DNA of 64,000 nucleotides from Xestospongia bergquistia. Lineage: Eukaryota > Porifera > Demospongiae > Haplosclerida > Petrosiidae. Shown here one piece after another: positions 1 through 64,000 of this stretch. Each line of letters begins with the position of its first letter. Positions within the stretch are counted from its first letter, which is position 1. The stretch covers positions 5,751,001 to 5,815,000 of the forward strand of contig OZ014411.1 in the NCBI GenBank assembly GCA_963965975.1. The letters are read 5' to 3'. A program made the translations under genes and the position numbers. The notes beneath the pieces are model-generated. The model was not told the origin of the DNA and did not search any database. It worked only from the letters and a program-made list of their open reading frames with translations.

Positions 1-799
1 AAAAGTTTCCTAGCATTACTTTGTTGACTGCTCAAATTGTTTGTTCACCAGTACATTGGACATTGCCCCCACTGTTGAAAATCTCCATATGTTAGAAGCA
101 AAAATTTGTGTGTAAAATTGTTTCTTGAAGACAGAAATATTTGTGATTGCTCCTATTATATGTTGGTTATGTAATAATGTCAGGGTATCTGAGTTACTTG
201 GACCATAATGGTAGCCCAGCACTGACAGAAGTGACATTTTGCTGAATATGTGTGGTTAGTAAATTGTTGTAATTAAATAATGATCATAATTACATTGTAT
301 GTTTTAACAACAGATGCAACTTTGTTCAGTCAAAGGAAGTAGTTTTGGGCCAAATAAAAGATATTGTTGCTCAAACAACAAAACAAAAGGAGAGAATCTG
401 GTAATGTTAATGAATGCAATACATTTTGTTTGAATTATCAATGTGTGTGTTTAGGTAATTATTATTTGGCTTACTACATTGATTGTATACAATATGCAAT
501 GGATTTACACAAAGTACTGGTTTCAACTTGCATAACATAGCAAATTAATTATTATACCCATAATATTGATTTAAGGTTATCCAGTTAACCTAATTCTTAT
601 TAGACCCAATGGAGCAATACAGACACATCTGTCAAAAATATATAATAATTCAAGTGTAAAAAACTTAATCCTGCACCTGTGGATTGTTGACAACAAGTTT
701 TGATAGACAACCGATTGTTATAATAGAGAAAGGTTTGCTTCAGATATCGTTACATTTTAATTAAATTTATTATCATATTATATAATACTTTTCCATATA
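1..799. other. Left flank, relic of the region upstream of GT6
   Basis: No supported intact gene. Bases about 226-310 match 14378-14460 and 28978-29045, which lie upstream of GT6 copies 1 and 2. The small - strand frame at 16-237 begins in this matched block, next to the start of the terminal exon described at 13911-14398, and may be a diverged relic of that gene. In the other units a GT6 gene would be expected about 1 kb further on; here none is present, so it has been lost or never existed in this unit. The rest is AT-rich sequence in which I see nothing. Confidence 0.45.
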
Positions 800-1150
800 G
801 ATATGAAATATGGTAAAGTGTATGACAAACTATAAACCACACCTTCTATTGTGAAAGCAACTTTGGAATGCAATGTAGCCTTTTGTTGTAGACAAAATGC
901 ATATAATTATGTACACAATAATTACATGCAGTACATGAAGCTTTTTACTATTTTTGTGTACAAACCAATTAACTAAATATTGCAGCTCAGAATGACACAC
1001 AAACCACAAACATTCACTATAAAAATTGATTGGTTGAGTAACTACTACTTGGGAACATAACACTATTTTAATTGCTAATGTACTATAAAATTGACTGTTT
1101 ATGTAGCTAGATTATCAGTATTAGCAATGCATTAGTAATCAAACACTATT
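800..1150. repeat. Copy of the GT6 3' flank joined to an inverted-repeat-like element
   Basis: Bases about 804-1003 match the segments downstream of GT6 genes at 17908-18075, 46440-46640 and 50215-50395. Bases about 1015-1138 match 20095-20215 and 32470-32590, a piece beginning CAC(T/A)(G/A)TAAAAATTGATTG that looks like one end of a miniature inverted-repeat element. A small - strand frame is open in several copies of the first part, but I see no sign that it is translated. Confidence 0.6.
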
Positions 1151-1169
1151 ATGCTTACTTTTTGGCTGC

Positions 1170-1560
1170 TGAGCGCGAAGCAAGTAATATGAAGTGTTCA
1201 TCAAAATTTTACCTCGGTTTCTGTGTTTGCATGGTCACGCTTAGAAATTCGATAATTGGTTTACAGGAACATGGAACCGCAGGTATGAAAAGCACGTGAT
1301 CATTTATGTTCACAGCTAAAATGTTTATTTATCGATGCAATAAACATTTTCTGAAGAAAGAAAAAATCAGAACATTTAAAACAATGAAAAAGATAAGAAG
1401 CGTGAAGGTGAATAAGATCAAAGACTAAGTTAGAAGCTAGATATACAGAAATTATACTACAAATGCTAAGAGTTTTCTTTATCCCAGATAGACATGAAGG
1501 TTAAACCCGCCTTTGTCGTTAAATCTAGCCTATCACTTCACGAGCGCGAGGCAATTCTTG
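1170..1560 (+). promoter_or_regulatory. Conserved upstream region of fucosyltransferase-like copy 1
   Basis: This stretch matches 20890-21290 and 33265-33690, each lying upstream of an intact fucosyltransferase-like gene. Shared blocks include a tract around AGAAATTCGATAATTGG, a CACGTGAT motif and a long purine-rich stretch. Because it precedes all three intact copies it probably carries the proximal promoter, but duplication alone would also explain the similarity. No TATA box or initiator could be assigned with confidence. Confidence 0.4.
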
Positions 1561-1619
1561 TGTATCCACATATTCTTAGTTAAAAATTTTGCTATATATA
1601 TCCTATATTATATACAATC

Positions 1620-1760
1620 ATATTAATTAAATAAACTAATCAATTTTCACAGTGACAAATAAAAACAATATGATGTTTACTTTATATACAATCTGTAAAA
1701 ACATATATTGGTTGAATCATCCATTCAATTTTTACAATAAACACTAGTTGTGATTAGCTA
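1620..1760. repeat. Short inverted-repeat element related to CACTGTAAAAA family
   Basis: The stretch holds ATCAATTTTCACAGTG on one side and a CTGTAAAAAC...TCAATTTTTACAA arrangement on the other. It is paralogous to 33710-33830, upstream of fucosyltransferase-like copy 3. The ends resemble the CACTGTAAAAA termini of the larger elements at 12513 and 14940, so it is probably a degenerate miniature transposon. Confidence 0.4.
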
Positions 1761-1896
1761 GCTATAGACCTTTTGCAGTTACGTTACAGCATGTCACAGC
1801 AAACTTAGCAACCGTTTCTATGTCAAGGCAACTTGCATATGTGTTTATCGGTAGGAATGAAATTTAAGTTGGGGGGAGGGCTGACCTTATATTTAC

Positions 1897-2226
1897 TTGC
1901 TTTATATTATTAAACATCAAAAATGGCCAAAACAATTAATTCATCTGTCGTTAAAGGAAACAAATTTCTGTTTGCACCCATCTCAAATATTACCTTTACA
2001 AACCCAGATAAGAGAACGAAGACCAATTAACAATACACCCCATAATATCAGTAGCAGTGATACCCATAGAGCTAATTCCCTACGAAAGCTTACTCCTACC
2101 ACAAGTGAGCTTGATGACTCCTATAAGAAGCTGTCTAATACTGAGAAGGAACCAGTTATTTTGTCATTCGTTTCTGAGTACTCAGATGCTTATGTATCAT
2201 TGTACAAAAAAGGAAGGCCCCCTTGA
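1897..2226 (+). other. Open frame of unknown status, 109 codons
   Basis: The frame is open for 109 codons and its second half is polar and Ser/Thr-rich, which could be an exon relic. It has no counterpart upstream of the other two intact fucosyltransferase-like genes, no recognisable domain and no convincing splice partners. It lies about 440 bases upstream of fucosyltransferase-like copy 1 on the same strand. It may be chance or a fragment of an inserted sequence. Confidence 0.2.
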
Positions 2227-2270
2227 TTATTGAAACTTTATTATCCTAATTTTTTGACTCAGTGTGAAAT

Positions 2271-2332
2271 ATTAATATAATAATATAATATAATATAATA
2301 ATAATAATATAAAATAATAATAATAATTATAG
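2271..2332. repeat. AAT-type simple repeat
   Basis: An imperfect run of TAATA units immediately follows the open frame ending at 2226. It is microsatellite-like and absent from the equivalent place upstream of the other two fucosyltransferase-like genes. Confidence 0.7.
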
Positions 2333-2335
2333 GAG

Positions 2336-2602
2336 ATGTTGGATCATCACTCTTGCGTCCACCGACAAAATGACAGCTACATACCCAGGTGTATTCATGG
2401 ACTGTCAGTTTTTCCTATTTATAGTTGCAACCCAGAGATTTCTCCTTTCAATATCAGCTGGAAAACGATAGAAATGAGGCCAACAACCCTTATAAAATCG
2501 ATTGGAACATCCTACAGTGCAGCAGCACTTGCATATCTTGACACTCAAATGTCCGCTCGTAATCCCCACCCACTGACCCACGTCATCTGCACAAGACTAT
2601 AG
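2336..2602 (+). other. Open frame of unknown status just upstream of fucosyltransferase-like copy 1
   Basis: An 88-codon frame ends 62 bases before the start codon of the glycosyltransferase gene. It is not conserved upstream of the paralogous genes and has no domain I recognise, so I regard it as unlikely to be coding. The last bases before 2665 do match the paralogues and are probably the 5' untranslated region. Confidence 0.15.
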
Positions 2603-2664
2603 TCGTGACGGTGACGTCGTAATTAACGTATATATTGTTAGAAAGGTCATACTAGACTCTAGAG

Positions 2665-4065
2665 ATGAAAATTCAGAAGTATTTCACTCGTATATTAATT
2701 GTCGCTGCACTGTTTGCGATTTACGTATTGCTGGATGTCTTTTTACGTGGTAAATACGACTCTCTAGACGTACATGTTCAATGGAAAATGTATGGTGAGC
2801 AGTATCTACCTGCATCAACAGATACAACAAGAAAACTGAGCACACTGAACAATGATATACATGTACATATACCTACACTACTACATGGCGTTCAAGAATC
2901 TTTTCAAAAAAACTTGTTGGCTAGTTTTCCTCTGACTTGTTATCCAGACAAGGAAGGACACTTCCCAAGGAAATACAAGACATTTCTCAACACGTTAGCT
3001 AAATATGCTGACGATCATGCTACAATGTCAAACAATGTGAGAACATTAGTATGGCGTTGTCCAGTCAATCGTTATGTTGGTGGATTGGCTGATAGGCTGA
3101 AAGGAATAACATTTGCTTTATTGTTAGCTATTTCCAGCAATAGACGATTGATACTGGACTGGGAGTCGGCTGCTGAAAGCAAATATTTTAAACCGAACTT
3201 GATCAATTGGGTGGACAGACATTTGTCTAAGAGTATTAAGCAAAATAATGCAGAAACCATTTCTTCTCACATGGTCACATTGAGTCTGTTTGAAGCAGGA
3301 GAATATCCTTATATACAAATGTCAATTAAAGACTGGCAAAGTTATCTGAATATCATAGGTAGTAATATGCCACTCGTTGTTATGGCAACAAACATGGAAG
3401 TTTCACTTGTTAGGAACATTTCCAAAGCAAATCAATCGTGGCTAAGTGAAAGCTTTGATATATCTGGTCTGTCTAATCTAACTGATCATGATTTAAATGA
3501 TATTATCGGTTTAGTTTCTAGATACTTGTTCAAATTGGACAAAAAAGTTTTAGAAGAGGTTTCTAAAGCCAAAATTGCTTTAAAATTGACTAACCAAGTC
3601 CATGCTGGGCTTCACTTAAGGACTGGTTTTGCTGGAAATTTTTTTCATTCAGAGAAGCACCCAAAAATTGTAAAAGATAGACAAATTTGGAAGAAAGCAT
3701 TGCAATGTGCAGCGTCCTCTGCTGATAAATTTATTGGAAATAATAGTCTAATATTTTTGGCTACAGACTCAAATATGGTAAAGGAAATGGCTATTAAAAG
3801 ATATGGTGCAAGATTTCGAACATTAGACAATTATGTAATTCATATAGATCATATTAACAATAAACGAAAGTTACGAATGCGTGAAAAAGAAGGAGTCTTA
3901 TCTAGTTTAGTTGACCTTATTATACTAGCAGAATCTTTTGTACAAGTAAGAGGAAACAGTGGGTACTCATGGATTGCTAGTCTTTTGTGTGGTCCTCTAC
4001 CCAATAAACATCTTATTTATAGTCATACCTGCACAATGGATGACTTGAACATTATTCGTATATAG
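2665..4065 (+). CDS. Fucosyltransferase-superfamily-like type II membrane glycosyltransferase, copy 1
   Basis: A single-exon gene for 466 residues. Residues about 8-26 form one hydrophobic segment after a short basic N-terminus, the signal-anchor of a Golgi type II protein, followed by a polar stem. Residues 139-147 (GGLADRLKG) and 315-322 (GLHLRTGF) look like the N-terminal Gly-rich motif and the H-x-R-x-G motif of the GT-B fucosyltransferase superfamily (GT11, GT23, GT37, GT65 and GT68 families). Near the C-terminus the segments LIFLATDS and GNSGYSWIASLLCG resemble its donor-binding region. Several N-x-S/T sites are present. The likely reaction is transfer of fucose from GDP-fucose to a glycan in the Golgi, but linkage and acceptor cannot be read from sequence. 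The start is supported by two near-identical paralogues. It points toward a decayed KIF27 3' end, as copy 3 points toward the intact one. Another GT-B sugar transferase is possible. Confidence 0.8.
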   Translation: MKIQKYFTRILIVAALFAIYVLLDVFLRGKYDSLDVHVQWKMYGEQYLPASTDTTRKLSTLNNDIHVHIPTLLHGVQESFQKNLLASFPLTCYPDKEGHFPRKYKTFLNTLAKYADDHATMSNNVRTLVWRCPVNRYVGGLADRLKGITFALLLAISSNRRLILDWESAAESKYFKPNLINWVDRHLSKSIKQNNAETISSHMVTLSLFEAGEYPYIQMSIKDWQSYLNIIGSNMPLVVMATNMEVSLVRNISKANQSWLSESFDISGLSNLTDHDLNDIIGLVSRYLFKLDKKVLEEVSKAKIALKLTNQVHAGLHLRTGFAGNFFHSEKHPKIVKDRQIWKKALQCAASSADKFIGNNSLIFLATDSNMVKEMAIKRYGARFRTLDNYVIHIDHINNKRKLRMREKEGVLSSLVDLIILAESFVQVRGNSGYSWIASLLCGPLPNKHLIYSHTCTMDDLNIIRI

Positions 4066-5012
4066 CAATATATTAATTATAATTCAATTTGTAGTAGTAC
4101 ATTTAAACAGTTAGTTTAATTTGGTTAATAAAGTGATTCATCCTTTTATCTTGGCTGTGCTTATGTTTTTCTGACATTCAAACTTTTTCTTGGTAAAGCT
4201 ATATGCAGTCTTAGGAGAACATGGCAATTTTTTTTCTTAAATTGGACCATATCTAATGTAAATGAGATCATTGCATACAATAACTCAAACATTACTCTCT
4301 ACTTGCCTTACCTGATCATCAAAGGATAGCAATAAAATATTGTATATTATGTATAATTTGTTATGTATGATGTTCTGCATGTAGTAACATTTGTAACATT
4401 CTGTAATCAGATTAAACATGTGTGAACTTGTTTTCTCTTTGATCTGACAGGAGTACTGCCCACTGTCATAGTGAACAGAGTAAATATCTAAATCCATATT
4501 TTGGAAGCTTTGTAGTGATTGGGATTTGCTTCATAATAAGCTTTTGGAATTGCGAGACTGCCTGGGGAGTTATTTCATACCAAAAGACCAACTAAGGTGG
4601 TTATGTCAGTTAGATATACTTACTACTACACAAGGACTTGTGACAGGGACAGAGTTAGATATATGTGGTTAGGAATTAAAATATTATGTCCACCAACTAT
4701 GAAGAAACATTACTAATACAGTAATAATTATATTATATGTATTATAATGATATAATTATGCACTGTTGTTATTGGATATAAATACTATGTGTAGCTATAA
4801 TGATGAAAGTAGTTGTGCTTCTTATTGTGTATACATAGAATGGTCACACAACTCCACACCTCATAAATCTATGTATATTAATATACTGTGTAAAGGTATG
4901 TGCATGTACATCAGGATTTACACAAGTATTTTATTTACATTATGAATAGAAATGAATGCAATGAGTGTATTTATACACAAGTAAGAAAACTCAGTATCCA
5001 TATATGATATGA
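4066..5012. other. 3' flank of fucosyltransferase-like copy 1, with polyadenylation signal
   Basis: An AATAAA signal lies at 4127-4132, 62 bases after the stop codon. Its paralogues are at 22860-22865 and 35359-35364. The remaining sequence matches 22798-23714 and 35297-36198, the spacer between the glycosyltransferase gene and the convergent KIF27 3' end. No other gene is visible. Confidence 0.7.
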
Positions 5013-5984
5013 TCATAAAATTATTCTTTTATTTAAATCAATGAGCTGTTGTTTTAATTCACGACTTCCTTTCTTGTAAAAATAAAGATCTTTTTCTAAA
5101 CATTTAATCTTTGCTTTCAATATTATCTTTGCTAGAAATAGACAGGTCTTCAGTATGAGCGATGTGATCCAGTAATGTATTAACATCTTGAACATGTTCC
5201 TGTAATAATTATAATAGTAGTTGTTAATAGTAAATGTTTATTTATAATTTTTTGTGTTAAATTAAATTAATATGGAAATTGTAATAAATAGACACTACGC
5301 TGAGTTGCTGAGTTAACGTAACTGACTCAAAAAGTGTTTGTTAAATCTACAAGCCATAAATAAATATATTTACATCAAGTGTACTAACAATTAATAGCTT
5401 TCAGACTTAGTTATAAATGATATACTCATCATGTATTACACTGGTGTATACAAGCCATCACTATCCTTGTTAATGTCATATTGATGAAAGACTTTTGCTG
5501 AGATGTTCTATTTTATAGTACATGTACATGTATATCTGTCTTATCTGTTACTTCATTTATAAAAAATATATGACTATTCATTAAGCACAAATATATCCAT
5601 ATGGATTAATACATGTAGTTGCTAAGCAACATGATACTATTATATGTAAGGAGTTATTGTTATGGACCTTTTGTGTCTTGTGAATTTTCCATTGTTTGTC
5701 CAACTGAGACTGACTTAATACTCTTTGTAATATAATAATTTCTTCTTCTTGTTTTGTAACTTGAACTTCCAAAATAGTTTCATTAATTGGACATATACTA
5801 CAAAGAGCACTTTTTGGCTTCTAGTTAGCTTTGTACATACTGAGTTAGACCAGTTTTGGCTTTGTGGGTACTCAGTATTGACCTTACATCATATTGATGA
5901 GATTCTGGTAACAAAGACAATGGTTGAAATGACAAAATGCTATTTTAAGTGCACTTAACATAATACTTATGTTTATGCTCATGT

Positions 5985-8002
5985 ATGGGGATATGAAAAG
6001 ATATGAAAATACTTACATCAACAACTGTAATTACTCTTGCATAATCAGATTTGTGACAAACATCTGGTACCTTCAGTACAAGACTAACAATGGCTAAAAC
6101 ATTTCGGAATTTTATGCAAGAGTAAAAAATGTATATATAATGTACTATAATACACTAAAAATTGTGCTTATACCAGGAGGTATGTCGGTTACAGAAAATA
6201 CTTCTGTAAGCTTGTGTATTGTATTGCCTTCTTCTTCATCTATTTCCAAAATTCTTGGAACTATTTGAGTCTACTTTTGAATTCATTCTTCTGTAAGTAT
6301 CTAAGAAATAAATATATAACATTATGCATGCACATAAGCAGGCAATGATGTATATTTACCTCATCTAGGGCAGGATATTTTTCCAATATACACAAAATGT
6401 TAGCTGTCTCATTGAGTACGTCCTGCTGTCACAATGGAAATGTTCTTCTCATTAAGTCAATAACAATCTTCTTATTAGGTACCACTTTTTTCAATTCATT
6501 CTTCATAATTTTAAAATGGTGTTTCATCGATGCTTCATCCTCTCCAATGAGAACTAAAGCTGGAACAAATGGTATAGATGGCATTTTGGATTTCAGGGTA
6601 GATGATGATGACAATGACTGCGTTAGTCTTTTGGGAGTTCCCCTTTTTTTGTCCTCTGGCTTGCGGAGGTTACAACAAGGTAGATCTATAAGGAATGAAG
6701 CATATACAAGTTAATATCGTATTGGATTTTCTGTCCTTTGATAAAGATATACATGTACTTACCAATCTCCTACCATCGTCAAGAAATGGCCATTTTTATA
6801 AAGCTGTTGGACAACATGAGAATACTCGTCTTCTGTAGGGTAGCTTTTGCAACTATAAATGGATTGTGCAATAACAGTTATGAATTTTGTCCGAGGTTTC
6901 CCAAAAAGAGAATTTTTCAGCAGTGCTGCTTCAACATTTGGTGTGAACCTCAATGGCACATCAAAAGGCCTTGGTAATGGTGCTTCTTGTTTTAGTTTTG
7001 ACAGTACTGGATTACACAAAACACTAGATGTTTCATCAAGGTTTAAAAGTTTTGGAGCAAAAGGTAAAACCTGCATGTGAAAACAAATAACAATAGCAAT
7101 AAACAGACTAGGAAAAGTACTAACATTTTCTGTATTGTGTTCTCATCATTGCATTCTGTGGTTCCTGAGTCCTCAAGTATAGTAGCAGCATCTCATTGAC
7201 ACTATAAAATTGGTAAAATGAAGAAACGTTTGATACTAGCTACATTGTATACAGAGAATAATGAAACTTACATCGTCTTTGTTAAATGGTAATCTACTAA
7301 TCCAATATCACTGGTGCTATTCTAAATACAAAAGATCATGAGTTACAGAAACTTACATATAGTATTCTAGACAGTACTTCATCATCAAAATCATCCATGG
7401 GTCACTTAGTTCATCATTAATATTATTAGAAGAGTGGATTTCCTACAAAATATTATATATATATATATATATAGTTGCATTTATATAAAGTCCGGTAACT
7501 CCAGACTAATCATAAATCCTGAGTGTTTTGAAAGATCCTCATTAACTAAAGCTAATAGAGGTTATGTTAAACTTATTATATATCGATAGGTAGCCAAAAC
7601 TATACTCTATTAAATAGTCTAGAATTACAGGACTTTACTAAATACATATATATACATATATACATAGTTAATATATACTTAGCCAATCAACATACTTCAA
7701 GGCTATCTTTAACAGAGGAATATGGTACTGTTTCCTACAATTGAGAAAGTTGCGTCAAAAATAAACAGTACTATAAATAACACTTATTTATTTACCTGTT
7801 TTAGCTTCTAAATAGTTTTTCTAAGTATTGTTCTGCCACCGATTGTTGGTACAACTTCCTTCAATTCCGATTTATTAAGCAAGACCAGAGCCAGTCCTGA
7901 CACCATATTCTCAGCAAATAATTTTAGTACCTTTGAGCAAATGCTTTGTCTTGCAAGATACTCTCGAAGTTCAGTAATAGTTAGACACTTGAACTCTTCC
8001 AT
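5985..8002 (-). pseudogene. SAM-domain (SAMD3-like) gene remnant
   Basis: The first block (8002-7811) starts with Met and reads like a SAM domain (residues about 5-60, ending KSELKEVVPTIGGRTILRK). The second (about 7070-6763) has the segment KPRTKFITVIAQSIYSC followed by YPTEDEYSHVVQQL. The third (about 6685-6361) has a basic linker, IPFVPALVLIGEDE and LMRRTFPL. I recognise this order from SAMD3-like proteins, common in invertebrates and fish. Smaller likely exons follow near 6290-6181 and 6098-6017. Signs of decay: an in-frame TGA at about 6431-6429 where Arg is expected, and a frame break after the SAM block, where the frame stops at 7811 but another continues. It sits inside the KIF27 pseudogene copy, interrupting one exon. 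The function of the family is not established here. Confidence 0.5.
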
Positions 8003-8089
8003 TATGAAATAATTATTTGCAAAAGTAAAAACGTTTGCGCATGCGTAGATCTTTACGCCAGGTTCTATTAAATGCCCACGTATGTTGTG

Positions 8090-8262
8090 ATTGCCACTGA
8101 TTGGATGTATTGGTGATATTCACTACATGTTTGGTGAACATCACTACATGGGTAGTGAAATTTCCACTACACTGCTTCACTACTATGTAGTGACAGAACT
8201 TTGTGGTCATGTTCACTACAAAGGTAGTGAGTGACCATCACTACTTAGTTTTTACAGTGCGG
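8090..8262. mobile_element. Inverted-repeat-rich fragment with CACTAC/GTAGTG motifs
   Basis: The stretch contains many short CACTAC and GTAGTG repeats that can pair, and ends in TTTTTACAGTG, the same terminus as the miniature elements at 12513 and 14940. It lies exactly at the right-hand boundary between the SAMD3-like insertion and resumed KIF27-like sequence (8264 onward). It may be the mobile end that carried or accompanied the insertion. Confidence 0.4.
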
Positions 8263-11220
8263 TCTCTAAAACTTCTAGCTTGTCATTCAACTCTTGTAAT
8301 CTAAAGATAATTAGTATATATATATATAAATTATAAAATAATATAATATAATATATTGCAAATATCTGGTATTTTAAAACAGTAAACTGCTAATTTAGCT
8401 ACATGATGACATAATATTGTGATAGACTAATATAATGTTGATGGCAATATTTTTGTTCATGTTTTAAAATATCACACAATGTACATTTACATGTATTTCA
8501 TTACATATACATGTACATTGTAAATCATTCATTAAAGTTTGATCACAAAAGGAACTGGTATTTATTAATAATTTATTTATAATAATTATTATTTATTATT
8601 AATACCTTCTTTCTTCGTCTCTGGATCGAAAGGACATCACCAGTTGATAAATTGTCTTCCATAGTTTTTATTTTCTTTGAGAGTTCTTTGCTATTAGTAA
8701 AATATAAAGTTAAGTGCCAGAAAAATAACAACACTGACTGTTTCTTTGTCAAACTGTCAAGTTCTAATTGAAGTGAACTTATTGACTGGTCGTCAAGGGA
8801 ATCTTTAAAGGGAACAAAATAAATATAGTTAATAGGTCATAACTAATAACAATCATTAATATTGTGTGATAAGCTCTTCTTTTCTTACTTATTGGAGAAC
8901 TAACTAGAACATACATTGTCAATTACATGTATTAAACAGCTTCTCATATATATGTAATACATGTTAACTGAGTGCTTTGAAATACCAAAACCTAATAAAA
9001 TAAATGTAAATCCTGCTAGCAGTAATTTTATCATTTTACTAATTATTATCACTTCCTAGCACTGGTAGTCTGTTATTACATGTACAAGCTTATGTAATGA
9101 TGATAAGTGTAATAGGAAGTGGTCACAATATAATAAACACATTTAAGTCAGGACACATATTTAGAAGGAAGAGTGTGAAAATCTCTCACAATTAATTAAA
9201 ATAGCAGGTTAGGTATTAAACTTGTACTTGATAAGTGAGGGTTGCTAGTACATGTAGGAATTCAACAACAAGTTAGTAGCTGTTTCTTAGCTATTATCAT
9301 ACACATCTTTTGGTAATTGTTGTTAATCAAATCTTTTGCTTTCTCAATACCCAGTTTTAGAAGCTGAGCAGACAAAGTGCTATATGTAACCACGTTCATT
9401 ATATATGTTCTTCATGGTTGTGGGTTCTAAGAAGCACTCCTAAATGGGACATAAATAGATAGATAGTTTCCTCATGCAACAATGATTACAACGTGCCTAA
9501 ATTATTAGTTCTCTCTTCCTAACACTTTCAGTCTATGACTGTAAGTAAGAAACACCAATAACATTATTATATTAATGTAGTCTGTCTTTTCAGAAAACCT
9601 AAAATCTAATTAAAAAATCCTGATTACAGAGGTGTCCTTATTTTCATTGTCCACATTAACATGTTGTTGTGTACAGTCTGGTTACACATTATATATGTGT
9701 AATAGGAAGTGGTCACAATATACATGTAATAAATTAATACATCCACATTACTGCTGGCAGGTTTCACAATTTTGTTAAGATTTCGATGTTTAGCTGAGTG
9801 AAATCCCTGCCCACTTCCAACAATCTACATATATAAAACATATAGTTTGTATATGAATGTACTTTGTATTTATACGCTCTAACTGTAAGCAAGATTTATT
9901 TGTGAAAAGTCATCCCAAGATATAGTTTTGGTATTATTACAACAAACTACTGGAATTGTCTTAATATCAGAGACTGGAAAGTTGTCAGTAGCTGTGGTGT
10001 TGCTTATAAGTGCTTTCTCAATTCAATGAATGCTAAAATACAGAATGATAAGTATGAATATAAACCAATTGTGACCCATTATAGACCTTCACTATCCTAA
10101 ATATAAGCTGATATATATACATGTACATGTAAATTTACATATACATATATATGTAAACATACATATACATGTATATGTAAATGTACAGATATATGTACAT
10201 GTATATACATGTATTCATATATTAATGGTACACAAATATCTTTTGAAGTTGTTCAAGGCTTTGCCTTTCTTTAGCTATTTTGTTTAGCTCTTTTTGAAAC
10301 CATTTACTATAGTTTGTGGACATATCACTATAAAAACAAGATTATTTTTAATATAACAACAACAACAATAATATAATAACAAGATTATATACAATCAAAG
10401 ACGAAGATAACATTACACAATTTGACTTGTTAATCACATCATATACATGGACATTTACAATGTACTTGAAAATGAAATGAGTCACATGACTTTGAAAGCT
10501 CTTCAGCAAAGGCTTGATTGATTTTAGTAAATGATCTACAAGGGTACTTGTTATATGTGCTACATTACATGTAGTATATGTACATGTATGACATGTACAT
10601 TGTAATCATATTGATTGTGTCAATTTAATGTACATGTAACTCACCTATTAAGTATATCTGTTGGTCTTCTATTTACTTGACGCAATTTTCTCTGAGCAAA
10701 TGCAACCTATATATAATAATACCACATTATTAATGTATAGTTGTACATGTTTAATAATTGTATATATACATTTAATAAATGCTATAACAGTGAATTAAAT
10801 ACCAACATGGTCTATGTACATGTCATTACATATGGTATGTTAATAAAAGGTGCTATGTCAAGGTTACCTCTTGTGTCTTAACTCGAATGACCTGTCCTTG
10901 TTGTTCTGTTTCCTGTGTCAGAGTACTTATTTGTTGATGACATTGTTTACTTCAGTTTCAAGTTTTTTTCTTCTTGTCAATTTCCTCTTTACATTTTGTT
11001 GTAAAATGATTGCTGGTTCCTAAGACATTGGACTTCTCCTTCTAACTCTGCTAATCTTTGCTCACTTTTCTCTCCCACTTGTAAGAGACGTAGTGTGTCT
11101 CTCCATCCTCTCTAAAGAGTGGATAATTTTGTCTCTGTATCTTTCAACTTCCTTTGTAGCTGATTCTCTGTTTGTGATATCTTTGAGGTTGTTTTCTGTA
11201 TTTTTTGGTTATGTGTAACA

Positions 11221-11290
11221 GTAGGTACTCATGGATTGCTAGTCTTTTGTATGGTCCTCTACCCAATAAACATCTTATTTTATCTTACGT
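11221..11290 (+). pseudogene. Short fucosyltransferase-like 3' remnant
   Basis: The bases read as the C-terminal YSWIASLL and PNKHLI segments of the 466-residue family, then run into the same non-homologous sequence that follows the pseudogene at 25863. It begins abruptly at the end of the KIF27 pseudogene and marks the left breakpoint of the large duplicated unit that starts here. Confidence 0.85.
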
Positions 11291-11299
11291 TATTGTCAT

Positions 11300-13600
11300 C
11301 ATATTCAATCCATTCTCCAACTGGTGTTTTCACTAATGCAGTGTCTATTGTGTTTGTTTTAATGTAGGTATCTTATAGCTGTATAATAACTTACAGTGAC
11401 CTGTATCTACAGATATTGGATGTCCATGATGAACCTACATGGCAACAGGATTAAAAGGAAACTTTCATTATAATCAGTACTAACAGCTATTCCAAGTAAT
11501 CTGTAAGTTCTTGAGGTGTAATCATGTCTGGTAGTATTTTCAATTGTAATTGAGCTATCAGATATAATATCAGATGGATTACATTGCTTATATCTTACTC
11601 TTGTAGCAACAATGGCTTGTTTGATTTTTTACTTGTATGTGTGTTTGAAGAAATGCCTATTATCTGTACATCAGGTAATGAAGAAACTTTGTACTAACAG
11701 TCATTAGACGTTCATTGCAAGGTATGCATCTGTAGGCTTTATTATAATGCCATTATTGTCAACAATATACAGCTTACAAATGATGGGATGTTTTATCTGA
11801 GTAGCAAGATATTTTCTTCCACAACAATGTTGATATGTGGTCTTCTTTCTGTCCAACTACTGAAATTAATAGTATTTTTGTGTACTCTTCTCCAACATAT
11901 ATCTAATTGATCATCACTATAACAGACCTCCCTGCAGATAGGACATTGTTTCTCAGTGATTGTATATATATATATTAAACAGTCATTAGACAAATATTCT
12001 TAGTTAATTACAGTTGTACATTGCTTAAATCTCCATTACCTCCATTGATTGAACACTAACAGCATCAACAAGTAACTCTATTCCCTCTATTACATCATTC
12101 TGTCTACCAAAATCTATTTTTGTTGGTGTCATCAATGCATGCCTATTAAATTACATAAATTATATCATATTGCCTAGAAATAAATGAATACTGTTATTGT
12201 CTGTAAATTAACGAAGTTATCTTCTACTGTGCAGTTGATGTTTAAGTATTCTTTTTGTACTGGTGTTAATTCCACTTGTGGTATATCTTTTAAAATAATT
12301 CATCAATTCTTCAAAGTTTGGGGTTTCTAATTACCACACAGATGTTTTGCCAGGGGGGTTACATGCAATAACTGGAGGACATTGTTTATCCAACATAGGT
12401 TTCTGGTTTGATTTCCAAAACTCTTGTTGGGTGTATAGAACAACTCCAGTGGTGCCCCAGTCTCATAGATCTGTCATATAAGAATATCTTGTCAAAAGTG
12501 ACTCTTTATTAACACTGTAAAAATTAATATGTTATTTTAACAATTAGTTTGTGCTTTACATGGGTGGATTACTATGGAATTTAAAATTTATGCAAATTAC
12601 TCATTACATAATATATTAGTACATAAAAGTACAACATTTCTACAAATTACATAGTGAGTAATTCACAGAATTCTATATTCCATAGTAGTACATCCATGTA
12701 AACTACAAATTAGTTGTTAAAATGACGTATTAATTTTTACAGTGAACTCACAGGTCTTGATGGAAGGTTGAAATAAGTTACAATGGCATCTTCATCCCCA
12801 TCATTGTATTCATCACCCCTAGAGGATTTCAACTCTTCACTATCATCAATGACTTCTTGTTTTTCCTGCATTAAAGTGAGTACTAAATACATTAATTAAT
12901 CATACATTGCATTCTACAGACAATGTTTCATCACAGCCTTCCCTATAGGTGATTATAATTTGTGTTTGTGTATATATCATTAGTCATTTGACTTTGGTTT
13001 GATGGACACATGGGATGATTTTGCACTGCTAACTTCATTATATTGGTACCTAAGTGAGGAAAGTGAAAGTTATCCCTAAACATATTCCTATGCATACAGC
13101 AATATAAAATCCTTCTTTGGAGGCTTTTGGTAGTGACCAATTATGTTTTGTCCTGGCTTCTTAGATCTTTTTGACCACTTCTCCTCAAGCTGTTTTGCTT
13201 TTGGTTTATCAAGCTGTTTCTGAATACATGTAGGTATATTTTGTACATATAATGTACTCTACCTTTAGTTTTTGTCTGTCTTTAGTAGATGCATTGTCAA
13301 TATAAGCCAACTGCCTTCCAAAGTGAATTGAGTAGTGTTCCTTTATAAAAAGATCTGGTTGCTTTCTGTGTTTTGGGTGGTCACTTCTTTTCAATATTAG
13401 GTTCCAGGCCTCAATTCTTACAGCAGTTTGTTTGCTGCTAGTTGACACATCTCCTACCTTAACACTCCTCGGTATACTTGTCCAAAAGGTAACCATCGAC
13501 AACCACTTCTGTTCCATTGTTTCCATCCATTTAGGTTGGGTTTGCAGGACATGTTTTGTCAGTACAATATATACTTCAAACTTGACTGGCTATTGTGACT
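11300..13600 (-). pseudogene. Unrecognised multi-exon gene or remnant, unit 1
   Basis: Several exon-like blocks lie on the - strand. The clearest is 13589-13263: 109 codons, preceded by an AG acceptor and followed by a GTAGAG donor, rich in Trp, Lys and Arg (EAWNLILKRSDHPKHRKQPD). A Lys-rich block lies at about 13216-13140 and an acidic block at about 12867-12755. Near 11993-11793 a block has CPICREVCYSDDQLDICW, a Cys arrangement that could bind zinc but lacks a full RING pattern. Stops occur between some blocks, so part of it is probably decayed. I do not recognise the family. The whole block is repeated at 25870-28200. Confidence 0.4.
12513..12744. mobile_element. Miniature inverted-repeat element, CACTGTAAAAA family, unit 1a
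   Basis: The 232-bp element starts CACTGTAAAAATTAATATG and ends with the complementary sequence finishing TTTTTACAGTG. The inverted repeats extend well inward (TTTTAACAA...TTGTTAAAA, then CATG and TGGAAT blocks). It has no coding capacity. Related copies are at 14940-15170, 27120-27350 and 29519-29749. Confidence 0.85.
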
Positions 13601-13910
13601 TTGGATGCAAACGACAATATGATATTCAATAGTGTGTCAAGTTAGTACAAATATTATCAACCATATCTATTTTCATTATGGAATTTTCAATTTATCATGA
13701 TTTTGCATAATTGTTGTTATTTGTAGTTACTGACACAGAAAAAGTGAAAAAACATTGGAACAAATTAAGTGAACACAACATTTAATTCAAGACAAGGTAT
13801 ACTTTGATAGAATAAATGAATATATTCCTAAAATACTCAGAACTTACTATATACAAAACGATTAAAAAAAGAAAATGATATATCAAAGAAAAAGGATGCA
13901 TCCATAAGTC

Positions 13911-14398
13911 TCATGTTTTCTTCACTCTTTTGTAGGCAGCTTTTAATTCGGCAACTATGTGTTGCTCAAGACAAAATTCTTCAATTACTTCAATAGTGAA
14001 ATTGAGTAAAACTTGACTTCCTTTAACATGGCTAACCCAAGGTATATATTGTCCATTTTTCCTTTCTCTGGATGCCCTCCATTTACGTCTGTAAGTATCA
14101 TCATACCACCTAATTTCAATGTCACATTTTCTTTCTCCAGTTGTTAATACTCTTCCAATAATAGGCTCATCTGTCCACTCATCGTGAGTTACCGCTATAA
14201 ATGTAACCTCTTTGAACGAGTCACCCGACAAAATAGTTTGTTTCTCTTTGTTTTGTAGATGTTCTGGCTGCTCATTAGTAGGTTGTTCACAAACAGTAGT
14301 TTGTTGATGAAGCTCTTGAGTTTTTTTCTCTTTGTTACACAGAGTTCTTCTTCGACCAGCATAAACTGTGCTATAGCACTGACAACAGTGACATTTTG
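13911..14398 (-). other. Unrecognised terminal exon, unit 1
   Basis: From a possible AG acceptor at about 14400 a frame is open to the TGA at 13911-13913. It begins with a Cys-rich stretch (CHCCQCYSTVYAGRRRTLC), continues with a Gln/Glu-rich linker, and ends with a folded-looking domain (DEWTDEPIIGRVL, DIEIRWYDDTYRRKW, GQYIPWVSHV). The same frame is kept in the copy at 28512-28998, with few changes, which argues for recent coding function or very recent duplication. The C-terminal part loosely recalls small beta-rich domains at the ends of transposon-derived proteins, but I cannot name it. It lies about 1.4 kb upstream of GT6 copy 1, on the other strand. Confidence 0.35.
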
Positions 14399-14506
14399 CT
14401 TAATATGTGTGTGGTTATAGCTGTAATGATCATAATTACATTGTATGTTTTTAACAACATTGTCATTTCCTAGCAAGGACATTGCTAATAACTTTGTTAT
14501 ACTTCA

Positions 14507-14770
14507 ATGTTTTTTTTTGTTTTATTTGCTCAGAAGGATGCTATACCAATGGATAGTAACGACTTATATATTCTTTCACACGGGAGTATTTGCTTTTATC
14601 AGATGTGGACTTGGTCACCAAGATCTGTACAATTCTCTACAGGTTCAAGTTTTTCTCCATTGTCTTTAATCCATCAAGTTTTGAACAGTAGACACGTATA
14701 TCAGTCCCAATGGCTACAAAAGGTTTTTCAACCATTGAACATTAAACAAATCTGGTTCAATTCACCATAG
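14507..14770 (+). other. Open exon-like frame upstream of GT6 copy 1, unknown
   Basis: Preceded by a pyrimidine-rich tract ending TTTGCTCAG, which looks like a 3' splice site, the frame reads through about 78 codons (MDSNDLYILSHGSICFYQMW) to a TAG. The copy at 29062-29349 keeps the same frame. A second splice-acceptor-like site near 15278 precedes a short frame ending at 15334. No domain is recognisable. It could be an exon of an upstream gene or leader sequence. Confidence 0.25.
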
Positions 14771-14939
14771 GTTAGTTATGACATAGTTCTATGCAAATTA
14801 CTTGAAGTAATGACTTTAATGTCCTATGCTACAACATTGCTAATTAAGTCTCAAATACTTGATGCAAGATTCCAATTGCAGCATGTGTCACTTAATTGAG
14901 TCAATAACAATGGTATCTGAACTCTTAGCTCACAAGGTA

Positions 14940-15170
14940 CACTGTAAAAATTAATATGTCATTTTAACAACTAATTTGAGCTTACATGAATTAGCTACTA
15001 TAGAGTATAGAATTCTTGTTTATTGCTCACTACGTAACTTGTTGGCATGTTGTTCCTTTAAAATCCAACAAAGTATACAATGATAATTCATGTAAATTCT
15101 ATATTCCATAGTAATCCACCCATGTAAAGTACAAATTAATTGTTAAAATGACATATTATTTTTTACAGTG
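14940..15170. mobile_element. Miniature inverted-repeat element, CACTGTAAAAA family, unit 1b
   Basis: The 231-bp element has CACTGTAAAAATTAATATG at the left and the complement ending TTTTTTACAGTG at the right. It is flanked by TA on both sides (GGTA before, TAGT after), the duplication typical of Tc1/mariner-type insertion. It lies about 620 bases upstream of GT6 copy 1 and is shared with the GT6 copy 2 unit. Confidence 0.85.
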
Positions 15171-15787
15171 TAGTTGTAACTTAGACCAAATAACTTGAAA
15201 ATAATGGAGACTTTGTGAAATCCATTCTTGTAAGATATCTATTAAATTGTCCTTATTTTTATTCTTTTTTTGTACAGGTGGTATCTACAGGGTACTGTTG
15301 TTATGTGGGAGACTTATCAGCACTAAAGAAAATGTAGTCTAGTAATAGAACTTCAGACACAGACAATGATAGAAAGTGAACCTTTGCTCACAGAATTCAA
15401 CTATCCTTTCCTACTTTTAACTAGTAACTTATATGCTGCCTCATCATCTACTTACATTCACTATATATCCTGAGTTGTACACACATATGTTCTGACTTGT
15501 GTTAATTTAGTTCATCAGACTCTTTAATTTAATGAAATAACTTGTTTTGTTATAAGATTACTGCATTATTAATATTTGTGAAAAAAATTGACAAATAATT
15601 CAAAAATGAGGACTAAATTTGAATGCATGACAAATTTTTGAACAATTACGTATAATTATGTAACACTCTGTCGCTGCCCTAACATAAATCACGTGGTCTA
15701 ATATTATCAATTAATGATGTCATAACTGACTTGGATTACGCGCATTTGATGTAAAGTAAGATTGGCGCAGCCAAGACAAGCCCAGTA
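15171..15787 (+). other. Leader region of GT6 copy 1
   Basis: The sequence is almost identical to 29750-30362 upstream of GT6 copy 2, and carries a CACGTG motif near 15690 and a GCGCAG block just before the start codon. No gene is seen. It probably holds the promoter and 5' untranslated region, although I could not assign a TATA box. Confidence 0.4.
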
Positions 15788-16786
15788 ATGAAAGAAACTA
15801 AGCTAGGTCTTTGTATTTTCGTGCTACTTTACTGCGTTTTTTTTCTGTTTGGAACTTATTGGGTGCACTTTGATTATCCAACTTCACATCGCCAATGGAA
15901 CTTATCTACAAGTTGTCTGGTTCAACAATTGATTGAAGAGAATTTGTCATATGTTCTAAAAGAGAAACCGTCTTTACCTAATGTAAGTAAAAGTGAAATT
16001 CGTTATAGAATAGAGACACCTTGGGGAGCACCAATAGTATGGGCTGATACTGAAGCCAATGTATTAGCTAGACAACCAAAGGGAGTTTACAATGTAGCAC
16101 TTAATATTGTTGCTATTGCCAAGTACATAAAATTCTTACAACCTCTTATTACAAGTGCTGACAAGTACTTCATGAGAGATCATAATGTTACTTATTTTGT
16201 TATCTCAGATAAACTTGATGAAGTAGCTAAAGTGAAGACAAACCGTCATATTGTAAGTATTATGGAGAAAAGTCAAGGCTGGCCAAATAATACTTTAGTG
16301 AGATTTCAGTTTATTAATAAACACAGAGACGTATACCATAACATGAACTTTTTTTTTCAAATTGACGTTGATATGCTCTTTGTTTCTAGTTTTAATAGTG
16401 AGGCCTTAGGTTCAAGAGTAGGTACCCTACATCCTGGTGTTTATTGGAAACAAAGACTATCATTCCCATATGACAGAAACCCTAAATCAACAGCTTATAT
16501 TAACCGATATGAAGGAGAGTACTATTTTGCAGGTGGAGTATTTGGTGGTTGTGTAAGTGAAGTCATCACTATGGCTGATATAATTGTCAAGAATATATTA
16601 ACAGATCTTCATAAATACAACTACATAGCTTTGTGGCATGATGAGAGTCATCTTAATAGATATTTCATTGATCACCCTCCAACTAAAGTATTGTCTCCGG
16701 AATATTGTACCCCAGAAGATTGGATAATCTCAACAAAACATCGACTTTTGGCTTTGAACAAAAACCATAAAGCTATTCGTAGTTAA
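15788..16786 (+). CDS. GT6 (ABO-type) glycosyltransferase, copy 1
   Basis: A single exon for 332 residues, close to vertebrate GT6 lengths (human ABO is 354). Residues about 6-24 are a signal-anchor, so the protein should be a type II Golgi enzyme. The GT6 core starts at TPWGAPIVW (77-85). DVD at 193-195 is the metal-binding DXD motif that holds UDP-sugar. GTLHPG (212-217), YYFAGGVFGG (245-254), [10 protein letters not shown] (283-292, with Glu286 matching the catalytic Glu303 of human ABO), VLSPEY (301-306) and the C-terminal KNHKAIR are all hallmark segments. The family transfers GalNAc or Gal in alpha-1,3 linkage onto Gal/GalNAc-terminated glycans. Residues spaced as human ABO 235, 266 and 268 are Gly217, Ala248 and Gly250; Gly at 235 and 268 is the A-type (GalNAc) state. 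The start is shared with copy 2. Confidence 0.96.
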   Translation: MKETKLGLCIFVLLYCVFFLFGTYWVHFDYPTSHRQWNLSTSCLVQQLIEENLSYVLKEKPSLPNVSKSEIRYRIETPWGAPIVWADTEANVLARQPKGVYNVALNIVAIAKYIKFLQPLITSADKYFMRDHNVTYFVISDKLDEVAKVKTNRHIVSIMEKSQGWPNNTLVRFQFINKHRDVYHNMNFFFQIDVDMLFVSSFNSEALGSRVGTLHPGVYWKQRLSFPYDRNPKSTAYINRYEGEYYFAGGVFGGCVSEVITMADIIVKNILTDLHKYNYIALWHDESHLNRYFIDHPPTKVLSPEYCTPEDWIISTKHRLLALNKNHKAIRS

Positions 16787-18071
16787 TTTTTAAACTTATT
16801 TCTAGTTGTTTTGATACTTTCATGTTTATAACTGGTAACGCCGTTGCTACTCATTTGCTAGTCTATCGTTGCCGCCCCTTCGCTAAGAGAAAGGAAGGCT
16901 TTTGTGATACAAGCATATGTGACAAGATTTGCAAAAAGGAACCACTTCTGTCACAACATTTGTGACCTAATTTAAGAAAAAAACACTGTTAAAACATAAC
17001 ACAAACAGTTTTGCATACATGTAGAGTTGTTATGCATATATAGCAAATGTATGTATACAAAACTGAGATGTTGTAAATGTTTTAACAATGGTTTGTTCAA
17101 AAATCAGGTACCAAATGTTTTGACAGAAGTGGTCCCTTTTTGCAAATCAGGTCACATATATTAGAATGTATGTTCGGTTTAGGGAGGTATTTTCCTGAGT
17201 GGGAGTCAAGCACAAATGAAAATTATATAGAGAAAATGTTTGCGATTCTTTTTCATTGGTTGTGGTGTTGATGTAACTGACAGAGCAATGACTATGGAGC
17301 ACCCTAGAAAGCAAAAATAAAGAATGATTCTTAAACTGATTCTCAATCAATTCTGTAATTGATACTTGATTGTTAAACCTATTCTCAATAGATTTTAGTC
17401 CAATGGTATGACTATGAATCATAGTCTTTATCGCCTCAGGTGTAACTTAATTTAGATAATTAGAACCTGCAATCTTGATAATTTTGTGATGATGATGATG
17501 TGTTACTGAATTTATTGTTAATTTAAATACTTGATACATTTTTTTTCATTAAGACATTGGGGGACAGTTACTGAGATCAGTAAAACGTGTTATTACAAGG
17601 AATGAAAAGATCATGATTGCAAGTTGTGCACTAAGGAGCTGCAATCTTCTTTTCAAATATATTAGAAAATAATACTTTAGTATCAAAACGAAACAAAAGT
17701 AAACAAACGTAATGAAGACGTCTCTACTTCTATAAACTACTTTCTCTGGATCAGTAGTTACTTTGATATTCCAAGTGCAGAAAGTTGATTTCTTCTGAAA
17801 ATATCTTCAAGTCTAGGTAGCCAATTCTTGTTCACCGACGTCATGCCCTTCGAGCATTGTAAGCCAAAATCCTTTCTCGCATTAAGCGAGTGGGCGAGAC
17901 TAGCAAACTGAAAACCACACCTTCTATTATGAAAGCAACTGTGGAATGCAGTGTAACCTATTGTTGTAGACAAAATGCATATAATTATGTACACAATAAT
18001 TACATGCAGTACATGAAGCTTTTTACTATTTTTGTGTACAAACCGATTAACTAAATATTGCAGCTCAGAAT
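16787..18071. other. 3' flank of GT6 copy 1
   Basis: No gene is supported. The flank holds the inverted-repeat element at 16915-17159, AT-rich sequence shared with 31362-32370, and from about 17908 the segment found downstream of every GT6 gene here. Bases 17794 onward have no counterpart in the GT6 copy 2 unit. Confidence 0.5.
16915..17159. mobile_element. Miniature inverted-repeat element, ATATGTGAC family, unit 1
   Basis: The 245-bp element has terminal inverted repeats of about 40 bases, beginning ATATGTGAC and containing GATTTGCAAAAAGG and ACCACTTCTGTCA on both ends. There is no coding content. It is shared with 31490-31735 but absent from the matching places after GT6 copies 3 and 4 (near 46430 and 50200), so it inserted after those lineages split. 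Confidence 0.85.
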
Positions 18072-18075
18072 GACA

Positions 18076-19913
18076 TGTCATGGCAAATTTGTTCCTAGTT
18101 AAAATTAGACCTAGGTCCAATTTTTGCATGCACGTTAAATTTGGACCTAGGAAAATAAAGTCAGTATAAGTTATGTGATTATAGGTTATATTATATAGGT
18201 AATGTTACTGTGGTAACTATACTTTACATTATGTACATGTACAACACTTATTATAATGGTATGTATTATTATTACTATTATTATCATTATGGTTATTATA
18301 TGTGTGTATGCACTTAATTATTATTTCCTGTTCTTATTCATTTCCTGTTTCTGTACTATATAATATGCATGTTTTTAGATTAGATTAGATTCCCTTTTTC
18401 ATACTATTCAATACTACTCGAGACTCTGCTCGGTTTTGCTGTACTATTCCACTTTCTATTCTACTCGAGTTCGGTCTTTCTCAATTCTTCTATTCTAAGC
18501 TGGGCCACAGACACAACAGTTACAATTAATTAAGAGTTTTTATACAAGCGTAAGTGTCACATATCCATAATAAGTGCCTCTTGGTCTGCCAAATGACACT
18601 TGGGACTTCAACACAATCTTCATGATACCATTCTTTCCAGTCTTTGTACTCAATCATTCTACCCTCTTCTGGTTGACGACACTTGCAGTATACTCTGAAT
18701 TTCATATTAGCAACATATTGCTTTGCTTTCTTTTTTCGCTGCTGGCAAGGGAAAGGGGTAATTTTCAAGACAATTACCCTAAATCTGGTATGTCTGCTTT
18801 AGTTATTCTAAATATGGTATGTCTGCTTTAGTCTGTTTTTTGTTTATATCTATAGGCAAAACAGGTTTACGACCAAACATTACTTCAAACAGTAAATACA
18901 GTGAAGATTCATGCCTCGATAGAAAGAAAGCAGTCAATATCAAAACAGTTTACTGATGATTCTCAGATACCTGGAAGTGTTATAGGCAAAAATACAGCTA
19001 TTTAGATATTCATCCCAGGTATTTTTGTTGTTAATGCAAAACTTAATAAGCATTCTCTGTAGAGTTTGGTTAAATCGTTCATCTAAACTGTTAGCCTATA
19101 AGGACAAAAAAATACAGAATCTTAGTTAATTACAGTTAACTTAAATGTGAATTCTGACCTGTGGGTGATATGGAGTGGTTAAATAATGTTTGGTGTTGAG
19201 TTTTCTCATTAATTCTCCATTTAAAATATTTCTAAACTCTCTCCCTTGATCAGATGTTATAATTCTTGGGAGACCCATTGTCATAAAAAGCTAGTAAAGG
19301 AATGGATCATTACCACTGTTTAAAATATTGATCTGTCTACCTTCAACAACTCATAAGCCACTCCTACAACCTCTTTTGTTGGTAAAGCAGCTGCTGCAAC
19401 CCATTTTGTGAAATAATCACTAATCGTTAAAATATATCAATTTCCTGATTGAGACACAGGCGACAATGGTCCAATAAAATCAATTGTGATGTGGTACCAC
19501 GGGGAATGAACTGGTATAGGGTGTAACTCTGGTCTTGTAGTCAACTTGTCTCTCGTTCTTTGACACTCATCACATGCAGATACCTATGATAAGTCACAGT
19601 ACAACTTATAATTAAGAAAAACACACCATTTACAACTTGCTTCATATCTTTTATGACTCCCTTCCATGTAAATATCGCTTTTTTGACACTTTGAGAACTT
19701 CACCAAGTGGCTAAAGCTCTCCATTTAAGTACACACAACATAAGAAGTGATTAATCGATTTGTATGTGTCAAATTCCACTTCTCTTTACCAAATTATACA
19801 GTCTGAGACGCCTGGGTCCAAATATTGCAAGGCGGAATTAGTTTTGCAGACTTTTTGTTGCCAAATTTGGTCCTAGGTCCAAATTTTGCACCCGGACCAA
19901 ATTTTTCGTGACA
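18076..19913 (-). mobile_element. Ginger-like DNA transposon with gypsy-type integrase and PHD finger
   Basis: The 1838-bp element is bounded by inverted termini starting TGTCATGGCAAATTTG at the left and TGTCACGAAAAATTTGG (complement) at the right, with related TTGGACCTAGG blocks inside. It is flanked by a 4-bp duplication GACA (18072-18075 and 19914-19917). The paralogous segments near 990, 46632 and 50381 contain the uninterrupted GACACAC site. Inside, on the - strand, is a retrovirus/gypsy-type integrase and then a PHD-like finger. A cut-and-paste element with a gypsy-like integrase, TGT-type termini and a 4-bp duplication matches the Ginger group (Gypsy INteGrasE Related). The copy is probably dead because of the stop described below. 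Confidence 0.8.
18529..19590 (-). pseudogene. Gypsy/Ginger-type integrase with C-terminal PHD-like finger, broken
   Basis: Reading - strand blocks in order: a CDECQR segment, IDFIGPL (first catalytic Asp), FTKWVAAAALPTKEVV, ITSDQGREF (second Asp), TTPYHPQ, then NSLDERFNQTL (catalytic Glu), WDEYLNSCIFAYNTS, and MFGRKPVLPID. This is the DDE integrase core. It ends with YCKCRQPEEGRMIEY and EWYHEDCVEVP, a PHD-like zinc finger. Splice-like junctions occur, e.g. HPQ followed by GTCAGA and the next block preceded by CCTATAG (about 19157 to 19095), so the source gene had introns. An in-frame TGA at 19439-19437 follows SQSGN, and the region between FAYNTS and MFGRKP is disturbed. Product would be a transposase; this copy looks inactive. 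Confidence 0.75.
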
Positions 19914-19917
19914 GACA

Positions 19918-21396
19918 CACAAATCACAAACTTATTGAAACTTAAAGGAACTACACAAAACAACTTTATAATCCTGTGTTACCAGTTGTCTGATTTAGTT
20001 TGCAATTAAATCCTCTAATGTACCCTCTATTGAATTGATAAATCTGACAGACTGACTTATTGTTTTATATTTTTACTTGATCTTATTAATATTCACTGTA
20101 AAAATTGATTGATTGATTTAGCTACTACTTGGAAACATAACACTATTTTAATTGCTAATGTACTATAAAATTGACTGTTTATGTAGCTAGATAAGCAGTA
20201 TTAGTAATGCATTAGTACTTGGTCTTGGCATTGCATGAAATTAATGTGTAAAATAAAATAATAGCATGAACCCAATACCTTCAGAACTACATATTAATAT
20301 AATACACACTATATATAGCCAATGAGGACTGGCAGTCTCAACTAAATAAACCTTTAGATCCCTCATCTGAGACAGGAGGTAAGTTAGTAATATATAGACA
20401 ACTACAACAGGAGCCATTGCCACCTAGTTATATGTTTGCCAATATGACTGCGAAGAGATGTTGGACTATGGCAGCCATATGTGGGGGTCATCTGCCCCTA
20501 GCAGTTGAGGGGATGTTTTCATGTAACTAAAGATACCTCTAAAGGATAAACTATGTACTCTTTGTAACACAAATTCAGTGGAAGATGTACCTCATTTTGT
20601 CCTGTTCTGTCCAAAGTACAATAACATATAACTCAAACTTTACAACACAATCACTTCCAAAGAACCATCCTTTTACTCACTTCCCCACACAGACAAACTC
20701 ACTATCATTTTATTAAATGAATTCAGCCATATGTCATCGATGTATCTCAATGAAAGATTGAATTTAGTTTTGTAATCATTAATTTTGTTTTCCTTTCATG
20801 TTTTGTATAGTCACCGTAAGTTTATTACTTAATCCAAAATTTTTTATTTATATCACATTACTTTATCTTATTTGTAACTAACTCGTCACTCGTAAGCCGA
20901 AGCAACTGAAGGGTCCATCAAAATCTTACCTTGGTTTCTCTCTCTCTCTGTGTGTGTGTGTGTGGTTCGGTCACACTTAGAAATTCGATAATTGGTTAAG
21001 GGAACATGGAACGCAGGTATGAAAAAGCACGTGATGATTTATTACACAGCTAAAATGTTTACTTGTTTAGCAATGCAATAAACTTGAAGAAAGGAAAAAG
21101 CAAAACATTTAAAACAATGAAAAGATAAGACGTCTAGAGAAGTGTGAAAGTGAATAAGATCAAAGACTAAGTTAGAAGCTAAGTATATAGAAATTATACT
21201 ACAAATGCTAAGAGTTTACTTTATCCCAGACAGACATGAAGGTCAAAAACTGCATTTGTCGTTAAATCTAGCCTATCACTTTAGAATAATCACATTGGTT
21301 AAATAAACTAATCAATTTAATCAATCAATACTGGTTAAATCTAATCAACGTCGTAATTAACGTATATATTGTTAAAGGTCAGACTAGACTCTAGAG
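19918..21396. other. Spacer between GT6 copy 1 and fucosyltransferase-like copy 2
   Basis: Holds the continuation of the GT6 3' flank, the CACTGTAAAAATTGATTG half-element (about 20095-20215), a LINE fragment, a CT/GT microsatellite at about 20937-20964, and from about 20890 the conserved upstream region of the fucosyltransferase-like gene. It matches 32370-33895. No intact gene is seen. Confidence 0.5.
20524..20778 (+). mobile_element. C-terminal fragment of a non-LTR retrotransposon ORF2, unit 1
   Basis: The + strand reads PLKDKLCTLCNTNSVEDV, then PHFVLFCPKYNN, and on to a terminal segment ending LNERLNLVL and a stop. The C-x2-C...H...C pattern with ED before the His and CPKY after it is the usual C-terminal zinc motif of LINE reverse-transcriptase proteins. 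Nothing of the reverse transcriptase itself is present, and there is an internal stop. The copy at 32890-33150 is frame-shifted in the same motif. Confidence 0.55.
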
Positions 21397-22797
21397 ATGA
21401 AAAATCAGAAGTATCTCGCTCGTATATTAATTGTCGCTGCACTGTTTGCGATTTACGTATTGCTGGATGTCTTTATACGTAGTAAATACGGCTCTCTAGA
21501 CGTACAAGTTCAATGGAAAATGTATGGTGAGCAGTATCTACTTGCATCAACAAACGCAACAAGAAAACTGAACACAGTGAACAATGATATACATGTACAC
21601 ATACCTACGCTACTACATGGCGTTAAAGAAAGATTTCAAAGAAACTTGTTGGCTAGTTTTCCTCTGACTTGTTATCCAGACAAGGAAGGACACTTCCCAA
21701 GGAAATACGAGACATTTCTCAACACTTTAGCTAAATATGCTGACAATCATGCTACAATGTCAAACAATGTGAGAACATTAGTATGGCATTGTCCAGTCAA
21801 TCGTTATGTTGGTGGATTGGCTGATAGGCTGAAAGGAATAACATTTGCTTTATTGTTAGCTATTTCCAGTAATAGACGATTGATACTAGACTGGGAGTCA
21901 GCTGCTGAAAGCAAATATTTTAAACCGAACTTGATCAATTGGGTGGACAGACATTTGTCTAAGAGTATTTGGCAAAATAATGCAGAAACCATTTCTTCTC
22001 ACATGGTCACATTGAGTCTGTTTGAAGCAGGAGAATATCCTTATATACAAATGTCAATTAAAGACTGGCAAAGTTATCTGAATATCATAGGTAGTAATAT
22101 GCCACTCGTTGTTATGGCAACAAACATGGAAGTTTCACTTGTTAGGAACATTTCCAAAGCAAATCAATCGTGGCTAAGTGGAAGCTTTGATATATCTGGT
22201 CTGTCTAATCTAACTGATCATGATTTAAATGATATTATCGGTTTAGTTTCTAGGTACTTGTTCAAATTGGACAAAAAAGTTTTAGAAGAGGTTTCTAAAG
22301 CCAAAATTGTTTTAAAATTGACTAACCAAGTTTATGCTGGGCTTCACTTAAGGACCGGTTTTGCTGGAAATTTTTTTCATTCAGAGAAGCACCCAAAAAT
22401 TGTAAAAGATAGACAAATTTGGAAGAAAGCATTGCAGTGTGCAGTGTCCTCTGCTGATAAATATATTGGAAATGATAGTCTAATATTTTTGTCTACAGAC
22501 TCAAATATGGTAAAGGAAATGGCTATTAAAAGATATGGTGTAAGATTTCGAACATTAAATAATTATGTAATTCATATAGATCATATTAACAACAAACAAA
22601 AGTTAAGAATGCGTGAAAAAGAAGGAGTTTTATCTAGTTTAGTTGACCTTATTCTACTAGCAGAATCTTTTGTACAAGTAAGAGGAGACAGTGGATACTC
22701 ATGGATTGCTAGTCTTTTGTGTGGTCCTCTACCCAATAAACATCTTATTTATAGTCGTACCTGCACAATGGATGACTTGAACATTATTCATATATAG
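21397..22797 (+). CDS. Fucosyltransferase-superfamily-like type II membrane glycosyltransferase, copy 2
   Basis: Single exon, 466 residues, same layout as copy 1: signal-anchor at about 8-26, GGLADRLKG near 139-147, GLHLRTGF near 315-322, and GDSGYSWIASLLCG near the C-terminus. Its N-terminal third follows copy 3 (IRSKYGSLDVQVQW, KERFQRNLL) while residues about 185-240 follow copy 1 (AETISSHMVTLSLFEAG), so it looks mosaic. Residue Gly262 in SGSFDI replaces Glu of copy 1. AATAAA is at 22860-22865. It faces a short dead KIF27 3' fragment. Expected to act in the Golgi on GDP-fucose and an unknown glycan acceptor. Confidence 0.8.
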   Translation: MKNQKYLARILIVAALFAIYVLLDVFIRSKYGSLDVQVQWKMYGEQYLLASTNATRKLNTVNNDIHVHIPTLLHGVKERFQRNLLASFPLTCYPDKEGHFPRKYETFLNTLAKYADNHATMSNNVRTLVWHCPVNRYVGGLADRLKGITFALLLAISSNRRLILDWESAAESKYFKPNLINWVDRHLSKSIWQNNAETISSHMVTLSLFEAGEYPYIQMSIKDWQSYLNIIGSNMPLVVMATNMEVSLVRNISKANQSWLSGSFDISGLSNLTDHDLNDIIGLVSRYLFKLDKKVLEEVSKAKIVLKLTNQVYAGLHLRTGFAGNFFHSEKHPKIVKDRQIWKKALQCAVSSADKYIGNDSLIFLSTDSNMVKEMAIKRYGVRFRTLNNYVIHIDHINNKQKLRMREKEGVLSSLVDLILLAESFVQVRGDSGYSWIASLLCGPLPNKHLIYSRTCTMDDLNIIHI

Positions 22798-23714
22798 TAA
22801 TATATTAATTATAATTCAATTTTGTTGTAGTACATTTAAACAGTTAGTTTAATTTGGTTAATAAAGTGATTCATCCTTTTATCTTGGTTGTACTTATGTT
22901 TTTCTGACATTCAAACTTTTTCTTGGTAAAGCTATATGTAGTCTTAGGAGAACATGGCAATTTTTTTTCTTAAATTGGACCATATAAAATGTAAATGAGA
23001 TCATGCATACAATAACTCAAACATTACTTTCAACTTGCCTTACCTAATCAGCAAAGGATATCAATAAAATATTGTATATTATGTATAATTTGTTATGTAT
23101 GATGTTCTGCATTTAGTAACATTTGTAACATTCTGTAATCAGATTAAACATGTGTGAACTTGTCTTTCTTTTTGGCTTGACAGTACAGCAAAATGTCATA
23201 TTGAACATAGTATATATTTAAATCCAAAATTTGGAATGGGATTTGCATGAGTTACTTCACCATATGACCAGACTAAGGTGGTTATAGCAGTTAGGTATAG
23301 TTAATACTACACAAGGACTTGTGGCAGGGACAGAGTTAGGCAAACATGGTTAGGAATGCTTAGGTATTAAAATATTATGTCCTCCAATTCAACTATGTAG
23401 AAACACTACTAATTCAGTAATAATTATATACATATACATACATATATATGTACTATTATTTTTGGACTTGAATACTATTTGTAGTTATAACAATGAAAGT
23501 AGCTGTACTTAGTAAATTTCTTGTGTATACATAGGTAGAAAGCATGGTCACACAACTCCACCCCTCATAAATATACCACGTATATTATTATGTAAAGGTA
23601 TGTGCATGTACAGCAGGATTTACACAAGTACTTATTTTACATCATGAATAGAAACGAATGAAATGAATGTACTAATACACAAGTGAGAAAACTCAGTATC
23701 CATATATTATATGA
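22798..23714. other. 3' flank of fucosyltransferase-like copy 2
   Basis: The flank includes the AATAAA signal at 22860-22865 and AT-rich sequence matching 4066-5012 and 35297-36198. No gene is seen. Confidence 0.6.
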
Positions 23715-23906
23715 TCATAAAATTGTTCTTTTATTTAAATCAATGAGCTCTTGTTTTAAATCACGACTTCTTTTCTTGTAAAAGTAAAGATCTTTCTCTA
23801 AACATTTAATCTTTGTATTTAATATTTAAATATCCTTGCTAGAATTAGACAGGTCTTCAGTATGAGCGATGTGATCCAGTAATGTATTAACATCTTGAAC
23901 ATGCTC
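23715..23906 (-). pseudogene. KIF27 terminal-exon copy, broken
   Basis: It matches the last exon of KIF27 (36390-36199), with the acceptor CAG at the same place and the segment [11 protein letters not shown] intact. The Glu codon that follows SSKDI in the real gene is TAA here, so the frame is closed in the middle. It lies convergent to fucosyltransferase-like copy 2, as in the other units. Confidence 0.85.
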
Positions 23907-24102
23907 CTGTAATAATTATAATAGTAGTTGTTAATAGTAAATGTTTACTTTTAATTGTTTGTGTTAAATTAAATTGGTATGGAAATTGTAATAATAGACA
24001 CTATGCTGAGTTGCTAAGCTAGCGTAACTGACTCAGAAAGTGCTTGCTAAATCTACATGCTCTAAGTAACGATATTATATTTACATCAAGGGTACTGATA
24101 AT

Positions 24103-24281
24103 CAGGGGCGGATCTAGGAAAAAGTTCTTGGGTGGGCCCTGCATGAGGCTAATTATTCATAGAGGTGCAGTTAATCTTAACTAATTAAGGCGTGGTTTAT
24201 CAATAAAAATAAAGTAACGTGGGTGGGACAAAATTTTAGGGTGGGCCTGGCCTTCCCTGCCCCCCCATAGATCTGCCTCTG
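24103..24281. mobile_element. hAT-type miniature element with 8-bp target duplication
   Basis: The 179-bp element begins CAGGGGCGGATCTAGG and ends with the imperfect complement AGATCTGCCTCTG. It is flanked by CTGATAAT (24095-24102) and CTGATAGT (24282-24289), an 8-bp duplication with one mismatch. The equivalent spots near 5390 and 36575 have no insert. Termini and duplication length are those of hAT elements. Confidence 0.85.
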
Positions 24282-24559
24282 CTGATAGTTAATACCTTTT
24301 GGACTTTGTTACAGATGATATATTCATCATGTATTACACTGGTGTATATAAGCCATCACTATCCTTGTTAAATGTCATATTGATGAAAGTCTTATGCTAA
24401 AATGTTCTGTTTTATAGTACATATACATGTATATCTGTCTTATCTGTTACTTCATTTATAAAAAAATATGACTATTCATTAAGCACAAATATCTCCATAT
24501 GGATTAATACATGTAGTTGCTAAGCAACATGATACTATTATATGTAAGGAGTTATTGTT

Positions 24560-24635
24560 ACAGACCTTTTGTGTCTTGTGAATTTTCCATTGTTTGTCCA
24601 ACTGAGACTGACTTAATAGTCTTTGTAATATAATA
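24560..24635 (-). pseudogene. Fragment of KIF27 long coiled-coil exon
   Basis: The fragment matches the 3' part of the exon at 37182-36849, ending at the GTCTGT donor equivalent, and stops abruptly at about 24635 where GT6 pseudogene sequence begins. It marks the right breakpoint of the large duplicated unit. Confidence 0.75.
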
Positions 24636-24643
24636 ATACATGA

Positions 24644-24985
24644 CTTAAAATTTTCACCATTGCTATGTTCTCACAACCTCTTATTGCATTGCATCTGCAG
24701 ATAATTACTTTATTCATGGGACTTATTTTGTACTTTTTATAATTATAAAGTAACTTATTTTGTCATGTTAGATAATTTCAATGAAGTAGCTAAGTTAAGA
24801 CAAACCATTCTATTTTAAGAGCTATGGAGAAAAATCATGGTTGGCCAATAATATTTGAGTGAAATTTCAGTCTGTTGGTTAACATAAATATATGTACCAA
24901 AATATAATACAAATTGATGGTCATATGCTCCTTGTATCTAGTCTTAATAGTAAGGCCTTGGGTCAAGAGTAGGTACACTACATTT
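24644..24985 (+). pseudogene. GT6 pseudogene A
   Basis: The DNA aligns with about 16100-16435 of GT6 copy 1: the CTCACAACCTCTTATT, ACTTATTTTGT, GAAGTAGCTAA, GGAGAAAA and AATTGATGGTCATATGCTC stretches are all recognisable, the last spanning the DXD region. Many indels, including a small internal repeat of the ACTTATTTTGT block, destroy the frame. It shares that internal repeat and the following 160 bases with pseudogene B at 43690-44095, in the opposite orientation. Confidence 0.85.
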
Positions 24986-25153
24986 AAAAAAACAACTTCA
25001 AATTTGAATTGAGCATATTGAGACGCTTGTACAGCTGCCTCCACATGCTTTTAGTCTTTCTATGTTGATATGTCATGTCTTGATGTCATTGAGACTGTAC
25101 ATGTCATTAAGTAGCCTTGTACCCAGGCATTCATTTATTTTGTGAACACCTGG

Positions 25154-25863
25154 TGCAGGAGAATATCCTTATATTCAAATGTCAATTAAAGACTCACAAG
25201 GTTATCTGAATATCATAGGTAGTAATATACCATTTGTTGCTATGGCATGTTTCACTTGTTAGGAACATTTCCAAAGCAAATCAATCTTGGCTAAGTGGAA
25301 GCTTTGATATATCTGGTCTGTCTAATCTAACTGATCATGATTTAAATGATATTATCGGCTTAGTTTCTAGGTACTTGTTCAAATTGGACAAAAAAGTTTT
25401 AGAAGAGGTTTCTAAAGCCAAAATTGCTTTAAAATTGACTAACCAAGTCTATGCTGGCCTTTACTTAAGGACCCGTTTTGCTGGAAATTTTTTTCATTCA
25501 GAGAAGCACCCAAAACTTGTAAAAGATAGAAAAATTTGGAAGAAATCATTGCAGTGTGCAGTGTCCTCTGCTGATAAATATATTGGAAATGATAGTCTAA
25601 TATTTTTGGCTACAGACTCAAATATGGTAAAGGAAATGGCTATTAAAAGATATGGTGCAAGATTTCGAACATTAAATAATTATGTAATTCATATAGATCA
25701 TATTAACAACAAACAAAAGTTACGAATGCGTGAAAAAGAAGAAGTTTTATGTAGTTTAGTTGACCTTATTATACTAGCAGAATCTTTTGTACAAGTAAGA
25801 GAAAACAGTGGGTACTCATGGATTGCTAGTCTTTTGTATAGTCCTCTATCCAATAAACATCTT
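25154..25863 (+). pseudogene. Fucosyltransferase-like pseudogene, 5'-truncated
   Basis: Homology to the 466-residue family starts at the segment GEYPYIQMSIKD (residue about 212) and ends after PNKHLI (residue about 455). A deletion of roughly 10 bases near 25244-25250 removes the NMEV region and shifts the frame. Downstream of this the frame is open for over 200 codons, including the H-x-R motif, here GLYLRTRF with His changed to Tyr and Gly to Arg. Loss of the first half, the catalytic motif changes and the missing C-terminus all point to a dead gene. Confidence 0.85.
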
Positions 25864-25869
25864 ATTTTA

Positions 25870-28200
25870 TCTTACGTTATTGTCATCATATTCAATCCAT
25901 TCTCCACCTGGTGTTTTCACTAATGCAGTGTCTATTGTGTTTGCTTTAATGTAGATATCTTATAGCTGTATAGTAACTTACAGTGACTTGTATCTACAGA
26001 TATTGGATGTCCATGATGAACCTACATGGCAACAGGATTAAAAGGATACTTTCATTATAATCAGTACTAACAGCTATTCCAAGTAATCTGTAAGTTCTTG
26101 AGGTGTAATCATGTCTGGTAGTATTTTCAATTGTAATTGTCCTATCAGATATAATATCAGATGGATTACATTGCCTGTATCTTACTCTTGTAGCAACAAT
26201 GGCTTGTTTGATTTTTTATTTGTATGTGTGTTTCAAGAAATGCCTATTATCTGTACATCAGGTAATGAAGCAACTTTGTGCTAACAGTCATTAGACGTTC
26301 ATTGCAAGGTATGCATCTGTAGGCTTTATTATAATGCCATTATTGTTAACAATATACAGCTTACAAATGATGGGATGTTTTTTCTGAGTAGCAAGATATT
26401 TTCTTCCACCACAATTCAGATATGCGGTCTTCTTTCTGTCCATGCAACTACTGATATTAATAGTATTTTTGTGTACTCTTCTCCAACACGTATCTAATTG
26501 TTAATATATATAAACAACACAGTGATCATCAGTGTAACAGACCTCCCTGCAGATAGGACATTGTTTCTCAGTGATTGTATATATATATATTAAACAGTCA
26601 TTAGACAAATATTCTTAGTTAATTACAGTTGTACATTGCTTAAATCTCCATTACCTCCATTGATTGAACACTAACAGCATCAACAAGTAATTCTATTCTT
26701 TCTATTACATCATTCTGTCCACCAAAATCTATGTGTGTTGATGTCATCAATGCCTATTAAATTACATAAATTATATCATATTGCTTAGAAATAAATGAAT
26801 ACTGTTATTGTCTGTAAATTAACAACGTTATCTTTTACTGTGCAGTTGATGTTTAAGTATTCTTTTTGTACTGGTGTTAATTCCACTTGTGGTATACCTT
26901 TTAAAATAATTCATCAATGCTTCAAAGTTTGGGGTTTCTAATTACCACACAGATGTTTTGCCAGGGGGGTTACATGCAATAACTGGAGGACACAGTTTAT
27001 CCAACATAGGTTGCTAGTTTGATTTTCAAAACCCTTGTTTGGTGTATAGAACAACTCCAGAGGTGCTCCAGTCTCATAGATATATAAGAATATCTTGTCA
27101 AAAGTGACTCTTTATTAACACTGTAAAAATTAATATGTTATTTTAACAATTAGTTTGTGCTTTACATGGGTGGATTACTATGGAATTTAAAATTTATGCA
27201 AATTACTCATTACATAATATACTAGTACATAAAAGTACAACATTTCTACAAATTACATAGTGAGTAATTCACAGAATTCTATATTCCATAGTAGTACATC
27301 CATGTAAACTACAAATTAGTTGTTAAAATGACGTATTAATTTTTACAGTGAACTCACAGGTCTTGATGGAAGGTTGAAATAAGTTACAATGGCATCTTCA
27401 TCCCCATCATTGTATTCATCACCCCTAGAGGATTTCAACTCTTCACTATCATCAATGACTTCTTGTTTTTCCTGCATTAAAGTGAGTACTAAATACATTA
27501 AACACTTAATTAATCATACATTGCATTCTACAGACAATGTTTCATCACAGCTTTCCCTATAGGTGATTATAATTTGTGTTTGTGTATATATCATTAGTCA
27601 TTTGACTTTGGTTTAATGGACATGTGGGATGATTTTGCATTGCTAACTTCATTATATTGGTACCTAAGTGAGGAAAGTGAACGTTATCCCTAAACATATT
27701 CCTATGCATACAGCAATATAAAGGCTTTTGGTAGTGACCAATTATGTTTTGTCCTGGCTTCTTAGATCTTTTTGACCACTTCTCCTCAAGCTGTTTTGCT
27801 TTTGGTTTATCAAGCTGTTTCTGAATACATGTAGGTATATTTTGTACATATAATGTACTCTACCTTTAGTTTTTGTCTGTCTTTAGTAGATGCATTGTCA
27901 ATATAAGCCAACTGCCTTCCAAAGTGAATTGAGTAGTGTTCCTTTATAAAAAGATCTGGTTGCTTTCTGTGTTTTGGGTGGTCACTTCTTTTCAATATTA
28001 GGTTCCAGGCCTCAATTCTTACAGCAGTTTGTTTGCTGCTAGTTGACACATCTCCTACCTTAACACTCCTCGGTATACTTGTCCAAAAGGTAACCATAGA
28101 CAACCACTTCTGTTCCATTGTTTCCATCCATTTAGGTTGGGTTTGCAGGACATGTTTTGTCAGTACAATATATACTTCAAACTTGACTGGCTATTGTGAC
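25870..28200 (-). pseudogene. Unrecognised multi-exon gene or remnant, unit 2
   Basis: Near-identical copy of 11300-13600. The clear 109-codon exon is at 28190-27864 with the same acceptor and donor. The CPICREV block near 26580-26400 is interrupted by a short extra sequence, which suggests decay in this copy. I do not recognise the family. Confidence 0.4.
27120..27350. mobile_element. Miniature inverted-repeat element, CACTGTAAAAA family, unit 2a
   Basis: Paralogue of 12513-12744 at the same place in the duplicated unit, with the same termini. It therefore inserted before the unit was duplicated. Confidence 0.85.
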
Positions 28201-28511
28201 TTTGGATGCAAACGACAATATGATATTCAATAGTGTGTCAAGTTAGTACAAATATTATCAACCATATCTATTTTCATTATGGAATTTCCAATTTATCAAG
28301 ATTTTGCATAATTGTTTTTATTTGTAGTTACTGACACAGAAAAAGTGAAAAAACATTGGAACAAATTAAGTGAACACAACATTTAATCCAAGACAAGGTA
28401 TATTTTGATAAAATAAATGAATATATTCCTAAAATACTCAGAACTTACTATATACAAAACGATTAAAAAAAGAAAATGATATATCAAAGAAAAAGGATGC
28501 ATGCATAAGTC

Positions 28512-28998
28512 TCATGTTTTCTTCACTCCTTTGTAGGCAGCTTTTAATTCGGCAACTATGTGTTGCTCAAGACGAAATTCTTCAATTACTTCAATAGTGA
28601 AATTGAGTAAAACTTGACTTCCTTTAACATGGCTAACCCAAGGTATATATTGTCCATTTTTCCTTTCTCTGGATGCCCTCCATTTACGTCTGTAAGTATC
28701 ATCATACCACCTAATTTCAATGTCACATTTTCTTTCTCTAGTTGTTAATACTCTTCCAATAATAGGCTCATCTGTCCACTCATCGTGAGTTACCGCTATA
28801 AATGTAACCTCTTTGAACGAGTCACCCGACAAAATAGTTTGTTTCTCTTTGTTTTGTAGATGTTCTGGCTGCTCATTAGTAGGTTGTTCACAAACAGTAG
28901 TTTGTTGATGAAGCTCTTGAGTTTGTTTCTCTTTGTTACACAGAGTTCTTCTTCGACCAGTATAAACTGTGCTATAGCACTGACAGCAGTGACATTTT
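28512..28998 (-). other. Unrecognised terminal exon, unit 2
   Basis: Copy of the exon at 13911-14398 with an intact frame and only a few residue changes (for example GRVLTT followed by Arg instead of Gly, and EEFRLEQ instead of EEFCLEQ). The Cys-rich start, Gln/Glu-rich linker and final beta-rich domain are all kept. Function unknown. Confidence 0.35.
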
Positions 28999-29061
28999 GC
29001 TTAATGTGTGTGGTTATAGCTGTAATGATCATAATTACATTGTCATTTCCTAGCAAGGACA

Positions 29062-29349
29062 TTGCTAATAACTTTGTTATACTTCAATGTTTTTTTTGTT
29101 TTATTTGCTCAGAAGGATGCTATACCAATGGATAGTAACGACTTATATATTCTTTCACACGGGAGTATTTGCTTTTATCAGATGTGGACTTGGTCACCAA
29201 GATCTGTACAATTCTCTACAGGTTCAAGTTTTTCTCCATTGTCTTTAATCCATCAAGTTTTGAACAGTAGACACATATATCAGTCCCAATGGCTACAAAA
29301 GGTTTTTCAACCATTGAACATTAAACAAATCCAGTTCAATTCACCATAG
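29062..29349 (+). other. Open exon-like frame upstream of GT6 copy 2, unknown
   Basis: Copy of 14507-14770 with the same splice-acceptor-like tract and frame. Function unknown; possibly non-coding leader sequence. Confidence 0.25.
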
Positions 29350-29518
29350 GTTAGTTATGACATAGTTCTATGCAAATTACTTGAAGTAATGACTTTAATG
29401 TCCTATGCTACAACATTGCTAATTAAGTCTCAAATACTTGATGCAAGATTCCAATTGCAGCATGTGTCACTTAATTGAGTCAATAACAATGGTATCTGAA
29501 CTCTTAGCTCACAAGGTA

Positions 29519-29749
29519 CACTGTAAAAATTAATATGTCATTTTAACAACTAATTTGAGCTTACATGGATTAGCTACTATGGAGTATAGAATTCTTGTTT
29601 ATTGCTCACTACGTAACTTGTTGGTATGTTGTTCCTTTAAAATCCAACAAAGTATACAATGATAATTCATGTAAATTCTATATTCCATAGTAATCCACCC
29701 ATGTAAAGTACAAATTAATTGTTAAAATGACATATTATTTTTTACAGTG
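29519..29749. mobile_element. Miniature inverted-repeat element, CACTGTAAAAA family, unit 2b
   Basis: Paralogue of 14940-15170, again flanked by TA on both sides, upstream of GT6 copy 2. Confidence 0.85.
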
Positions 29750-30362
29750 TAGTTGTAACTTAGACCAAATAACTTGAAAATAATGGAGACTTTATGAAAT
29801 CCATTCTTGTAAGATATCTATTAAATTGTCCTTATTTTTATTCTTTTTTGTACAGGTGGTATCTACAGGGTACTGTTGTTATGTGGGAGACTTATCAGCA
29901 CTAAAGAAAATGTAGTCTAGTAATAGAACTTCAGACACAGACAATGATAGAAAGTGAACCTTTGCTCACAGAATTCAACTATCCTTTCCTACTTTTAACT
30001 AGTAACTTATATGCTGCCTCATCATCTACTTACATTCACTATCCTGAGTTGTACACACATATGTTCTGACTTGTGTTAATTTAGTTCATCAGACTCTTTA
30101 ATTTAATGAAATAACTTGTTTTGTTATAAGATTACTGCATTATTAATATTTGTGAAAAAAATTGGCAAATAATTCAAAAATGAGGACTAAATTTGAATGC
30201 ATGACAAATTTTTGAACAATTACGTATTATGTAACACTCTGTCGCTGCCCTAACATAAATCACGTGGTCTAATATTATCATTGAATGATGTCATAACTGA
30301 CTTGGATTACACGCATCGCTTTGATGTAAAGTAAGATTGGCGCAGCCAAGACAAGCCCAGTA

Positions 30363-31361
30363 ATGAAAGAAACTAAGCTAGGTCTTTGTATTTTCGTGCT
30401 ACTTTACTGCGTTTTTTTTCTGTTTGGAACTTATTGGGTGCACTTTGATTATCCAACTTCACATCGCCAATGGAACTTATCTACAAGTTGTCTGGTTCAA
30501 CAATTGATTGAAGAGAATTTGTCATATGTTCTAAAGGAGTTACCGTCTTTACCTAATGTAAGTAAGAGTAAAATTCGTTATAGAATAGAGACACCTTGGG
30601 GAGCACCAATAGTATGGGCTGATACTGAAGCCAATGTATTAGCAAGACAACCAAAGGGAGTTTACAATGTAGCACTTAATATTGTTGCTATTGCCAAGTA
30701 CACAAAGTTCTTACAACCTCTTATTACAAGTGCTGACAAGTACTTCATGAGAGATCATAACGTTACTTATTTTGTTATCTCAGATAAACTTGATGAAGTA
30801 GCTAAAGTGAAAACAAACCGTCATATTGTAAGTATTATGGAGAAAAGTCAAGGCTGGCCAAATAATACTTTAGTGAGATTTCAGTTTATTAATAAACACA
30901 GAGACGTATACCATAACATGAACTTTTTTTTTCAAATTGACGTTGATATGCTCTTTGTTTCTAGTTTTAATAGTGAGGCCTTAGGTTCAAGAGTAAGTAC
31001 CCTACATCCTGGTTATTATTGGAAACAAAGACTATCATTCCCATATGACAGAAACCCTAAATCAACAGCTTATGTTAACCGATATGAAGGAGAGTACTAT
31101 TTTGCAGGTGGAGTATTTGGTGGTTGTGTAAGTGAAGTCATCACTATGGCTGATATAATTGTCAAGAATATATTAACAGATCTTCATAAATACAACTACA
31201 TAGCTTTGTGGCACGATGAGAGTCATCTTAATAGATATTTCATTGATCACCCTCCAATTAAAGTATTGTCTCCGGAATATTGTACCCCAGAAGATTGGAT
31301 AATCTCAACAAAACATCGACTTTTGGCTTTGAACAAAAACCATAAAGTTATTCGTAGTTAA
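30363..31361 (+). CDS. GT6 (ABO-type) glycosyltransferase, copy 2
   Basis: Single exon, 332 residues, nearly identical to copy 1. It has the signal-anchor at about 6-24, [12 protein letters not shown] at 193-195, YYFAGGVFGG at 245-254, [10 protein letters not shown] with the catalytic-type Glu286, and VLSPEY. Differences from copy 1 include Leu for Lys in KELPSLP, Ser for Gly in SRVSTLHPG, Tyr for Val after HPG, and Ile for Thr in PPIKVLSPEY. The HPG-Y residue lies next to a position that sets donor choice in ABO enzymes. UDP-GalNAc or UDP-Gal transferase activity in the Golgi is expected. It sits 2.5 kb upstream of fucosyltransferase-like copy 3 on the same strand. Confidence 0.96.
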   Translation: MKETKLGLCIFVLLYCVFFLFGTYWVHFDYPTSHRQWNLSTSCLVQQLIEENLSYVLKELPSLPNVSKSKIRYRIETPWGAPIVWADTEANVLARQPKGVYNVALNIVAIAKYTKFLQPLITSADKYFMRDHNVTYFVISDKLDEVAKVKTNRHIVSIMEKSQGWPNNTLVRFQFINKHRDVYHNMNFFFQIDVDMLFVSSFNSEALGSRVSTLHPGYYWKQRLSFPYDRNPKSTAYVNRYEGEYYFAGGVFGGCVSEVITMADIIVKNILTDLHKYNYIALWHDESHLNRYFIDHPPIKVLSPEYCTPEDWIISTKHRLLALNKNHKVIRS

Positions 31362-32889
31362 TTTTTAAACTTATTTCTAGTTGTTTTGGTACTTTCATGT
31401 TTATAACTGGTAACGCCGTTGCTACTCATTTGCTAGTCTATCGTTGCCGCCCCTTCGCTAAGAGAAAGGAAGGCTTTTGTGATACAAGCATATGTGACAA
31501 GATTTGCAAAAAGGGACCACTTCTGTCACAACATTTGTGACCTAATTTCAGAAAAAAACACTGTTAAAACATAACACAAACAGTTTTGCATACATGTAGA
31601 GTTGTTATGCATATATAGCAAATGTATGTATACAAAACTGAGATGTTGTAAATGTTTTAACAATGGTTTGTTCAAAAATCAGGTACCAAATGTTTTAACA
31701 GAAGTGGTCCCTTTTTGCAAATCAGGTCACATATATTAGAATGTATGTTCGGTTTAGGGAGGTACTTTCCTGAGTGGGAGTCAAGCACAAATGAAAATTA
31801 TATAGAGAAAATGTTTGCAATTCGTTTTCATTGGTTGTGGTGTTGATGTAACTGACAGAGCAATGACTATGGAGCACCCTAGAAAACAAAAATAAAGAAT
31901 GATTCTTAAACGGATTCTCAATCAATTCTGTAATTGATACTTGATTGTTAAACCTATTCTCAATAGATTTTAGTCCAATGGTATGACTATGAATCATAGT
32001 CTTTATCGCCTCAGGTGTAACTTAATTTAGATAATTAGAACCTGCAATCTTGAAGATTTTGTGATGATAATGATGTGTTACTGAATTTATTGTTAATTTA
32101 AATACTTGATACATTTTTTTTCATTAAGACAATGGGGGGACAGTTACTGAGATCAGTAAAACGTGTTATTACAAGGAATGAAAAGATCATGATTGCAAGT
32201 TGTGCACTAAGGAGCTGCAATCTTCTTTTCAAATATATTAGAAAATAATACTTTAGTATCAAAACGAAACAAAAGTAAACAAACGTAATGAAGACGTCTC
32301 TACTTCTATAAACTACTTTCTCTGGATCAGTAGTTACTTTGATATTCCAAGTGCAGAAAGTTTCTGATTTAGTTTGCAATTAAATCCTCTAATGTACCCT
32401 CTTATTGACTTGATAAATCTGACAGACTGACTTATTGTTTTATATTTTTACTTGATCTTATTAATATTCACTGTAAAAATTGATTGATTGATTTAGCTAC
32501 TACTTGGAAACATAACACTATTTTAATTGCTAATGTACTATAAAATTGACTGTTTATGTAGCTAGATAAGCAGTATTAGTAATGCATTAGTACTTGGTCT
32601 TGGCATTGCATGAAATTAATGTGTAAAATAAAATAATAGCATGAACCCGATACCTTCAGAACTACATATTAATATAATACACACTATATATAGCCAATGA
32701 GGACTGGCAGTCTCAACTAAATAAACCTTTAGATCCCTCATGTGAGACAGGAGGTAAGTTAGTAATATATAGACAACTACAACAGGAGCCATTGCCACCT
32801 AGTTATGTGTTTGCCAATATGACTGCGAAGAGATGTTGGACTATGGCAGCCATATGTGGGGGTCATCTGCCCCTAGCAGTTGAGGGGAT
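31362..32889. other. Spacer after GT6 copy 2
   Basis: Matches the GT6 copy 1 flank but lacks everything between 17794 and 19992 of that unit, including the Ginger-like element. The join is at about 32360. It contains the inverted-repeat element at 31490-31735 and the half-element near 32470-32590. No gene is supported; small - strand frames at 31722 and 32098 have no recognisable content. Confidence 0.5.
31490..31735. mobile_element. Miniature inverted-repeat element, ATATGTGAC family, unit 2
   Basis: Paralogue of 16915-17159 with the same long terminal inverted repeats, downstream of GT6 copy 2. Confidence 0.85.
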
Positions 32890-33150
32890 GTTTTCATGTA
32901 CCTAAAGATACCTCTAAAGGATAAACTATGTACTCTTTGTAACACAAATTCAGTGGAAGATGTACCTCATATTTTGTCCTGTTCTGTCCAAAGTACAATA
33001 ACATATAATTCAAACTTTACAACACAATCACTTCCAAAGAACCATCCTTTTACTCACTTCCCCACACAGACAAACTCACTATCATTTTATCAAATGAATT
33101 CAGCCATATGTCATCGATGTATCTCAATGAAAGATTGAATTTAGTTTTGT
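32890..33150 (+). mobile_element. C-terminal fragment of a non-LTR retrotransposon ORF2, unit 2
   Basis: Copy of 20524-20778. The LCTLCNTNSVEDVPH motif is present, but an extra base pair run after the His shifts the frame so that the second half of the zinc motif is lost. A dead relic duplicated with the unit. Confidence 0.5.
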
Positions 33151-33264
33151 AATCATTAATTTTGTTTTCCTTTCATGTTTTGTATAGTCACCGTAAGTTT
33201 ATTACTTAATCCAATTTTTTTTATTTATATCACATTACTTTATCTTATTTTGTAACTAACTTGT

Positions 33265-33314
33265 CACTCGTAAGCCGAAGCAACTGAAGGGTCCATCAAA
33301 ATCTTACCTTGGTT

Positions 33315-33358
<44 letters not shown>

Positions 33359-33895
33359 GTTTGGTCACACTTAGAAATTCGATAATTGGTTAAGGGAACA
33401 TGGAACACAGGTATGAAAAAGCACGTGATGATTTATATATGTTCACAGCTGAAATGTTTACTCGTTTAGCAATGCAATAAACTTGAAGAAAGGAAAAAGC
33501 AAAACATTTAAAACAATGAAAAGATAAGACGTCTAGAGAAGTGTGAAAGTGAATAAGATCAAAGACTAAGTTAGAAGCTAGGTATATAGAAATTATACTA
33601 CAAATACTAAGAGTTTACTTTATCCCAGATAGACATGAAGGTCAAAAACCGCATTTGTCGTTAAATCTAGCCTATCACTTTAGAATAATCATATTGGTTA
33701 AATAACCTAATCAATTTTTACAATGACAAATGAAAAAGTATGATGTTTACTTTATATACAATCTGTAAAAACATATATTGGTTGAATCAGCCAATCAATT
33801 TTTACAGTGATATACAGTAAACACTAGTTGTGATTTAGTTCCTGACAGTGACGTCGTAATTATATGTTGTTAGAGAGATTAGATCTAGACTAGAG
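33265..33895 (+). promoter_or_regulatory. Upstream region of fucosyltransferase-like copy 3
   Basis: Matches 1170-1560 and 20890-21290 and contains a CT then GT microsatellite (about 33317-33358), longer here than in unit 1. A short inverted-repeat element (about 33710-33830) follows, as in the flank of copy 1. Probably the promoter region, by position and conservation only. Confidence 0.4.
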
Positions 33896-35296
33896 ATGAA
33901 AAATCAGAAGTATCTCGGTCGTATATTAACTGTCGCTGCACTGTTTGCGATTTACGCATTGCTGGATGTCTTTATACGTAGTAAATACGGCTCTCTAGAC
34001 GTACAAGTTCAATGGAAAATGTATGGTGAGCAGTATCTACCTGCATCAACAAACGCAACAAGAAAACTGAACACAGTGAGCAATGATATACATGTACACA
34101 TACCTACACTACTACATGGCGTTAAAGAAAGATTTCAAAGAAACTTGTTGGCTAGTTTCCCTCTGACTTGTTATCCTGAGAAGGAAGGACATTTCCCAAG
34201 GAAATACAAGACATTTCTCAACACTTTAGCTAAATATGCTGACGATCATGCTACAATGACAAACAATGTGAGAACATTAGTATGGCACTGTCCAGTCAAT
34301 CATTATGTTGGTGGATTGGCTGGTAGGATGAAAGGAATAACATTTGCTTTATTGTTAGCTATTTCCAGCAATAGACGATTGATACTGGACTGGGAGTCAG
34401 CTGCTGAAAGCAAATATTTTAAGCCTAACTTGATCAATTGGGTAGACAGAGATTTGTCTAAGAGTATGTGGCAAAATAATGTTAAAATCATTTCTCCTCA
34501 TATGGTCACATTTAGTCTGTTTGAAGCAGCAGAATATCCTTATATTGAATTGTCAATTAAAGACTGGCAAGGCTATCTGAATATCATAGATAGTAATATA
34601 CCACTTGTTGTTATGGCAACAAACATGGAAGTTTCACTTGTTAGGAACATTTCCAAAGCAAATCAATCGTGGCTAAGTGGAAGCTTTGATATATCTAGTC
34701 TGTCTAATCTAACTGATCATGATTTAAATGATATTATCGGCTTAGTTTCTAGATACTTGTTCAAATTGGACAAAAAAGTTTTAGAAGAGGTTTCTAAAGC
34801 CAAAATTGCTTTAAAATTGACTAACCAAGTCTATGCTGGGCTTCACTTAAGGACCGGTTTTGCTGGAAATTTTTTTCATTCAGAGAAGCACCCAAAAATT
34901 GTAAAAGATAGACAAATTTGGAAGAAAGCATTGCAGTGTGCAGTGTCCTCTGCTGATAAATATATTGGAAATGATAGTCTAATATTTTTGTCTACAGACT
35001 CAAATATGGTAAAGGAAATGGCTATTAAAAAATATGGTGCAAGATTTCGAACATTAAATAATAATGTAATTCATATACATCATGTTAAGAACAAACAAAA
35101 GTTAAGAATGCGTGAAATAGAAGGAGTTTTATCTAGTTTAGTTGACCTTATTATACTAGCAGAATCTTTTGTACAAGTAAGAGGAGACAGTGGATACTCA
35201 TGGATTGCTAGTCTTTTGTGTGGTCCTCTACCCAATAAACATATTATTGATAGTCGTACCTGCACAATGGATGACTTGAACATTATTCATATATAG
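33896..35296 (+). CDS. Fucosyltransferase-superfamily-like type II membrane glycosyltransferase, copy 3
   Basis: Single exon, 466 residues. Signal-anchor at about 8-26, GGLAGRMKG near 139-147 (copies 1 and 2 have GGLADRLKG), GLHLRTGF near 315-322, GDSGYSWIASLLCG near the C-terminus. The middle (residues about 184-236) is clearly more diverged than the rest, with VKIISPHMVTFSLFEAAEYPYIEL. AATAAA lies at 35359-35364. This copy is directly convergent with the intact KIF27 gene, whose stop codon is about 900 bases away, so the pair probably shows the original arrangement that was duplicated to the left. Role as for copy 1. Confidence 0.8.
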   Translation: MKNQKYLGRILTVAALFAIYALLDVFIRSKYGSLDVQVQWKMYGEQYLPASTNATRKLNTVSNDIHVHIPTLLHGVKERFQRNLLASFPLTCYPEKEGHFPRKYKTFLNTLAKYADDHATMTNNVRTLVWHCPVNHYVGGLAGRMKGITFALLLAISSNRRLILDWESAAESKYFKPNLINWVDRDLSKSMWQNNVKIISPHMVTFSLFEAAEYPYIELSIKDWQGYLNIIDSNIPLVVMATNMEVSLVRNISKANQSWLSGSFDISSLSNLTDHDLNDIIGLVSRYLFKLDKKVLEEVSKAKIALKLTNQVYAGLHLRTGFAGNFFHSEKHPKIVKDRQIWKKALQCAVSSADKYIGNDSLIFLSTDSNMVKEMAIKKYGARFRTLNNNVIHIHHVKNKQKLRMREIEGVLSSLVDLIILAESFVQVRGDSGYSWIASLLCGPLPNKHIIDSRTCTMDDLNIIHI

Positions 35297-36198
35297 TAAT
35301 ATATTAATTATAATTCAATTTTGTAGTAGTACATTTAAACAGTTAGTTTAATTTGGTTAATAAAGTGATTCATCCTTTTATCTTGGCTGTGCTTATGTTT
35401 TTTCTGACATTCAAACTTTTTCTTGGTAAAGCTATATGTAGTCTTAGGAGAACATGGTAATTTTTTTTCTTAAATTGGACCATATACAATGTAAATGAGA
35501 TCATTGCATACAATAACTCAAACATTACTCTCTACTTGCCTTACCTGATCAGCAAAGGATATCAATAAAATATTGTATATTATGTATAATTTGTTATATA
35601 TGATGTTCTGCATGTAGTAACATTTGTAACATTCTGTAATCAGATTAAACATGTGTGAACTTGTTTTTTTTTGGCTTGACAGTAGTGCCCAATGTCATAG
35701 TGTGGACATAGTAAATATTAATTTTAAATCCAAAATTTGGAATGGGAGTTACTTCACTATAAGACCAGACTAAGGTGGTTATGGCAGTTAGGTATAGTTA
35801 ATACTACACAAGGACTTGTGGCAGGGACAGAATTAGACACATGTGCTTAGGTATTAAAATATTATATCCTTCAATTCAATTATGTAGAAACACTACTAAT
35901 TCAGTAATAATTACATATACATACATATATATGTACTATAATTTTTGGACTTGAATACTATGTGTAGCTATAATGATGAAAGTAGCTGTACTTAGTAAAT
36001 TTCTTGTGTATACATAGGTAGAAAGCATGGTCACACAACCCCACCCCTCATAAATATACCACGTATATTATTGTGTAAAGGTATGTGCATGTACAGCAGG
36101 ATATACACAAGTACTTTATTTACATCATGAATAGAAATGAATGCAATGAATGTACTAATACACAAGTGAGAAAACTCAGTATCCATATAATTATATGA
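35297..36198. other. Convergent spacer between fucosyltransferase-like copy 3 and KIF27
   Basis: Holds the AATAAA at 35359-35364 for the + strand gene and an AATAAA on the - strand at 36120-36115, about 80 bases after the KIF27 stop. The rest is AT-rich and matches 4066-5012 and 22798-23714. Confidence 0.7.
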
Positions 36199-37195
36199 TT
36201 ATAAAATTGTTCTTTTATTTAAATCAATGAGCTCTTGTTTTAAATCACGACTTCTTTTCTTGTAAAAATAAAGATCTTTCTCTAAACATTTAATCTTTGC
36301 TTTCAATATTTCAATATCCTTGCTAGAATTAGACAGGTCTTCAGTATGAGCGATGTGATCCAGTAATGTATTAACATCTTGAACATGCTCCTGTAATAAT
36401 TATAATAGTAGTTGTTAATAGTAAATGTTTACTTTTAATTGTTTGTGTTAAATTGGTATGGAAATTGTAATAAATAGACACTATGCTGAGTTGCTAAGTT
36501 AGCATAACTGACTCAGAAAGTGCTTGCTAAATCTACAAGCCATAAATAAATATATTTACATCAAGTGTACTGACAATTAATTAATAGGTTTTGGACTTTG
36601 TTATATTCATCATGTATTACACTGGTGTATATAAGCCATCACTATCCTTGTTAAATGTCATATTGATGAAAGTCTTATGCTAAAATGTTCTATTTTATAG
36701 TACATGTACATGTATATCTGTCTTATCTGTTACTTCATTTATAAAAAATATATGACTATTCATTAAACACAAATATATCCATATGGATTAATACATGTAG
36801 TTGCTAAGCAACATGATACTATTATTGTAAGGAGTTATTGTTACAGACCTTTTGTGTCTTGTAAATTTTCCATTGTTTGTCCAACTGAGACTGACTTAAT
36901 AGTCTTTGTAATATAATAATTTCTTCTTCTTGTTTTGTAACTTGAACTTCCACAATTTTACTAGCTTTTTCTTGTTCTTTTATCTGTTCCTCTAATTCAA
37001 TAATTCTTATTACTGACTGCATTAATAAAGACAAAACTTCAGATGATGATAATTGTGACAGACAGGCTTCAAGTTGGACGAGGTCTTGTCTAGTAGCTGG
37101 TATGTTTTGATTATGTAATTGATTAGTTTTTAATTGAATACTGGTCTCTAAAACTTCTAGCTTGTCATTCAACTCTTGTAATCTAAAGATAATTA

Positions 37196-37237
<42 letters not shown>

Positions 37238-40200
37238 TATGAAATAACACTCTAATATACTGTAGATTGGGAAACTTTTGCGTTACAAAAGTTTCATGTA
37301 AAAAATTTACGTGTTAAAAAAACTTCGAACATAAGAGGCGTGTATGAAATTTATTAACTCTATTATTTCAATGTGCAATAATGTTCGTGTAATTTATTTT
37401 CGTACATTGTCCAATGTTTGAATTTTTTTTAACAACCAAACTTTCCCGATCTACGGTATTGCAAATATCTGGTATTTTAAAACAGTATACTGGTAATTTA
37501 GCTACATGATAACATAATACTGTAATAGACTAATGTTGATGACAATATTTTTGTTCATGTTTAAAAATATCACACAATGTATAGTACATGCATTTCATTA
37601 CATATACATGTACATCATAAATCATTTATGAAAGCTTGATCACAAAAGGAACTGGTATTTATTAATAATTTATTTATTAATTATTCATAACGATTATTAT
37701 TTACTATTAATACCTTCTTTCTTCGTCTTTAGAAAGGACATCACCAGTTGATAAATTGTCTTCCATAGTTTTTATTTTCTTTGAGAGTTCTTTGCTATTA
37801 GTAAAATATAAAGTTAAGTGCCAGAAAAATAACAACACTGACTGTTTCTTTGTCAAACTGTCAAGTTCTAATTGAAGTGAACTTATTGACTGGTCATCAA
37901 GAGAATCTTTAAAGGGAATAAAATAATTATAGTTAGAATCTCAATAGGTCATAACTAACAGCAATCATTATAGTAGGTCAGATCTAATAACAATCATTAA
38001 TATTGTATGATAAGCTCTTTTGCTCTTACTTATTAGAGAACCAGGTAGAATGTACATTGTCAATTATATGTATTAAACAGCTTATTGTGTATATGCTAAC
38101 ATGTTAACTGAGTGCTTTGAAATACCAAAACCTAATAAAAGAAATGTAAATCCTGCTAGCAGTAATTTTATCATTTTACTAATTATTATCACTTCCTAGC
38201 ACTGGTAGTCTGTTATACATGTACATGCACACTTTGTTATGTAATGATGACAAGTGTAATAGGAAGTGGTCACACTATAATAAACACATTTAAGTCAGGA
38301 CACATATTGAGAAGGAGGAGTGTGAAAGTCTCTCACAATTAATTAAAATAGCAGGTTAGGTATTAAACTTGTACTTAATAAGTGAGGGTCACTAGTACAT
38401 GTAGGTTAGTAGCTGTTTCTTAGCTATTATCTTACACATCTTTTGGTAATTGTTGTTAATGAAAATTTTTGCTTTCTCAATAGCCAGTTTTATAAGCTAA
38501 GCAGAAAAAGTACTATATGTAGCCACGTTCATAATATATTCTTTGAGGTTGCGGGTTCTAAGAAGCATTCCTAAGTGTGACACAGATAGATAGATAGATG
38601 TTTCTCCATGCAACAATGATTGCAACACGCCTCAATTATCAGTTCTCTCTTCCTAACACTGTCAGTCTATGACTGTAAGTAAGAAACACTAATAACATTA
38701 TTATATTAATGTAACCTGTCTTTCAGAAAACCTAAGGTCTATTAAAACAATCCTGATTACAGGGGTGTCCTTATTTTTCATTGTCCACATTAATATGTTA
38801 TTGTGTACAGTCTGGTTACACATTTTATATGTGTAATAGGAAGTGGTCACAATATACATTTAATAAACACATCTCAAGGACAAGTAATTAAAATGACAAA
38901 GGATGAAACTCACACACAATTAGCTGACAGGTCATGCTCTCTAGAGTTATGTTTCTACATTAACTTTTGAGTGAGGCCCGTAAGTGAAAAACAATTTTGT
39001 CTTAAATGTGCTTATCATCATCTTTTCTGTTTAAAAGACATGTTTTGTTTTAAGATAGCCCTTGCTATATACCATTATATCTTATAATATGAATATATGT
39101 ATACAATATGTAGCTCTGGCTGTTTGTGACCCTATTATACTAGTAAGTCACATGCTTACTTTATTGTGGTCTATTTTAAACAACTCTTGAGCACTCTATT
39201 TGGCATTTTGATTAATTCTAGTATACCGTAAGGGTACAAATTTTCGAGGGTTTAAATTTTCATGTTTTTTTAAATTTTGCTTTATTATTTAAATATCGTG
39301 GGTATTAATTTTCGTGTTTAGTGGGTGTGAAGTATTAATTAATGGTGTGGTGTCAGACACGTGTTGTGAACACAAGCGTGATTTTCCCGAAGTATGGTTA
39401 CGTATTCCATTGAATCCATGGTGAGAGGGTACCATGTATACTAGAAAATCTGGGAGGCAGTTGACGGAGAAGTACTTCAGTGTAAAATAGAAAGAAGTAA
39501 CCCTTTACAGTAGCCGTTATTTACACGCTTTATTGAGATCACGTGATTATGCGTGGGTGGAATAAAAGTTAAATTTCGTGTTAAAACAACAACCTACGAA
39601 TATAGCGAAATTAAATCCCCCACGAAAATTTATACCCTTACGGTATGTGGAGGTTTCACACTCTATCCTTACTTACCATTATTCTCACAATGCACTCCTT
39701 TTAAGCATATTATATCATTTATGGTAAAGAAGATAGTTTATCTTCAAAGGGGACATTTCAGAAAAATTACTTTATTGTTATGGAATATATTGTATATCAA
39801 ACCTCGTAGTGTTGTCTTTGTTTTTATCAGATCAGTTAGTGACTTAAGTTGATGAGATAAGTGTAATATATTTTGAGATGAGACCTGATGGGCGTGTTTC
39901 TTCTTTATCTCTAGTGATGACTGTTCCTTAAGTAAATGTTCATGATGAGCTATAAGTGCTTCGCGTTCTTGTAGATCCTATTAAACAAAGTAAGTATACT
40001 CTTTTTAAGTTAAAGTACATGTACATATGTACAAAATAATAGATTTTATGACCAGTCTTGGCCACTAATCAAGGTATAATGATAGTTGGATCATTTGAGC
40101 ATTAATAGTATATATCAGTTAGATCAGATTAAGGTGGACAATCAGACTGAGATCTACCAATCAATTGTAAAGGATGCATGCTCTTCCATGACTACTACTA

Positions 40201-43200
40201 CTATAGAGGGCGTAAATAGACAGAGATAAAAATTTGGAATTTAAAATTTTTTAATGCAATTCTAAAAGACTTTCTATATATCTCATCAAAAATTTGTACC
40301 ACCAAAAATTTTCCTGCTATAAAGTAACTCCCTAGAGAAGTTAACAAGCTCTTTAGGCTTTGTCTTCAGGCATATTTCTGGTTTCGCACTTTTGTTAAGA
40401 TTTTAATGTTTAGCTGAGTGAAATCCCTGCCCACATCCAACAATCTATACGTATAAAACATTTAGTTTCAGGGGTGGAGACAGCTACTGAAAAGTGGGGG
40501 GGCCAAGTGCTTAGTGAAGAATCAGATAGATGTAAATGAAAATCTTATTTTAAAAAATTAACTAAAAATTACCAAAGTGAGGAGTGCAATTCGTCATGCA
40601 TACTTGTATATCAAACAGTCAAAAATCAAACAGTAAGAGGGCAGAGACCCACCTCCCACTTTCAAAAGTGGAGAGGCTCCAGCCCCCTTACCCCCCCCCC
40701 CCCCAGTTCTCCACCACTGTGTTTGTATATGAATGTACTTTGTATTGATATGCTATGACTGTAAGCACGATTTATTTGTCAAATGTTGTCCCAAGATATA
40801 GTTGTCGTATTACAGCAATTGTCTTAATACCAAAGACTGGAAAGTTATCAGTAGCTGTGGTATTGCTTATAAGTGCTTTCTCAATTCAATGAATGCTAAA
40901 ATACAGTATGAATATGAACCAATTGTGACCTATTATAGACCTTTACTATCCTAAATATAAGCTAATATAGATACATATACATGCAAATTTACATATACAT
41001 GTATATGTAAATTTACATATACATATATATGTAAATTTACATATAAATATATATGTAAACATACATATACATGTATATGTAAATATACACATGCATGTAC
41101 ATGTATATGTAAATTTACATATACATATATATGTAAACATACATATACATGTACATGTAAATGTACAGATACATGTACATGTATATACATGTATTCATAT
41201 ATTAATGGTACACAAATACCTTCTGAAGTTGTTCAAGGCTTTGCCTTTCTTTAGCTATTTTGTTTAGCTCTTTTTGAAACCATTTACTATAGTCTGTGGA
41301 CATATCACTATAAAAACAAGATTATTTTTATTTCATCACAACAACAACAATAATATAGTAAATAGATTACAATCAAAGACAAAGATAACATTACACAATT
41401 TGACTTGTTCATCACATCATATACATGGACATTTACAATGTACTTGAAAATGAAATGAGTCACATGACTTTGAAAGCTCTTCAGCAAAGGCTTGATTGAT
41501 TTTAGTAAATGATCTACAAGGGTACTTGTTATATGTGCTACATTACATGTAGTATATGTACATGTACGACATGTACATTGTAATCATATTGACTGTGTCA
41601 ATTTAATATACATGTAACTCACCTATTAAGTATATTTGTTGGCCTCCTATTTACTTGACGCAATTTTCTCTGAGCAAATGCAACCTATATATAATAAGAC
41701 AACTAATATCACATTATTAATGTATAGTTGTACATGTTTAATAATTGATTATATACATTTAATAAATGCTATAAGAGTGAATTAAATACTGACATGGTCA
41801 TCACATATGGTATGTTAATAAAAGGTGCTATGTCAAGGTTACCTCTTGTGTCTTAACTCTAATGACCTGTCCTTGTTGTTCTGTTTCCTGTGTCAGAGTA
41901 CTTATTTGTTGATGACATTGTTTTACTTCAGTTTCAAGTTTTTTCTTCTTGTCAATTTCCTCTTTACATTTTTGTTGTAAAAGTGATTGCTGGTTCCTAA
42001 GACGTTGGACTTCTCCTTCTAACTCTGCTAATCTTTGCTCACTTTTCTCTCCCACTTGTAAGAGACGTAGTGTGTCTCTCCGTCTTCTCTGAAGAGTGGA
42101 TAATTTTGTCTCTGTATCTTTCAGCTTCCTTTGTAGCTGATTCTCTGTTTGTGATATTTTTGAGGTTGTTTTCTGTATTTTTTTGTCATGCGTACATCGT
42201 GCAGTAGTGACCTACATGTATTGGAAAATAATTAAAATTAATCAGAGAAATTCATTAAAAATATAATAACAATGGTATGTACATGTACAAATAGGTAAAT
42301 AGATTGGTGATATAAATGATGTTACTGAACAAATGGATTGGTAAAGTGATTATGGTAACATTACAAATGCACTGTACCTTTGTAAGTTGTTCTTTAAGTG
42401 ATATAGCCTCTTTTTCTAAAGTGGCAATTTTCTTCATATAAGCTTGATTAAGACATTTAACAGTTCTAGTGTTCTTTACAAGCTCGTGTATTAACTCCTC
42501 TTTAAACCTAGCAGTTAATGAAACATACAACATATACCTTTTTGCAAACTTACTTGATTTTTAGTGAAAGTGATCGTAGTTTGTGCTGTCCCTCTAAATA
42601 ACTGTAAAATACCCAAAATAGGACAATGTCATGTACATGCAAAGTAAATGTAGATGTTAGCATAAATATTAAAGATAATACTTAGAATTAAGGACACATC
42701 TTAAAATTAAATTTACTTAATAACATGATGTCCATGTTACAATATGGCAGTATTATTGCATGTATTCATGTATGGTTGAAGAACAAGGACGTGTACCATT
42801 TTTCAACAGCCTTTAATTTTTCCTGTGACAGTAATAGACTGTTATTCAGACAGTTTATAGGCTCCAATGGTGGATAAGATGATGAGACTGGTGATTCGTG
42901 ACTGATAGTATTATGTTCTATTAACAAAGTGGTGATATGATCTAGTGCTATGTCACAGCTGTCTTCCAAGGGTTCCTAAATTATATGTAAAGAAGGGTGC
43001 ATATTTTATATATAAGAAGTGGAAGAGAAAGTTGAATGCTCAAATAATGTTTAGTGGTACTAAAGCTGATATTGGAACAAGTACATGTATATTGACTAAA
43101 TTATAATGTTTTACTCTAAAACTGACATATTTTAACACATATGTACATGTACATTTACAATACATACATGTGTACATGTACATGTAATAGTTAGAGCGCA

Positions 43201-46200
43201 TACTTTACCTGTATACTGTGAACATTAATCTTTCCATGTAGTATATTGTACAAATGGTCTACATAATCAGATGATGGGATTGTGTGGTGAGGTTGGAATG
43301 TTATCTCTGTCTTATCAATAGGTGTCAAGTGATCACAGTCTTCTTTGTATTTCAGCTGATCCTGTAATGCTCTTATCTGTAACATAAAAGTATAATGCCA
43401 TTGTCTATATTGTATCCATTGTACACACTAAAATAGGCTACACAAAAGACTATACTCAAAATAGAATCAAAAGGTGTTCCATTATCTTAATGACTAGCTT
43501 CATACCTAGCTGTTCATGAAAGAAATGAGCACCTTGGTTGAGGCTACATGTACAGTCTCCATTACACAATGACATCAAGATATGACATATCAATATAAAA
43601 AGACTAAAAAGCACATGGAGGCAGCTGTACAAGCATCTCAGTATGCTCAATTCAAATTTGAAGTTGCTTTAATTTACTTTAAATGTAGTGTACCTACTTT
43701 TGACTCAAGGTCTCACTATTAAGACTAGATAGCTTAATATTGAAACATATTAAGGTATCATATTATGTTACATATATTCATCTTAACCAACAGACTGAAA
43801 TTTCACTCAAGTATTATTTTGATCAACCATGATTTTTCTCCATAGTACTTACAATAGAATGGTTTGTCATCACTTAGTTATTTCATCAAAATTATCTGAG
43901 ATGACAAAATAAGTAATTATAAAAAGTACAAAATAAGTCCCATGCATTTTAAGTAATTACCAGCAGATGTAATAAGTTGTGAGAACTTAGAGTATTTGGC
44001 ATTGGTGACAATTTTAAGTCCTATATTGTCAATCTTGTACCTGCCCATAGTATAGGTGCTTTCCGAGGTGTCTCCATTTTATTTTGTATCTTACTGTGGC
44101 TCACAATGGATAAAGTAAGTTCTTCATTAAAGTTGCTTCAAGTCTTGAACATTTACCTGAAAAGAGTTATAATCCTTACTGTGATTAACCTGATGTGTTC
44201 TAGAGACTGGTAAGTTGAGTTAATGGCAGATACTAGTAATTATTACCAAGTGATGACCGGTAATGGTTGTATAAGATAGTGTTTTTAGATAAAACAAATG
44301 TGTGCTTTATTATAATAAGATTCATTGCTATTATGTGTAGGTGGAGTACTCATTATCATAGTAATACAAAAAAGACCATTTTAAAGGTATCTTTCTTGAG
44401 CTTTTGTAGTTTGCACCTTTAGTGTTGTAGCCAGGAAAAAGTGGATCTTGACAATAAACTGACCCCATGATGTATAATCTGGAATTCAGGATGGCCAATC
44501 ACAATCACAATAATAATAATAATTCCAATAATTGCATAGCGAGTAACCACAAGCTGGGTTAAGTTGTTACAGCAAAGTCTTCAGACTTGTTTCTTTCAAA
44601 GTAGTATTATAAAGAGAGAGTAATGCAACTAAATTAAAACTCCCTAAAAAGACAACTTGCATTTGTGAGTCACTGTCTTGAATTTTGAACAGTGAGTTAC
44701 ATATGATAAAATTGTCCAGTTTCTGTGCTCAAAAAACAACAGAATGCATGTGTGCAGCAATCAAGAAAGTTACATTTGAAACTATTGCAAATTTGTACAG
44801 TTCTTAATTATCTATGATCATGCCCAGGCATCATCTTAACTCTTACTTAATCAAAGTGAGCACACATTTCAACGATGAGTTTAGAAATTAAGACTATGAT
44901 GTTGTTATTGGAGAGGAATTGTCCAAGTACTTTTCTCATGACACATTGATAAGTGTTCAAGTAGTTATTGAGGTTTTAAGAAGTAATCCTGTTTAGCATT
45001 GTGGTCTGTGCTTAAAGCCAATCAATGATGAGTCAGAAAGTTCAATTATATCTGACTCTTGTTTAACTGGTATCATTTCCATTGTGTTCATTTAAAGTCT
45101 TCTCCAAAGACAAGGCTTGGGTTTTGTTTGTAGTGTTATACTTGATTATTGATTACTCTTTTTCTTTTTTGTTATCTATAATTCCTCTATTCATAATTAT
45201 TATTTATGATTCTGTGATTATTATTTATTATCTTATTATTCTTAATTTTATTCATATATCTACTCTCGTGGGTGTGGTTTCAAAAACTGTCCTATAGGCA
45301 CTGCCATGACAGAAGCCAAGTTGTGCCTTTATGTTTTCTTCATACTTTACTGCGTTTTGCTTCTATCTGAAAATTACTATGTGGATTTTGATTATCCAAC
45401 TTCACACAACCTATGGAATATGTCTACAAGTTGTCATGTTCAACACCAGAATTTGTCACATGTTGCAAAGGAGTTACCATCTTTACCAAAAGTTAGTAGG
45501 AGTAAAATTCGTTATAGAATAGAGACACCTTGGGGAGCACCAATAGTATGGGCTGATACTGAAGCCAATGTATTAGCAAGACAACCAAAGAGAGTTTACA
45601 ATGTAGGACTTAATATTGTTGCTATTGCCAAGTACACAAAGTTCTTACAACCTTTTATTACAAGTGCTGACAAGTACTTCATGAGAGATCATAATGTTAC
45701 TTATTTTGTCATCTCAGATAAACTTGATGAAGTAGCTAAAGTGAAAACAAACCGTCATATTGTAAGTATTATGGAGAAAAATCTAGGCTGGCCAAAGAAC
45801 GCTTTAGCAAAATATCAGTTTATTAGTGAACATAGACATGTCTACCATGATATGAACTTCATGTTTCAAATTGATGTTGATATGCTCTTTGTTTCTAGTT
45901 TTAATAGTGAGGCCTTAGGTTCAAGAGTAGGTACCCTACATCCTGGTTTTTATTGGAAACAAAGACTATCGTTCCCATATGACAGAAACCCTAAATCAAC
46001 AGCTTATATTAACCGATATGAAGGAGAGTACTATTTTGCTAGTGGGGTATTTGGTGGTTGTGTAAGTGAAGTCATCACTATGGCTGATATACTTTTCAAG
46101 AATATATTAACAGATCTTAATAAATACAACTACATAGCTTTGTGGCATGATGAGAGTCATCTTAATAGATATTTCATTGATCATCCTCCAACTAAATTAT

Positions 46201-49200
46201 TGTCTCCAGAATATTGTACCCCAGAAGATTCGATAACTTCAACAAAACGTCGACTTTTGGCTTTGAACAAAAACCATAAAGCTATTCGTAGTTAGTTTTT
46301 TAAATTTAGTTTACTTTCTAGTTGTTTTGATACTTTCATGTTTATAACTGGTAACATCGTTGCCACCCATTCATTAGTCTATCGTTGCCGCCTCTTCACT
46401 AAGAGAAAGGAAGGCTTTTGCAATACTAACATATATTACTCGTCATAATGGTAAAGTATATGACAAACTGTAAACCACATCTCTTATTGTGAAAGCAACT
46501 GTGGAATGCAATGTAGCCTCTTGTTGTAGACAAAATGCATATAATTATGTACACAATAATTACATGCTGTACATGAAGCTTTTTACTATTTTTGTGTACA
46601 AACCAATTAACTAAATATTGCAGCTCAGAATGACACACAAATCACAAATTCATTGAAACTTAAAGGAACTACACAAAACAACTTTATAATCCTGTGCTAC
46701 CAGTTGTCTGATTTAGTTTGCTAACGTACCCTCTATTGACTACCTTATAGGAAGCAGTAACATGTTCTTCTTATGAATAATTGATAAGTCAAATACTAAG
46801 GTAAAGGGGTCAATCAAATGATTTGTCTGTATATAATAGTGCTTAAAACATAGATACATTTAACTCCATTTATATGTAGCAGTAGATACATCTAAAACAA
46901 AGAAATCTACATAATTTAGAGCCATCACAATCAACCCTGAGTGTGTACCATATAAACAAACCTTGTAAACAAAGATTTGACAGATCATAAAACACCTTCT
47001 GTCTTATGTATAATCTTTGGCTAAAGATTATTATGCAAAATGTTTGAGGAACTACAATATTTCTCATAATAAAAGACCATTGCATGTACGCTGCAATTGT
47101 ATCTGTATATGTCACCTTACCTCTTGTTGCAAACTGTGTTCTTTGTCTGTTAATGTAGTCACAAGACATTCTAGTTCTATATTTTTCTCAACCAGCAATT
47201 TATATTGACTTTGGAGACTGTTATATTCTGTTTCTCGTTCAGCAAAAATCTCTTCATCAGACAATAAGTCCATCTAGATATATATGTACAACACATTGTA
47301 TAGATAAATGTACAATGTAATGTGTGGCTTTGTACTCTATAAATGCTACACTTAAATCATTGTATAATATTACACATACATGTACATGTAAATACATGTA
47401 CATGTATGTGTAATGCATTGAATTTAGTTATCATTTATTTCACTTTAGGGAAACACATACAATTAAAATAACAATATTATCATAATTTTAAAAAATCATC
47501 CAATAATTAGATACTACACTGACTAGGGCTACAATGATTGTGTAATTAGGAGCAATGTCTGTGGAATGCTAAAAATGTAGGCAGAAAAGCAAGTTAGTGA
47601 GAATGCTCAATCAATGATCAATCATACCCATTGTTGTAGCACTAGCAGTTGGGATTAATGAGATGCTATATATGTGTGTTGGTGGTTAAAAAAGATGAAG
47701 TATCATTTCATTTGTCACTTTGATCATTGTATACAACAAATATCATAAAATAGTAAAAAGGGAACATACCTGTATCTATAATTATCTATATCTATCTATC
47801 TATCTATATAGATAGATAGATACATTTATGTGTATATGTAGTTGTCCAAATGATTGTAAGACAACATGGCAACCACATTAAAATAGGTAGTATGGTTTAG
47901 TACCAAGTTAGCCAATGCTAAATTTAGTACACTACTAAGCACTAGTTATAAGGTGTGTCATGCTTTACTACTAACTTAAAAGTAGTAATGAGACTAATAA
48001 ATACATGTATTTACATGTGTGACCAATTATAAAAGTTCACAAATTTAATATAATTATCTATTATACACATAACAACCAGTGATAGTACGTAACAGCCAGT
48101 GATAGTACATAACAACCAGCGATAGTACATAACAACCAGTGATAGTACATAACAACCAGTGATAGTACATAACAACCAGTGATAGTACATAACAACCAGT
48201 GATAGTACATAACAACCAGTGATACTACATAACAACCAGTGATACTACATAATAGCCAGTGATAGTACATAACAACCAGTGATACTACATAACAACCAGT
48301 GATACTACATAATAGCCAGTGATAGTACATAACAACCAGTGATAGTACATAACAACCAGTGATACTACATAATAGCCAGTGATAGTACATAACAACCAGT
48401 GATAGTACATAACAACCAGTGATACTACATAATAGCCAGTGATAGTACATAACAACCAGTGATAGTACAAAACAACAACAGAATGCATGTGTGCAGCAAT
48501 CAAGAAAGTTACATTTGAAACTATTGCAAATTTGTAGTTCTTAATTATCTATGAACATACCCAGGCATCATCTTAACTCTTACTTAATCAAAGTGAGCAC
48601 ACATTTCAACGATGAGTTTAGAAATTAAGACTATGATGTTGTTATTGGAGAGGAATTGTCCAAGTACTTTTCTCATGACACATCGATTAGTGTTCAAGTA
48701 GTTATTGAGGTTTTAAGAAGTAATCCTGTTTAGCATTGTGGTCTGTGCTTAAAGCCAATCAATGATGAGTCAGAAAGTTCAATTATATGTGACTCTTGCT
48801 TAACTGGTATCATTTCCATTGTGTTCATTTAAAGTCTTCTCCAAAGACAAGGCTTAGGTTTTGTTTGTCGTGTTATACTTGATTATTGATTACTCTTTTT
48901 CTTTTTTGTTATCTATATTCCTCTATTCATAATTATCATTTATGATTCTATAATTATTATTTATAATCTTATTATTTTTAATTCTATTCATATATCTACT
49001 CTCGGGGGTGTGGTCTCACTTTTTAAAGGTGTGGTTTCAAAAACTGAATCAAGAAGTCCTATAGGCACTGCCATGACAGAAACCAAGTTGTGCCTTTATG
49101 TTTTCTTCATACTTTACTGCGTTTTGCTTCTATCTGAAAATTACTATGTGGATTTTGATTATCTAACTTCACACAACCTATGGAATATGTCTACAAGTTG

Positions 49201-52200
49201 TCATATTCAACATCAGAATTTGTCACATGTTGCAAAGGAGTTACCATCTTTACCAAAAGTTAGTAGGAGTAAAATTCGTTATAGAATAGAGACACCTTGG
49301 GGAGCACCAATAGTATGGGCTGATACTGAAGCCAATGTATTAGCAAGACAACCAAAGAGAGTTTACAATGTAGGACTTAATATTGTTGCTATTGCCAAGT
49401 ACATAAAGTTCTTACAACCTCTTATTACAAGTGCTGACAAGTACTTCATGAGAGATCATAATGTTACTTATTTTGTTATCTCAGATAAACTTGATGAAGT
49501 AGCTAAAGTGAAGACAAACTGTCATATTGTAAGTATTATGGAGAAAAATCTAGGCTGGCCAAAGAACGCTTTAGCAAAATATCAGTTTATTAGTGAACAT
49601 AGACATGTCTACCATGATATGGACTTCATGTTTCAAATTGATGTTGATATGCTCTTTGTTTCTAGTTTTAATAGTGAGGCCTTAGGTTCAAGAGTAGGTA
49701 CCCTACATCCTGGTTTTTATTGGAAACAAAGACTATCATTTCCATATGACAGAAACCCTAAATCAACAGCTTATATTAACCGATATGAAGGAGAGTACTA
49801 TTTTGCTAGTGGGGTATTTGGTGGTTGTGTAAGTGAAGTCATCACTATGGCTGATATACTTTTCAAGAATATATTAACAGATCTTAATAAGTACAACTAC
49901 ATAGCTTTGTGGCATGATGAGAGTCATCTTAATAGATATTTTATTGATCATCCTCCAACTAAATTATTGTCTCCGGAATATTGTACCCCAGAAGATTGGA
50001 TAATCTCAACAAAACGTCGACTTTTGGCTTTGAACAAAAACCATAAAGCTATTCGTAGTTAGTTTTTAAATTTAGTTTACTTTCTAGTTGTTTTGATACT
50101 TTCATGTTTATAACTGGTAACGCCGTTGCCACCCATTTGTTAGTCTATTGTTGCCGCCTCTTTGCTAAGAGAAAGGAAGGCTTTTGCAATACTAACATAT
50201 ATTACTCCTCAAGATGGTAAAGTATATGACAAACTGTAAACCACATCTCTTGTTGTGAAAGCAACTGTGGAATGCAGTGTAACCTATTGTTGTAGACAAA
50301 ATGCATATAATTATGTACACAATAGAAGCTTTTTACTATTTTTGTGTACAAACCAATTAACTAAATATTGCACCTCAGAATGACACACAAACCACAAACT
50401 CATTGAAACTTAAAGGAACTACACAAAACAACTTTATAATCCTGTGCTACCAGTTGTCTGATTTAGTTTGCTAACATACCCTCTGTTGACTACCTTATAG
50501 GAAGCAGTAAGTAACATGTTCTTATGAATAATTGATAAGTCAAATATTAAGGTAAAGGGTTCAATCAAATGATTTTGTCTGTATATAATAGTGGTTAAAA
50601 CATAGATACATTTAACTCCATTTATATGTAGGAGTAGATATATCTAAAACATTGAAATCTACATAATTTAGAGCCATCACAATCAATCCCAAGTGTGTAC
50701 CATATAAACAAACCTTGTAAACAAAGATTTGACAGATAATAAAACACCTTCTGTCTTATGTATAATCTTTGGCTAAAGATTATTATGCAAAATGTTTGAG
50801 GAACTACAATATTTCTCATAATAAAAGACCATTGCATGTACGCTGCAATTGTATCTGTATATGTCACCTTACCTCTTGTTGCAAACTGTGTTCTTTGTCT
50901 GTTAATGTAGTCACAAGACATTCTAGTTCTATATTTCTCTCAACCAGCAATTTATATTGACTTTGGAGACTGTTATATTCTGTTTCTCGTTCAGCAAAAA
51001 TCTCTTCATCAGACAATAAGTCCATCTAGATATACATGTACAACACATTGTATAGATAAATGTACAATGTAATGTGTGGCTTTGTACTCTATAAATGCTA
51101 CACTTAAATCATTGTATAATATTATACATACATGTACATGTATGGGTAATGCATTGAATTTAGTTATCATTTATTTCACTTTAGGGAAACACATACAATT
51201 AAAATAACAATATTATCATAATTTTAAAAAATCATCCAATAATTAGATACTACACTGACTAGGGCTACAATGATTGTGTAATTAAGAGCAATGTCTGTGG
51301 AATGCTAAAACTGTAGGCAGAAAAGCAAGTTAGTGAGAATGCTCAATCAATGATCAATCATACCCATTGTTGTAGCACTAGCAGTTGGGATTAATGAGAT
51401 GCTATATATGTGTGTTGGTGGTTAAAAAAGATGAAGTATCATTTCATTTGTCACTTTGATCATTGTATACAACAAATATCATAAAATAGTAAAAAGGGAA
51501 CATACCTGTATCTATAATTATCTATATCTATCTATCTATCTATATAGATAGATAAATACATTTATGTGTATATGTAGTTGTCCAAATGATTGTAAGACAA
51601 CCACATTAACCTATTTTAATGTCAACCACATTAAAATAGGTAGTATGGTTTAGTACCAAGTTAGCCAATGCTAAATTTAGTACACTATTAAGCACTGGTT
51701 GTAAGGTGTGTCATGCTTTACTACTAACTTAAAAGTAGTAATGAGACTAATAAATACATGTATTTACATGTGTGACCAATTATAAAAGTTCACAAATTTA
51801 ATATAATTATCTATTATACACATAACAACCAGTCATAGTACATAACAACCAGCGATAGTACATAACAACCAGCGATAGTACATAACAACCAGTGATAGTA
51901 CATAACAACCAGTGATAGTACATAATAGCCAGTGATAGTACATAACAACCAGTGATAGTACATAACAACCAGTGATAGTACATAACAACCAGTGATAGTA
52001 CATAACAACCAGTGATAGTACATAACAACCAGTGATAGTACATAACAACCAGTGATAGTACATATACTTCTAAATCACAAGCTTTGACAGACATACCTTA
52101 CAATTTTCAATTTCTTGTCTTAACAGCTCAATAGTCTCTACTGCTTTGTTCAATCTGTCATGTTGTTCCTTGTCTTCATCAAGTTTTTTGATATAAGCTT

Positions 52201-55200
52201 AAATATATAATAAATTAGTAATAAAAAATGTCTTCACAATAAAGCTGTAAAGGTTGTAGAATTAGTAGCAGTGACTGCATAACTATAGAATTTTAGAAAT
52301 ATAGGCAGTGAAGCAAGCTACTGCAAAGATTTGAGTGTGATCAGTTGTACCCATCATTATAGTGCTTGTGGTTAGGGTTAATGAAATTTATTGGTTGTTA
52401 TATGTGCCTGAATTTGAGGTGATTAAATCTCATCAGTCACTTTGATCATTGTATACAACAATACAATAAAAAAAGATGAAAAAAACAAACCTTGTACATA
52501 ATTATATATATATGTGTGTGTGTATATGTATATATATACACATATATAGCATGTGGTCTAAAATGAATATGGGATTGCTTGGCACACACAGTAAAACAAC
52601 ATCAATGATTATAAATATATATACCAGTAAAATGTACATTACAACTTACTTGATTCTAAGTCAGAACTTTTGTTTTTTTCACTATCCACTTCCACTAACA
52701 GTGACCATATTTCCTTTAGTGATGTCATATCAGGATTATCTCTGCTGTCTAATATCTTTTGTAACTTTTTACTTGCTAATGACATAGCAATAGACATAGC
52801 ACTTTGTCTGTGTTGAGAAATCTCTATTTCTTTCTTGAGATAACTAATATGAGTATCAACATCAGTTAACTAAGACAGAGAAAATATCAATAATCAAGTT
52901 ATGAATGGCCTCTTTCTTTGTGTGGTAATGTTATGTACATTGTACATAATATTATTATAACATTTACATAAAAATTAAATTGTTTACCTGGAAATTCTGA
53001 TTACAATAATATACATACATTTACATGTAGATGTCTATACTCATTATATGTATGTGAGCATGTGAAAATTAAACAGTAGGTTCTAGCCAGTCCATAAACC
53101 AGTTATAGTAAAGCTTTCAAGTAAGTCATCAAAAGTAATTGTTACTGCTCCTTGTCCTATTATATTTAGTAATCATTTTCTCAAGAACTAACAGTGTTCT
53201 ATGTGGATAGTGTTAGTTGTTGTTGTCGACATCTACAAATAGATCATTACTTACAAGGTCAGTAGCTGTAGATGATTCTACACACTCTACTGTCTCTAAA
53301 GGTGTATTAGATACAGTGATAATTTTTTTTGTTCTTTGTAGTTCTGCTCTTAAACTCTCTATCTCTTCTCTCAAAGCAAGAAAAGACTTGTGTTGAAGAT
53401 CTTGGTTTATAACAGGATGATTTTTAATGTTGCAAGCCTTTAAAAATAAAATAAGATAAAATATAAATATAAACATTATTAGCAATAGTTAATATGTAGT
53501 GGTCTTATGACCATGTACAATATGACTAGTATTAATATTATGTACATACATGTACATGTAATTTAATACAAAGGGTTAAATATCATTGCTAAATTTCAAA
53601 TGAGTGCTGCTTCTCAGTGATTGTCAAGAAGTATAAAATTTGGTATGCAGAATCATTATTTCTTGTATGTTAAAATTTATGGACTTTCTCTACAAGATGG
53701 TACTTGTTCAAATTTGCTTGCATGATAAGACCCTTTTGTCAGACCTGGTCACAAGCATAGGTGGCTACAGGCCCGGGCATACACAGGCAACGACCGGGTT
53801 GACTCGACCGAGCAATTCTAAATAATGCCCTGAACAGTTAAAAGGTCCTTCCAATCAAGCTGGTATCAAATATTTTCTTGGGTCGAGTATTCAGAGAGAT
53901 TGTGTATTTGACATTAATAATAAATAAACATGACCACACCCTAACACCGACCACACCCCTTTTCCTACCTGGGTGGAGCTGCAGTTCTGCAGCCGCCTAT
54001 GGGCACAAGTATGTATATATTATTTCATGGCTAAATGTCTGGACATTTGATGAGTATTTGGTTCATCCTTTGGACTCAGGAGTCAGAAAGACAATGAAAT
54101 ACAATGTAAACTTAGACAACATTGGACAGCTATTCATCCAAAGAGAGGTATTCTTAATCTCATCATCAAGAATGTACATACATTATCATTACAATAATGT
54201 CAAAGCTTTCTTATAAGTATACTATAGCAACTAAGCATACAGAGAAGCCCATAGCCCTAATAAAGAGGAAGGAGCATTCAACTCCATTTGAAAGTTTGTA
54301 CAGCATTAGACAAACCACAGCTGGTCTAATTCAAAGCTTAAGGACTGTGAGTATGACTAACTACACTATGAATATAATTAAACACCTTGAGGCTTTGTGC
54401 TTCTGGTGTACAGTATATTACATGTACTTTATTGATAGATACATTTGATAGACAATACATGCAGTATGTTTTAGAACAGTTAGTTATTAGAATACCAACA
54501 TATAGAGTAATCTAAGAAAAAGGAAGGAATGTACATATAAACTTTCCTCATCAGTCTAATATGAGTAAGTCAAGTTTATAGATCTGAATCAGATAGTCTA
54601 CTTTTTGCTTTAACTATCGTCTATGGAAGATTCAACATCATTTGAATAGATATCATACAAAGTGTTAACATCATTTTAAATAGATATCATGTGAAATGTC
54701 TGAATAGATACTGTGTGATAGCATCGCATAGATTTATTTAAAGTGATGTCAACACTTTCTTAGATTATAATTTAAACTAAACAGTGTTACAAATTTTGTC
54801 ATTTCAACTAGTCTTTGTTACATAGTTTCATCAATACGATGTAAGTCTAATTCTAAGTTACCATATATCCCAAATTAGTCTAATTCAATATGTATAAAGT
54901 CAAGTAGAAGCCAAAAAGTAAAAAGAAATTGTAGTATATTACCCAATAAACACAACCATGAGCAAATGCTCTTCTTTGTGTCCTATGTAAGACTTAATAT
55001 TTTGTTGAAGAGTTAACAGATAATCAAAAGAAACTCAATTAATTTAAATCTCATTCAAATCTTTAACATTGATGATGATCAATAAATGTTAGAATAACTA
55101 TCATGTCTCTCTCTAGTTACATGAGTGTCAAGTATTTTTGATTGGTCCATATCACAATAAACTAGTTAATGCATTGTCCTTTTTCATGCTGTACAGTAAT

Positions 55201-58200
55201 TAGAAATGGCACTTCAAGTAATGTACATGTACATATACAGTGTACATGTACATATACATAATTACATATACAGTGTACATGTACATATACAGTGTACATA
55301 TACAGTGTACATATACATATACAGTGTACATGTACATAAACATAATTACATATACAGTGTACAGGTACATATACAGTGTACATGTACATATACAGTGTAC
55401 ATGTACATATACAGTGTACATATACATATACAGTGTACATGTACATATACAGTGTACATGTACATAAACATAATTACATATACAGTGTACAGGTACATAT
55501 ACATGTACATATACAGTGTACATGTACATATACATGTACATATACAGTGTACATGTACATATACAGTGTACATGTACATATACAGTGTACATGTACATAG
55601 ACATAATTACATATACAGTGTACATGTACATGAGGTATATTGTACATACTGTGTGTATTACTTACTCTTTTGGCATATTTCAATGCATTTAAACTCTCTG
55701 GTAAGTCTTTATAACAAGGACTTAGACAGGTAATCATTACTGTATGAGCATTACCACCTAACGAGTCTTTGATTAGTCGAGTTATCTTGGACTGCCTGGA
55801 TGAGAAAGCAAATTATATTATTAGTTAATAATATATTAAATTATAGACAAGTAAATAAAAATTTCCAAAAAAATCATTAAATGTAGGGATTATGGTAAAA
55901 ACAACTCAAACAAGCCTAAGATAGGAATAGCAATATAGATATCAATGTATAGTAGTCACAACATTGAACATAATGCTATTACAGTTATTTGTTGTAATAG
56001 TGTTAGGAGAAGTTTAAGGCAAACATTCCCAAAACTAAAATTTAAAGTTGAATAAGAAGTTAGGAATTAGGTTTCAGGAAAGTGCTCACAATACAGCAAA
56101 ATATAGCTTTCAATATATACATTGTACTATTTTTAGCACCATCCTAACATTTAACAATTTTTAAAAATATATGTTATTTGTTTGTATCATTTTTATTTAA
56201 ATTATCTAAAAATATATCCACAATGTCTGATTCTTTGTTATTACAAGTTAAAATAAAATAGGAAGAACGAATATTGGGCAATGTTACCACCTGATATATA
56301 CTGTACATGTATATAGTGGACCTGATATACTGTACATGCATATAGTGGACCTGATATATACTGTACAGTATATAGTGGACCTGATATATACTTTACATGT
56401 ATATAGTGGACCTGATATACTGTACATGTATATAGTGGACCTGATATAGACTTTGCATGTATATAGTGGACCTGATATACTGTACATGTATATAGTGGAC
56501 CTGATATACACTTTACATGTATATAGTGGACCTTATATATACTTTACATGTATATAGTGGACCTGATATACACTTTACATGTATATAGTGGACCTGATAT
56601 ACACTTTACATGTATATAGTGGACCTGATATACACTTTACATGTATATAGTGGACCTGATACACACTTTACATGTATATAGTGGACCTGATATACACTTT
56701 ACATGTATATAGTGGACCTGATATACACTTTACATGTATATAGTGGACCTGATATACACTTTACATGTATATAGTGGACCTGATATACTGTACATGTATA
56801 TAGTGGACCTGATATACACTTTACATGTATATAGTGGACCTGATATACACTTTACATGTATATAGTGGACCTGATATACACTTTACATGTATATAGTGGA
56901 CCTGATATACTGTACATGTATATAGTGGACCTGATATACACTTTACATGTATATAGCGGACCTGATATATACTGTACAGTATATAGTGGACCTGATATAT
57001 ACTGTACATGTATATAGTGGACCTGATATAGCAGACTTACTTGTATAGGCAACATTTATTAAAATATCTTAACACATTACATGAATGAATGATATTGTAC
57101 TTAGTGCAATGCATATTTAAAAAAACATGTACATGTACATGTAGAAGTATAAACACGAATGTCATGAGTAGGTACCTCATAATCAATCACAATAAAAAAT
57201 AAAAAATTTAATGCTATAATATTGTCTTAGTTCATGATTTTATATAATGTCAAGATTTTCGACATATGCTTACAAAATTCTGGGTTAAATATTGTCCTTG
57301 TAAGACATGTACACGGTCAACTAAATGTACCTGTAAGGAACATGACCAGATCTTCTTTTAGTATCAGCCAAGGCATTAATGACATTACCAAGAGCTAAGA
57401 GACCACTATTGATATGTATAGACTCTGTAATAGAATATAACATTATAATTAATACTGTATTATTATAAGTACAAATAATACTACATAATAATGTACATAT
57501 ACTTTATATATTAACAGATTACAGTACAAGTATGTAAAAATTTTAAAAATCATGAAATGTAGGAATCGCACTATAAGCATCTGAAACAAGACAACAGTAG
57601 GAATGTTAGTATAAAATACTTACATTGTAGCCACACAGTAGAGTATCACTAAGTATATATATAGGACATGAAGTTGTGGCTACTAGGTAATGATTTTTAT
57701 TACCATCATTCTATTGTTGTCTTCTTTCAGGTGCTTGTACTGCCATTCCTTTACTTCATGAATTTTTTAAAAATATACGTAGACAGTGCTATTGCCTGCC
57801 TGATATGAGGTTATGGAGCCTAACTATACTCTTCCTTAACTGGCTTTAGAAAAAATAGCAATACAAACTGTATATTGTTGTAACTACACACCACTTGTAG
57901 CTCATGCAATACATTTAGACATGTACCTTTGAACCGTTCTCCTCTGTTATGTGTCCTGTTCAATCTCTCTGATCCAGCTAGATCAACAAAGTGGAACTTC
58001 GAAATTAGTCTAGCTGTGAGGATGTCCCTCTCATTACTAACATCTCCTATTACTTCTGGTTTCTCTTGTACTAAAAATATGTAAAAAATTAACTTTTCAT
58101 GTGCACAAGATAAGTAACAAACTGAATATGAATATGTCCATATGTCTTACATGTACATGACCATAAAAGTTACACTGTATATATGTACATGTACATGATT

Positions 58201-61200
58201 GGTTACTTAATATACATTAATTAGTTAGTTAGTTAATTAATATACATATATATGTATATATATATGTACATGATTAAACATTACATCACCTAGCATATTT
58301 ACCTAATATGAGAGTAAAGATTACATGAGAGCGACTAGAGTGTGCATTCATATCAGTGGCTAAAGTAACTCGGACAGCATTGCCACTCTCCAGTAATATC
58401 AAGGCCTCATCAGTATTAGATACAACCTCCTCAGTTAAACCAGTTACCACTATAGGATAACAACAATTTTAATGTAATAATCATTACAATTAATTTTAGT
58501 AGTTATAAATAGAACTCAGAACCTGTTATTTTCTGTTTGGCAAGTCATGCATGCTATAATCATTTTGGTCCACATATTATATATCGTAGATCAGGAAAGT
58601 TTCATTGTTAAAAGAAATTCGAACATTGGACGATGTACGAAAATAAATTACACAAACATAATTACACATTGAAATAAATAGGGTTAATAAATTTCATACA
58701 CGCCTCTTATGTTCGAAATTTTTTTAACACGGAAATTTTTTACATGAAACTTTTGTAACGCGAAGTTTCCCGATCTACAGTATGTAACATGTTACATTTG
58801 TTTTCATCATTTTAATGTATTGTTGTGTGTGACTTTTGAGAGCAACAAATGAAATTAAACTGCATTTTTTAAGTTTATAACCACTAACACATATAGCAAC
58901 CAATGAATTTCATTAAGTAATCTCTGAGTGGTATGATGATGGGCGTGGCTGACAATGCTCGAAGCTCCTTGCTCTTCTATGTTTCTAGTACTTTCTATCA
59001 TATTATTACTATTAGTCTTCTGCCAACACAGCTGCTAATTATGCAATCTTTGTAGCTCTAGTCAGTGTTTCACTGTGAAATCAGTATCTTTCAAAACAAT
59101 TATAGGATGATTTTTAATTATAGTCTTTTAAATCTAATACTAGTTCCAGACATACAGAGCTTAATAATTAGTACAATAATTAATGTGATGTCTCTGTTTA
59201 GAAACAATAACAAATGTTTGGATGAGTAGTATAAAAATAATTTTAAAAATCTTCCAAAGATGTCTAGACATTCAGCTGCATGTCTTTATCAGTAAGCCAC
59301 TAATGGTACATACATGTACATACACATGTCTTTATCAGTAAGCCACTAATGGTACATACATGTACATACGCATGTCTTTATCAGTAAGCCACTAATGGTA
59401 CATACATGTACATACGCATGTCTTTATCAGTAAGCCACTAATGGTACATACATGTACATACGCATGTCTTTATCAGTAAGCCACTAATGGTATATACATG
59501 TACATATGCATGTCTTTATCAGTAAGCCACTAATGGTACATACATGTACATATACATGTCTTTATCAGTAAGCCACTAATGGTACATACATGTACATATA
59601 CATGTCTTTATCAGTAAGCCACTAATGATACATACATGTACATATACATGTCTTTATCAGTAAGCCACTAATGGTACATACATGTACATATACATGTGTG
59701 ACTTACCATATTACATTATATTTGTAAAAGAATATCCTCATAGCTTTGTTGATGCTAGTATTGATTTACCTTAATTTTGTATTACATATACATGTATTAT
59801 AACATGCAATTTTTGGTACCTGTTTTTCCATGTTCATCTTCTCTGATAGCAATGACACACCCACAATCAGAATCAGTCAATAGCAAGTCTCTGATTTCAT
59901 CTTTATATATCTCAACATAGGACACGCCTACATGATACTTGACTCCACCCATCTTATCTTTTTTCACCCTGTCAAAGATGTCTTTTATTGTTTGTGGTAT
60001 TATACCCTCCTGTGGTGTACATGTAGTGAGTCCTCCACTACCTAATGTATAGGTTTTACCAGATCCTGTCTGTCCATAGACAAGGACTGTACAGTTAATT
60101 CCTTTAAGGAAACTGTCTACCAAAGGTTGAATAGTCTCTGTGTACACCTCTAACTAAAGTACAAGAGAAGGTAGGAATATAACAAATTTAATAATATATT
60201 TATTAATTTTAGACTACATTTGATATGTATATTTATAAAATAATATTGTCTCATTGTTCTTTAGTCTCGTCCACAGACGTACATGACTGCTGACTTTAGT
60301 TGACTCCAGCTAATTAATGTGCTGTGGGTGTTTGATATGTGGTTGCTGTGGGTGTGTTGTAAATGAGATAATGAATATTATTAGTGAAGCTAGAAAATTG
60401 TGTATGGTTTGCAACATTTGTTGTAGCTGTCTAATGGATTGTATTGCCATCAATAACAACAACAATAACAATAACAATAACAACAACAATAACAATAACA
60501 ATAACAACAACAATAACATGAAAAGAAGCACTCTTTATTGTGCTAAGCTTTAGTTTGAAACTGTTAACTTGTTACAAGGTGAAAGCAATATCTATTACAA
60601 TGCATGTATCCAGACATAAAAAGTTTATGTAATATGCCTTCCATAGATGCTAAAACATTATTTATTTTTATAAGCCAGGTTTAAAATATATAACTTTAGA
60701 CTACCACATTGTGTAATGAAGTCGATGTAGTTGCTGTTTGTCTAATCCCGTTTTGTCTAAAATTTTGACATCTTGTCCCAGTTTATTTAAAATTTTAAAT
60801 TAGCAGTTAAAATTTTTGGTAATATAGTTCCTAATTAACTATCCTTGAAAAAGTACTGTAATAAATTAATATCATAAATATCACACTAAAATGCATTGAC
60901 CAGTTACAAACTGTGCTTTGAGTTGTTAAAGTAATAGATAGTAGACTGGTGCTATTTTAGCAGTCATCCATTGTTAGTTAGTTATTTTTATTGCAACTAT
61001 AGAATTTGTGATACTACTACTAACAGAGAAGGTCGATGCTTACTTCAAGAGGGATACTGCTATACATTTAACAAATGTACAGTTGATGAAAGGACATACT
61101 ATAAGTATACCGAACAGAGCATATCTCCCATCACAGATGCTAATGACCGGTTGATCTCAGTCAACAACAACTATAACTACCTACCAGATGTTGCAGATAA

Positions 61201-62154
61201 GAAAGTGTGTTTATATCTCTATTCACAGACAAGGTTTCTATTTATTCGCAACCCAAGATAACCTCACCATTCTATCAGAAGCTATAACCTATTTAATGAT
61301 GGAACTATCTGAATATGTCTACACCAAGTCTTCATAGTTCATGCATTCTGTTATGGTCATTAGTTTCCTTTTGGCTTCCCAATAAAACTAGAGAAATATA
61401 TATTTTTATTCTCTTAAAAAGAGTTGCCAAATTTTAGCATCATACTTAAATTGTAAAATATGGCAAATGACTTCAAAACTAGCTCTCATGCTGGCCTGCT
61501 CTCATCCAAGCTATAGAGACAAATTTCCTAGATGCAAATAAGAAAGGTTGTTTATACCACTATTCACAATGCATATTGAAGAAGGTGCAAGCAATTTGGT
61601 CTTTGAGAGTGTTACAAAGACAATGATGCTTTCAAATGTTTTATCCTTTCAATACTTGCCCTAGTATTTGTTCCACTCTTATTACATCCAAGTTGTATAA
61701 AATGGCTTAAAAAATTTTAGACATAAAGTATTAGACAAACTGGAATTATATGAACTTGGCCCTAATTCATTTATGATACACCCTATAATAATTGCATACC
61801 AACACTTTGCCATATTTCTTAATTAAACTTAAACACCAGCCCTGCTTTGTTTATTTAGTCAATGTATACACCAATAAAGTTATGTAAACAACAGACCTGA
61901 GTTGATGCTGGAGAGTAGACTCGATCAAATCTGAATACTTTATTTTTACTCAACATCAGTTGATCAGTGTTACTAAAAGTAACACACATGTTATTGTCAT
62001 CATTTTCTTCATGTTGTTCAGTATTTATAAGAGGACGGACCTACATTATCAATCAATGTAGACTATTAAAGACCTTTTAACTTGTAACAATACACTTTTT
62101 AAACATAATCTAACGTACCCTCACTACTACTTGAACTGCAACACTTCCCGCCAT
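36199..62154 (-). CDS. KIF27: Kinesin-4-type motor protein, KIF27/KIF7 (Costal-2) orthologue
   Basis: I assembled 24 exons: 62154-62119, 62040-61897, 60153-59820, 58449-58303, 58070-57927, 57424-57331, 55795-55666, 53437-53255, 52869-52650, 52197-52097, 51025-50873, 47273-47121, 43376-43209, 42975-42797, 42601-42554, 42507-42378, 42211-41843, 41684-41623, 41307-41220, 39977-39803, 37906-37843, 37794-37714, 37182-36849, 36390-36199. All junctions are GT-AG and phases agree, giving 1242 residues (human KIF27 has about 1400). Motor domain residues 1-343: P-loop GQTGSGKT 87-94, switch I NAHSSRSH 206-213, switch II DLAGSE 250-255. The rest is mostly coiled coil. The motifs [28 protein letters not shown] and [11 protein letters not shown] are those of KIF27/KIF7 tails, which separates it from KIF4/KIF21. 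The family works at cilia and in Hedgehog signalling. Two GT6 genes lie antisense in its introns, and exons 11 and 12 are a duplicated pair. Confidence 0.92.
36500..36830. other. KIF27 last intron
   Basis: AT-rich intron sequence that includes the palindrome-rich tract TACATGTACATGTATA near 36700. It matches unit 1 and unit 2 copies. No gene is seen. Confidence 0.4.
37197..37237. repeat. TA microsatellite
   Basis: About 20 TA units directly upstream (in + coordinates) of the KIF27 exon at 37182. It is much shorter in the unit 1 copy near 8316-8330, showing expansion or contraction since duplication. Confidence 0.9.
37260..37456. mobile_element. TA-flanked miniature element, CTGTAGATTGGGAAAC family
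   Basis: The 197-bp element has termini CTGTAGATTGGGAAAC and complement CCGTAGATCGGGAAAG, flanked by TA (37258-37259 and 37457-37458). The paralogous site in the unit 1 KIF27 pseudogene (about 8355) is empty. A second copy is at 58584-58780. Confidence 0.9.
39226..39643. mobile_element. TA-flanked palindromic miniature element, CCGTAAGGGTA family
   Basis: The 418-bp element begins CCGTAAGGGTACAAATTT and ends with its near-perfect complement, flanked by TA on both sides. It lies in the KIF27 intron below the exon at 39977-39803. Open frames across it are chance readings of its termini. Confidence 0.88.
40469..40720. mobile_element. Miniature element with CAGGGGTGGAGA ends
   Basis: About 252 bp, starting CAGGGGTGGAGACAG and ending with the imperfect complement CTCCACCACTG, with G- and C-runs inside. 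The unit 1 paralogue near 9850 reads straight through the site. The flanks repeat GTTT (40465-40468 and 40721-40724); an 8-bp duplication expected of hAT is not clear. Confidence 0.7.
40970..41200. repeat. Palindromic ACATATACATGTATATG satellite-like tract
   Basis: A run of self-complementary units built from ACATATA, TACATGTA and TATGTAAAT. A shorter version is in the unit 1 copy (about 10110-10215). It sits in a KIF27 intron next to the exon at 41307-41220. Frames here are repeat artefacts. Confidence 0.85.
43690..44095 (-). pseudogene. GT6 pseudogene B, in a KIF27 intron
   Basis: On the - strand the DNA aligns with GT6 from about the [11 protein letters not shown] segment (GGAGACACCTCGG...CTATACTATGGGC near 44080-44045) through ACTTATTTTGTCATCTCAGAT and GGAGAAAAATCATGG to about the DXD-proximal region. 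Frameshifts and stops are frequent and the DXD block is missing. It shares its decay pattern and 3' flank (to about 43500) with pseudogene A at 24644-24985, so one derives from the other or both from one dead parent. Confidence 0.8.
44100..45305. other. KIF27 intron and leader of GT6 copy 3
   Basis: No gene is seen from 44100 to 44730. From about 44734 the sequence is the left copy of the tandem duplication and matches 48475-49072. The last few hundred bases before 45306 are AT-rich with pyrimidine tracts and carry a small + frame at 45082-45297 of no evident meaning. The promoter of GT6 copy 3 must lie here. Confidence 0.45.
45306..46295 (+). CDS. GT6 (ABO-type) glycosyltransferase, copy 3, nested in KIF27
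   Basis: Single exon, 329 residues. Signal-anchor at about 6-24, [12 protein letters not shown] at 190-192, [21 protein letters not shown] (Ala245-Ser246-Gly247 where copies 1 and 2 have Ala-Gly-Gly), [10 protein letters not shown] and LLSPEY. Compared with copy 4 the C-terminus has EDSITSTK instead of EDWIISTK. The gene lies wholly within a KIF27 intron, antisense to the host gene, between the exons at 47273-47121 and 43376-43209. Expected to be a Golgi alpha-GalNAc or alpha-Gal transferase; the Ser change lies in the donor-selectivity triplet. Confidence 0.95.
   Translation: MTEAKLCLYVFFILYCVLLLSENYYVDFDYPTSHNLWNMSTSCHVQHQNLSHVAKELPSLPKVSRSKIRYRIETPWGAPIVWADTEANVLARQPKRVYNVGLNIVAIAKYTKFLQPFITSADKYFMRDHNVTYFVISDKLDEVAKVKTNRHIVSIMEKNLGWPKNALAKYQFISEHRHVYHDMNFMFQIDVDMLFVSSFNSEALGSRVGTLHPGFYWKQRLSFPYDRNPKSTAYINRYEGEYYFASGVFGGCVSEVITMADILFKNILTDLNKYNYIALWHDESHLNRYFIDHPPTKLLSPEYCTPEDSITSTKRRLLALNKNHKAIRS
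46296..47120. other. 3' flank of GT6 copy 3 within KIF27 intron
   Basis: Contains the segment also found at 804-1003, 17908-18075 and 50215-50395 (here about 46440-46640), including the uninterrupted target site for the Ginger-like element. No gene is seen. Confidence 0.5.
47121..47273 (-). other. KIF27 duplicated exon, second copy
   Basis: A 153-base exon (51 codons, phase 0 at both ends) starting [17 protein letters not shown]. It differs from the exon at 51025-50873 by Lys for Arg in LVE(K/R)NIELE. Both copies have good AG and GT sites, so a transcript including both would carry a 51-residue tandem repeat in the coiled coil without a frameshift, and skipping either would also keep frame. 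Confidence 0.85.
47787..47822. repeat. TATC/GATA palindromic microsatellite
   Basis: A run of TATC units followed by GATA units, able to fold into a hairpin. It is repeated at about 51525-51556 in the right copy of the duplication. Confidence 0.85.
48066..48472. repeat. 20-bp minisatellite, left array
   Basis: About 20 units of acataacaaccagtgatagt with a few variants (GATACT, AATAGCC, AGCGATAG). Variant units recur in a higher-order pattern of about 60 bases. It lies in a KIF27 intron. Long - strand frames rich in [15 protein letters not shown] are repeat artefacts. Confidence 0.95.
49073..50062 (+). CDS. GT6 (ABO-type) glycosyltransferase, copy 4, nested in KIF27
   Basis: Single exon, 329 residues from the ATG at 49073, chosen because it matches the start of copy 3. 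The frame is open 21 codons further up to 49010, but that extension is absent from the paralogues. Motifs are as in copy 3: DVD at 190-192, [20 protein letters not shown] with the catalytic-type Glu, LLSPEY and KNHKAIR. It differs from copy 3 at a handful of residues, e.g. Cys for Arg in KTNCHIV and Asp for Asn in YHDMDFMFQ. It lies antisense in the KIF27 intron between the duplicated exons. Golgi UDP-sugar transferase expected. Confidence 0.95.
   Translation: MTETKLCLYVFFILYCVLLLSENYYVDFDYLTSHNLWNMSTSCHIQHQNLSHVAKELPSLPKVSRSKIRYRIETPWGAPIVWADTEANVLARQPKRVYNVGLNIVAIAKYIKFLQPLITSADKYFMRDHNVTYFVISDKLDEVAKVKTNCHIVSIMEKNLGWPKNALAKYQFISEHRHVYHDMDFMFQIDVDMLFVSSFNSEALGSRVGTLHPGFYWKQRLSFPYDRNPKSTAYINRYEGEYYFASGVFGGCVSEVITMADILFKNILTDLNKYNYIALWHDESHLNRYFIDHPPTKLLSPEYCTPEDWIISTKRRLLALNKNHKAIRS
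50063..50872. other. 3' flank of GT6 copy 4 within KIF27 intron
   Basis: Near-copy of 46296-47120, with a small deletion around 50320. No gene is seen. Confidence 0.5.
50873..51025 (-). other. KIF27 duplicated exon, first copy
   Basis: Partner of 47273-47121, located in the right-hand copy of a 3.7-kb tandem duplication. Flanking intron sequence is also nearly identical between the copies, so the duplication is recent. Confidence 0.85.
51822..52062. repeat. 20-bp minisatellite, right array
   Basis: About 12 units of the same 20-bp sequence as at 48066-48472, ending 35 bases before the donor of the KIF27 exon at 52197-52097. Its length differs from the left array, so it is a length-variable locus. 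Confidence 0.95.
53520..55200. other. Part of KIF27 intron 7, no gene recognised
   Basis: The intron between exons 55795-55666 and 53437-53255 is about 2.2 kb. Bases about 53758-54010 are unusually GC-rich for this window, with complementary ends (TAGGTGGCTACAGG near 53759 and GCAGCCGCCTATGG near 53990), which suggests a small inserted inverted-repeat element. Frames at 53878-54216 and 54197-54448 run through it without a recognisable domain. Confidence 0.4.
55218..55635. repeat. TACATGTACATATACAGTG satellite tract
   Basis: An array of units of about 18 bases, TACATGTACATATACAGTG with variants, some interrupted by AATTAC or AAACATAATTAC. It lies in KIF27 intron 7 close to exon 7. Frames on both strands ([13 protein letters not shown]-type) are artefacts. 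Confidence 0.95.
56288..57032. repeat. 31-bp minisatellite
   Basis: About 24 units of a 31-bp sequence (GTGGACCTGATATACACTTT plus ACATGTATATA), with ACTGTACA and other variants, in the KIF27 intron between exons 57424-57331 and 55795-55666. Frames are artefacts. Confidence 0.95.
58584..58780. mobile_element. TA-flanked miniature element, second CTGTAGATC copy
   Basis: 197 bp, inverse orientation to 37260-37456, with termini TCGTAGATCAGGAAAG and CTGTAGATCGGGAAAC (complement), flanked by TA. Lies in the KIF27 intron below exon 59820. Confidence 0.88.
59279..59696. repeat. 46-bp minisatellite
   Basis: Nine units of about 46 bp, each starting TGTCTTTATCAGTAAGCCAC and ending in a TACATGTACATA palindrome. 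It lies in the KIF27 intron between exons 60153-59820 and 58449-58303. Confidence 0.95.
60450..60520. repeat. AAC/AAT microsatellite
   Basis: A run of AACAAC and AATAAC units in KIF27 intron 2. Translations as poly-Asn or poly-Leu are artefacts. Confidence 0.95.
60530..61890. other. KIF27 intron 2
   Basis: A 1.7-kb intron between exons 62040-61897 and 60153-59820. A + strand frame at 60971-61261 (with a Cys-containing segment [18 protein letters not shown]) is open for 96 codons but has no family I recognise and may be chance or a relic. Otherwise AT-rich sequence with nothing visible. Confidence 0.35.
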
Positions 62155-63300
62155 GGCACGCCTCGACAATAAAATAATTATGGGCGTGGCAAGTTAATAA
62201 ATGAATGTTAATAACAAGCGACACAATTATGGTGCAAAAATGTATCACTTGTGAGTTGTGACTACAATATGACAAATATTAGTGTGATATAATTATTAAT
62301 AATTTTTAGTATTATGGTAAAGTCTTGTACTTTTATTGTCTATACTTAATATACTGCAAAAATAGACATCTCAATCTGTTCATTGTCTTTAAAGCAGTTG
62401 TACATAGCCTTATATCATATAACAATTAAAAGTATACAAAATTATTGATGTGAATAAGTACATCTAACATAATAAAATTATAATGATAGTTCTAGTATAT
62501 CAAATCACTTGATATATAGGATAATAAACAAATCCGTACATATACATCATGTACTTTAGTAAGTTTGATCACAGTGATCAAGTCAACTTAAATAATATAA
62601 TTGTTACAATAAAAAGGAACTTAACTTATTGATAAATGACAAGAGATTCTTAAACTGTATACCTGTAGTTAGTTGGACATTCATGATGTTGGTATAGCAA
62701 AGTAATCTTGTTGATGTGACATAAGTGGTTGTTGAACAGTCGTTAATCACAATGATATTAATATCATATATGAAGTATAAAGTACATATATAATTATATG
62801 GTATAATTAAGGTATATAGTCCAATAGTCCTTACAAACAGATTGTGCACACAAGTATAAGTAGCATTTTAAATCAAAGACAACAAAGATTTACATACTTT
62901 TATCAAATAATAGTTTTCACCAAATATTTAACAACTGTGGCAAATACGACAATTGACAAAAGAATGCAGATTTTATATCAATACAATGATGTTGGAGATG
63001 TCACTTTAAATCAACAGAAGAGCAAGGTCTGTTTGTCATTGTTCCCCCATGGCTAACCTTGAATATGATTAGTTCTTTTAAATGTAGTAAATGATCTCTA
63101 AAATTAAGCATTAGTTACTGCAATAGTGGTGGCTAATGTGAAAACTCTAACAACATTAGAAATACCTGCTTGTAATGATAACAGTCCACAAATTACATCA
63201 GTAATATCTTTTAACCCCTTGGTACTTCTTTCACATTCAATTTTTCAATCTCTTCATTTACTTTTACAACACTAGTACTAGTATAAATTGTACATGTCTA
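62155..63300. promoter_or_regulatory. Upstream flank of KIF27
   Basis: The KIF27 start codon is at 62154-62152 on the - strand. The adjoining sequence to the right, with a small GC-containing block (about 62155-62190, including GGGCGTGGC) in AT-rich DNA, should contain the promoter. No gene is supported; small frames at 62604 and 62844 lack recognisable content. Confidence 0.35.
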
Positions 63301-63324
63301 CATGGATATCTTAAGTAGATGTTG

Positions 63325-63640
63325 AGAACTGAGAACAGGTGAGTCCAGGAGATTCTACACTGCTGCCACTGTTTGTAGAAACGATTGAGGACTGAGAGGA
63401 AGATGTTTGGAAAGACTACTACTACTACTAAAATTGTACAATTTTCATCTGACTACACTATATATAGCTACAATAAATTCTCCCTCAACAAATTCATCGA
63501 CTTCATACAAAGGAGCTGCAAAACATAATAAAGAATATATATATAATATATGTAATATATATATCAAAGACATAATAACGCAAAGATTCTCACTAGCCAT
63601 ATTAATTGAAAAAGGCAATACTTGATCTGTAAACCGAGGC
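63325..63640 (-). other. Possible 3' exons of a gene continuing past the right edge
   Basis: On the - strand, a block starting after a TAG repeat acceptor near 63410 reads SFQTSSSQSSIVSTNSGSS and continues Ser/Thr-rich to a TAA near 63314. Another block near 63525-63480, preceded by TTTTGCAG, reads LYEVDEFVEGEF. These look like exons, but no domain is recognised and the splice pattern is not certain. Confidence 0.25.
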
Positions 63641-64000
63641 ATCAAAGTATATCTATATATAATTATCAGAGTTTATGACTGTATATATATGTGTTTTTCC
63701 TTCTTTCATTTATATATAGTGATATATATATAAATGAAAGAAGGAAAAAAATAATGCTTTCTTGTAGTTTTCAATACAAACTAAATATATAAAAAACATG
63801 CTCATTGCTTTGTATAGTTGTAATTATAAATTCTAGCTACTGAGCATATAATTGGGAATGGCAAAATCCATTTTTAATCAAATGTAAGTATAATAAAGAC
63901 CTATTTTAGTAAAGGCTTTTATAAAAACTCTATATATATACTCATTTTTGAAATTGTAGTGGTATATATACCCTTTTAGAATTTATGGAAAAAAATATAA

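Follow-up and report, generated by a model that had tools for sequence, protein, structure and literature searches.

As of 2014, GT6 had not been found in invertebrates; besides the vertebrates, it was known from 36 species of bacteria, two cyanophages and two unicellular eukaryotes (PMC3961637). In the ABO enzymes, the tripeptide at codons 266-268 sets the donor: according to PMC6351642, human ABO carrying AGG makes the A antigen and has some Forssman-synthase activity, human ABO carrying MGA or HAA makes the B antigen, and the form with GGA makes both. Blood-group-A type motifs have been described on mollusc glycans (PMC8724618), and A-type structures in invertebrates are therefore not new. 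No report of GT6 or ABO genes in sponges was found in the open-access literature, as represented by titles and abstract openings. The synthesis of alpha-Gal in ticks is reportedly the subject of one paper (PMC6154994).

The window analyzed here is a stretch of 64,000 nucleotides (bases 5751001-5815000 of the 28.2-Mb contig C1) from a eukaryote assembly that totals 146.46 Mb over 21 contigs; an Rfam scan of the whole 64 kb gave no match. Its forward strand carries four GT6 genes and three genes for a 466-residue fucosyltransferase-like protein, each an open frame: F1 (fucosyltransferase-like, 2665..4065), G1 (GT6, 15788..16786), F2 (fucosyltransferase-like, 21397..22797), G2 (GT6, 30363..31361), F3 (fucosyltransferase-like, 33896..35296), G3 (GT6, 45306..46295) and G4 (GT6, 49073..50062, taken from the ATG at 49073, the listed ORF opening at a GTG at 49010). 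A truncated copy of the fucosyltransferase-like gene, comprising the C-terminal half, lies on the same strand at about 25155..25923; it has YLRTR in place of HLRTG, coincides with a unit boundary and is a probable pseudogene. The cluster is thus larger than the first-pass annotation had described, as F1, G3, G4 and this broken copy are added to it. Self-comparison of the window revealed two duplicated units, each with a GT6 gene followed by a fucosyltransferase-like gene (11217..24637 and 25804..36956), in which 11217-17786 is 96.9% identical to 25804-32362 over 6.6 kb, 19984-21318 is 96.5% identical to 32359-33717, and 21348-24102 is 93.9% identical to 33851-36577; the first unit contains about 2.2 kb (17786-19984) that have no counterpart in the second. 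A further tandem duplicate (44731..52064) contains GT6 only, with 95.1% identity between 44731-48311 and 48470-52064. The GT6 proteins of the window fall into two groups of 332 and 329 residues, a difference of three codons. It had been proposed that intact GT6 genes at 15788 and 30363 and 466-residue partners at 21397 and 33896 lie on one strand and were copied as whole units with one of each; all four frames are indeed open on the forward strand, and the units are 94-97% identical.

These frames are very likely genes and not chance open reading frames. Four coding pairs, out of nine possible within-family pairs of the window, contained no indel event in 4,779 aligned bases, and the same pairs differed by 17 to 85 substitutions; flanking DNA had 63 indel events in 11,932 bases (seven comparisons). 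In a simulation at three pair distances, which ignored indels, the chance that a frame stays free of stops under random substitution was 3-13%. Pairwise dN/dS was 0.25-0.46 in six GT6 pairs and 0.54-0.65 in three pairs of the 466-residue genes, the latter values indicating weak to moderate constraint on the partner.

The class of the GT6 genes is well supported. All four window copies matched PF03414 with 210.8-223.6 bits against a gathering score of 25 (E-values of 1.8e-63 and 2.8e-62 for the genes at 15788 and 30363), so that the GT6 identity first proposed for these two genes stands far above the cut-off. The best solved relatives were the human ABO transferases. Six GT6 copies compared were 36-39% identical to human ABO over 256 residues and 31-33% identical to bovine GGTA1; the same copies were 42-45% identical to P0107, a protein ascribed by its source to a Babeliales bacterium. 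These proteins resemble vertebrate ABO in the GT6 profile, in the predicted N-terminal membrane helix of type II topology, in the DXD motif (DVD or DAD, and DVD in G1 to G4) and WHDES, both kept in all 20 open GT6 copies of the genome, and in having AGG as many A transferases do. They differ in that their source is not a vertebrate, that the genes are single open frames, present in about 20 copies and linked to a fucosyltransferase-like family, and that the position of ABO Asp326 is occupied by Pro (19 of 20 copies) or Glu (one copy). We hold with high confidence that the GT6 genes encode an alpha-Gal(NAc) transferase. A GT6 tree of 140 rows, with relatives drawn from 120 matches listed of 1243 (P0047, identical to a window copy, and the fragments P0072 and L049 were left out), contained a clade of the genome's own copies, a second clade of membrane-type proteins (P0073-P0090), a clade in which most proteins are shorter, and two rows from vertebrates. 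It should be noted that the vertebrate rows stood on long branches and that the tree, unrooted and built with a quick method, does not separate descent from transfer.

The tripeptide equivalent to codons 266-268 allows a prediction of the donor. Among the 20 open copies, AGG was found in 13, ASG in two (G3 and G4), VGG in one and YGA in four; the A-type tripeptide (LGG or AGG) is thus present as AGG in G1 and G2. ASG, VGG and YGA are not among the five tripeptides described in the available text of PMC6351642. YGA is confined to a second mixed cluster on C1, all four of whose GT6 copies carry it. YGA also occurs in P0055, P0057 and P0058, which are 84-85% identical to copies of this genome and probably come from a related species; therefore the split between AGG and YGA probably predates the divergence from that species. 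On this basis the GT6 enzymes of the window cluster are predicted to transfer GalNAc, and those of the second cluster Gal or a mixture. The acceptor is left unfixed by AGG, because human ABO with this tripeptide had some Forssman-synthase activity (PMC6351642).

The 466-residue partner is more distant from characterized families. No Pfam family passed its cut-off in the three window proteins, which gave weak unrelated matches only, and a PDB sequence search returned no match for one protein or for a 49-row profile of the family; against the protein database this profile had 45 matches among 7995 scored candidates, none of them named. PF03254 (GT37) and PF05830 and PF19745 (GT23) had no match in the three window proteins. 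Among 10 relatives, three reached 13.5-15.6 of 23.4 bits with PF03254, and the highest scores were 25.5 bits with PF05830 (cut-off 28.3) and 19.1 bits with PF19745 (cut-off 27.6); PF05830 also appears among the precomputed database labels of 2 of 46 relatives. The family looks like a fucosyltransferase branch lying beyond the Pfam models in the proteins scanned. A partner of the vertebrate FUT1/FUT2 type was ruled out, as the GT11 profile PF01531 had no match in the three proteins at E-values up to 10. A genome-wide GT11 search also gave no match, and its control was equally silent, so that absence from the genome is not claimed; no GT11 chain occurred in the fold-match lists of the F2 model, drawn from a structure library that may lack one.

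Modelling of F2 predicted the GT-B-like fold of the fucosyltransferase superfamily (GT23/37/65/68). The match to Arabidopsis FUT1, a xyloglucan alpha-1,2-fucosyltransferase of GT37, spans residues 70 to 466 at 14% identity. Foldseek TM-scores were just 0.33-0.49 by query length, and by sequence the partner remains below the cut-off of Pfam XG_FTase, as it does below those for FUT8 and NodZ (GT23). Like the GT6 enzymes, the 466-residue proteins (F1 among them) have a predicted N-terminal membrane helix. Membership in the fucosyltransferases had been named beforehand as a point on which the first-pass proposal could fall; it survived through this predicted fold, and the model makes the partner quite probably a fucosyltransferase. 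Families that form different linkages share the fold, and therefore the donor and linkage of the 466-residue protein are not fixed by it. That the partner makes Fuc-alpha-1,2-Gal appears rather doubtful. It might instead form another linkage, such as alpha-1,6 to GlcNAc or protein O-fucosylation, next to a GT6 enzyme with a non-fucosylated, GGTA1-like acceptor. The strong fold matches to FUT8, NodZ and POFUT and the sub-cut-off NodZ profile matches in 5 of 10 relatives agree with such an arrangement, but Arabidopsis FUT1 ranks about 2 Z units above FUT8 over that long alignment, and the HAA tripeptide of GGTA1 occurs in none of the 20 GT6 copies; we consider it a somewhat unlikely alternative, which overlaps with that of two enzymes working on different glycans discussed below.

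Residue conservation bears on whether the partner is active. His317, Arg319, Asp368 and Ser432 are kept in all 27 near-full copies out of 30 fetched, as is the H-x-R motif with its Arg. Arg319 is the putative counterpart of the catalytic Arg of the superfamily. The role of R365 in FUT8 has been described (PMC7014118). Catalytically dead proteins, or proteins using another nucleotide sugar, would suit the lack of Pfam hits over cut-off and of PDB sequence matches, as well as F3, where Gly replaces the nearly invariant Asp143 and the enzyme may be impaired; yet the four residues are conserved throughout, and we regard this explanation as very improbable.

We also measured the association of the two families across the genome. 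GT6 occupies 21 places (20 open and one split, from 22 matches with two halves merged), and for the fucosyltransferase-like family the 33 best matches out of 49 were counted, broken copies included. A distance of at most 100 kb separated 16 of the 21 GT6 and 16 of these best 33 fucosyltransferase-like places from the other family; all of them belong to two clusters on C1, at 5.55-5.82 and at 6.49-6.53 Mb. The remaining five GT6 places and 17 of the best 33 places of the partner were more than 300 kb away, and therefore neither family always has the other nearby. Two of five GT6 clusters were within 50 kb of a cluster of the partner (P 0.0018, random cluster placement), and inside the clusters a GT6 gene followed by a same-strand partner within 7 kb was observed eight times where 4.65 were expected (P 0.026), although a broken copy is part of three of the eight pairs; every one of these linkage tests was chosen post hoc, after inspection of the data. 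The proposed linkage and co-amplification can be recognized in both clusters. The genes form neighbouring same-strand pairs, and whole pairs were duplicated in the window.

The partner tree had 36 rows (27 copies from this genome and 9 of the 46 relatives; the fragments L013, L016 and L028 and three further places were left out) and carried a long-branch warning. In the two trees, the GT6 and partner subfamilies of the window are recent expansions, and the second cluster has recent GT6 and partner clades of its own, distinct from those of the window. Older lineages also occur in the first cluster, namely two GT6 copies grouping with copies on C4 and several divergent partner genes. One of its partner genes, at 5597 kb, has the partner genes of the second cluster as its sister group, so that both clusters may go back to one mixed ancestor. 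In addition, P0050 (GT6, 81% identical to the nearest own copy) and P0036 (fucosyltransferase-like, 50%) have longest contigs both given as 503484, a hint that the two families may be linked in a relative as well.

The main rival to a shared pathway is that true Gal(NAc)- and fucosyltransferases act on different glycans, came to lie side by side once and were then copied jointly by unequal crossing-over, in which case their linkage would say nothing about a pathway; we judge it somewhat short of an even chance, about as likely as the reading that we favour. Several features agree with it: the same duplications carried along a fragment of an unrelated kinesin gene (copied to 11219-10865), a unit boundary falls inside a fucosyltransferase-like fragment, each family is also found alone elsewhere, and the linkage may have one origin, given that the clusters lie about 0.7 Mb from each other on the same chromosome and contain sister partner genes. 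However, the hitchhiking kinesin piece has acquired a stop and a gap while the enzyme frames are open, the pairing occurs in two clusters with different subfamilies, and the shared 503484 of P0050 and P0036 would also speak against it.

The favoured reading, for which the chances appear slightly less than even, is that GT6 and a member of the GT37/GT23/GT65/GT68 fucosyltransferase superfamily constitute a co-amplified Golgi locus that would write ABH-like termini. The fucosyltransferase-like enzyme would add fucose from GDP-fucose to a galactose-containing chain, and GT6 would then cap the chain, with alpha-1,3-GalNAc in the case of the AGG and ASG copies, whereas the YGA copies of the second cluster might add Gal to the fucosylated chain. 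On surface or secreted glycans, the output would be variable ABH-like termini that contain fucose. We infer joint action from the linkage and from the fact that ABO and the bacterial BoGT6a both use 2'-fucosylated acceptors (PMC3961637), and that the two enzymes work on one glycan is plausible at just under even chances. Segmental duplication alone can yield linkage, many copies of each family stand apart from the other, ABO Asp326 is not kept, and the partner genes have a fairly high dN/dS, with Asp143 missing in F3; these observations weigh against the favoured reading. Of the ABH-like two-step module originally proposed, the GT6 identity, linkage, co-amplification and predicted fucosyltransferase fold stand; the locus does not repeat the vertebrate pairing of GT6 with a FUT1/FUT2 (GT11) enzyme. 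A more far-reaching version, in which neighbouring A-like (AGG/ASG) and B-like (YGA) clusters, each amplified with its own non-GT11 fucosyltransferase subfamily, jointly write variable fucosylated glycans of the cell surface, serve cell or self recognition and are convergent with or older than vertebrate ABH, seems improbable, and a role of the locus in self-recognition is put forward as a hypothesis only.

The suggestion that the DNA belongs to a non-vertebrate animal agrees with two characters of the assembly, the code of COX1 and a silicatein-like exon, which probably point to a demosponge. On a mitochondrial contig of 18,997 bp, COX1 reads TGA as Trp at nine places (code 4). A cathepsin-like exon on C9 (L071) encodes CGCSYAF, in which Ser replaces the catalytic Cys, together with YGNHGC; other cathepsin-like exons of the genome retain the Cys, as cathepsins should. 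These features make the exon silicatein-like, and silicateins belong to the siliceous sponges.

GT6 was unreported in invertebrates in the 2014 account (PMC3961637), and an expanded GT6 family in a non-vertebrate animal therefore alters the picture of its origin. The predicted products may be compared with sponge glyconectins, the glycans of aggregation factors, which are likewise fucose-containing surface glycans and show species-specific self-binding (PMC7828597); their known epitopes, however, are GlcNAc3S-Fuc and pyruvylated Gal-GlcNAc-Fuc and not of ABH type. Identification of the glyconectin glycosyltransferases was called for as future work in PMC8271808. The cluster described here gives concrete enzyme candidates for fucose-bearing sponge surface glycans.

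Exons of a kinesin gene were recognized by Pfam matches on the minus strand of the window, at 60153-55477 and 42211-41831. The Kinesin profile gave matches with E values of 5.7e-31 and 3.5e-14 (one further match fell under the cut-off), and a KIF21A_4th match (E 1.9e-9) was also obtained. The motor exons and the coiled-coil exons flank the GT6 genes at 45306 and 49073, which run antisense to them; therefore, these two GT6 genes are probably located within introns of the kinesin gene. Three database proteins of 544-574 aa (P0091, P0099 and P0106) carried a PF00535 (GT2-type) domain alongside the GT6 domain.

A duplicate of the KIF21A-type exon at 42211-41840 was present at 11219-10865 (minus strand), and this copy contained a stop and a gap. 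Other minus-strand open reading frames (ORFs) included a coiled-coil-like ORF in two copies (8836-8576 and 37934-37713), which was not assigned to any family, and a 162-codon ORF retained once in each duplicated unit (13914-14399 and 28515-29000), with 97% protein identity between the copies and no match in a Pfam scan. A PHD-finger-like ORF (18529-18798, minus strand), which scored 14.4 bits, below the cut-off of 24, lies in the stretch found only in unit 1. Minisatellites had units of 20 bases (48067-48476 and 51820-52064), 31 bases (56289-57030) and 46 bases (59279-59697).

Elsewhere in the assembly, a silicatein-like exon on contig C9 (L071, 3186392) had Ser at the catalytic Cys position, with other cathepsin-like exons close by. 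Stop-bearing COX1-like pieces within a nuclear contig (L051 and L052; C6, ∼3.15-3.20 Mb) are probable nuclear copies of mitochondrial DNA.
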